Shown here in pieces: positions 1 through 39,402 of a stretch of DNA of 39,402 nt. The stretch is from Pseudomonadota bacterium (GTDB lineage: Bacteria; Pseudomonadota; Gammaproteobacteria; Burkholderiales; Burkholderiaceae_C): positions 1 to 39,402 of the forward strand of contig JAFEEB010000045.1 of the NCBI GenBank assembly GCA_018241325.1, read 5' to 3'. Both the position numbers and the translations under genes were made by a program. How positions within the stretch are numbered: the stretch's first letter is position 1; each line of letters starts with the position of its first letter. The notes under the pieces were generated by a model. It worked only from the letters and a program-made list of their open reading frames with translations. It was not told the origin of the DNA and ran no database searches.

Positions 1-444
<444 letters not shown>

Positions 445-471
445 GGTGTGATTCCTTGATCTTGTTGGGGC

Positions 472-876
472 TCAAGCCGCTGGCTTGAGCGCGGTGACTT
501 CGATTTCAATGCGCATGCGCATGCGCGGGTCGGCCAGGCCGGCAGAGATCATCATGGCCGCCGGCCGGATCTCGCCAAAGGCCTGGCGCAGCACGGGCCA
601 GCAGCGCTCGAACTGGCTGGCGTCGGGCAGCACGTAGGTGACGCGCACCACGTCGCGCAGGCTGGCGCCGGCCTGCTCCAGCGCGGCCGTGATGTTGCGC
701 AGGCACTGCTCGGCCTGCGCCGCGACGTCGTCGGCAATGGTCATGGTGGCGTAGTCGAAGCCGGTGGTGCCGGAGACGAACACCCAGTCGCCCTGCACCA
801 CGGCGCGCGAATAGCCGATCTCGGCCTCGAAGGGCGAGCCGCTGCTGATCAGCCGACGGGCTGCGGGCGGGGTCAT
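472..876 (-). CDS. RidA/YjgF family protein (probable enamine/imine deaminase)
   Basis: A 134-aa protein of the RidA (YjgF/YER057c/UK114) family. Founding members hydrolyse reactive 2-aminoacrylate-type enamines and imines to ketoacids and ammonia; other subgroups have unknown substrates. Family features seen are GDWVFVSGTTG near the N-terminus, the AEQCLRNITAALEQAG helix, and the C-terminal ADPRMRMRIEIEVTAL, which carries the conserved arginine and an acidic residue of the inter-subunit active site. It lies between gltB (10 bp upstream) and gltD (27 bp downstream) on the same strand, so it is probably co-transcribed with glutamate synthase. A role in removing imine intermediates near nitrogen assimilation is an inference from position only. 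It is slightly longer than RidA proper (about 128 aa) and may belong to another Rid subgroup. Confidence 0.9.
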   Translation of the reverse strand: MTPPAARRLISSGSPFEAEIGYSRAVVQGDWVFVSGTTGFDYATMTIADDVAAQAEQCLRNITAALEQAGASLRDVVRVTYVLPDASQFERCWPVLRQAFGEIRPAAMMISAGLADPRMRMRIEIEVTALKPAA

Positions 877-886
877 CGGCAGGGCC

Positions 887-5665
<4,779 letters not shown>

Positions 5666-5736
5666 CGCCAACTCCATCAGTGACAACACAAAGGAGCCCG
5701 AGCATATTGCAGCGCAACAAAATCGCCAAGAAATTT

Positions 5737-5758
5737 AAATGGGGTCAGATCAACATTT
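5737..5758 (+). repeat. Left terminal repeat of RAYT element
   Basis: The sequence is AAATGGGGTCAGATCAACAT plus TT. It is an exact inverted match to 6566-6587. Confidence 0.85.
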
Positions 5759-5781
5759 ATGGCAGCAATCTTGGAACAACC

Positions 5782-5811
5782 AAATAAATGGGGCCAGATC
5801 AGATTTATTTT
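5782..5811 (+). repeat. Variant internal copy of the RAYT end repeat
   Basis: The core is GGGGCCAGATCAGATTT, with one substitution and a two-base loss relative to the terminal repeat. It is flanked by AAATAAAT and ATTTATTT, which are inverted repeats of each other, so this copy could fold as a hairpin. It is located between the left end and the transposase stop codon. Confidence 0.7.
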
Positions 5812-5856
5812 GAAAGCCCGCCCTGCCGGCCGACATGGGCCGGCTCGCTCTACTCT

Positions 5857-6549
5857 TCAGCCAGCGGGTTTGCGCGGACGCCCTCGCGGCGCGCGGGCCA
5901 CGCGCCGCTGGGTGCGCCGCTCCAGGTCGGCGACGAACGCATCGTCTCCCATGACCCAGGCGGTATGAACGCCGCGCGCCAACTCGGCCTGGCGCGGCGA
6001 GCCCAGGGCCGCTTCGACCAGCTCGCCATAGGCGCGCTCGCGCGCAAACGGGGTGTTGCCCAAGTCCCAGTACAGCGGATGGGGCGTGATCAGCGGGTCC
6101 ACGCGCAAACCCACCAGATGTCCATGGCCAGACCACGGGTAGTCGGCCGCGGTCGCCACCATGCCCGCGCGCACCGGGTTCAAGTCGATGTAGGCCATGC
6201 ACGCCAGCAGGTAGCGTTCGGCCTCGACCAGGGTGCTGCGGTAGCGCCCTTCCCACAGCGTGCCGCTGCGTCCATGGCGCCGATTGAATGCCCGCACGTA
6301 GGCGCGGCCCAGCGCCTGCATCATCTGCGGGATGCCGTCCGCGGTCTCCGGCGTGAGCAGCAAATGCAGGTGGTTGCTCATCAACACGTAGCTGTGAACG
6401 GCAACCTTGGCCAGAGCGGCCTGCTCACCGATGCCGTCCAGCAAACGCCTGCGATCAACATCGTCCAACGCCACGGCTTGCCGGTTGTTGCCCCGCAAAA
6501 TGACATGGTGCGGGTAGCCGGGGACGGTAAGACGGAGGGGACGGGCCAT
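5857..6549 (-). CDS. REP-associated tyrosine transposase (IS200/Y1-like, RAYT)
   Basis: A 230-aa protein of the Y1/HUH transposase superfamily, the REP-associated branch. These enzymes nick and join single-stranded DNA at REP-type hairpins through a tyrosine and an HUH metal site. The N-terminus MARPLRLTVPGYPHHVILRG is typical. The metal motif is NHLHLLL (His60, His62), and GRAYVRAFNRRHGRSGTLWEGRYR holds the candidate catalytic Tyr84. The C-terminus is basic (RGRPRKPAG). The start is ATG at 6549, which matches relatives; a TTG at 6555 would add two residues. The Shine-Dalgarno site is weak. The gene appears intact. The flanking inverted repeats are its likely substrate. Confidence 0.9.
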   Translation of the reverse strand: MARPLRLTVPGYPHHVILRGNNRQAVALDDVDRRRLLDGIGEQAALAKVAVHSYVLMSNHLHLLLTPETADGIPQMMQALGRAYVRAFNRRHGRSGTLWEGRYRSTLVEAERYLLACMAYIDLNPVRAGMVATAADYPWSGHGHLVGLRVDPLITPHPLYWDLGNTPFARERAYGELVEAALGSPRQAELARGVHTAWVMGDDAFVADLERRTQRRVARAPRGRPRKPAG

Positions 6550-6565
6550 GGTCAATTGTCATTCA

Positions 6566-6587
6566 AAATGTTGATCTGACCCCATTT
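6566..6587 (-). repeat. Right terminal repeat of RAYT element
   Basis: An exact inverse of 5737-5758. The following bases TTATTTTCC carry the stop codon of the adjacent phosphoesterase gene, which therefore ends inside the repeat. Confidence 0.85.
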
Positions 6588-8028
6588 ATTTTCCAGCCAC
6601 GCGGGGACGCGTGCCGGGTGCTTGCCGGGGCGGGTTCTGGTCGGCCTGCGGAATGGCTGGCGGCGGCAATGTGTCCGCGGCGGCGCGCGCCTGTTGCAGC
6701 CAGGCGGCGGGGTCGGGCAAGTCGGGGCGTCGGGGCGCGGCCTCGGCAAAACGGAAGGCCGCCGTCAGGTCGCCGAAGGTCTGGCGCCGCCAGGCCGAAA
6801 TATTGGGCTCGGGCACGCCGGTCACGCGCTCCATGAATTGCAGCACGGAGGTGTGGTCGAAGGGCTGGCTGCACACCCAGCCGCCCACCGTCCAGGGCGA
6901 AATCAGGATGCAGGGCACGCGAAAACCGCCGCCAATGGGCAGGCCATCGACGAACTCGCCCGGCGTGCCTGCCGGCGGCACCGGCGGTGGCACGTGGTCG
7001 AACAGGCCGTCGTTCTCGTCGTAGTTCAGGATGACTACCGTCTTGGCCCAGACCTGCGGGTTGGCCGCCAGCGCGTCGAGCTTGCGGGCGATGAAGTCGG
7101 CGCCGGCGGCAGGCATGGCGTCGGGATGCTCCGATGCCTCGAAGGGCGGGCACAGCCACGACACGGTGGGCAGGCGGTCCTGGCGCACGTCGTGCTCGAA
7201 CTCGTCGTCACTGGGTGCGGGCAAGCCCCGGCGTCGCAGGGCCGAGCCCTTGGGCGCGTCGTGAAAGGCCTCGAACAAGCCCAGCAGATTGAACGGCCGC
7301 CCCTTGGGCGAATGCTCGTACACGCGCCACGAAACGCCCGCCTGCTCCAGCCGCTCGGCGTAGGTTGGCCAGCGCAAGCCACCGGGGGGCTTCCTGTTGC
7401 GGATCATCGGGCCGCCCGCGCTGGCGTCGGGGTCGATGGTGCCCGTCAGGTACATCAGCCGATTGGGCCAGGTCGGCCCCATCACCGACGAGTGATACGC
7501 GTCGCAAACGGTGAAGGCATCGGCCAGCGCGTGGTGAAACGGGATGTCGGCGCGCTCGAAATACCCCATCGTGCAGGGCCCGCGCGCGCCATCGGCCTGG
7601 CGGTGCGCACGCACCCACTGGTCCATGCGCCCGCCGTTCCAGGCGCGGTGCTGCACCGCCCAGGCGTGGCTCGTCGATGGCAGCTTTTGCGCGCTGCTGG
7701 TGCGCGTGTCCAGGTGAAAGGGCAGCAGGTAGCCCAGCGGGTTTTCGTCATCGGGCTGATGAAAAACGCTGCGGCCGCTCGCCAGTCGCAGCGCGTTCGG
7801 ATCGGCAAAGCCGCGCACCCCCGCCAGCGTGCCGAAGTAGTGGTCGAACGAGCGGTTTTCCTGCATCAGCAGCACGACGTGCTTGACGTCGCGCAGCGAG
7901 CCGGCGCGTGCAGGCATCTGGGCCATGGCCTGGCGCAGATGCGCCGGCAGCAGCGTCGCCGCGGCGCCCAGGGCCGCGGACTGCAGGGCGCCACTCAGCA
8001 AGCGCCGGCGGGTAAAAAACGCAGACAT
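6586..8028 (-). CDS. Tat-exported phosphoesterase (phospholipase C / AcpA-type acid phosphatase family)
   Basis: A 480-aa member of the phosphoesterase family (PF04185), which includes phospholipases C and AcpA-like acid phosphatases acting in the periplasm or outside the cell. A twin-arginine signal is seen (TRRRLLSG, then a hydrophobic stretch ending AQM near residue 38). Active-site blocks are LLMQENRSFDHYFGTLAG, SSVMGPTWPNRLMYLTGT (candidate nucleophile and metal ligands) and NYDENDGLFDHVPPP. The two C-terminal repeat domains of long haemolytic phospholipases C are absent, so substrate preference is open. The tail is proline/arginine-rich and low in complexity. The TAA stop lies in the RAYT end repeat, so the original C-terminus may have been replaced. 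The start at ATG 8028 has only a weak ribosome site. Confidence 0.85.
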   Translation of the reverse strand: MSAFFTRRRLLSGALQSAALGAAATLLPAHLRQAMAQMPARAGSLRDVKHVVLLMQENRSFDHYFGTLAGVRGFADPNALRLASGRSVFHQPDDENPLGYLLPFHLDTRTSSAQKLPSTSHAWAVQHRAWNGGRMDQWVRAHRQADGARGPCTMGYFERADIPFHHALADAFTVCDAYHSSVMGPTWPNRLMYLTGTIDPDASAGGPMIRNRKPPGGLRWPTYAERLEQAGVSWRVYEHSPKGRPFNLLGLFEAFHDAPKGSALRRRGLPAPSDDEFEHDVRQDRLPTVSWLCPPFEASEHPDAMPAAGADFIARKLDALAANPQVWAKTVVILNYDENDGLFDHVPPPVPPAGTPGEFVDGLPIGGGFRVPCILISPWTVGGWVCSQPFDHTSVLQFMERVTGVPEPNISAWRRQTFGDLTAAFRFAEAAPRRPDLPDPAAWLQQARAAADTLPPPAIPQADQNPPRQAPGTRPRVAGK

Positions 8029-8181
8029 TCGATGCCGTCCCGGTTTCTCGAATCAAAATCACTTCACATCGGCCAGCGGCTGCACATGGGCGTCGTCAAC
8101 GGCCACTTCAGCGTGCAAAAAGGGCTCTGGTATCCACGCCGCTCACCTCTTGATGGGCCAACACGTCATGACGCACCGTGG

Positions 8182-10644
8182 TCACGCGCCGATCCAGTCG
8201 GTCCAGGGATCGGTGCCGGACGGCAGGCGCTCCAGCAGCGCCTGCCCCAGGCTGAACCCGAGTTTGCGATAGCTCTCCCACTGCGCGTCGTCGAAAAACT
8301 GGTCGGCCGTGGACTGCTGCGGAAAATCCGGATGCGTGGCCTGGTATTGCACCAGGTCCAGGCTGGCGTGCTGGGTCAGGCGCGGCTTGACGAACACCAG
8401 GGTGCAGGTCGCCGCGGGCACGTCGCCCGCGGCCGGCAACGCGACGCGATAGCCGAGCAGGAACTGCTGGCCCTGACGCGCACCGCGCTCGAAGCCACCG
8501 GGATTGCCGAACAGGTCGACCAGCGCCGCAGGCGGCACCAGCGGCTCGAACACCGCGCCGAAGTCCACGCGCGCCAGCCGCATCAGGTTGGCGACATCGC
8601 CGAACCGGTAGTCGGGGTCGGCGCCGTTGTCCAGCGCCAGGATGAAACCCACGCGCCGGCGCAGCATTTCATACACCGCGGTGTTGTCGAAGTGCCCGCC
8701 GTCGGTCAGATACCAGAAGCGCTCGCCGGTGCCGAAGAACCGGCCGCGCAACTCGCGGTACAGGTGCAGTTGCGTTGCGAAGACCCAGGCACCGACGTCG
8801 CGCGCGCGCGTTGCGGCGGCCCGCCACCAATAGCCCAGGCGCATGTTCAGCAGCACCGCCAGCAGCGCCCGCTCGGGCGTGGTCCCGCGCCCAAGCCCCG
8901 GCGCGAACGCCGCACCCGAAATGCCGATCCAGCGGCCCAGCGACAGCCGCTCGAAGCCGCCAAGCCCCGCGTCGTCACGCGAACGCAGATGACCATCGAC
9001 CAGATACCCCTCAGGTGTCACCACCATCGGCAGGCCCTTGCGATCCTGATACACCAGCGCCTGTTCGGACACGACCGTGTCGTTGACGGTCACGTTGATC
9101 AGGTGCAGCGGCGCCAGCGAGTTCGGCCTGCCGTCCGACGCCCCGAAATACTGGTCGAGCGTCATGTCGTCGCGCGGATGCGCTTCGGTGATCGCGGCGC
9201 CGTGCGTGCTGTCGGCGCGCGCCGCGTTGCTGGCACCCAGGTAGGCGCGCACGATGCGCGCCGTGTAGAGGTTCTGCAATGTCGAGAGGTTCAGGAACTG
9301 GAAGGTCACGCCGGTGATCAGCCCCAGCAGCAGCAACCCGAGCAGGGCCGGCCAGGGCACGCGCCGCAGCTCGCCGCCGCCCAGCCAGACGGCGGCCACC
9401 CCCCACATCAGCAGCAGCCACAGCCCCAGCAGCAGCGCCAGCAGCACGGGCGCCACGCGCATCAGCGCGCGCCGTGCGCCGGCGTCCGGCGCCGGCGCGC
9501 CGCCCGACGACCAGAATTTTTGCAGGCTGAGCAGCACGGCGGCAAACGCCGCCACGCTGATGCCGCTGACACCCTGCCTCGACTCGATCCAGTGCAGCAC
9601 GGCGGTGGCCGCAACCAGCACCAGCGCGATCGCCAGCAACGACAGCGCGGCGCCCGTGGCGCGCGCCAGCCACTGCGTCAAGCGCGTGCGCGTCACCCGC
9701 ATCGTTTCGCGCGCACTGCCGTCCTCCGGTGCCAGCACGCCGCGGGTCCAGGCGATCGCGAACCACAGCCAGCCGAGCCAGGCCACCACGCCGGCCAGCA
9801 CCGCCCACATGGCCCAGCGCTGCCCCCAGCCGGCGCCGGCGATGACCGGCCCGGCGACAAACGCCAGGATCGACGAACGCGTCAGCAGCCCCGCACCCCA
9901 GCGCCCCCTGGCCGAGGCGCCCGCGCGCGTCGGCAGTTCGGTGCACCAGTAGCCGACCCCCAACGGCAGCACTGCCACCAGGGCCACCGCCAGCGCGAGC
10001 CAAAAATACAGCGCGCCGGCACCCCACGCGCCGGGCAATGCCGGCAGCCCCCCGGCGAGCGCCGGCGTCAGGGCCAGGTTGAGCACCGCCAGCAGCGCCA
10101 GCGGCAGCACCAGCGAGATGGCGATCACATAGTGCACGGCGATCACATTGCGCAGCCACAGCACGAGCATGAAGAAATAGTCGCCGCCGCCATTGGGGGC
10201 CAGATAGCGGCCGCTGTCGCGCAGCCATTCGATGGCGCGTGCTTCGCCCGCCCGCGCCGGGCCGATGGCGTCGGCGCGCTGCTCGACCGCGGCCAACTGA
10301 CGCAGGGCCTCGTCGCGCGCCGACATCATGTCGTCATCCGATGGCCTGGCCGTCGCCCCATCGCGCACCGACTTGGGCGTGAACAGGCTGCCCATGAAGC
10401 TGCCGGTATAGCCGCCGCCGGAAACCGTGGAGAGATAGTCGAAGCTCTCCAGACGCCCCCGGCGCGCCAGCGCCTGCAGCACGCCCAGCGAAATCGTCGC
10501 GCTGCGAATGCCGCCGCCCGACAAGGCCAGGCCGGCGCGCGGTGCGGCGGCCGGTTGCCCCAGAAGATCGCGCCGCCACCGCAGGCGCTCGGCTTCTGCG
10601 CCTTGCCAATCAGCGTCGTCGGGCGGGGGTCGGGGGCTTCGCAC
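8182..10644 (-). CDS. Patatin-like phospholipase with large transmembrane insert
   Basis: An 820-aa membrane protein with a split patatin fold. The N-terminal part has the oxyanion loop LSGGGIRSATISLG (residues 41-54) and the nucleophile Ser75 in STVSGGGYTGSF. The dyad aspartate is Asp648 in TDGGHFDNTAVYEML. Between them lie about seven or eight hydrophobic segments (roughly residues 150-460) predicted to cross the membrane. Patatins are serine acyl hydrolases that usually act on phospholipids. The start is GTG at 10644, with AGGAG spaced 6 bases upstream. It is followed 153 bp later by the Tat phosphoesterase on the same strand. Both could act on phospholipids, but co-transcription is not shown. 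Similar long membrane patatins occur in proteobacteria; their substrates are not settled as far as I know. Confidence 0.85.
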   Translation of the reverse strand: MRSPRPPPDDADWQGAEAERLRWRRDLLGQPAAAPRAGLALSGGGIRSATISLGVLQALARRGRLESFDYLSTVSGGGYTGSFMGSLFTPKSVRDGATARPSDDDMMSARDEALRQLAAVEQRADAIGPARAGEARAIEWLRDSGRYLAPNGGGDYFFMLVLWLRNVIAVHYVIAISLVLPLALLAVLNLALTPALAGGLPALPGAWGAGALYFWLALAVALVAVLPLGVGYWCTELPTRAGASARGRWGAGLLTRSSILAFVAGPVIAGAGWGQRWAMWAVLAGVVAWLGWLWFAIAWTRGVLAPEDGSARETMRVTRTRLTQWLARATGAALSLLAIALVLVAATAVLHWIESRQGVSGISVAAFAAVLLSLQKFWSSGGAPAPDAGARRALMRVAPVLLALLLGLWLLLMWGVAAVWLGGGELRRVPWPALLGLLLLGLITGVTFQFLNLSTLQNLYTARIVRAYLGASNAARADSTHGAAITEAHPRDDMTLDQYFGASDGRPNSLAPLHLINVTVNDTVVSEQALVYQDRKGLPMVVTPEGYLVDGHLRSRDDAGLGGFERLSLGRWIGISGAAFAPGLGRGTTPERALLAVLLNMRLGYWWRAAATRARDVGAWVFATQLHLYRELRGRFFGTGERFWYLTDGGHFDNTAVYEMLRRRVGFILALDNGADPDYRFGDVANLMRLARVDFGAVFEPLVPPAALVDLFGNPGGFERGARQGQQFLLGYRVALPAAGDVPAATCTLVFVKPRLTQHASLDLVQYQATHPDFPQQSTADQFFDDAQWESYRKLGFSLGQALLERLPSGTDPWTDWIGA

Positions 10645-10760
10645 GTCGATCTCCTGGGCGCCGCGGGCATCGATGCGCTGCGGCGCGCTTCAGTGTGACG
10701 CGCGCGCCGACGACTGGCAAGCCCTGCACTGCCGGCAGGCAGCCCCCACGCGAGCGGGCT

Positions 10761-11291
10761 TCAGGGCTTTTTCGGGTAACCCGCCTCGCGCATGATCTGC
10801 TCGAGCTGCGCGGCGTCGAAGCCGCCATACCAGTACCGGTGCAGGGTGCCGTCGGGCGCGATCAGCCAGGTGAACGGGATGCCAACGAGCTTGCCCGTGA
10901 TGCGCGTGAGGCGCTGGGTGGCGTCGGCATCCAGCCACGCCAGCGGAAAGCCGGGATCGTGCTCGGAGGCAAAGCGCTCGGCATCCTGCGCCTTGGGCTG
11001 CATCACCGCCAGGCCGATGGCCGCGACATCGCGGTGCGCCGCAACGAAGCGCGACACCACCGGCAGGGCCTTGGTGCACGGCGGGCACCAACTGGCCCAG
11101 TAGTACACCAGCACCCACTTGCCGCGCTGCGCGCTCAGATGGAAGGCCGGCCCGGAAAACGGAGTGACCTCGAGCTCGGGGCGCTGCGCGGCCTCGGGCG
11201 TCTCCACCTTCGGCGCTGCAAGCGCCATCCCGGCCGCGCACCCCAGGGCCAGGGCAAACGCGGCGGCTCGCAGAAAACGCGATTTCGACAT
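10761..11291 (-). CDS. TlpA-like thioredoxin-fold protein, exported
   Basis: A 176-aa protein with a signal peptide (MSKSRFLRAAAFALALGCAAG, cleavage probably after ALA near residue 25) and a TlpA/ResA-type thioredoxin domain. The redox motif is WASWCPPC (Cys69, Cys72), and VGIPFTWLIAPDGTL supplies the conserved cis-proline region. Such proteins reduce periplasmic disulfides, often for cytochrome or copper-site maturation. The start is ATG at 11291, with GAAGGG about 9 bases upstream. It follows the OmpA-domain gene after 54 bp on the same strand. The partner is unknown. No DsbD-like or cytochrome-maturation gene is adjacent. Confidence 0.88.
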   Translation of the reverse strand: MSKSRFLRAAAFALALGCAAGMALAAPKVETPEAAQRPELEVTPFSGPAFHLSAQRGKWVLVYYWASWCPPCTKALPVVSRFVAAHRDVAAIGLAVMQPKAQDAERFASEHDPGFPLAWLDADATQRLTRITGKLVGIPFTWLIAPDGTLHRYWYGGFDAAQLEQIMREAGYPKKP

Positions 11292-11345
11292 CGAAAAGTC
11301 CCTTCAATCGGGTGCCGGAAACGGCCGCCTGGGCGCGGAGCCCGC

Positions 11346-12335
11346 CTACTGCTTGACCAGCTCCACCCGACGGTTGCGCGCGCGACCCGCCTCGTCGTCG
11401 TTGCTCGCCACCGGCGCGTAGGAGGCCAGGCCCTTGGCCGCCAGCCGCGCCGCGGCGATGCCGCGCGTCTCGAGCGCCCGCACCACCGACTCGGCGCGCT
11501 GCTGCGACAGCGTGAGGTTGTGCGCCAGCGTGCCGGCGTTGTCGGTGTGCCCCACGATGTAGACCTTGAGCGCGGGCTGCGCCTTGAGCAGCGCCGTCAT
11601 CTGCGCCAGCGTGGCGTCGGAGTCGGCCGTCAGCGCGGCGCTGTCGGTGGCAAAGCGGATGCCGTACAGGGCCATGTGGCCGGCTTGCGCCAGGCCTTCG
11701 GCCATCGCCTTGGCGTCCACGCTGACCTGGCCGGTGGCCATCGCCTTGGCCTCGACGACCTGCAGCAGCACGCCGACCGGCTCGCGCGGGCTTTGGCTGA
11801 CCAACAGCGCGACATCCACGTTGCCGGCGGGCCGCTCCAGCCGGGCCGTGAGCGCGCGCACATCGCCGTTGATGGGCTGCAGCGTCTCGATCATCACCGC
11901 CGCATCGCCGCGCACGCCTTCCAGCACGGGCTTGAGCACCGCCGTGCTGAAGTCGTAGCCGCCGCAGCCATCGACCCCGGCGCAGGCAAAGCGCTCGCGA
12001 AAACCGGCCGTGCGCAGCGCCTGCTCGAAATTGCGGTAGACCTCCAGCCCCGACTTGCCGGCCGGCGCCGCATAGGCGATGCGGGTGACGCGGCCTTCGG
12101 CTTGCTCGCTGTCGGCAAAGCCCGACGGTTCGCTCGCGCTGTAGCGACCGAGCGGCAGCGTCGCGGTGCCGAAGTCCACCCTCGCGTAGCCCACGATCAC
12201 CGAACCGGCGAAGCGCGAAACGATCGGGCTGTCCTTGCTGCCCGCGACGTCGGCCTTCGGTATCGAAACCGCCCCCGCTGCGGCCGCCATGACGCTCGCC
12301 ACCAGCAAAGCGAGCAGCCGACGTGCGCAAACCAC
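11346..12335 (-). CDS. OmpA-domain protein with DUF4892-like N-terminal region
   Basis: An exported protein with two parts. The N-terminal half (ADVAGSKDSPIVSRF, then YRNFEQALRTAGF) resembles DUF4892. The C-terminal OmpA/MotB domain binds peptidoglycan: IRFATDSAALTADSD, then YIVGHTDNAGTLAHNLTLSQ, ending in ARNRRVELVK. It probably resides in the periplasm or outer membrane. The start is uncertain. GTG at 12335 gives a compact signal peptide (CARRLLALLVASVMAAAAGA) but has no clear ribosome site. The frame stays open upstream to GTG 12473, including ATG 12446 and ATG 12437, which would place an unusual 40-residue extension before the signal. The call of OmpA domain is firm; the DUF assignment is from memory of family sequence. 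Confidence 0.82.
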   Translation of the reverse strand: MVCARRLLALLVASVMAAAAGAVSIPKADVAGSKDSPIVSRFAGSVIVGYARVDFGTATLPLGRYSASEPSGFADSEQAEGRVTRIAYAAPAGKSGLEVYRNFEQALRTAGFRERFACAGVDGCGGYDFSTAVLKPVLEGVRGDAAVMIETLQPINGDVRALTARLERPAGNVDVALLVSQSPREPVGVLLQVVEAKAMATGQVSVDAKAMAEGLAQAGHMALYGIRFATDSAALTADSDATLAQMTALLKAQPALKVYIVGHTDNAGTLAHNLTLSQQRAESVVRALETRGIAAARLAAKGLASYAPVASNDDEAGRARNRRVELVKQ

Positions 12336-12506
12336 GGTCGCACGCGTTGCGCAGGCGGCCAGGGTGCGAAAAATGGGATCACTCGGGTGGCTGGGCGATC
12401 GAACACCCACCAGCCGGCTCGATTCGGCGGCACGCATGCGAGCCATTATGTCGAAGTGGCAGTCGCCAACCACAATGAGCGTATGCCCCTGCCCTGTGAG
12501 CGCCTC

Positions 12507-12530
12507 AAAAAACGTTCATCTGACCCTGAG
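12507..12530 (-). repeat. Degenerate solo copy of RAYT-end-like sequence
   Basis: On the minus strand it reads CTCAGGGTCAGATGAACGTT followed by TTTT. The core GGGTCAGATGAACGTTT differs from the RAYT end GGGTCAGATCAACATTT at two positions. It lies in the 313-bp gap between the OmpA-domain gene and phoD-like gene, in which no further gene is seen. A small hairpin (TGAGG/CCTCA) overlaps its plus-strand right side. Confidence 0.4.
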
Positions 12531-12648
12531 GTTTCCCCTCAAATTTGCTTGATTGTTGATTCAGCGCGAGAGCATTGCGCGGCGGCGCTCCGCCTCGGGC
12601 GTGCGAATCAGCCGCCCTGCCCATTGCGAGGGCTGCGTTTGGGCGCCA

Positions 12649-14259
12649 TCAGGCCCGCTGCGGCTCCAGCGTCTTGGTGTAGAGCGACGCGCCGTTCAGG
12701 TCCTTGAGCACCACGGTCAGCGCCTGGCTGCGGTGGTCGATGTCGAGCTGGCCGAAGAACTGGTAGCCCTCGCTGGGGGCCGAGTTGGCCCGGGGGGGCG
12801 CCTTCTGGAAGACCACGTCCAGGCCGAAGGTCTTGTCCGCCTCGTTGGGGCCGAAGCCGCCGGCATTGAGCGGGCCGGAGACGAATTCCCAGAACGGCGC
12901 AAAGTCCTTGAACTGCGCGCGCTCTGGACTGTAGTGGTGGGCGGCCGTGTAGTGCACATCCGCGGTCAGCCACACCACATTGCGGATGCCAGCGTCCTTG
13001 ATGGCCTTGAGCAGGCGCGCCATCTCCAGCTCGCGGCCCTTGGGCACGCCGTGATCGCCGTTGGCCAGGGCTTCCCATTGGTCGCGGCCTTCGGCGTCCT
13101 TGCCATCGGGCACGAACAGGCCGATCGGCATGTCGGCGGCAATCAGCTTCCAGGTGGCCTGGCTGGCCTTCAGGCCCGCCAGCAGCCACTCGAACTGCGG
13201 CCGTCCGAAAAAGTCGGTTTCCGCGCCTTCCGTGGCCTGCAGGTTGTGGCTGTTCGGGCCACGGTAACTGCGCATGTCCAGCACAAAAATGTCGGCCAGC
13301 GGGCCTTGCGGCAGGTGGCGGTACACGCGTTGCTGCTCGGCCGCGCCGAAGGGCCGCATCGGCGCGTATTCCATGAAGGCGCGGCGCCCCCGGCCGGTGA
13401 GCAGCGGCACGTTCTTCTCGGTATAGCGCTTGTCATTCGCCACGCTCTTGCTGTCCGAATAGTTGTTGGTGACCTCGTGGTCGTCCCACTGCCAGATCTG
13501 CGCGACCTCGCTGCCCAAGGCTTGCACGTTGCGGTCCATCAGGTTGTAGCGGTAGCGGCCACGATACTCGTCCAGGGTTTCGGCCACCTTGGCGACCTGC
13601 GGGGTGACCAGGTTCTTCCAGGTGCTGCCGTCGGGCAAGGCGATGGCTTCAGGGATGGGGCCATCGGCATAGATCGTGTCGCCGCTGTGGAGGAACACGT
13701 CGGGGTCGGTCTTGCGCATCTCGTCGTAGATGCGCATGCCGCCAATGCCTTCGTTGATGCCGTAGCCCTGCCCCACGGTGTCGCCGCTCCAGACCAGGCG
13801 AAAGGGGCGCGTTGCCGGGCCACGGGCCGCCAGGGGCGTGCGGAAATGCCCCAGTGCGGCGGGCGAGCGCGTGTTGGCGCTGGCCAAATCATCGAGCACT
13901 ACGCGGTAGAAGATGTCCTGCCCGGCCGGCAGCCCTTGCAGGTCGATGCGGCCGGTGCCATCGGTGTCGCGCAGCAGATCGGGGCCGCGCACCACCATGC
14001 TGTTGGCGAAGTTGCTGGTGGTGGACCATTCGACATGCATGCGCGCCTCGCGGCTGGCGCGGGCCCAGACGATGGCGCTGTTGGCCAGCACATCACCGCT
14101 TTGCAGGCCCGACAGCAGCATGGGCCGCGCTGCGTCCCGCGTGATGGCGGCGGGCGCGGTCTGCGCGCGCAGGATGCCGGGCAGCAGGCCGGTGCCAGCG
14201 ATGGCGGAGGAAGCAAGCAAGAAGTGGCGGCGGGCGAGCAGATGGTGGCGCATGGTCAT
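12649..14259 (-). CDS. phoD: PhoD-like alkaline phosphatase/phosphodiesterase, Tat-exported
   Basis: A 536-aa PhoD-family metallophosphoesterase. Family enzymes are secreted by the Tat route and release phosphate from phosphodiesters and monoesters under phosphate limitation, using Fe/Ca. A twin-arginine-like signal is seen (LLARRHFLLASSAIAGTGLL, residues 7-26). An N-terminal Ig-like domain follows (LSGLQSGDVLANSAIVWARAS). Metal-site blocks are LVWSGDTVGQG, VFLHSGDTIYADGP, WQWDDHEVTNNY and WLTADVHYTAAHHY. The start is ATG at 14259 or 14253; neither has a strong ribosome site. The frame is open upstream to 14544, but that stretch is not protein-like. It is divergent from the lipoprotein lipase. 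No Pho box was recognised. Confidence 0.9.
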   Translation of the reverse strand: MTMRHHLLARRHFLLASSAIAGTGLLPGILRAQTAPAAITRDAARPMLLSGLQSGDVLANSAIVWARASREARMHVEWSTTSNFANSMVVRGPDLLRDTDGTGRIDLQGLPAGQDIFYRVVLDDLASANTRSPAALGHFRTPLAARGPATRPFRLVWSGDTVGQGYGINEGIGGMRIYDEMRKTDPDVFLHSGDTIYADGPIPEAIALPDGSTWKNLVTPQVAKVAETLDEYRGRYRYNLMDRNVQALGSEVAQIWQWDDHEVTNNYSDSKSVANDKRYTEKNVPLLTGRGRRAFMEYAPMRPFGAAEQQRVYRHLPQGPLADIFVLDMRSYRGPNSHNLQATEGAETDFFGRPQFEWLLAGLKASQATWKLIAADMPIGLFVPDGKDAEGRDQWEALANGDHGVPKGRELEMARLLKAIKDAGIRNVVWLTADVHYTAAHHYSPERAQFKDFAPFWEFVSGPLNAGGFGPNEADKTFGLDVVFQKAPPRANSAPSEGYQFFGQLDIDHRSQALTVVLKDLNGASLYTKTLEPQRA

Positions 14260-14575
14260 GAAGCGGCGATGTGAAAACACCCACCTTAGCCATCGCGTGT
14301 GACAGACCGATGAAGACAGCCCGGCCGCAGTGGATCGACCCAACGACCGCGACGCACGCGTGAAAGCGCCGTCTGCGCGATCGGGTCCGGGAACCGATCC
14401 AGGCCGCGTCCTGCGGCAGGCGCGGCTTGACGCCCCGACGGCCGCTCGCTTGCGGCCCATTCCATGCTGCCGATGGACGACTGGGTCCAAAATGCCGCGT
14501 GGCCCGCAATGGCGTTCCAGCGACACCAGCGCTAGGGCCAGCAACCTTCATCCGCCCCGACAAAAGGAGACCCGC
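14260..14575. other. Intergenic region between divergent phoD-like gene and lipase
   Basis: This 316-bp stretch has no convincing gene. It must hold both divergent promoters, but no clear -35/-10 pair was found. A 6-bp inverted repeat (GATCGG at 14379, CCGATC at 14394) could form a small hairpin or operator. The lipase ribosome site AAAAGGAG lies at 14562-14569. Confidence 0.5.
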
Positions 14576-15733
14576 ATGTCCATTCCCCGCTCCCTCGCCC
14601 TGCCACTGGCCAGCGCCGCGCTGGCCGCCCTCATTGCAGGCTGCGCCGGCACCAGCGGCCCGGGCACCGACAAACCCGGGCGGCTGCTGAGCGAGCAACC
14701 GTTGGCGGCCGCCAACGGGCTGAGCGACGCCAGCCGGCAGATGCGCATCCTCTACGCCTCCACCGACGGCGTCAGCGGCAAGGGCACGGTGGAGGTGTCG
14801 GGGGCGGTGTTCTTCCCAAAAACGCCGCGCCCCGCCGGCGGCTGGCCGGTGGTGGCCTGGGCCCACGGCACCACGGGCGTGGGCGATGCCTGCGCGCCCT
14901 CGGGCAATCCGCGCTCGGCGCGCGACACGGAGTATCTGAACACCTGGCTGCGCGAAGGCTTCGTGGTCGTCGCCACCGACTACCAGGGCCTGGGCACGCC
15001 GGGCCCGCACCCCTACCTGCACACCCGCGCGCAGGCCTACAGCGTGCTCGACGCGGTGCGCGCCGCGCTCACCCTGCCGGGCGTGGCCAACCGCGTGGTG
15101 CTGGTGGGCCAGTCCCAGGGCGGCGGCGCAGCGTTCGGCACCGCCGGCTACACGGCCACGTACGCGCCCGACGTCAAGGTGTTGGGCACCGTCGCCACCG
15201 GCACGCCCTACCTGGGCGCCGCCGCGTCGGACGTGTCCACCGGCCTGGACCGCGTCTCACCCCAGTTGGCCTACCTGATGTACGCCACGGTCACGGCCAA
15301 GCTGGTCCAACCGGACTTCGATCCCGCCAGCGTCTTCCTGCCCACCGCGATGGCGGACGTGCAGGCCTCGGCCGACACCTGCGTCGGCCCGATGTTCAAC
15401 CGCCTGATCGGAGAAAAGCGCACCGAGCGCAACACCTTGCAGCCCGACGGCTCGAAGCGCCTGCTCGGCCTCCTCGCACCCGTCACCGGCTACGCCACGC
15501 TCAAGCTGGCGCAACCCGTGTTCATGGGCATCGGCGGCAAGGACGTGGACGTGCCCACCGCCATGCAGGAAAGCCTGGTGCGCGACGCCTGCAAGGCCGG
15601 CTCGCTCATCCAGGCGCACGTCTATGCCGACAAGGACCACAGCGGCACCGTGAATGCTTCGCTGAAGGACTCGCTGCCTTTCGTGCGCAGCCTGCTGGCC
15701 GGCCAGCCGGTGGGCTCCACCTGCGGCGGATAG
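14576..15733 (+). CDS. Secreted lipoprotein lipase/esterase (alpha/beta hydrolase, secretory lipase-like)
   Basis: A 385-aa exported alpha/beta hydrolase resembling the secretory lipase (LIP) family. A lipoprotein signal is present (MSIPRSLALPL, then LAALIAGC, with the lipid-accepting Cys near residue 23). Seen motifs are VVAWAHGTTGVGDACAPS (oxyanion region), VVATDYQGLGTPGPHPYL, and the nucleophile elbow VGQSQGGGAAF. The late KDVDVP supplies a candidate aspartate and KDHSGTVNAS the candidate histidine. The start is ATG at 14576, preceded by AAAAGGAG with 6-base spacing. The frame is open further upstream, but this start gives the signal peptide. It is transcribed away from the phoD-like gene. 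The substrate is probably short or medium acyl esters. Confidence 0.87.
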   Translation: MSIPRSLALPLASAALAALIAGCAGTSGPGTDKPGRLLSEQPLAAANGLSDASRQMRILYASTDGVSGKGTVEVSGAVFFPKTPRPAGGWPVVAWAHGTTGVGDACAPSGNPRSARDTEYLNTWLREGFVVVATDYQGLGTPGPHPYLHTRAQAYSVLDAVRAALTLPGVANRVVLVGQSQGGGAAFGTAGYTATYAPDVKVLGTVATGTPYLGAAASDVSTGLDRVSPQLAYLMYATVTAKLVQPDFDPASVFLPTAMADVQASADTCVGPMFNRLIGEKRTERNTLQPDGSKRLLGLLAPVTGYATLKLAQPVFMGIGGKDVDVPTAMQESLVRDACKAGSLIQAHVYADKDHSGTVNASLKDSLPFVRSLLAGQPVGSTCGG

Positions 15734-15820
15734 GCCGATCGCCCACCGACGCCGCGCTCGCCCGGCGGGCATGGCGTCGAGCGCGTGCCGCACAAGCCGC
15801 GGCCCACCATAATCGGCCCC

Positions 15821-17470
15821 ATGCCCCGCGCCAACCAACTCCTGCACCCTCAGCGCGAGCCCGCGCCCACCCGGCCCGCCGCCACCGTGCTGCTGCTGCG
15901 CGACTCGGCTGCGGGCATCGAGGTGCTGATGACGCGCCGCTCGATGACGGCCAGTTTCGCGCCCGGCGCCTATGTGTTCCCGGGAGGCGGCATCGACGCG
16001 GCGGATGCGGCCGCCCACGCGCAGGCCACGCGCCGGCCCACGCAAAGCGACGCGCACCTGACGCAGGCCATTGCCGCCATTCGCGAGAGCTTCGAGGAGC
16101 TGGGCGTGCTGCTGGCCCGCCATGCCGACGGCGCGCCCGCCACGGCCGCCGACCTGGCCGCGCTCGATCGGCGCGCGCCGCTGGCCGCCCAATGCACGGC
16201 ACGCGGGCTGACGCTGGCGGCGGCCGACGTCTTCGTGCTGGCGCACTGGATCACCGACCGCGACCTGCCGCGCCGCTTCGACGTGCCCTTTCTGGTGGCG
16301 CGCATGCCCGGGGGGCAAACCCCGGTGGCCGACGAGGCCGAGCAGTTCGAGCCGGTGTGGGTGCGTCCTGCCGACGCCCTGGCGCGCCACGCGGCCGGCG
16401 GGTTCTTCATCATCTTTCCCACCATCCGCACGCTCGAACGGCTGCAAAAATACGCCACGGTCGATGCCGTGCTCGCCGCCTGTGCCAGCGAGCAGCCGCT
16501 GTGGACCAGCTGCCCGCGCGCCGGCCTGCTGGCGGGCAAGGAGGCGCGCTACATGGAGCACGAGATGCCCTACGGCGAGCTGCAGCTGGTCAGCCCCGAC
16601 GGGCAGATCGTGCACGCGCTGGACTGGCAGACCGAGCGCCCGGTGCCGCTGCTGAAGAACGTGCAGCGCCTGACCGCGGCCAACCCCGGCTTCATGACCG
16701 GCCCCGGCACCAACAGCTACCTGGTGGGCGACCCGCGCACCGGCTACATCGCCATCGACCCCGGCCCGGCGGATGCCGCGCACGTCGAACGGCTGTGGCG
16801 CGCGGCGGGCGGCGACATCCGCGCCATCGTCTGCACGCATTCGCACCCTGACCACTCGCCCGGGGCACGCCCGCTGCAGGATCTGTGCGCCGGCAAGCCA
16901 CCGATCCTGGGTTTGCCCTCGCGGCCGACGGCGCGCGCCAACAGCGCCTTCACGCCGGATCGATCGCTACAAAATCAAGAGCTGCTTGCGCTTTCTGGAC
17001 AAGCGCCAGAAGGCGAAATCACCCATAGCCTGCGCGTCATCCACACGCCCGGCCACGCGGCCAACCACCTGTGCCTGCTGCTTGAGGAAGACGGTTTGCT
17101 GTTCAGCGGCGATCACATCCTGAACGGCAGCACCACCGTGATCGATCCGCCCGATGGCGACATGACGGCCTATCTGGAATCGCTGGACTTGCTGGACGCC
17201 GCCTGCGCCGAGCACGGCGTCCGTTTCATCCTACCAGCGCACGGCCACGTGCTGGGCTTTGCGCGCCAGGTCATCGCGCAGCTCAAGACCCACCGCCTGG
17301 CGCGCGAGGCCAAGGTGCTGGCGGTGATGCGCGCCCAGCCCGATGGCACCATGGACGACTGGGTGGCCAGGGCCTATGACGACGTGCCCGAGCGCGTGTG
17401 GCCGGTGGCCAAGCGCTCGCTGCTGGCGCATGTGGAGCGCATCCAGGCGAGCGCGCCGGGCAACGATTGA
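15821..17470 (+). CDS. NUDIX hydrolase - metallo-beta-lactamase fold fusion protein
   Basis: A 549-aa two-domain protein. Residues about 15-230 are a NUDIX-like domain: VFPGGGIDAADA, then IRESFEELGVLL, which matches the RE-x2-EE-x-G part of the Nudix box but with a long insertion after the glycines. Residues about 280-540 are a metallo-beta-lactamase fold of LACTB2/RNase-Z-like type: GPGTNSYLVG, CTHSHPDHSPGA, HTPGHAANHLC, FSGDHILNGST and PAHGHVLG provide the metal ligands. The roles are likely hydrolysis of a nucleoside-diphosphate or CoA conjugate and of a thioester or RNA; neither is shown. Residues about 382-401 are encoded by a mobile-type interspersed repeat in frame. The start is ATG at 15821; an upstream GTG at 15785 is also in frame. 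No strong ribosome site is seen. Confidence 0.88.
   Translation: MPRANQLLHPQREPAPTRPAATVLLLRDSAAGIEVLMTRRSMTASFAPGAYVFPGGGIDAADAAAHAQATRRPTQSDAHLTQAIAAIRESFEELGVLLARHADGAPATAADLAALDRRAPLAAQCTARGLTLAAADVFVLAHWITDRDLPRRFDVPFLVARMPGGQTPVADEAEQFEPVWVRPADALARHAAGGFFIIFPTIRTLERLQKYATVDAVLAACASEQPLWTSCPRAGLLAGKEARYMEHEMPYGELQLVSPDGQIVHALDWQTERPVPLLKNVQRLTAANPGFMTGPGTNSYLVGDPRTGYIAIDPGPADAAHVERLWRAAGGDIRAIVCTHSHPDHSPGARPLQDLCAGKPPILGLPSRPTARANSAFTPDRSLQNQELLALSGQAPEGEITHSLRVIHTPGHAANHLCLLLEEDGLLFSGDHILNGSTTVIDPPDGDMTAYLESLDLLDAACAEHGVRFILPAHGHVLGFARQVIAQLKTHRLAREAKVLAVMRAQPDGTMDDWVARAYDDVPERVWPVAKRSLLAHVERIQASAPGND
16966..17022 (+). repeat. Interspersed repeat inserted in frame in the NUDIX-MBL gene
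   Basis: The sequence reads CTACAAAATCAAGAGCTGCT, then TGCGCTTTCTGGACAAGCGC, then CAGAAGGCGAAAT. It shares AGCTGCTTGCGCTT exactly with the intergenic copy at 24811-24880 and keeps the reading frame. It adds about 19 residues (SLQNQELLALSGQAPEGEI) between the HSHPDH and HTPGH metal motifs. Confidence 0.75.
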
Positions 17471-17500
17471 GGCGCGGTGGCGCCGTGGGTGGCGCCGGCC

Positions 17501-17534
17501 CTCACCCCCTGCCCTCTTCCAGAAGGAGAGGAAG
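17501..17534 (+). repeat. CACCCC-TGCCCTC palindromic intergenic module
   Basis: The sequence is CTCACCCCCTGCCCTCTTCC followed by AGAAGGAGAGGAAG. It contains an imperfect hairpin (CTCTTCC/GGAGAG) and resembles the two inverted modules at 22398-22502. It lies between the NUDIX-MBL stop and the 3' end of rnpB, two convergent units. Confidence 0.5.
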
Positions 17535-17581
17535 AAATACCGGGCCGCCTTCGTCCGTTCGGGGACGACGCAAGAATAAGT

Positions 17582-17908
17582 GTGAAGCCCACCGATACGC
17601 CGGATTCTGTGCGCGCCGGTCGCCCGGTGCGTGACCGCCATCAATCTGGGCCGCCGGTCGCCCGGACGGCTCGGTGCCACCTACCCGCACACTCGGCGGG
17701 CCGCCTCATCGTGTGCCTACTTGGTGTTGCTGCGCGCAGAGATTGCCCGTTTCACCCGCACGGGTTGCCCCGCGCGACTCGTCTCTGTTGCTCTGATCCT
17801 CACCTCACGGTGGACAGCCGTTAGCTGCTGCGCTGCCCTGTGCAGTCCGGACGTTCCTCCAGCGCGCCCTTTCGGGCCTTGCGCCAGCGGCGGTCTGGCA
17901 GGCTTCAC
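17582..17908 (-). ncRNA. rnpB: RNase P RNA (type A)
   Basis: The catalytic RNA of RNase P, which trims tRNA 5' ends. On the minus strand the 5' end GTGAAGCC pairs exactly with GGCTTCAC at the 3' end (helix P1). Universally conserved segments are present: GAGGAACGTCCGGACTGC near the 5' side (P4 strand, plus coordinates about 17842-17860) and ACAGAATCCGGCGTATCGG near the 3' end (about 17591-17609). The length of about 327 nt is normal for a betaproteobacterial type A RNA. The ends are set by the P1 pairing, not by transcript data. A short membrane-protein gene lies 37 bp upstream on the same strand. Confidence 0.95.
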
Positions 17909-17915
17909 GGGGGCG

Positions 17916-17921
17916 ATTATC
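17916..17921 (-). promoter_or_regulatory. Candidate -10 box for rnpB
   Basis: The sequence GATAAT on the minus strand ends 7 bases before the predicted RNA 5' end. No good -35 box is seen at 17-bp spacing; GTGACC at 17944-17949 is 22 bp away. The call rests on position and one hexamer. Confidence 0.4.
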
Positions 17922-17945
17922 GCCTGTCGGCGCGCGGCAGGCCGG

Positions 17946-18131
17946 TCACGAGGCCCAGAACGGCTGGCCGGTGGTCAACACCACGATGCTGTTGAGAATG
18001 ACCACCAGCAGGCCAACCAGGCCCAGGCCCATGGCCACGCCGCCCAGCTTGCTGCGATTGGCGGTGTAGCCCCCCACCAGCAGCACGCAGCTGATCACCA
18101 TGGCGATCATGTTGAACTCGAAGAGGGTCAT
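17946..18131 (-). CDS. Small two-helix membrane protein, unknown
   Basis: A 61-aa protein beginning [16 protein letters not shown]. It has two hydrophobic segments (about residues 8-24 and 32-53) separated by a short basic turn (ANRSKLGG), which suggests a hairpin inner-membrane protein. No family is recognised. It is on the same strand as rnpB, 37 bp upstream of it, and divergent from the cysteine synthase gene 200 bp away. The reading frame has protein-like composition and a clean start and stop. There is no strong ribosome site, so confidence is moderate. Confidence 0.65.
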
Positions 18132-18331
18132 GGCAAGCGGGATTCAATCCAGAAAAAGCATCGCATGGGACCAGTATGATGCCAGCGGCCCGCGGGCGGC
18201 CTGCGCCAGCGCAAGGTGTGGTCAAACGCGCCGCGTGGCGTGGACCTGCGCCGGACGCGCGCGCCGGCCCCGCCGCGCGAGAATGCGCACCCGCCCGCCC
18301 CCGCTCTCCAACCCTTTCAGGAGCCCCCTGC

Positions 18332-19249
18332 ATGAAAGCCGACAACATCCTCCAGACCATCGGCCGCACGCCCGAGGTGCGCATCAACCGCCTGTACGGC
18401 CAGGACCACGCGGTGTGGATCAAGTGCGAGCGCGCCAACCCCGGCGGCTCGCTGAAGGACCGCATTGCCCTGGCCATGGTCGAGGCGGCCGAAAAGAGCG
18501 GCGCGCTCCAGCCGGGCGGCACCATCATCGAGCCCACCAGCGGCAACACCGGCGTGGGCCTGGCCATGGTGGCGGCCGTCAAGGGCTACCCGATCGTCCT
18601 GGTGATGCCCGACAGCATGAGCATCGAGCGCCGCCGCGTGATGCTGGCCTATGGCGCCACGTTCGATCTGACGCCCAAGGAAAAGGGCATGAACGGCGCC
18701 ATCGCCCGCGCGCAGGAGCTGGCGGGGCAAACGCCGGGCAGCTGGATTCCGCAGCAGTTCGACAACCCCGCCAATGCCGACGTGCACGAGCGCACCACCG
18801 CGCAGGAAATCCTGCAGGACTTTCCCGAAGGCCTGGACGTGCTGATCACCGGCGTGGGCACGGGCGGGCACCTGACGGGCTGCGCGCGCCTGCTGAAGGC
18901 CAAGTGGCCCCAGCTGAAAGTGTTTGCGGTCGAGCCCAGTGCCTCGCCCGTCATCAGCGGCGGGGCGCCCGGGCCGCACACCATCCAGGGCCTGGGCGCG
19001 GGCTTTATCCCCAAGAACCTGGAAACGGGTTTGCTGGACGGCGTGATCACCGTGGACAACGAGGAAGCGCGCGAATGGGGCCGGCGCAGCGCGCGCGAAG
19101 AAGGCATGCTGGTGGGCATCAGCAGCGGCGCCACGCTGGCCGCCATTGCCAAGAAGCTGCCCGAGCTGCCCAAGGGCAGCCGTGTGCTGGGCTTCAACTA
19201 CGACACGGGCGAACGTTACCTGTCGGTGGAAGGCTATTTGCCCGCCTGA
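18332..19249 (+). CDS. cysK: Cysteine synthase (O-acetylserine sulfhydrylase)
   Basis: A 305-aa PLP enzyme that makes cysteine from O-acetylserine and sulfide in the cytoplasm. The PLP lysine is Lys42 in [24 protein letters not shown] binds the substrate carboxylate, [10 protein letters not shown] binds the phosphate, and [10 protein letters not shown] near the C-terminus holds the serine that contacts the pyridine nitrogen. The N-terminal [13 protein letters not shown] has Glu15 where most CysK have a hydrophobic residue. The GTGGH loop favours CysK over CysM (usually GTTGT), although the length of 305 is close to CysM; the symbol is therefore tentative within the family. The start is ATG at 18332, with CAGGAG 7 bases upstream. 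It is monocistronic, convergent with the hydrolase gene. Confidence 0.9.
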
Positions 19250-19269
19250 CGCGGCTCGGCGCACCAAGC

Positions 19270-19293
19270 AAAAAGGGCGCCGATGGCGCCCTT
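19270..19293 (-). terminator. Rho-independent terminator (best on minus strand)
   Basis: A perfect 9-bp stem AAGGGCGCC/GGCGCCCTT with a 3-base loop. Read on the minus strand it runs into TTTTT, so it fits as terminator for the hydrolase gene transcribed from 20345. It is also only 24 bp past the cysteine synthase stop codon and could work in both directions, although the plus side lacks a clean T run. Confidence 0.6.
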
Positions 19294-19439
19294 GGTGGGT
19301 TTGTGCGCCCGCAAGTCAGCGTCCAAGACACTGCGCATCGCTTGAAACCGAAAGAGCCAAATGGCCGCGGAGCAGGCCAAGCCAGCGATCGCCGTGGCCG
19401 GGGTCTCCCCGGTCACCGGCGAGCCTTGCAGGCCGCGGC

Positions 19440-19530
19440 GGCGCCAGAGGCACCGCCTCTTCGGGCCGTCCAAGCCTGCGCAGGCAGGCTTGGAGCCGCA
19501 GCCCTCAGCCCCCTGCAAGGGGGTGGGCGA
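19440..19530. repeat. Cluster of short hairpins in the cysK-hydrolase intergenic region
   Basis: The 320-bp gap 19250-19568 has no gene. Besides the terminator it carries AGAGGC/GCCTCT (19446-19460), a perfect 10-bp stem CCAAGCCTGC/GCAGGCTTGG with a 4-base loop (19470-19493), and CCCCCT/AGGGGG (about 19510-19524) in succession. The arrangement looks like a composite interspersed palindromic element, not a gene-specific regulator. Confidence 0.55.
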
Positions 19531-19568
19531 AACATCGCGCGGCGAGTGGAGACCGGGGGTGATTGCGT

Positions 19569-20345
19569 TTATTCGCGCTCGGCGGGTTTTGGATAGACCC
19601 AAGGCCCCAGGCGGCTGCCCTCAAAGGGCTTCCACTCGCCTTCGGGCTGCGCCAGACGGTCGGCCAGTGCGAAGAGCACGGCAGGGTGAAAGCCCAGGCC
19701 CAGGTGGCTGGCCAGCACCTCGATGTTTTCGGTGTGGGGGCCGGATTTTTCGAGGCTGCATTGCCAGGCCACCACGCCGTCGGTGCGGCTGTAGATGGAG
19801 GTGGTGGGCACGCTGGGCGTGGGGCGCACCTGGCTCCAGCGCTGTTCGTCGTCGGCGTTCTGGCCGCTCACGGACTCGTAGATGCGCCAGGCGTTGGTGG
19901 CGTGGCCGCTGCCGACGAAGGGGCTGCCCAGCGTGATGACGTCGCGCACCTCGTCGGTGTGGCTGGCCGCCAGCATGCGGGCGTACACGCCGCCCAGGCT
20001 CCAGCCGACCACGCTGACCTTCTGGCCGCTTTGGTCGGCCAGCTTCTTGAGCAGATCGACCATGCCTTTTTCGACGCCCGGGCGCGGGCCCAGGTTGCGG
20101 CCCTGGCCCCAGCCATGCACGTCGTAGTTGCGGTATTTGAGGTAGCGGCGCAGCAGGCCCGTGGAGGCGTCGCTGGCCACCAGGCCCGGCAGCACCAGCA
20201 CCGCGTGGCCGTCGCCGCGGGGCGCCAGTCGCAGCAGCGGCCACCAGGCCACGCTGGCCGCAGCCTCCCACAGCGCGCGGCCTTCGGCCATCAGCAGCAG
20301 GCGCGAGGGCGGAGCGATCGGGGTGTCGTAGGTGACGGAGGTCAT
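19569..20345 (-). CDS. Alpha/beta hydrolase (lipase/esterase-like)
   Basis: A 258-aa cytoplasmic-looking alpha/beta hydrolase. The nucleophile elbow is VVGWSLGGVYAR (Ser116), preceded by VLVLPGLVASDAS (oxyanion strand) and the conserved HGWGQGRNLGPR. ITLGSPFVGS follows, and YSRTDGVV contains a candidate acid. The catalytic histidine is probably in ASHLGLGFHPA. The start is ATG at 20345, with AAAGGAAG 6 bases upstream, a better start than ATG 20387. It is the distal gene of a same-strand group after a TetR regulator and two phasin-type genes, so an intracellular ester or polyhydroxyalkanoate-related substrate is possible. No depolymerase-specific lipase box beyond G-x-S-x-G is seen. The gap to the TetR stop is 48 bp. 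Confidence 0.85.
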   Translation of the reverse strand: MTSVTYDTPIAPPSRLLLMAEGRALWEAAASVAWWPLLRLAPRGDGHAVLVLPGLVASDASTGLLRRYLKYRNYDVHGWGQGRNLGPRPGVEKGMVDLLKKLADQSGQKVSVVGWSLGGVYARMLAASHTDEVRDVITLGSPFVGSGHATNAWRIYESVSGQNADDEQRWSQVRPTPSVPTTSIYSRTDGVVAWQCSLEKSGPHTENIEVLASHLGLGFHPAVLFALADRLAQPEGEWKPFEGSRLGPWVYPKPAERE

Positions 20346-20393
20346 GCGCAGCTTCCTTTCAAGTCGTGTGGCGATGATGCCGCTCAAGTGCGG

Positions 20394-21020
20394 TTATCCA
20401 AGATATTTGCTCTTCAGATAATCCAGATATGCCCGGGATTCCCCGGAAATGTAGGGGGATATTAGTGTCAAAGTGTAAAACGCCGCCAGACCCGGGTCAG
20501 TATCGCGTCCATCGCGCCCCGGCATGAAGCGCTCGAACGACAGCCAGCAGGTGGTGGTGAAGACGATTTGCAGCGCCAGAATGCGCGCCAGCTCACTGCT
20601 GGCTTGCAGCACCCCGCTGGCCGACAGCTGCGCCACCAGGGCTTGCGCGGCCAGCAGGTTGCCGGCCGTCAGCGCCTGGGCGCGGCGGCCCAGCTCGGGA
20701 TACTCGCGCGCCAGGAAAGCCATGTCGCGGTAGATGAAGCGGTACTCGGCAATGGTCTCGAACTGCAGGTGCAGCGCCAGCCAGAAGTCGTCCACCGCCG
20801 CGATGCGCTCCACCCCGCCGGCCAGCGCCTCCAGCTTTTGCTCGAAGCGCCAGAACAAGACGGTGACCATCTGCTCCTTGGTCTTGAAGTGGTAGTGCAG
20901 GTTGCCGGGGCTGATGCCCAGCTCGGCCGCCACCTTGTGCGTGGACACCGCGGCCAGCCCGTCGGCATTGAACAGCGCCAGGCTGGCCTGCAGGATGCGG
21001 TCGCGGGTGGTGGTGGCCAT
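20394..21020 (-). CDS. TetR family transcriptional regulator
   Basis: A 208-aa repressor-type protein. The N-terminal helix-turn-helix spans residues about 8-55: RDRILQASLALFNADG, then VSTHKVAAELGISPGNLHYHFKTKEQM, where the HYHFKTKE recognition-helix end is diagnostic. The C-terminal ligand domain has no recognised match. The start is ATG at 21020 with a weak ribosome site. It lies 30 bp after the first phasin-type gene and 48 bp before the hydrolase, all on one strand, which suggests that it controls or is co-transcribed with this group. No operator was identified. Confidence 0.92.
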   Translation of the reverse strand: MATTTRDRILQASLALFNADGLAAVSTHKVAAELGISPGNLHYHFKTKEQMVTVLFWRFEQKLEALAGGVERIAAVDDFWLALHLQFETIAEYRFIYRDMAFLAREYPELGRRAQALTAGNLLAAQALVAQLSASGVLQASSELARILALQIVFTTTCWLSFERFMPGRDGRDTDPGLAAFYTLTLISPYISGESRAYLDYLKSKYLG

Positions 21021-21050
21021 GCCGGCGCGGGTGCTGCGCGTCGATGCGAA

Positions 21051-21494
21051 TCAGGCCTTGGCGCGCGGACGGCGCGCCGCGGGCTTGGCTGCTGCGCTCG
21101 CGCGCGGCGCCGGCGCCTGGCGCAGCGCGGCCACCTCGGCCTTCAGTTGCTCGATCTCGGCATGCAGGGCCGCCACGTCATCGGCCGTGGGCCAGCCCAG
21201 GCGTTGCAGGGCGCCGGCCACGCGTTGGTCGAACACGTCCTCGAACTTGCGAAAGCCGAAGCTGTCCAGCGACGGAAAACCCAGGCCTGGGGCAGGTGCT
21301 TCGGCGCGCGGGGCTTTGGCGTGCTGGCCCAGGCCCAGCAGGTTTTCCAGCCGGAAGGCCTTCAGGCCGGCGCGCAACAGCTCTTCGGTGCTGGGCAGGC
21401 CGCCTGCGGCGGGCGCCGGCTCCACCGGGGCGGGCGCCGGGGCCGCCGCGCGCTTGCGCCGCGACGGGGTGGGCACTGTGGTCTTGCTGGCCAT
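21051..21494 (-). CDS. Phasin-like polyhydroxyalkanoate granule-associated protein
   Basis: A 147-aa protein. It has an alanine/proline-rich N-terminal linker (AAAPAPAPVEPAPAAGG), a central amphipathic region (FGFRKFEDVFDQRVAGALQRLGWP) that resembles the poly(hydroxyalkanoate) granule-associated family, a heptad-like stretch (DVAALHAEIEQLKAEVAALR, likely coiled coil) and a basic alanine/lysine/arginine tail. Such tails bind DNA in PhaF-type phasins and link granules to the nucleoid. The start is ATG at 21494, with CAGGAG 6 bases upstream. It follows another phasin-type gene after 124 bp. The granule role is inferred from sequence character and neighbours; the PHA synthase gene is not in the window. 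Confidence 0.75.
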   Translation of the reverse strand: MASKTTVPTPSRRKRAAAPAPAPVEPAPAAGGLPSTEELLRAGLKAFRLENLLGLGQHAKAPRAEAPAPGLGFPSLDSFGFRKFEDVFDQRVAGALQRLGWPTADDVAALHAEIEQLKAEVAALRQAPAPRASAAAKPAARRPRAKA

Positions 21495-21618
21495 GCGTGA
21501 CTCCTGCTGAAGGCCCAAGGATAAGGGATGGTCTGCACGAGCCGTCGCGAGCGACGTGCGGGTGCAGGGCCATCCCCCGAATCTGAACGATGGCGACGGC
21601 CCGTGGGCCGCCGGCCGA

Positions 21619-22194
21619 TCAGCGAGCCTTGCGCGTGCTGCGGCGAGCGGCCGGGCGCTTGGCGGGCTTGGCCACCACGTCCACCACGTCGGCCTGGGCT
21701 TGCTCGACCTTGGCGACGAAGGCTTCGGCGCGCTCTTCCAGGCGCTGGGCACCGGCGGCGACCTTGTCGGCCAGTTGGGCCGACAGCTGGGCCACGGGCA
21801 GTTGCAGGGCGACCACGCCGTCGACAAACTGGCGCACGGCGGGCGAGTCGATCATCACGACGCGCTGGGTGGCGGCGTCGATGCCGCTGGTGGCGGCGAC
21901 GGCCACGCGGTCCATCACGGTGATGGCGCTTTGGGTGCCGGCTTGCAGGCGTTGCTGCACCATGTCGTTCCACTTGACGCTGGTTTGCAGCCACTGCTCG
22001 CGGGCCTGCTCGCTCAGCATGGAGGGCTTGTCGGCGCGCAGTGCGCTGCGACGGGCGGCAGCACGGGCCAGCGCGCCTTGCACGCCCTTGCAGTAGGCGG
22101 TGGCCAGGGTCTTGGCGGCGGCGTTGTAGGACTCGACCATGCGCGTGTTGGCGGCGGCGAGGTTTTCGATGGTGGAGAGGGTTTGCTTGGTCAT
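21619..22194 (-). CDS. Phasin family protein
   Basis: A 191-aa, largely helical, alanine-rich protein. NLAAANTRMVESYNAAAKTL, the central QWLQTSVKWNDMVQQRLQAG, and a C-terminal helical segment (AQRLEERAEAFVAKVEQAQ) fit phasins, small proteins that coat polyhydroxyalkanoate granules. The end is a histone-like basic tail (KPAKRPAARRSTRKAR), again pointing to nucleic-acid contact. The start is ATG at 22194, with CAGGAG 7 bases upstream. There is a long 315-bp upstream region. It is the probable first gene of a phasin-phasin-tetR-hydrolase group. Confidence 0.78.
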   Translation of the reverse strand: MTKQTLSTIENLAAANTRMVESYNAAAKTLATAYCKGVQGALARAAARRSALRADKPSMLSEQAREQWLQTSVKWNDMVQQRLQAGTQSAITVMDRVAVAATSGIDAATQRVVMIDSPAVRQFVDGVVALQLPVAQLSAQLADKVAAGAQRLEERAEAFVAKVEQAQADVVDVVAKPAKRPAARRSTRKAR

Positions 22195-22325
22195 GTCGAA
22201 GGCTCCTGAGGTAAAGCCATACGGGATGGCGATGAAGTGATTGTCAGGGGTAAACCCTAGGGCCAGCCAACCAAAAATGTCGGATATCTAGGACAGTTGT
22301 TCTAATCCGCACAGACAAAGGCACC

Positions 22326-22364
22326 AAAAAAAACCGCCGCCGACGCATCGTGCTGCGGTTTTGG
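22326..22364 (-). terminator. Rho-independent terminator downstream of htpX
   Basis: On the minus strand an 8-bp stem AAAACCGC/GCGGTTTT closes a loop of about 17 bases, and the right arm runs into a stretch of eight T. It lies about 150 bp past the htpX stop codon and upstream of the phasin promoter region. Confidence 0.6.
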
Positions 22365-22397
22365 AAGCAACCGGCGCTTGCTGTGTCCCGCTTTCGG

Positions 22398-22502
22398 CTC
22401 CTTCTCCCTTTGGAGGAAGGTAGGGATGGGGCCCCCGCGCACCCTGCCCTGCATGGATGCGCCCTGGCCCCCACCCCTGCCCTCCCCCAGCGGGGGAGGG
22501 AG
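22398..22502. repeat. Pair of inverted CACCCC/CCCTCCC palindromic modules
   Basis: Two related units face each other. The first is 22398-22429 (CTCCTTCTCCCTTTGGAGGA, then AGGTAGGGATGG). The second is 22472-22502, with a perfect 9-bp stem CCCTCCCCC/GGGGGAGGG at 22480-22500. They fill most of the gap between the terminator and the htpX stop codon. The same module type occurs at 17501-17534. Confidence 0.55.
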
Positions 22503-22510
22503 AAACGGAC

Positions 22511-23380
22511 TCAGCGCCCCATGGCCTGAAGCGCCGCGATGCGCGCTTCCATCGGCGGGTGGGTCGAAAACAGCTGGCCGATGCTGCCGGCAATGCCCAT
22601 GGCCGCCAGGTTCTTGGGCATGTGCTGGCCTTCGGCGTGCATGCCGCCCAGGCGTTGCAGTGCGGCGATCATGTTGCGCGGGTTGCCCATGAGCTGGGCC
22701 GAGCCGGCGTCGGCGCGAAACTCGCGTTGGCGCGAGAACCACGCCACCACGATGCCGGCCAGAAAGCCGAACACGATGTCCAGCACCACGGTGGTCACGT
22801 AGTAGCCGATGCCCGGGCCGCTGCGGTCGTCGCCGCGGCGCAAAAAGCCGTCCACCAGCGAGCCGATGATGCGGCTGGCAAACACCACGAAGGTGTTCAT
22901 CACGCCCTGGATCAGCGCCATGGTCACCATGTCGCCATTGGCCACGTGGGCGACCTCGTGGCCGATGACGCCCTCGACCTCCTCGCGCGTCATGCCGCGC
23001 AACAGGCCCGTGGAGACGGCCACCAGGGCCGAATTCTTGAACGCGCCGGTGGCAAAGGCGTTGGGCTCGCCCTCGTAGATGCCCACGTCGGGCATGCCGA
23101 TGCCGGCCTTGTCGGCAAAGCCGCGCACGGTCTCGACGATCCAGGCCTCGTCGCTGTTGGCGGGCGTCTGGATGATCTTCACGCCCATGCTCATCTTGGC
23201 CATGGTCTTGCTCATCAAGAGCGACACGATGGCGCCGGCAAAGCCGACCACCAGCGAAAAAATCATCAGCTGCCCGGTGTTGGTGCCGGTGTAGCGGCCC
23301 ACGCCCAGCAGGCTGGTGACGATGCCGACCACCACCATCACGGCGATGTTGGTCAGCACGAACAGTGCGATGCGCTTCAT
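22511..23380 (-). CDS. htpX: Membrane zinc metalloprotease HtpX
   Basis: A 289-aa M48-family protease of the inner membrane that degrades misfolded membrane proteins together with FtsH. The N-terminal two helices are [20 protein letters not shown] and the [20 protein letters not shown] stretch. The zinc motif is HEVAH in [15 protein letters not shown], and the third ligand is the glutamate of [14 protein letters not shown]. Two more helices lie between them. [13 protein letters not shown] at the C-terminus is typical. The start is ATG at 23380, with GAGGGA 5 bases upstream, preferred over ATG 23392. Length matches the family. It appears monocistronic. Confidence 0.96.
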
Positions 23381-23486
23381 GGAATCCCTCAAAAAAGCCG
23401 CCTTCGGTCAATCGCCGGGGCTGGCGCGAATGGTAGGGGCAATTGGAGCGCTTTCAAGCCCCGGGGTTCCATTTAAAGCGCCGAAA

Positions 23487-23611
23487 CAGCCGGACGCAGA
23501 GGACGCAAAGAAAGCGCAAAAGACGCAGAAAAAATCAAATGCAAAAATTGATTTTGATTCTGGATTTTTTTGCGTTCTTTGCGAGTCCTTTGCGTCCTCT
23601 GCGTCCGGCTG
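23487..23611. repeat. 125-bp hairpin element with exact 24-bp arms (ACGCAGAGGACGCAAAG type)
   Basis: The left arm 23487-23510 (CAGCCGGACGCAGAGGACGC plus AAAG) is exactly inverted at 23588-23611. Inside, further GACGCA/GCGCAAA/GACGCAG units recur every 8-12 bases, and an inner inverted pair AAAATCAA/TTGATTTT closes an AT-rich centre. It is notably AT-rich against its surroundings. It ends 39 bp before argE, so its fold would lie in the argE promoter or leader. Confidence 0.85.
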
Positions 23612-23650
23612 CTTTAATCGGCCTGATTCACTCCCCTGAGGATTTTTGCC

Positions 23651-24808
23651 ATGAACACCCTTGCCTGGCTCGAGCGCCTGGTCGCCATCGACACCACCAG
23701 CCGCAACAGCAACCTCGGCCTGATCGAGACCGTGCGCGATGCGCTGACCGCCCTAGGCCTCGAGCCCTGGCTGGCGGCCAACGGCGACGGCAGCAAGGCC
23801 AACCTGTTTTGCACCCTGCCCGCGCAGGACGGCGCCGCGCAAGGCGGCATCGTGCTGTCGGGCCACACCGACGTGGTGCCGGTCGATGGGCAGGACTGGG
23901 CGAGCGACCCGTTCAAACTGACCGACAAGGGCGACGGGCGCCTGTACGCGCGCGGCAGCTGCGACATGAAGGGCTTCATCGCCAGCAGCCTGGCGCTGGT
24001 GCCGCAGGCGCTGGCCATGCCGCGCAAAAAGCCCCTGCACCTGGCCTTTTCGTACGACGAGGAAGTCGGCTGCGTGGGCGCGCCCGTGATGCTGGCCGAA
24101 CTGGGCCGGCGCGGCATTCGCGCCGACGGCTGCGTGGTGGGCGAGCCCACGTCGATGAAGCCGGTGGTCGCGCACAAGGGCGGCTACTTTTTTCACTGCA
24201 GGGTGCATGGGCGGGCCGCGCATTCGTCGCTCACGCCGCAGGGCTGCAACGCCATCGAGCACGCCGCGCGGCTGATCTGCCACATTCGGGACCTGGCCGA
24301 CCGTTGGCGCGCCCAGGGCCCCTACGACGAGGACTTCGACGTGCCGCACAGCACCATCACCACCAACGTGATCTCGGGCGGCATCGCCATCAACACCGTG
24401 CCCGACCTGTGCAGCTTCAACTACGACTTTCGCCACCTGCCCGGGCACGACGCCGACGGCATCCAGGCCGAGATCCGGCGCTACATCGACCAGGAGCTGC
24501 TGCCGCGCATGCAGCGCGAGTACGACGGCGCCCGCGTGGAGCTGGAGTGCGGCGCCGCCGTGGCGGCCCTGAACGCCAGCGAGCAAGCCGCCATCACCGC
24601 GCTGGTGCGCGCCCTCACCGAAGACCGTGGCGTGCGCAAGGTCGCCTACGGCACCGAGGCCGGCCAGTTCGCGCAGGCCGGCATCCCCGCCGTGCTGTGC
24701 GGCCCCGGCTCCATCGAGCAAGCGCACAAGGCCAATGAATACGTCGATGTGGAACAGCTCGCGCAGTGCGACCGCTTCTTGCGGCGAATCGCCGAGTCGC
24801 TCTGCTGA
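23651..24808 (+). CDS. argE: Acetylornithine deacetylase
   Basis: A 385-aa M20-family zinc hydrolase that converts N-acetylornithine to ornithine in arginine synthesis. Metal and catalytic residues are in place: His72 and Asp74 in LSGHTDVVPV, Asp105 in GSCDMKGF, catalytic Glu137 with Glu138 in SYDEEVGCVG, the VGEPTSMKP glutamate, and the late histidine in GPGSIEQAHKANEYV. The dimerisation domain carries HGRAAHSS. The start is ATG at 23651, with TGAGGA about 10 bases upstream. A hairpin element lies immediately 5'. A repeat follows the stop after 2 bases. No other arginine gene is nearby. Confidence 0.95.
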   Translation: MNTLAWLERLVAIDTTSRNSNLGLIETVRDALTALGLEPWLAANGDGSKANLFCTLPAQDGAAQGGIVLSGHTDVVPVDGQDWASDPFKLTDKGDGRLYARGSCDMKGFIASSLALVPQALAMPRKKPLHLAFSYDEEVGCVGAPVMLAELGRRGIRADGCVVGEPTSMKPVVAHKGGYFFHCRVHGRAAHSSLTPQGCNAIEHAARLICHIRDLADRWRAQGPYDEDFDVPHSTITTNVISGGIAINTVPDLCSFNYDFRHLPGHDADGIQAEIRRYIDQELLPRMQREYDGARVELECGAAVAALNASEQAAITALVRALTEDRGVRKVAYGTEAGQFAQAGIPAVLCGPGSIEQAHKANEYVDVEQLAQCDRFLRRIAESLC

Positions 24809-24810
24809 TA

Positions 24811-24880
24811 GCCCCCTTTTTAATAGCTGCTTGCGCTTGATGAACGGGCGCCACAGGCTGATTTGGCTTGAATTTTCCCG
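24811..24880 (+). repeat. Intergenic copy of the AGCTGCTTGCGCTT repeat
   Basis: The sequence reads TTTTTAATAGCTGCTTGCGC, then TTGATGAACGGGCGCCACAG, then GCTGATTTGGCTTGAATTTT. It is the longest copy in the window and begins 2 bases after the argE stop. The 178-bp gap to the DUF3025 gene otherwise shows no gene. Confidence 0.8.
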
Positions 24881-24986
24881 ATCCTTCGGCAGCTCGGCAC
24901 CCGTCCTCTCGGACTTTCCCCTTCTCCCTCCGGACGCGGGTTGGGGCGAGCGCCAGCGGCGCCCCTGACACGCCGCTCGGCTCGGG

Positions 24987-25832
24987 TCAGCGCCGCGCGG
25001 CCCGAAACACCCGCGCATCCTCATAAAACCCGGCCTCTTCGTTGCCCGCCCACCACCCCGGCACGCCCAGCAGCGGCAGCGGCGCAAAGGGCTTGGCGGC
25101 CAGCTTGTCGGCGCTCAGGTCGTGCGCCAGCCAATCGTCCAGCGCCTGCAGGTCGCCCGCCGGGTCGAACGCCGGCCCCACGCGCCACACGTGGCCGGTG
25201 ATGGACTTGTAGGGCGCCGCCAGCTTGTCCAGCGCGGCGTGGCCGAACACCAGCACGCGCGCCTGGCGCCACAGCGGGCGCAGCGGGCCGAACAGCTCGG
25301 CCCAACGGCGCTCGCGCAGGGCCTGCCACAGCGCATCCGGCGCATGCAGCAACACGGCGTTTTCGTCGAACACGGTGGCCGCGTCGCGCACCGGCCCGCG
25401 CGTGGCGCGCACGCCGTCGCGGGCGATCTCGGCCGCTTGCAAGGCGTTCAGCCGCGCCTTGGTGCGGGCAAAGCGCAGCCAGGCCAGGCCGTTGAAGGCG
25501 TCGTGCCCGTTGTCGCGCGTGGGCACGGCGTGCCGGGCAGCGATGAAGGCTTCATAGGACGCATCGGCCGGCAGCTCGGCCGCCGGCACGAAGCGCACCG
25601 GCACGGTCGGCGGCGCGTGGGCGTTCAGCGCCGCGGCCACGGCGCTTGGACCTGCACCTGCACCTGCACCTGCACCTGCACCTGCACCTGCACCCACGCC
25701 CACGCCCGAGCCGTGGGCCGCCGCGGCCTGCCAGACCTGGCGGCCCAGGCCGGCCCAAGGCCCGTACCAGGGCGCCGCCCAGTCGGGCTGGCCCAGGGGG
25801 AAAGCCGTCGTCCCTGTTGCTTGCCTTACCAT
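24987..25832 (-). CDS. DUF3025 domain-containing protein
   Basis: A 281-aa protein of unknown function. FNGLAWLRFARTKARLNALQ, FDENAVLLHAP, FGHAALDKLAAPYKSITGH and LLGVPGWWAGNE are the blocks I associate with DUF3025. No signal peptide or membrane segment is evident. Residues 43-61 are a Gly-Val/Gly-Ala dipeptide tract encoded by a hexanucleotide tandem repeat, so its length could vary between isolates without frameshift. The start is ATG at 25832 with a weak ribosome site. It is divergent from the LtrA-family gene with only 35 bp between start codons. An upstream ATG in the same frame would overlap that gene. Confidence 0.8.
   Translation of the reverse strand: MVRQATGTTAFPLGQPDWAAPWYGPWAGLGRQVWQAAAAHGSGVGVGAGAGAGAGAGAGAGPSAVAAALNAHAPPTVPVRFVPAAELPADASYEAFIAARHAVPTRDNGHDAFNGLAWLRFARTKARLNALQAAEIARDGVRATRGPVRDAATVFDENAVLLHAPDALWQALRERRWAELFGPLRPLWRQARVLVFGHAALDKLAAPYKSITGHVWRVGPAFDPAGDLQALDDWLAHDLSADKLAAKPFAPLPLLGVPGWWAGNEEAGFYEDARVFRAARR
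25650..25692 (+). repeat. Hexanucleotide microsatellite (ACCTGC) x7 inside DUF3025 gene
   Basis: Seven perfect 6-bp units, followed by two degenerate CCCACG units. Being a multiple of three, unit gain or loss changes only the Gly-Ala count. Confidence 0.95.
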
Positions 25833-25867
25833 CGCGGCCGATCGTGCCACACGTGCAGGGAGCCCCC

Positions 25868-27097
25868 ATGAGCGAAGACAGCGCCACCAAGCCAAGCCAG
25901 CGCAAGGCCGCGCGCGGGCGCGACATCCACGAGCCGCACCGCACGGCCACGCCGCTGGAGCTGCTGTTCGACCTGACCTTCGTCATTGCCGTGGCCACCG
26001 CCGCGTCGCAGCTGCATCACGCGGAGAGCGCGGGCCACGCGCTGCACACGCTGCCCGGGTATGCGGTGGCCTTCTTCGGCATCTGGTGGGCGTGGATGAA
26101 CTACACGTGGTTTGCCTCGGCCTACGACAACGACGACGTGAGCTACCGCGTGCTGACCCTGCTGCAGATGGTGGGCGCACTGGTGTTCGCCACCGGCGTG
26201 CCGGGCTTGTTCAAGGGCGACACGACGCTGGGCGTGGCCGGCTACGTGGCCATGCGCCTGCCGCTGTGCTGGCAGTGGCTGCGCGCGGCGCAGGGCGATC
26301 CGGCGCGGCGCGCCACCTGCCTGCGCTACGCCGGGGGCGTGGCCTTCGTGCAGGTGCTGTGGATCGCGCGCACCGTGGCGGCGCACGGCGGCTGGCTGGC
26401 GCCCGGGTGGCTCTGGCCCACGCTGATTGCGCTGATCCTGGCCGAGCTCGCCGTACCGCTTTGGGCCGAGTCCAAGGGCCCGCCCACGCCCTGGCACGCG
26501 CACCACGTGGCCGAGCGCTACAGCGGCTTCGTCATCATCATCCTGGGCGAGAGCATCCTGGGCGCGGCCAACGCCATCGGCAACGGGGTGCAGGCCAGCG
26601 GCCTGTCGGCCGAGCTGGCCCTGGTGGGGCTGGGCTGCACGCTGCTGGCCTTTTGCCTGTGGTGGATGTATTTTTTGCTGCCCTCGGGCGAAGCGCTGCA
26701 CCACCACCGCGAGCGCGCCTTTGTCTGGGGCTACGGCCACTACGTGAGCTTTGCCGCGCTGGCCGCCGTGGGCAGCGGGCTGGAGGTGGTGGCCGACGCC
26801 ATGAAGACCCCGCCCGACACGGCCGCTGCCAGCGCCGCCATCAACGCGGTGGCCATTCCGCTGGCGATCTTCATCGTCTCGATCTGGGCGTTGCACCGCC
26901 ACGCCACGCGCGCGGCCGACCGGCAGGCCGCACTGGCGCTCATCGTGCTCGCCTGCACCGCCCTGGGCCCGCTGGCCGTGGCGCAAGGGCTGCCCCTGCC
27001 CTGGGGCCTGCTGCTGCTGTCGCTGGGGCCCATCATCGCCATCGCCTACAACGAGCGCGGGCGCCAGCGCTCTGCCGAGCGGTTCGCGGTGCGCTGA
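25868..27097 (+). CDS. Low temperature requirement protein A (LtrA) family membrane protein
   Basis: A 409-aa polytopic membrane protein. The N-terminal HEPHRTATPLELLFDLTFVIAVA and the following WWAWMNYTWFASAYDNDD are hallmarks of LtrA (PF06772). The middle HHVAERYSGFVIIILGESIL is also conserved. About ten hydrophobic helices are visible, and the C-terminus is short and basic. The family is named from a Listeria gene needed for growth at low temperature; the transported or sensed molecule is unknown. The start is ATG at 25868, with AGGGAG 5 bases upstream. The open frame extends upstream through the hexanucleotide repeat, but that part is not credible protein. It is convergent with pyrC. Confidence 0.9.
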   Translation: MSEDSATKPSQRKAARGRDIHEPHRTATPLELLFDLTFVIAVATAASQLHHAESAGHALHTLPGYAVAFFGIWWAWMNYTWFASAYDNDDVSYRVLTLLQMVGALVFATGVPGLFKGDTTLGVAGYVAMRLPLCWQWLRAAQGDPARRATCLRYAGGVAFVQVLWIARTVAAHGGWLAPGWLWPTLIALILAELAVPLWAESKGPPTPWHAHHVAERYSGFVIIILGESILGAANAIGNGVQASGLSAELALVGLGCTLLAFCLWWMYFLLPSGEALHHHRERAFVWGYGHYVSFAALAAVGSGLEVVADAMKTPPDTAAASAAINAVAIPLAIFIVSIWALHRHATRAADRQAALALIVLACTALGPLAVAQGLPLPWGLLLLSLGPIIAIAYNERGRQRSAERFAVR

Positions 27098-27106
27098 GGC
27101 GCGGGG

Positions 27107-27273
27107 CACGTCGGGTTCGCTGCGCGGGCCCGACCTACGGGACTGCCGTTGGTGCCCGGTGTCGCCATTGCCTCCAGAAAAACCGTCGGATTCGCTGCGC
27201 GGATCCGACCTGCGCAGGCGTGGACGCCGTATCCGTGGCCGCAGGTCGGGTTGAGGAACGAAAACCCGACGTC
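27107..27273. repeat. Three copies of a GTCGGGTT...CCCGAC palindromic repeat
   Basis: Copy A is 27107-27140 (CGTCGGGTTCGCTGCGCGGG, then CCCGACCTACGG). Copy B is 27184-27214 (CGTCGGATTCGCTGCGCGGA, then TCCGACCTGCG). Copy C is 27241-27273, inverted (GCAGGTCGGGTTGAGGAACG, then AAAACCCGACGTC). Each can form a 6-8 bp hairpin. They fill the gap between the convergent LtrA and pyrC genes, and copy C runs into the pyrC stop codon. They may act as a shared terminator region. Confidence 0.75.
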
Positions 27274-28312
27274 AACGCACCAGCCGCCAGCCCAGCGGCT
27301 CGCCTCCCGCCAGCGGCTTGACCACCGCGTCGCCGAAGGGGTAGCTCTCGGGCGGCGTCCAGCTCTCGCGCTTGAGGGTGACGGTGCCCTGGTTGCGCGG
27401 CAGGCCGTAGAAGTCGGGGCCGTGATGACTGGCAAAGCCCTCCAGCCGGTCCAGCGCGCCGGCGGCCTCGAAGGCGCTGGCGTACAGCTCCAGCGCGGCG
27501 TGCGCGGTGTAGCAGCCGGCGCAGCCGCTGGCGTGCTCCTTGAGCTGCGCGGGGTGCGGGGCGCTGTCGGTGCCCAGAAAGAACTTGGCCGATCCGCTGG
27601 TGGCCGCCTGCACCAGCGCCTGGCGGTGCTGCTCGCGCTTGAGCACGGGCAGGCAGTAGTAGTGCGGACGGATGCCGCCGCGAAAGATGGCGTTGCGGTT
27701 GTACAGCAGGTGGTGCGCGGTGATGGTGGCGGCCAGGTGCGCGCCCGCGTCCTGCACGTACTGCGCCGCTTCCTTGGTCGTGATGTGCTCGAACACGATC
27801 TTCAGCTCGGGGAAGTCCTTGCGCAGCGGGCTCAGGACGCGGTCGATGAAGACGGCCTCGCGGTCGAACAGGTCGATCTCGGGGTCGGTCACTTCGCCAT
27901 GCACCAGCAGCAAAAGGCCGGCGCGCTGCATGGCCTCCAGCGTTGCGTAGGTCTTGCGCACGTCGGTCACGCCGGCATCGCTGTTGGTGGTGGCGCCCGC
28001 CGGGTACAGCTTGAGGGCGACCACGCCGGCATCCACCGCGCGCGCGATCTCATCGGGCGGCGTGTTGTCGGTCAGGTACAGGGTCATCAAAGGTTCGAAG
28101 GCCACGCCGGCCGGCACCGCCGCCCGGATGCGCGCCTTGTAGGCCAGCGCCTGCGCGGCCGTGGTCACGGGCGGACGCAGGTTGGGCATGATGATGGCGC
28201 GCGCGAACTGCGCGGCCGTGTGCGGCACCACGGCCGCCAGCGCGGCGCCGTCGCGCACGTGCAGGTGCCAGTCGTCGGGGCGGGTGAGGGTGAGGGTCGA
28301 ATCGCTCGGCAT
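27272..28312 (-). CDS. pyrC: Dihydroorotase
   Basis: A 346-aa class II dihydroorotase (E. coli PyrC size) that interconverts carbamoyl-aspartate and dihydroorotate in pyrimidine synthesis. The zinc-binding start [10 protein letters not shown] (His16, His18) is followed by [10 protein letters not shown], then by the carboxylated-lysine region [23 protein letters not shown] and FEHITTKEA supply the two further histidines, and GTDSAPHP supplies the catalytic aspartate. The start is ATG at 28312. Earlier in-frame codons up to 28363 lack protein character. It is preceded by an interspersed repeat and by the end of the multicopper-oxidase operon 132 bp upstream on the same strand. Confidence 0.96.
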
Positions 28313-28353
28313 GGCGCGATTCTCGCACCTTGCCCGGCGCCGCCGCTGGCGCC

Positions 28354-28420
28354 GGAATTTCAAGTCAAATCGACCGGGAGTCGGCGCAGATCAAGCGCAG
28401 GCAGCTATATTAACAATAGC
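28354..28420 (-). repeat. Interspersed AGCTGC-TGCGCTT repeat between operon end and pyrC
   Basis: On the minus strand it reads AATATAGCTGCCTGCGCTTG, then ATCTGCGCCGACTCCCGGTC, then GATTTGACTTGAAATT. It is aligned with the copy at 24811-24880, including the distal ATTTGNCTTGAA block. It lies 25 bp past the stop codon of the 488-aa gene and 42 bp before the pyrC start, so it is in the pyrC leader region. Confidence 0.7.
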
Positions 28421-28444
28421 GTCGTCCAGCGCCTGCCGGCGTCG

Positions 28445-29911
28445 TCAATTGGGCGCATCACAGGCGCGCGCGGGGCCGGCGCCGACGGGTTGCGAATCCG
28501 GGTGGCCCGACTCCGGAAACGGCGCCAGCCGCACCAGGTTTTGCACGCCCGCGGCGCTCTCGAAGGTGCCGCCGCCCTTGGCCAGAAAGCAGAAGTTCTC
28601 CAAGGGCATCGGCGGCTGGTGGCCCGGGTCGCCAAAGCGCGTGGCCTCGGGGCCGATGTATTCGCCGATGGGCGCGACGTACAGGCCCGAGGTCAGGCCG
28701 TTGGCGAGCTTGGCGTTCGGGCTGCCGATCACGCGCGCCTGGAGGTCGCGGCGCACGGCGCGGGCGTTGTCCTTGGCCGGCCAGGTGTTGCGAAAGCGCC
28801 CCAGCTGCGGGCCGTTGGACGGCTGCAGGCCGGCCGGGCCGGTGAGCGTGGTGCCGGTCTCGTTGCGGCCCGAATCGATCAGCCGCACCTCGACCGGGCG
28901 CGAAGGGTCGGTGGAAAAGCCGACGATGCGCACGCGCGAGGTTTCCTCCTGCTGCAAGGTGGGGAAGACCTCGCCCAGCGTGCCCATCAGCGCCTCTTCG
29001 ATGTACAGGTACACCGGCTCGGCGCCGGGCGAGGTGTAGATGCCCAGCTCGGCCTCCAGCCCGTGCGCGGCGACGATGAAGCCGCCCGCCCCGTCGGACT
29101 GCAACATGCCGACGTAGACGACGTGGTCACCCACGCGCAGCGGCGCGGGCAGCCGCGCATCGCAACCGGGCAGCGCGGGCGCCAGTGGCTCGGCCGCGAC
29201 GGCGCCGCAGGTGAAGCGCTTGTCGGCGGGCGCCGCGGGCCGGTTGTTGGCCGGGCATTTGGCGTCGCCCGCGGTGCGCGCAATGCACACCGGAAAGCCG
29301 GTGCGCGCATGCACGGGCGAGTTGTCGGGGTCGAGCTGAAAGCGCTGATCCAGCGCCAGCGCGGCCTTGGCGCCCGCGCTGTTGGCCTGGCCGTAAATGC
29401 CCTCGGGGTCGTTCAGGCGCACGCGCGCGCCGGTCGCGGCGCCCGGCGCGCCCACGCGCAACTCGCCGCGCGCGCCGTCGATCGCCTGGATCACGCCGTT
29501 GCCCACATGCAGCGCGCCCTGGCTGATGCGCGCCACGCCGGCGATGTACTGGCCGCCGACGATGTTGCCCTGCAGCTCGGCCTCGAAGGCGACGCGCGGC
29601 GGCGATGCATCGGCCAGCGCCAGGCCGCTGGCGTTCTGCACGGTGCTGCCGCCCTGCGGGCCGCGGAACAGGTCCTGCGCCGTCATGTACTGGCCCGGCA
29701 TGGTGATCAGCAGGCTGCGCGGCAGCGTCACCGGGATGCCGCGCACCGTCATCGTCGCGGCGCTGAGCGGGTCGCCCGGCGCGGTGAGCGCAAAGCGCTC
29801 GATGTGGCCGATCAGATTGAACGACGGGTTGGGCGTTTGCGCCAGCGCGATGCCGGCGGCAAGGGCGAGCGCGGCGCTGCACGCGATCCGGATGGCGGGC
29901 TTCGGTGTCAT
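28445..29911 (-). CDS. Secreted protein of unknown function, last gene of the multicopper oxidase operon
   Basis: A 488-aa exported protein of no family I recognise. A signal peptide is clear (MTPKPAIRIACSAALALAAG, cleavage probably after ALA at residue 25). The mature part is rich in beta-type sequence and small domains: MTVRGIPVTLPRSLLITMPGQ, GARGELRVGAPGAATGARVRLNDPEG and DHVVYVGMLQSDGAGG look like repeated OB- or beta-barrel-like strands. Scattered cysteines (in GFPVCIA, DAKCPAN, RFTCGAV, PGCDAR, NFCFLAKGGG, RACDAPN) suggest disulfides. The start is ATG at 29911 with a strong AAGGAGGT 4 bases upstream that overlaps the stop of the preceding cytochrome fusion gene, so the two are translationally linked. 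Role unknown; export fits the rest of the operon. Confidence 0.8.
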   Translation of the reverse strand: MTPKPAIRIACSAALALAAGIALAQTPNPSFNLIGHIERFALTAPGDPLSAATMTVRGIPVTLPRSLLITMPGQYMTAQDLFRGPQGGSTVQNASGLALADASPPRVAFEAELQGNIVGGQYIAGVARISQGALHVGNGVIQAIDGARGELRVGAPGAATGARVRLNDPEGIYGQANSAGAKAALALDQRFQLDPDNSPVHARTGFPVCIARTAGDAKCPANNRPAAPADKRFTCGAVAAEPLAPALPGCDARLPAPLRVGDHVVYVGMLQSDGAGGFIVAAHGLEAELGIYTSPGAEPVYLYIEEALMGTLGEVFPTLQQEETSRVRIVGFSTDPSRPVEVRLIDSGRNETGTTLTGPAGLQPSNGPQLGRFRNTWPAKDNARAVRRDLQARVIGSPNAKLANGLTSGLYVAPIGEYIGPEATRFGDPGHQPPMPLENFCFLAKGGGTFESAAGVQNLVRLAPFPESGHPDSQPVGAGPARACDAPN

Positions 29912-29912
29912 G

Positions 29913-31325
29913 TCAACCTCCTTGGCGAAATGCGGATGGCGCGGCATCGGCGGAAACACCCAGCGGCACGAGCAGCGGCGAGAAGCCGTGGCGCCGCTGG
30001 CGGCCGTAGTGCACCAGCAGGCCGGGGGACAGCTCTTGCTCGGGCATGCGATCCAGGGCGTCGAGCAGCGCGCGCTCGTACAGCGCGCGGCCGGCGCGGC
30101 TGAGCAGCTCGGTCGTCAGGCGGGCGGCGGCCAGCCCCAGGCGGTACCAGGGTGTGGCCGCACGCTCACCGGCCGGGGCGGGCTCCAGCACGGCGGCGGG
30201 CATGGGCAGCACCAGCGTCTGCGTCCAGCCCGCGGGCAGCGCGGCCTGCACCGCCGGCGCGCGGGCCAGCGTGTAGCCGATGCAACCGGCTTGCTCCTGG
30301 CGCAGCGCCGCGCGCACATCGGACTGCGGCGCGAGCCAGCGCACTTGCGTACCCGCCGAGGCCGATGCCGTCGCGCCATCGCCGTGCGCCACCGCCACGC
30401 GCGCGCCGGCGGGGCACGACGCCAGCGCCCGCACCAACGCGTCGCGCTGCAGCGCCACGGGCGCCAGCAGGTCGGCCGACCAGTCGGCGGCGCGCGGGGA
30501 CTGCTCGCGCACCACCAGCGTGGCGATGTGCGACAGGTGGGCCTGCGCGAGCAGTGCGTCGGCGCCCTCCTGCGCCTCGTTCCACAGGCCGCCGACCAGC
30601 GCAAACACGGGCTCGTCCTGCCAGGCGGCCAGCGCCTGGCGCACGCCGGCCCGCGCGTCCTGCACTTGCAGGTCGATGCGCCGGCCGTGCACGCCGCCGC
30701 GCGCGTTGACCTCGGCAAAGCCGGCGCGCAGCCCGGCGACGAGGGCCGCGCCCGTGGCCGCGGCCGGCCCGCCCAGCGGCACCACGCTGCCCAGGCGGAT
30801 CGCGCCATCGGTCACGCCGGGCGGCCGGTCCTGCTCGGTGCCCACCCGGTGCAGATAGGCCAGCAGCGCCTGGGCCTCGCCTGGCTGCAGCGCATAGCGC
30901 GGCATGGCGGGCGCCAGCGCGGCGCCGCCGCGCCCCTGACCCTGGGTGACGGCGCGCAGCACGGCGGCGTCGTCGGCCAAGGCGGGGCGGCCCTCGCGCG
31001 GCTGGCGCAGCGCGGCGGCGCGCAGCGGCGGCACGGGCTGCCCCCCTTCGCGCCCGCCGGCGCCGGTGGCGCCATGGCAGCGCGCGCAGGCGGCCATGGC
31101 CACCGGCAGGCGCAGCGCCGTCACGCCGCTGCCACGCGCAAAGGCCGCGTGGCCCTGGTAGAGCGCGCGGCCGCGCGCCGCCAGCGCGGCATCGTCGTCG
31201 GCGGCAACGACGGGGCCGGGCACGACCAGCGCCGACAGCAACACAAACGCCAGCCCGGTCACTGGATGGCCCTTCGCGCTGCGCGCTGCGGGCTTCGCGC
31301 TTGGGAGCGACCTGGCATGTCTCAT
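29913..31325 (-). CDS. Cytochrome c - periplasmic binding protein fusion
   Basis: A 470-aa exported protein with two unrelated domains. After a signal segment (GLAFVLLSALVVPGPVVAAD, residues 24-43) comes a class I cytochrome c domain. Its haem motif is CARCH at residues 80-84, and the candidate axial methionine is in PAMPRYALQPGEAQALLAYL. From about residue 165 a type 1 periplasmic binding fold starts: IRLGSVVPLGGPAAATGAAL, then FAEVNARGGVHGRRIDLQVQD, the classic opening of branched-chain amino acid and amide binding proteins (Peripla_BP_6). No ABC permease or ATPase gene is near. The start at ATG 31325 overlaps the SCO stop as ATGA. Electron transfer by the haem is expected; the ligand of the binding domain is unknown. 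Confidence 0.88.
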   Translation of the reverse strand: MRHARSLPSAKPAARSAKGHPVTGLAFVLLSALVVPGPVVAADDDAALAARGRALYQGHAAFARGSGVTALRLPVAMAACARCHGATGAGGREGGQPVPPLRAAALRQPREGRPALADDAAVLRAVTQGQGRGGAALAPAMPRYALQPGEAQALLAYLHRVGTEQDRPPGVTDGAIRLGSVVPLGGPAAATGAALVAGLRAGFAEVNARGGVHGRRIDLQVQDARAGVRQALAAWQDEPVFALVGGLWNEAQEGADALLAQAHLSHIATLVVREQSPRAADWSADLLAPVALQRDALVRALASCPAGARVAVAHGDGATASASAGTQVRWLAPQSDVRAALRQEQAGCIGYTLARAPAVQAALPAGWTQTLVLPMPAAVLEPAPAGERAATPWYRLGLAAARLTTELLSRAGRALYERALLDALDRMPEQELSPGLLVHYGRQRRHGFSPLLVPLGVSADAAPSAFRQGG

Positions 31326-31888
31326 GCAGCCACCCCGCGCAGCAGATCGAGCAGCTTGTCCGTGGGCGTGAGGGATGACGCGCGCGTCCAACGGCCGCGC
31401 GCCGAGCCCAGCCACAGCAGCGACGAGTGGGCCTCGGGGTCGCCCACGGGCACGCCGAAGGCCGTCCACACGCGGCGCAGCTCGGCCGCATCGCCGGTCA
31501 GCATCAGCCAGCCGGCGTCCAGGCCCAGGCGCAGCTTGAAGCGCCGGGCATAGGCGCGGATCGCCTCGGGCGGATCGCCCAGGGGATCGACCGTGATCGA
31601 CAGCAGGCGCGCGCGGGGCGCGCCGCGGGGCGCCGCATCGAGCCGCTCGCGCAGCGCGCGCAGCATCGCCGTCTGCGGCGGGCACACGGTGGAGCAGCCG
31701 GTGTAAAAAAAGCCGACCACCACCGGCGGCTCGCACAGCGCGCGCAGCCGGTGCGCACCGCCTGCCTGGTCGAGCAGACGGGCGTCGGGCAGCGCCACGC
31801 GGCCGCTGGCGTCCTGCGCGCGGGCCGGCGCCGCCCAGCCCGCGGCGCAGGCCGAGCCCAGCGCGGCGATGGCCTCGCGCCGTCTCAT
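31322..31888 (-). CDS. SCO1/SenC family protein (copper/thiol chaperone)
   Basis: A 188-aa SCO family protein. These periplasmic thioredoxin-fold proteins bind copper through CxxxC and a distant histidine, and help assemble copper sites or act as thiol reductases. All three ligands are seen: Cys65 and Cys69 in YTGCSTVCPPQ, and His154 in EAHSSLLWLG. ITVDPLGDPPEAIRAYA is typical. The N-terminal MRRREAIAALGSACAAG resembles a Tat or Sec signal, with a double arginine but no full consensus. It starts and ends in ATGA overlaps with its neighbours, so it is tightly coupled in the operon and is the probable copper loader of the multicopper oxidase. Confidence 0.93.
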   Translation of the reverse strand: MRRREAIAALGSACAAGWAAPARAQDASGRVALPDARLLDQAGGAHRLRALCEPPVVVGFFYTGCSTVCPPQTAMLRALRERLDAAPRGAPRARLLSITVDPLGDPPEAIRAYARRFKLRLGLDAGWLMLTGDAAELRRVWTAFGVPVGDPEAHSSLLWLGSARGRWTRASSLTPTDKLLDLLRGVAA

Positions 31889-33819
31889 GGCCGGAGCTCC
31901 GGCGCGTCCGGCCCGCCCTGCACGCGCCCGCGCACGAAAGGCAGGTCGCGCGAGACGCTGCCCACGAACATGTCGTAGGCCACGCCCCGCGGCACGCTGA
32001 CCTCGGCCGCGTAACGCCCGGCCGCATCGCCGGCGGGGCCCAGCTCGCCCAGGTGCACGCGGCGCTGCCAGCCGCTGCGCTTGTCGAACATCAGCAGCGT
32101 CAGGTCGCCCACGCGCGTCAGCGGCTGGCTGCGCCCGCCCGGTGGCTGCTCGCTGAGCGCCACCACGATGCGCCGCTGCGTGTCGGCCAGCGGCTTGTCC
32201 TCCACCAGCCGCGCCTTCAGCTCGGGCGCCGCGTCGCGCTCGGCCTGCCCGGCCGTCAGGGGCAGGGCCACGCGGTCGCAGCCGACGAAGCGCGGCCCGG
32301 CGCCACTGACGATCAGGTGGTGCGCGCCGCCGGTGTCATAGCGCACCGGCACCTGGTAGCGGCCCGGCGCCAGCTCGCGCGGCGCCAGCTCCAGCAACGC
32401 TATGGCCAGCGGCGTGCGCTTGTAGTTGGAGTAGCTGCCGACCGGCGCCATCATGCCCTCGGCGTACTGGTAGATCAGCCGGTCGGCTGCATTGGCCACC
32501 AGCAGGCCGGCGCCGTCGGGCGCGGCGATGGCGCGGCGCAGGCTGGCGCCGTCCTCGCGCGGCACGCCGGCGCTGCCCAGCAGGATGCGCGCCGGCTGCA
32601 CGCGGGCGGCGCGCAAATCGGCCAGCGCCCACAGATCGGCGTTGGCCTCGTCGCCGCCCACGGCATAGACGAAGCGCTGCGTCACCGCCAGCCGCCGCGC
32701 GCCGGGCACGGTGGCCGAGCCCGCGTGCACCGTGCCGGAGGCCAGGTCCACCATGCTCATGCGATCGCCGCCCAGGGCCACGGCGTAGCGGCCCTCGTCC
32801 ACGATCGCCAGGTCGGCCACAGGGTGCCCCAGCGCCAGGCGCCGCACCGCGCTGCCGTCGAGGTCGATGGCCAGCAGCGCCTGGCCGTCGTGCGCCACCA
32901 GCCGCCGCGCCAGCGCGCTGAACGCCAGGCGCTGCGCCGGCTGCGGCAGGCTCCAGCTGCGCTGCACCTGGGGCACAGCGGCGGCGGCGTCGGCGCTCCA
33001 GCGCAGCAGGCGCGCGTCGGCATGGGTGCTCAGCACGGCCGCGCCGTCGGGCGTGTCCACGGACTGGATGGCCAGCACCTTGGGCGCGGGCGCGCCGCGC
33101 CAGACGGGCTCGCGCGCCGCCAGGTCGAGCACCGCCACCCGGCCTGTGGCCGGCAGCGCGACCCACGCGCGCGCGACGCGCTCATCCAGCGCCAGCGTGG
33201 CATCGGCACCGTCGCCGGGCAGCTCGAGGGTGCGCACGATCTGGCGGCGGTGCGTGTCCACCGCCACCAGCCGCGCCGGCGCGCCGCCCACCAGCACCCA
33301 CAACTCGCCGTGCGATGGGGCGTGCGCCCAGGCCAGGGGCGCGCCCGGCAGCGTGACGATGGACTCCAGCTTGGCGTTGTTCAGTCCCACGAAGGGGTTG
33401 ATGAAGGCCAGCGTGCGGTCGGCGTTGAGGCTGAGGATGCGCCAGGTGTTGAGGTCGATGTCGGCGCGGCGGCCGACCCCGGTGGACACCAGCGACTTCA
33501 CGCGGTCCTTGCATGCCAGCTCGCCTTCGGCCAGCGTGGGGCGCTGGCGCTGCAGCCACACCGCCAGCTGGCCGGGCGCGTAGCGCAGGGGGTTGCCCGA
33601 GGCTTCGTCGCTGATCTCGAACGTCAGCTGGCCCAGTCCATCATTGGCATGGTTGCTATTTTTTTCATAGTTCCAGCGCAGTTGCACGCCGGCGTCACGG
33701 ATCGTGCCGCGGGCGCCGTCGGCGCGTGCCCCCGCGCCGCCCCACACCATGAGGCACAGCGCCGGCGCGAGCGCCAGGCCCGCCAGCCGGCGCAGGGACG
33801 AGGCAAGGCGGCGGCGCAT
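31885..33819 (-). CDS. Exported beta-propeller-like protein, unknown role
   Basis: A 644-aa protein with a signal peptide (MRRRLASSLRRLAGLALAPA, then LCLMVWGGAGARA). After an N-terminal domain (IRDAGVQLRWNYEKNSNHAND, then LTFEISDEASGNPLRYAPGQ) comes a series of blades of about 40 residues: GELWVLVGGAPARLVAVDTH, ARAWVALPATGRVAVLDLAA, RRLVAHDGQALLAIDLDGSA and GRYAVALGGDRMSMVDLASG. This suits a YncE/cytochrome-d1-type seven-bladed propeller, but no metal or haem motif was found in it. The C-terminal 150 residues look like an Ig-like domain with MFDKRSGWQRRVHLGELGP. The start is ATG at 33819, with AAGGA about 7 bases upstream, 11 bp after the preceding stop. It is probably a periplasmic scaffold or binding partner of the oxidase. 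Confidence 0.82.
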   Translation of the reverse strand: MRRRLASSLRRLAGLALAPALCLMVWGGAGARADGARGTIRDAGVQLRWNYEKNSNHANDGLGQLTFEISDEASGNPLRYAPGQLAVWLQRQRPTLAEGELACKDRVKSLVSTGVGRRADIDLNTWRILSLNADRTLAFINPFVGLNNAKLESIVTLPGAPLAWAHAPSHGELWVLVGGAPARLVAVDTHRRQIVRTLELPGDGADATLALDERVARAWVALPATGRVAVLDLAAREPVWRGAPAPKVLAIQSVDTPDGAAVLSTHADARLLRWSADAAAAVPQVQRSWSLPQPAQRLAFSALARRLVAHDGQALLAIDLDGSAVRRLALGHPVADLAIVDEGRYAVALGGDRMSMVDLASGTVHAGSATVPGARRLAVTQRFVYAVGGDEANADLWALADLRAARVQPARILLGSAGVPREDGASLRRAIAAPDGAGLLVANAADRLIYQYAEGMMAPVGSYSNYKRTPLAIALLELAPRELAPGRYQVPVRYDTGGAHHLIVSGAGPRFVGCDRVALPLTAGQAERDAAPELKARLVEDKPLADTQRRIVVALSEQPPGGRSQPLTRVGDLTLLMFDKRSGWQRRVHLGELGPAGDAAGRYAAEVSVPRGVAYDMFVGSVSRDLPFVRGRVQGGPDAPELRP

Positions 33820-33830
33820 GGGGCGGTCCT

Positions 33831-34454
33831 TCAGCGCTCCACCGTCAGCTCGGACAGCGCAAGCTTGTCGTAGCGGCGGTTGCCCAGCAGCGAGGCATCG
33901 AAGCGCACCTCGACGATGCGGTCGCCGCCGGTGGCGCGCGCGCCGACGAAGGGCGCGGAGAGCGGCGTGGCGCACGCGCAGACGTGGCCCGTGCGGCCGT
34001 CGGCGTTGACCACCATCTGCCAGCTGTTCGGATCGGACGCGAGCGCGATCCACATGGCGGCAAACAGCGGCTGGTCGAAGAACGGTGCATCGAACGGGTC
34101 GCGCGGACACACGCCCACCCAGGCGCCGACGGCGCGCACGCCGGTGGAAAACTTCAGCCGAATCGGCGCCAGCAGCACGTCGCTGTCCGGACTGGGGTCG
34201 GCGGCCACGAGGATGGCGTCGCCCAGCCAGAAGTTGCAGTCGAAGTCGGTGTCCGAGCAGTCGCGCCGCCGTACGCGGGGGCCGGTCTCGTTGACCGTGA
34301 TCTGCACCGTGTCGTCGAGCTGGTAGCGCCACGGCACGCCCGACACGAAGGCATTGGGCGCCACGAAAGCCTGCGTGAACGGGTCCACCTCGTCCCAGCG
34401 TTTTTCGATGCCGGCCGCGAAGAGCGCCGGCGATGGCAGTTGCACGATGGCCAT
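33831..34454 (-). CDS. Unknown 207-aa protein following the multicopper oxidase
   Basis: Not recognised. The start is ATG at 34454, with AAGGAG 9 bases upstream and 13 bp after the oxidase stop codon. The N-terminus (MAIVQLPSPALFAAGIEKRW) shows no signal peptide, unlike the other operon products. Sequence character is mostly beta. It has five cysteines in three groups (DCSDTDFDCNFW, VGVCPRDPF, HVCACATPL) and many aspartates, so it could bind metal, but no known motif is complete. The trailing RRYDKLALSELTVER ends the protein 11 bp before the propeller gene. Because it sits second in a copper-enzyme operon, a role as accessory or maturation factor is possible; this is inference. Confidence 0.75.
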   Translation of the reverse strand: MAIVQLPSPALFAAGIEKRWDEVDPFTQAFVAPNAFVSGVPWRYQLDDTVQITVNETGPRVRRRDCSDTDFDCNFWLGDAILVAADPSPDSDVLLAPIRLKFSTGVRAVGAWVGVCPRDPFDAPFFDQPLFAAMWIALASDPNSWQMVVNADGRTGHVCACATPLSAPFVGARATGGDRIVEVRFDASLLGNRRYDKLALSELTVER

Positions 34455-34467
34455 GATCGATGCTCCT

Positions 34468-37400
34468 TCATTGGGCCGGGTTGTTCGCCGGTGCGCTGGG
34501 CGGCGCCTGGACCCGCAGCAGGCCCCACAGGCCGCCATCGCGCAGGAAGCTGGCCTGGCTGCCCACCAGGTAGTCGTGCGGCACGCGCGAGGCGCCGCCG
34601 GCGGCCACCTCCAGGCTCACGCCCATCATCGGGCCGAAGCCGTTGAACACGCCCTCGCGCAACGCCGCTCCGGCGTTCGCGTCGATGCGGCGCGAATCGG
34701 GCGACCACGGATACGGGTTGAAGGCGTGGCCGCTGAGCGCCACGCCCTGCTGGCGCGTGTGGCCGCCGGCGTGCACGAAGTGCAGGCGCACGCGCTCGCC
34801 GGGGCGCGCCGTCAAGACGGGCGTCTCCGGGTCGCAGGGGTTGGCGAAGGCCAGGATCGGCGCGATGCCGGCCGCGCAGCGCACGCTGCCGTCGGGCGCG
34901 CGGGTGGCGGCCGAGCTGAACACCTGGCTGTAGTCGCTCTCGTTGCGCTCGGTGAAGCCCACGCTCGGGTCGCCCCCGCGGCGCGCCCACAGCGGCTCGG
35001 TGCGGTAGTTCCAGGCCTTCATGCCGTAGTCGTCGGGCTCCTCGGCGCCCGACAGCTTGCGCACCGGCAGGTCGCCTTGCAGGGCATGCACGGCGTCCTG
35101 GAACAGCAGCACGTGATCGACATAGCGGCGCGCGGGCTGGCCGCCGCGGGCGGGCACGCAGATTTCGGCGCTCAGCGCCGTGCCGCCAAAGCGGTTGCCG
35201 GTGCAAACATCCGAGCCCTGCGGACCGATGACCAGGGCACCGATCAAGCCGTGCATGGGGTGCTTGACGGCGTCGCCGAAGCTGCGCACCGGCAGCGCGC
35301 CGAACTCGATCGGCTGGCGCTCGGGCCCGGGCTCCAGCGTGCTGAGCAGGAAGGCGCGCTGGCAGCGCTGCAGAGCCGGACCGCTGGCGCCCGGCGCGCA
35401 CGGCGGGATCAGGCTGCCCTGCATGCCCGACGAGGCCTGCTGGCGCGCGCGTTCGCCCTCGCCGCGCGAGAGGCCCGCGGCCAGCGCCAGCGCCCCGTTC
35501 AAGCCGACGTTGCTGCCGTCGCCGTAGAGCGGGTTTTGCGACAGCCGCGGCACCGAAAACCCCACGCTGCTGGACATGCGGAACTGGTTGAGGTTGAAGC
35601 CGTCCGTGATCATGGGCAGCGCGTCGTGCGTGGCCGCGCGCTCGGGCAGCGACTGGCCGGGTGCGGCCGCGGGGCCGTCGGCCAGCATGGGCGGCAGCAG
35701 GTTGCGCACGAAGACCTGCAGGCATTCGCCGGCCGCGGCGCGCATCACCATCGGCTCGATCGGCTGGCCGGCGGCGTAGCGCGGGCGCAGCTCGGCCATG
35801 GCCTGCGCGGCGCTGCGGTTGCTGGCCTCACTTTCCAGCAAGCTGCATGCCGCCGGCGCGTTGTCATCGGCCTCGCAGCGCTGGCTGCGGTGCAGGGCGT
35901 AGACGATGGCCTGCGGATCGCGGATGCGCTGGCGCTGGCTGTAGGTGATGCCGGCCGACTGCGCGCTGCCGCAGTCACCGGCCAGCTGGCAGGCCTGCGC
36001 CACCGTCACCTCGAAAAAGCGCCGGGGCGCGTCTTGGCCGCCGGGCAGCTTGCACACCTGCTCGCGCACGTCGCCCTGCGGAATGGCCGGTGGCTCCAGG
36101 GCCGCCAGCGCCGCCAGGGCGGGCTGCAGCGTCACGGCGCGGCCCCGCGCGGTCGCGCTCTGGCGTGCCGACGCGGCGTCGCTGGTATAGACCACGGACG
36201 CTGCGCGCGCGGCCACCGACGGCGGCCGGTAGCTGCGCAGCACGCCCCACAGTCCGTCCCACAGTTGATCGACCGAGGAGCCGAAGTACAGGTAGTCCGC
36301 CGCCGGCAGGCCCGCCGGGTTGACCAGCAGGTCGAACTCGAAATGCTCCGAAATGCCGATGGGCTGCGCGTTGGTGTAGCCCGAGCCTTTGGAGCTGGGC
36401 AGGCGGTGCCACTTCACGCCGTTCATGGTGAACACGTGCTGCGCCTCCTGCGCGCCCTGGATCAGCCGGATCTGCACCGGGTCGCCCTCGAACGCCGGCA
36501 GGATGGGCGTGGCCGGGTCGCCGAACTCGCGCCAGGGCTCCCGGTTGACGATGTTGGTGCGGCAGCCCGCGCCCGCCATCAAGTCCTTGCGGTACAGCTG
36601 GCAATTGAAGTCGCGGCGCCATTGCTCGACATCCTTGAGCACGGCATTGAGCCGCGCCTCCTGGCCCAGCGAGCGCAGCAGCTCGCGGGTGGCGCGGCTG
36701 GCGTGCGCCGGCTGGGCCTCTTTGGCCAGGCGCTCGGCGCGCGCGGCATGCACCTCGGTGCTGAAGGCATTGGCCATGTCGCCCAGGCAATCCTGGTCGC
36801 CATCGCCCGGGCTGCAGGGCTGCGAGCTGAAGGCGCGCCGGCGGCTCTGGCGGTAGCTGAAGCCGCCCAGCGCCGCCTGCGGATCGCTGGCCGAGTCGGT
36901 GGGATCGGCCGCGCTGCTGTCGGCGATGCGCAGCGCCAGCGGCTCGTGGCGGTAGTTGACGTACTGGCTGCCCGGGTCTTCGCTGGAGATGCCCAGCGGC
37001 CGCGCCGGCAGCAGGGCGACGTGGCGCTGGCCGAAGCGGATCTCGGTATGGTCGCGCATCAGGCTGTCCTCGCCGCGCGGCTCGGGGTTGATGGGCTCCA
37101 GCGCCGTGTTGTAGGCGATGCCGAAGTCGGCGATCGCCAGCGCGAACTCGCGCCGCGTCTGGTCGTTGGCCCCGCACGCCGTCGTGGGCACGGGGCCGGC
37201 GCGCTTGCCCGAATCGGGCTGCAGGCCGCTCGAGTCGCTGTCGCCGGCGCAGCGCGGCGCAATGATGTTGGCCATCGTGGCGGTCGGGCCGCCGTCGGTG
37301 CGCAGCACCAGCGCGTCGCGCGGCTCGATCACGCCGAGCACCGGGTCCCTGGCGCGCAGGCGGCTCTCGGGCACCCGGGCGGCCAGGTTGGCGCCGCCGA

Positions 37401-39402
37401 TCAGCTTGGAGCACAGCGCCGAGTTCGGCGCCGCGTCGCAGCCCAGGTGGCCCGACCCGGCCATGGCGGCGCCGGCTTGCTGCATGTCGCTGGCCTGCAC
37501 GGTGGCATCCACGCGTGTCCACACCGAATTGGCCGGCTCGATCACCAGGCCCGCGTACAGGCCGTGCTGCTGGTGCGAGCTGGGGCCGAAGTGGTCGTGG
37601 CTGAACACGGTGCGCAAGGTGTTGTCCTTGCCCTTCTGGTTGATGATGGGGTCGGCCCACCACAGCTGCGTGGTGCGCTGCGCGCCGCAGAACGGATGAT
37701 CGGCGTGCAGGCGGTGTTCGTACTGCGCATCCGCTTCGCCCGGCTTGCGGGCCGGACAAAGGCCCTTGTCCAGCAAGCGCTGGTAGCCCGCGGCGCCGCC
37801 GCCAGAGCTGGCGCTGAAGATGTCGCCACCGGGCCGGAACAGCGGGTGGACCTTGGGCGCCAGCCTTTGCCCCCGGCCGGTGGCGGCCACGCGCCGGTTG
37901 TTGGCGAAGATGCGCTCGCGCACCTCGTCGGGCGAGAAGGTGCCGTCCTCGTAGTTCCAGCCGTTGCCCGAGCCGTCGCTGGAGGTGACGTCGAACTTCA
38001 CCAGATGGATGTGCTGGCCGATGGTGTCGGTGGGCGTGAAGACCTGGAAGTCGTCGGCGTTGAGCGCCGAGGGGATGAAGTTGCTGGCCCGGTAGTCGAT
38101 GCAGTCGCCCGAATTGGCGCGGAAGAACAGCGGCTCGGGCAGGCGGGTGCGCGTGGCCGGGTCGATGATGTCCTTGACATCGTTCTCCAGCACGGCGATG
38201 CGGCCCTGCGGGTCGAACCAGCCGTGCTTGTTGTAGGTGAGTTCGGTCTGGATGTAGGCCGCGCGGTAGTGGCGCCGCGGCGCGTTGGCCGGGCAGGGGT
38301 TGGCGTAGGGCGCGCCGGCAGCCGGCGGGCGGCCGTTGACGCGAAACACCGTGTGCTCGTTGCCGCGCGGCTGCTGGGTGCCGACGGTGGCGGCGTAGTC
38401 GGTCTGGTAGCCGCTGCCCTGCGGCGACCAGTCGGGGTGCGGCGGCGCGCCCGCCGTCGGCACCAGGCCGCCCGCGTTCAAGGTGCCCGCATGAAAGCGC
38501 ATCGCCGCTTTCTCGGTCGCGGTGCCCGAATGCGGCAGCGGCTTGATTTCGATCTGGTCCCAGATGGCGGCAAAGGCGTTGAGCGCAATCGGGTCCTGCT
38601 TGGCCACGCGCTGGGCGATCAGCCGCGCGGCCTCGCCGCCCGTGGCCAAAACATGCTCGCGCGCGGCCGGGTCGTCGCGCGCGGCCTTCAGCGTGCCGCC
38701 AACCACGACGTGGCGCGGCAGCCCGCCGTTAACCACGTCGGCTGCGCTGGGCTCGACCCCCGAGGCGGCGTCATAGCCCGCGGCGGCGACGTCCATGTCC
38801 AGCGGCGGCTGCGGCGGCCGATGGCCGGCCTGGCCCGGGATGTAGAACGGGTAGCCGGCAAACGCGGCCGTGGGCAGCGGCGCCAGTGCGGCGCCCGGGA
38901 TGGGCACGATGGCGGGCGCCTCGGTGCCACCCGCCACCTCGGCGTCGGGCAGGCGGCGCCAGCGCGGGTCGTTGGCCGGGCCGGCCGGTTGGTCGGGCCT
39001 GAACAGGCCCTTGTCGTTGCCGTCCTCGAACACGTCATGCACGCGCCACAGCTCCCACATGCCTTGCGCAAAGTGCGGGTAGAGGTGGCAGTGAAAGATC
39101 GAGTCGCCCGGCGTGAAGTTGCGGTTGCCCGAGCCGCCGAACTCGATGCCGTAGCTGAAGGTGGCGCCGGGCGAGATGGTCTGCGAGTCGAGATAGGTCG
39201 AGTCCGGGTCGCTCGCGTCCAGCACCCACTGGTGCGCGTGCAGGTGGAACACATGCGTTTCCTTCGGCCCCGCGTGCAGGTTGCGGAAGCGCACGGCGTC
39301 GCCCAGGTAGCTGTGGTGCACGTTGGACGGGTCGTCCTTGTAGCGCGCGCCGATCGGCGGCCGCTCTGGCTTGTCCTGGTCCCACTGCAGCACCAGCGCC
39401 GG
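34468..39402 (-). CDS. mofA: Giant multicopper oxidase, MofA-like (N-terminus off the right edge)
   Basis: At least 1644 residues remain, and the frame runs open through the window end. Multicopper oxidases take electrons from a substrate at a type 1 copper and reduce O2 at a trinuclear site. The type 1/type 3 motifs come first: H-x2-H-x-H in THVFHLHAHQW (39226-39255) and HCHLYPHFAQGM (39058-39093), which fits HCH-x3-H-x4-M exactly. HIH (38005-38013) and HDHFGPSSHQQHGL (37564-37599), the likely HxH pairs, come later. Further cupredoxin-like segments are WDGLWGVLRSYRPP and KHPMHGLIGALVIGP. Size and gene company resemble MofA of Leptothrix, a putative Mn(II) oxidase of similar length. Other large oxidases cannot be excluded, so the symbol is tentative. 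It is the first visible gene of a six-gene operon. Confidence 0.85.
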   Translation of the reverse strand, partial: PALVLQWDQDKPERPPIGARYKDDPSNVHHSYLGDAVRFRNLHAGPKETHVFHLHAHQWVLDASDPDSTYLDSQTISPGATFSYGIEFGGSGNRNFTPGDSIFHCHLYPHFAQGMWELWRVHDVFEDGNDKGLFRPDQPAGPANDPRWRRLPDAEVAGGTEAPAIVPIPGAALAPLPTAAFAGYPFYIPGQAGHRPPQPPLDMDVAAAGYDAASGVEPSAADVVNGGLPRHVVVGGTLKAARDDPAAREHVLATGGEAARLIAQRVAKQDPIALNAFAAIWDQIEIKPLPHSGTATEKAAMRFHAGTLNAGGLVPTAGAPPHPDWSPQGSGYQTDYAATVGTQQPRGNEHTVFRVNGRPPAAGAPYANPCPANAPRRHYRAAYIQTELTYNKHGWFDPQGRIAVLENDVKDIIDPATRTRLPEPLFFRANSGDCIDYRASNFIPSALNADDFQVFTPTDTIGQHIHLVKFDVTSSDGSGNGWNYEDGTFSPDEVRERIFANNRRVAATGRGQRLAPKVHPLFRPGGDIFSASSGGGAAGYQRLLDKGLCPARKPGEADAQYEHRLHADHPFCGAQRTTQLWWADPIINQKGKDNTLRTVFSHDHFGPSSHQQHGLYAGLVIEPANSVWTRVDATVQASDMQQAGAAMAGSGHLGCDAAPNSALCSKLIGGANLAARVPESRLRARDPVLGVIEPRDALVLRTDGGPTATMANIIAPRCAGDSDSSGLQPDSGKRAGPVPTTACGANDQTRREFALAIADFGIAYNTALEPINPEPRGEDSLMRDHTEIRFGQRHVALLPARPLGISSEDPGSQYVNYRHEPLALRIADSSAADPTDSASDPQAALGGFSYRQSRRRAFSSQPCSPGDGDQDCLGDMANAFSTEVHAARAERLAKEAQPAHASRATRELLRSLGQEARLNAVLKDVEQWRRDFNCQLYRKDLMAGAGCRTNIVNREPWREFGDPATPILPAFEGDPVQIRLIQGAQEAQHVFTMNGVKWHRLPSSKGSGYTNAQPIGISEHFEFDLLVNPAGLPAADYLYFGSSVDQLWDGLWGVLRSYRPPSVAARAASVVYTSDAASARQSATARGRAVTLQPALAALAALEPPAIPQGDVREQVCKLPGGQDAPRRFFEVTVAQACQLAGDCGSAQSAGITYSQRQRIRDPQAIVYALHRSQRCEADDNAPAACSLLESEASNRSAAQAMAELRPRYAAGQPIEPMVMRAAAGECLQVFVRNLLPPMLADGPAAAPGQSLPERAATHDALPMITDGFNLNQFRMSSSVGFSVPRLSQNPLYGDGSNVGLNGALALAAGLSRGEGERARQQASSGMQGSLIPPCAPGASGPALQRCQRAFLLSTLEPGPERQPIEFGALPVRSFGDAVKHPMHGLIGALVIGPQGSDVCTGNRFGGTALSAEICVPARGGQPARRYVDHVLLFQDAVHALQGDLPVRKLSGAEEPDDYGMKAWNYRTEPLWARRGGDPSVGFTERNESDYSQVFSSAATRAPDGSVRCAAGIAPILAFANPCDPETPVLTARPGERVRLHFVHAGGHTRQQGVALSGHAFNPYPWSPDSRRIDANAGAALREGVFNGFGPMMGVSLEVAAGGASRVPHDYLVGSQASFLRDGGLWGLLRVQAPPSAPANNPAQ

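Follow-up and report, generated by a model that had tools for sequence, protein, structure and literature searches.

Does the six-gene locus headed by a giant multicopper oxidase in this Burkholderiaceae_C genome represent one of the described systems, mnxG or mof, or a further operon type with its own set of genes? The DNA analysed here, hereafter the window, is the whole 39,402-nucleotide contig C39 of a 3.82-Mb genome in 93 contigs. Six genes on its minus strand occupy positions 28445-39402:

39402-34468, minus strand: MCO, the giant multicopper oxidase, 1644 aa, open at the contig end
34454-33831, minus strand: B207, 207 aa
33819-31885, minus strand: PROP, propeller-like protein, 644 aa
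31888-31322, minus strand: SCO, 188 aa
31325-29913, minus strand: CYC-PBP, cytochrome c-binding-protein fusion, 470 aa
29911-28445, minus strand: SEC488, 488 aa

The junctions between these genes measure, in order, 13, 11, -4, -4, and 1 bp, and this tight spacing makes it very likely that all six form one transcription unit with a single transcript. The initial annotation had described a six-gene operon, almost certainly with one transcript, two ATGA overlaps and a ribosome site over a stop codon, and the window agrees on each point: all six genes are present and closely spaced on the minus strand, both -4 bp junctions are ATGA overlaps, and an AAGGA ahead of PROP overlaps the B207 stop (ctgAAGGA). 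An AAGGAGG ahead of SEC488 lies just 5′ of the CYC-PBP stop. The operon is followed directly, on its own strand, by an amidohydrolase-family gene (27272-28363; dihydroorotase-like by eye), and the downstream DNA of two related loci (L002 and G018, see below) differs from this flank. Elsewhere the window holds a bacterial RNase P class A RNA (17580-17906, minus strand; RF00010, 183.8 bits) and a gene that by eye resembles a REP-associated tyrosine transposase (5857-6555).

The oxidase gene is split over contigs C39 and C50. A search of the same genome with the NCBI MnxG profile placed its N-terminal part at positions 13-1257 of C50, minus strand, and the two contigs are neighbours, since the last 24 bases of the window are exactly the first 24 of C50. 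The length of 1644 aa or more given in the initial annotation was right about the open end; the full oxidase now comes to ≈2,090 aa, by arithmetic from the Met before the signal-peptide-like start on C50, with the gene itself left unjoined. The orthologous oxidase in L002, a Burkholderiales metagenome-assembled genome, has up to 2,123 aa. All four copper motifs of the multicopper oxidase superfamily (HxH, HxH, HxxHxH, and HCHxxxHxxxxM) are found in the window fragment:

39238-39255, minus strand: copper motif C, HVFHLH
39058-39093, minus strand: copper motif D, HCHLYPHFAQGM
38002-38019, minus strand: copper motif A, GQHIHL
37564-37605, minus strand: copper motif B, FSHDHFGPSSHQQH

The twelve residues of these motifs are invariant in 15/15 aligned giant oxidases, the one from a Priestia plasmid included. 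Of the 18 window-type loci described below, 16 have the complete set of four motifs; L011 is without motifs C and D because its sequence has a gap, and L094 is without all four because only the C-terminal part is present. The best solved-structure match of the oxidase is MnxG (9bxa, E 2.1e-89), and against the NCBIfam MnxG profile NF041487 the window copy, which is without its N-terminal part, scores 586 bits. Both matches uphold the earlier placement in the giant MnxG/MofA superfamily, and the truncated protein stays below the cut-off of 3100 bits for an MnxG equivalog. This cut-off was passed in none of 369 class-level genomes, the window genome included. A lipobox is clear in some relatives, atypical in the window copy and absent in others, which is only suggestive of a lipoprotein.

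Upstream of the oxidase on C50 no regulator was recognised by eye. Three C50 frames gave no Pfam match, a null result that means little because these frames were probably not the real genes. A sigma-54-type promoter of the oxidase was considered and dropped, since the pattern is absent upstream of the oxidase on C50 and occurs only once each in L010 and L029 among nine other loci.

Pfam recognised the families expected for three of the genes (Cu-oxidase_2, SCO1/SenC, and cytochrome c with Peripla_BP_6) and gave none for B207, PROP and SEC488. The SCO1/SenC match (PF02630) reaches 56.5 bits against a threshold of 22.8, and CYC-PBP, with its cytochrome c and Peripla_BP_6 domains, is a mofC-like fusion. 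The SCO and haem c partners named in the initial annotation are thus confirmed, and each carries its metal-binding motif:

31682-31696, minus strand: CSTVC, CxxxC copper site of SCO
31074-31088, minus strand: CARCH, haem motif of CYC-PBP

The CxxxC site is found in all 17 window-type loci that have SCO. In CYC-PBP the haem motif is followed by a later MPRY, whose Met is likely the axial haem ligand; CxxCH and the later Met-Pro are invariant in 14/14 aligned fusions, including five from the mnxG side. PROP has a signal-peptide-like start, and its profile matches the propeller protein of the mnxG-type locus L083 (E 5e-88), which itself matches YNCE-like propeller and Cytochrom_D1 models. The earlier description of an exported, propeller-like protein therefore holds by homology to the propellers of mnxG-type operons and by the signal-like start, while a direct Pfam match is absent. 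Two neighbouring mofC-like cytochrome c-periplasmic-binding-protein fusions were also seen in genome G251 (L133, 14771-16357 and 18337-19989), with a sigma-54 response regulator and a histidine kinase nearby and no giant oxidase within the fetched 34 kb.

B207 had been labelled a cysteine protein, a description that we reject, since the aligned members have no conserved cysteine. By eye these members also show no hydrophobic start or signal peptide. The AlphaFold model (mean pLDDT 90) is an all-beta sandwich, with best fold matches to adhesin, carbohydrate-binding and Stig-cyclase domains, of which one has E < 0.001 and all have low TM-scores. In the plasmid collection the only B207 match was Roseomonas gilardii.

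SEC488 has a signal-peptide-like start (by eye). Compared with the window, the Mesorhizobium locus has 67% identity in SEC488 and 60% in the oxidase but 39–43% in the other four proteins, and for Nitrospira UBC2 the corresponding values are 48%, 48% and 30–40%. SEC488 is thus about as conserved as the oxidase, which suggests that the two might be direct partners. The contrast is weaker in Diaphorobacter, where SCO (45%) equals SEC488 (46%), and absent in L002, where B207 and SCO are as conserved as SEC488. A fold search with the SEC488 model, which is of moderate quality (mean pLDDT 67), gave no match at E 0.001. DUF5666 was rejected as a relative, since none of 14 SEC488 members matches any Pfam family at E up to 10.

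SEC488 matches were found in 3 of 300 order-level genomes (the window genome, G050, and a weak partial match in G037) and in 4 of 72,556 plasmid records, one from Roseomonas and three from Paraburkholderia. The Paraburkholderia largidicola megaplasmid AP028202.1 (L144, 4219-16413) encodes two SEC488-like proteins fused to PKD domains. As in the window, the SEC488-like domains adjoin multicopper oxidase, SCO and cytochrome genes, here an SCO-cytochrome c fusion and a MauG-like dihaem protein. The cluster differs in its 732-aa CueO-like oxidase, which falls below the cut-off of the CueO family, in the PKD fusions and in the adjoining type II secretion pseudopilins; a DUF5666 protein is present as well. 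It is possibly a separate extracellular redox system. The strongest hint at the role of SEC488 comes from this second occurrence beside genes for a copper oxidase and cytochromes.

Further loci of the window type were identified by a scan of named genomes with six DNA-pattern peptides, which misses others, so that the 14 loci found are a lower bound. These at least 14 loci come from Mesorhizobium, Ancylobacter, Paracraurococcus, Rhizobium, Methylocystis, Roseicella, Siccirubricoccus, Rhizobiales, Diaphorobacter, Nitrosomonas, the Burkholderiales genome L002 and three Nitrospira, and the carriers include Rhizobium sp. Root483D2, Ancylobacter crimeensis, Mesorhizobium liriopis, Diaphorobacter caeni and Methylocystis suflitae. 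Together with the window, G050 (L029), G018 (L094) and a Roseomonas gilardii plasmid (L057) they make up 18 loci of the window type; G025 was excluded because its contig, at 67,908 bp as long as that of L002, is apparently identical with it. Profile searches showed that the order oxidase, B207, PROP, SCO, CYC-PBP, SEC488 is kept in 17 of the 18, spanning Alphaproteobacteria, Burkholderiales and Nitrospira. The expectation that the neighbours would be conserved with the oxidase in other genomes is therefore borne out. The partner profiles were built from the window-type loci themselves, and strong partner scores are partly by construction for that reason; B207 in L008, L014 and L029 scores only about 1e-15, yet stands in the expected position.

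Only L012 (Nitrospira RSF1) departs from the common order: its oxidase ends early with no N in the sequence, and no partner follows. In L013 (Siccirubricoccus G192) the oxidase is split into several frames, and L094 (G018) has only the C-terminal part of the oxidase with one TGA inside. The incomplete copies in L012, L013 and L094 may reflect either decay or assembly error. In L011 a run of 100 N interrupts the sequence immediately ahead of the oxidase fragment. Of the three Nitrospira loci, UBC2 (L010) alone is complete. Two of the carrier loci belong to Nitrospira records whose titles contain 'RSF', which we take to stand for rapid sand filter; a scaffold gap interrupts one of them, and the other is without partners. 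In L002 a COX15/CtaA gene and a second SCO gene lie upstream of the operon (5528-8255), and the operon looks as though it had been added to the end of a gene cluster for cytochrome oxidase assembly.

We propose that these loci are a third operon type of giant MnxG/MofA-superfamily oxidases, beside mnxG and mof, which would serve extracytoplasmic metal oxidation, most likely of Mn(II) (probability roughly 0.62). The observations behind this proposal are gene content and order, the separate clade of the oxidase (see below), the intact copper, haem and SCO motifs and the co-occurrence of the genes. The oxidase, which would be exported by its signal-like start, would oxidise a low-valent metal outside the cytoplasm, with electrons presumably entering at the type 1 copper and leaving to O2 at the trinuclear copper centre. 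SCO would deliver the copper, and CYC-PBP and PROP may be extracytoplasmic partners for electron transfer or assembly. SEC488 might be an obligate extracytoplasmic partner of the oxidase, while B207, having no signal peptide, may help on the cytoplasmic side or leave the cell with a partner.

Several observations speak against Mn(II) oxidation by a third operon type. For none of the carrier strains did we find a phenotype; the oxidase (a truncated copy) lies far below the MnxG equivalog cut-off, and an oxidase that passes electrons to O2 needs no cytochrome c. The two G251 fusions stand within 34 kb without a giant oxidase, the conservation contrast of SEC488 is uneven (Diaphorobacter, L002), and L012 and L013 are broken. 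In addition, OmpB, described as a relative, is required for Fe(III) reduction (PMC5566968).

The operon could instead oxidise another substrate, such as Fe(II), Cu(I), a phenolic or a nitrogen compound, with Mn being incidental. We consider this possible, if on the unlikely side. The copper motifs do not set the substrate, and the carriers are ecologically mixed, comprising rhizobia, a methanotroph, nitrifiers and relatives of Roseomonas. Homologs of Mn-oxidising multicopper oxidases are also found in Sphaerotilus, itself not known to oxidise Mn, according to a paper that covers the distribution of these oxidases in Leptothrix and Sphaerotilus (PMC13386937). Mesorhizobium australicum T-G1 does oxidise Mn, and the authors credit a laccase-like multicopper oxidase and superoxide (PMC4505141). 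Against another substrate stands that the closest relatives whose function is known, the MnxG proteins of Bacillus and P. putida, have been described as oxidising Mn, and that the operon partners match those of the mnxG operon. Sand-filter Nitrospira are moreover suspected Mn oxidisers (PMC12070406), and the two carrier records titled 'RSF', both incomplete, point the same way.

How close, then, is the Mn(II)-oxidising third type that we propose to the mnxG operon? In P. putida GB-1, where mnxG is one of three Mn oxidase genes, the operon comprises mnxG, a YVTN beta-propeller, two SCO1/SenC genes, an ABC-binding protein with a cytochrome c domain, and SurA (PMC11409713, Table 4); the available part of a promoter paper on P. 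putida (PMC11930936) holds nothing on operon partners. Propeller, SCO and fusion had been regarded in the initial annotation as a richer set; that it is unusually rich is not supported, since this set is that of the published GB-1 operon, and the literature also describes mofA/ompB clusters that include mofC-like and SCO genes (PMC5566968, PMC8218464). In both operons the giant oxidase comes first and is followed by a beta-propeller, SCO and the cytochrome c-ABC-binding-protein fusion. The window-type operons differ in having one SCO, located between PROP and the fusion with no second copy inside the operon, no SurA/PpiC-type folding protein, B207 after the oxidase, and SEC488 at the end.

The same differences are seen in the mnxG-side loci of our set. 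L083, L084, L087, L088 and L138 each contain PROP, two SCO, CYC-PBP and SurA in varying order, and L089 and L090 contain PROP, two SCO and CYC-PBP with SurA not detected, while L082 is cut by a contig end within PROP. B207 and SEC488 are absent from all eight, where SEC488 could be judged on seven as L082 is too short. They are also absent from eight more distant oxidase loci (L058, L085, L086, L091, L092, L095, L096 and L097), two of which, L086 and L092, are short or partial. Since L083, L088 and L138 served as seeds of the SurA profile, L084 and L087 are its independent detections; none of the 18 window-type loci gave a match to it.

In a tree of 31 oxidases, made by a quick method from rows with strong composition differences and without L013, L094 and L138, the 16 window-type rows fall on one side of a branch with SH-aLRT support of 100. 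Five mnxG-type rows likewise stand on one side of a branch with support of 100, with the ungrouped L089, L090 and L092 inside. These rows were recognised by their NF041487 score (L082, L083, L084) or by operon content (L087, L088), and P. putida MnxG itself is not in the tree. The window oxidase does not group with them, and the L002 oxidase is 35–37% identical to two aligned mnxG-type oxidases as compared with 53–63% to seven members of its own clade. In contrast to MnxG, the window-type oxidase thus stands in a clade apart and scores below the MnxG cut-off. If the operon were simply a diverged P. putida-type one that works in the same way, this would account for the shared oxidase, propeller, SCO and cytochrome c-binding protein, but such a reading is unlikely given the separate clade, the low identity of L002, B207 and SEC488 in 17 of 18 window-type against none of the mnxG-side loci, and the missing SurA and second SCO.

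Outside these two groups, Bacillus MnxG (9bxa, 1227 aa) and the oxidase of the Priestia megaterium plasmid locus L097, taken for MnxG by its length, share the superfamily and all copper-motif residues with the window oxidase. They differ in size, L097 having 1228 aa as compared with about 2,090 aa for the window oxidase. The 17.6-kb Priestia locus showed neither an SCO gene nor a cytochrome fusion, and its propeller-lactonase gene is found some 4.7 kb downstream.

A MofA operon in the strict sense, as the initial annotation had proposed, is improbable, since none of the six proteins has a mofB-like peptidyl-prolyl isomerase domain at E 0.1 (Pfam, NCBIfam), and the oxidase has about 2,090 aa versus roughly 1,660 aa for MofA of Leptothrix discophora. 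The mof operon, described with its relatives in A210 and FeOB, shares with the window the giant oxidase and the mofC-like fusion, and in Rubrivivax A210 also a copper metallochaperone (PMC8218464, PMC5566968); mofA clusters with mofC-like and SCO genes would fit such an assignment. By gene content the window-type operon differs from mof in having no mofB and in having the propeller, B207 and SEC488. Searches for relatives of mofC found mnxG-type operons (G422, G183, G1156), window-type ones and the two G251 fusions, and among them no recognisable mof operon.

That the system works in reverse or as an electron conduit, as proposed for Geobacter OmpB in mineral reduction or attachment, is highly unlikely, because the complete four-motif copper centre is conserved and the named carriers belong largely to groups known as aerobes. 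The ompB cluster of Geobacter sulfurreducens does resemble the window by description, with a multicopper oxidase, a mofC-like cytochrome and an SCO1/SenC gene, and it differs in that OmpB is linked to Fe(III) reduction (PMC5566968). Since OmpB is needed for that reduction, the substrate and even the direction can differ inside the superfamily.

The distribution of the proposed third operon type is patchy, its carriers being soil and water bacteria that include some nitrifiers. Only 2 of 28 other genomes of the genus have matches, any match was found in 14 of 399 order-level genomes (the window genome included, most being mnxG-type, partial or short), and a profile search at E 1e-10 found 3 of 398 phylum-level genomes. 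Between the window and L002, which we take to be of the same genus, DNA identity is 85–88% over a stretch that begins shortly within the oxidase and ends with the final base of SEC488, and the 24.9-kb L002 locus has no other match to the window or C50 at E 1e-20. The unit therefore sits in different surroundings in the two genomes; G018 has in common with L002, and not with the window, a stretch of downstream flank. The operon has a GC content of 73.8%, as against 68.9% for the remainder of the window and 66.3% for C50. This contrast and the different surroundings fit a transfer as a cassette, though they are not proof of one.

The list of known bacterial Mn oxidases is short, and the proteins that work with them are poorly understood. 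The distinct and coherent oxidase clade with its two co-conserved partners, B207 and SEC488, seems to be new. A literature search recognised no description of B207, SEC488 or the window-type operon in the texts it covered, which mostly excluded subscription papers, and so does not show their absence from print. The finding is a well-bounded six-gene unit with two new co-occurring partners, and because its carriers include named strains with genomes in hand, the substrate and the roles of the partners are directly testable.

Tentatively, SEC488 and B207 might be markers of a third bacterial system for Mn(II) oxidation that is conserved independently, a cassette moved among Alphaproteobacteria, Burkholderiales and Nitrospira with SEC488 as an obligate structural partner to the oxidase, and this might be the gene set behind Mn removal by sand-filter nitrifiers. 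We hold this larger idea to be rather doubtful, its odds being lowered because both Nitrospira copies named for sand filters are incomplete in their assemblies. An 'MnxG' has been reported for sand-filter Nitrospira, and the cause of Mn removal there was left open (PMC12070406); the window-type oxidase is a candidate for it, with UBC2 as the one complete copy of three in Nitrospira. If true, the operon would provide the genes for a process in drinking-water sand filters, the removal of Mn by nitrifiers, that has yet to be explained.
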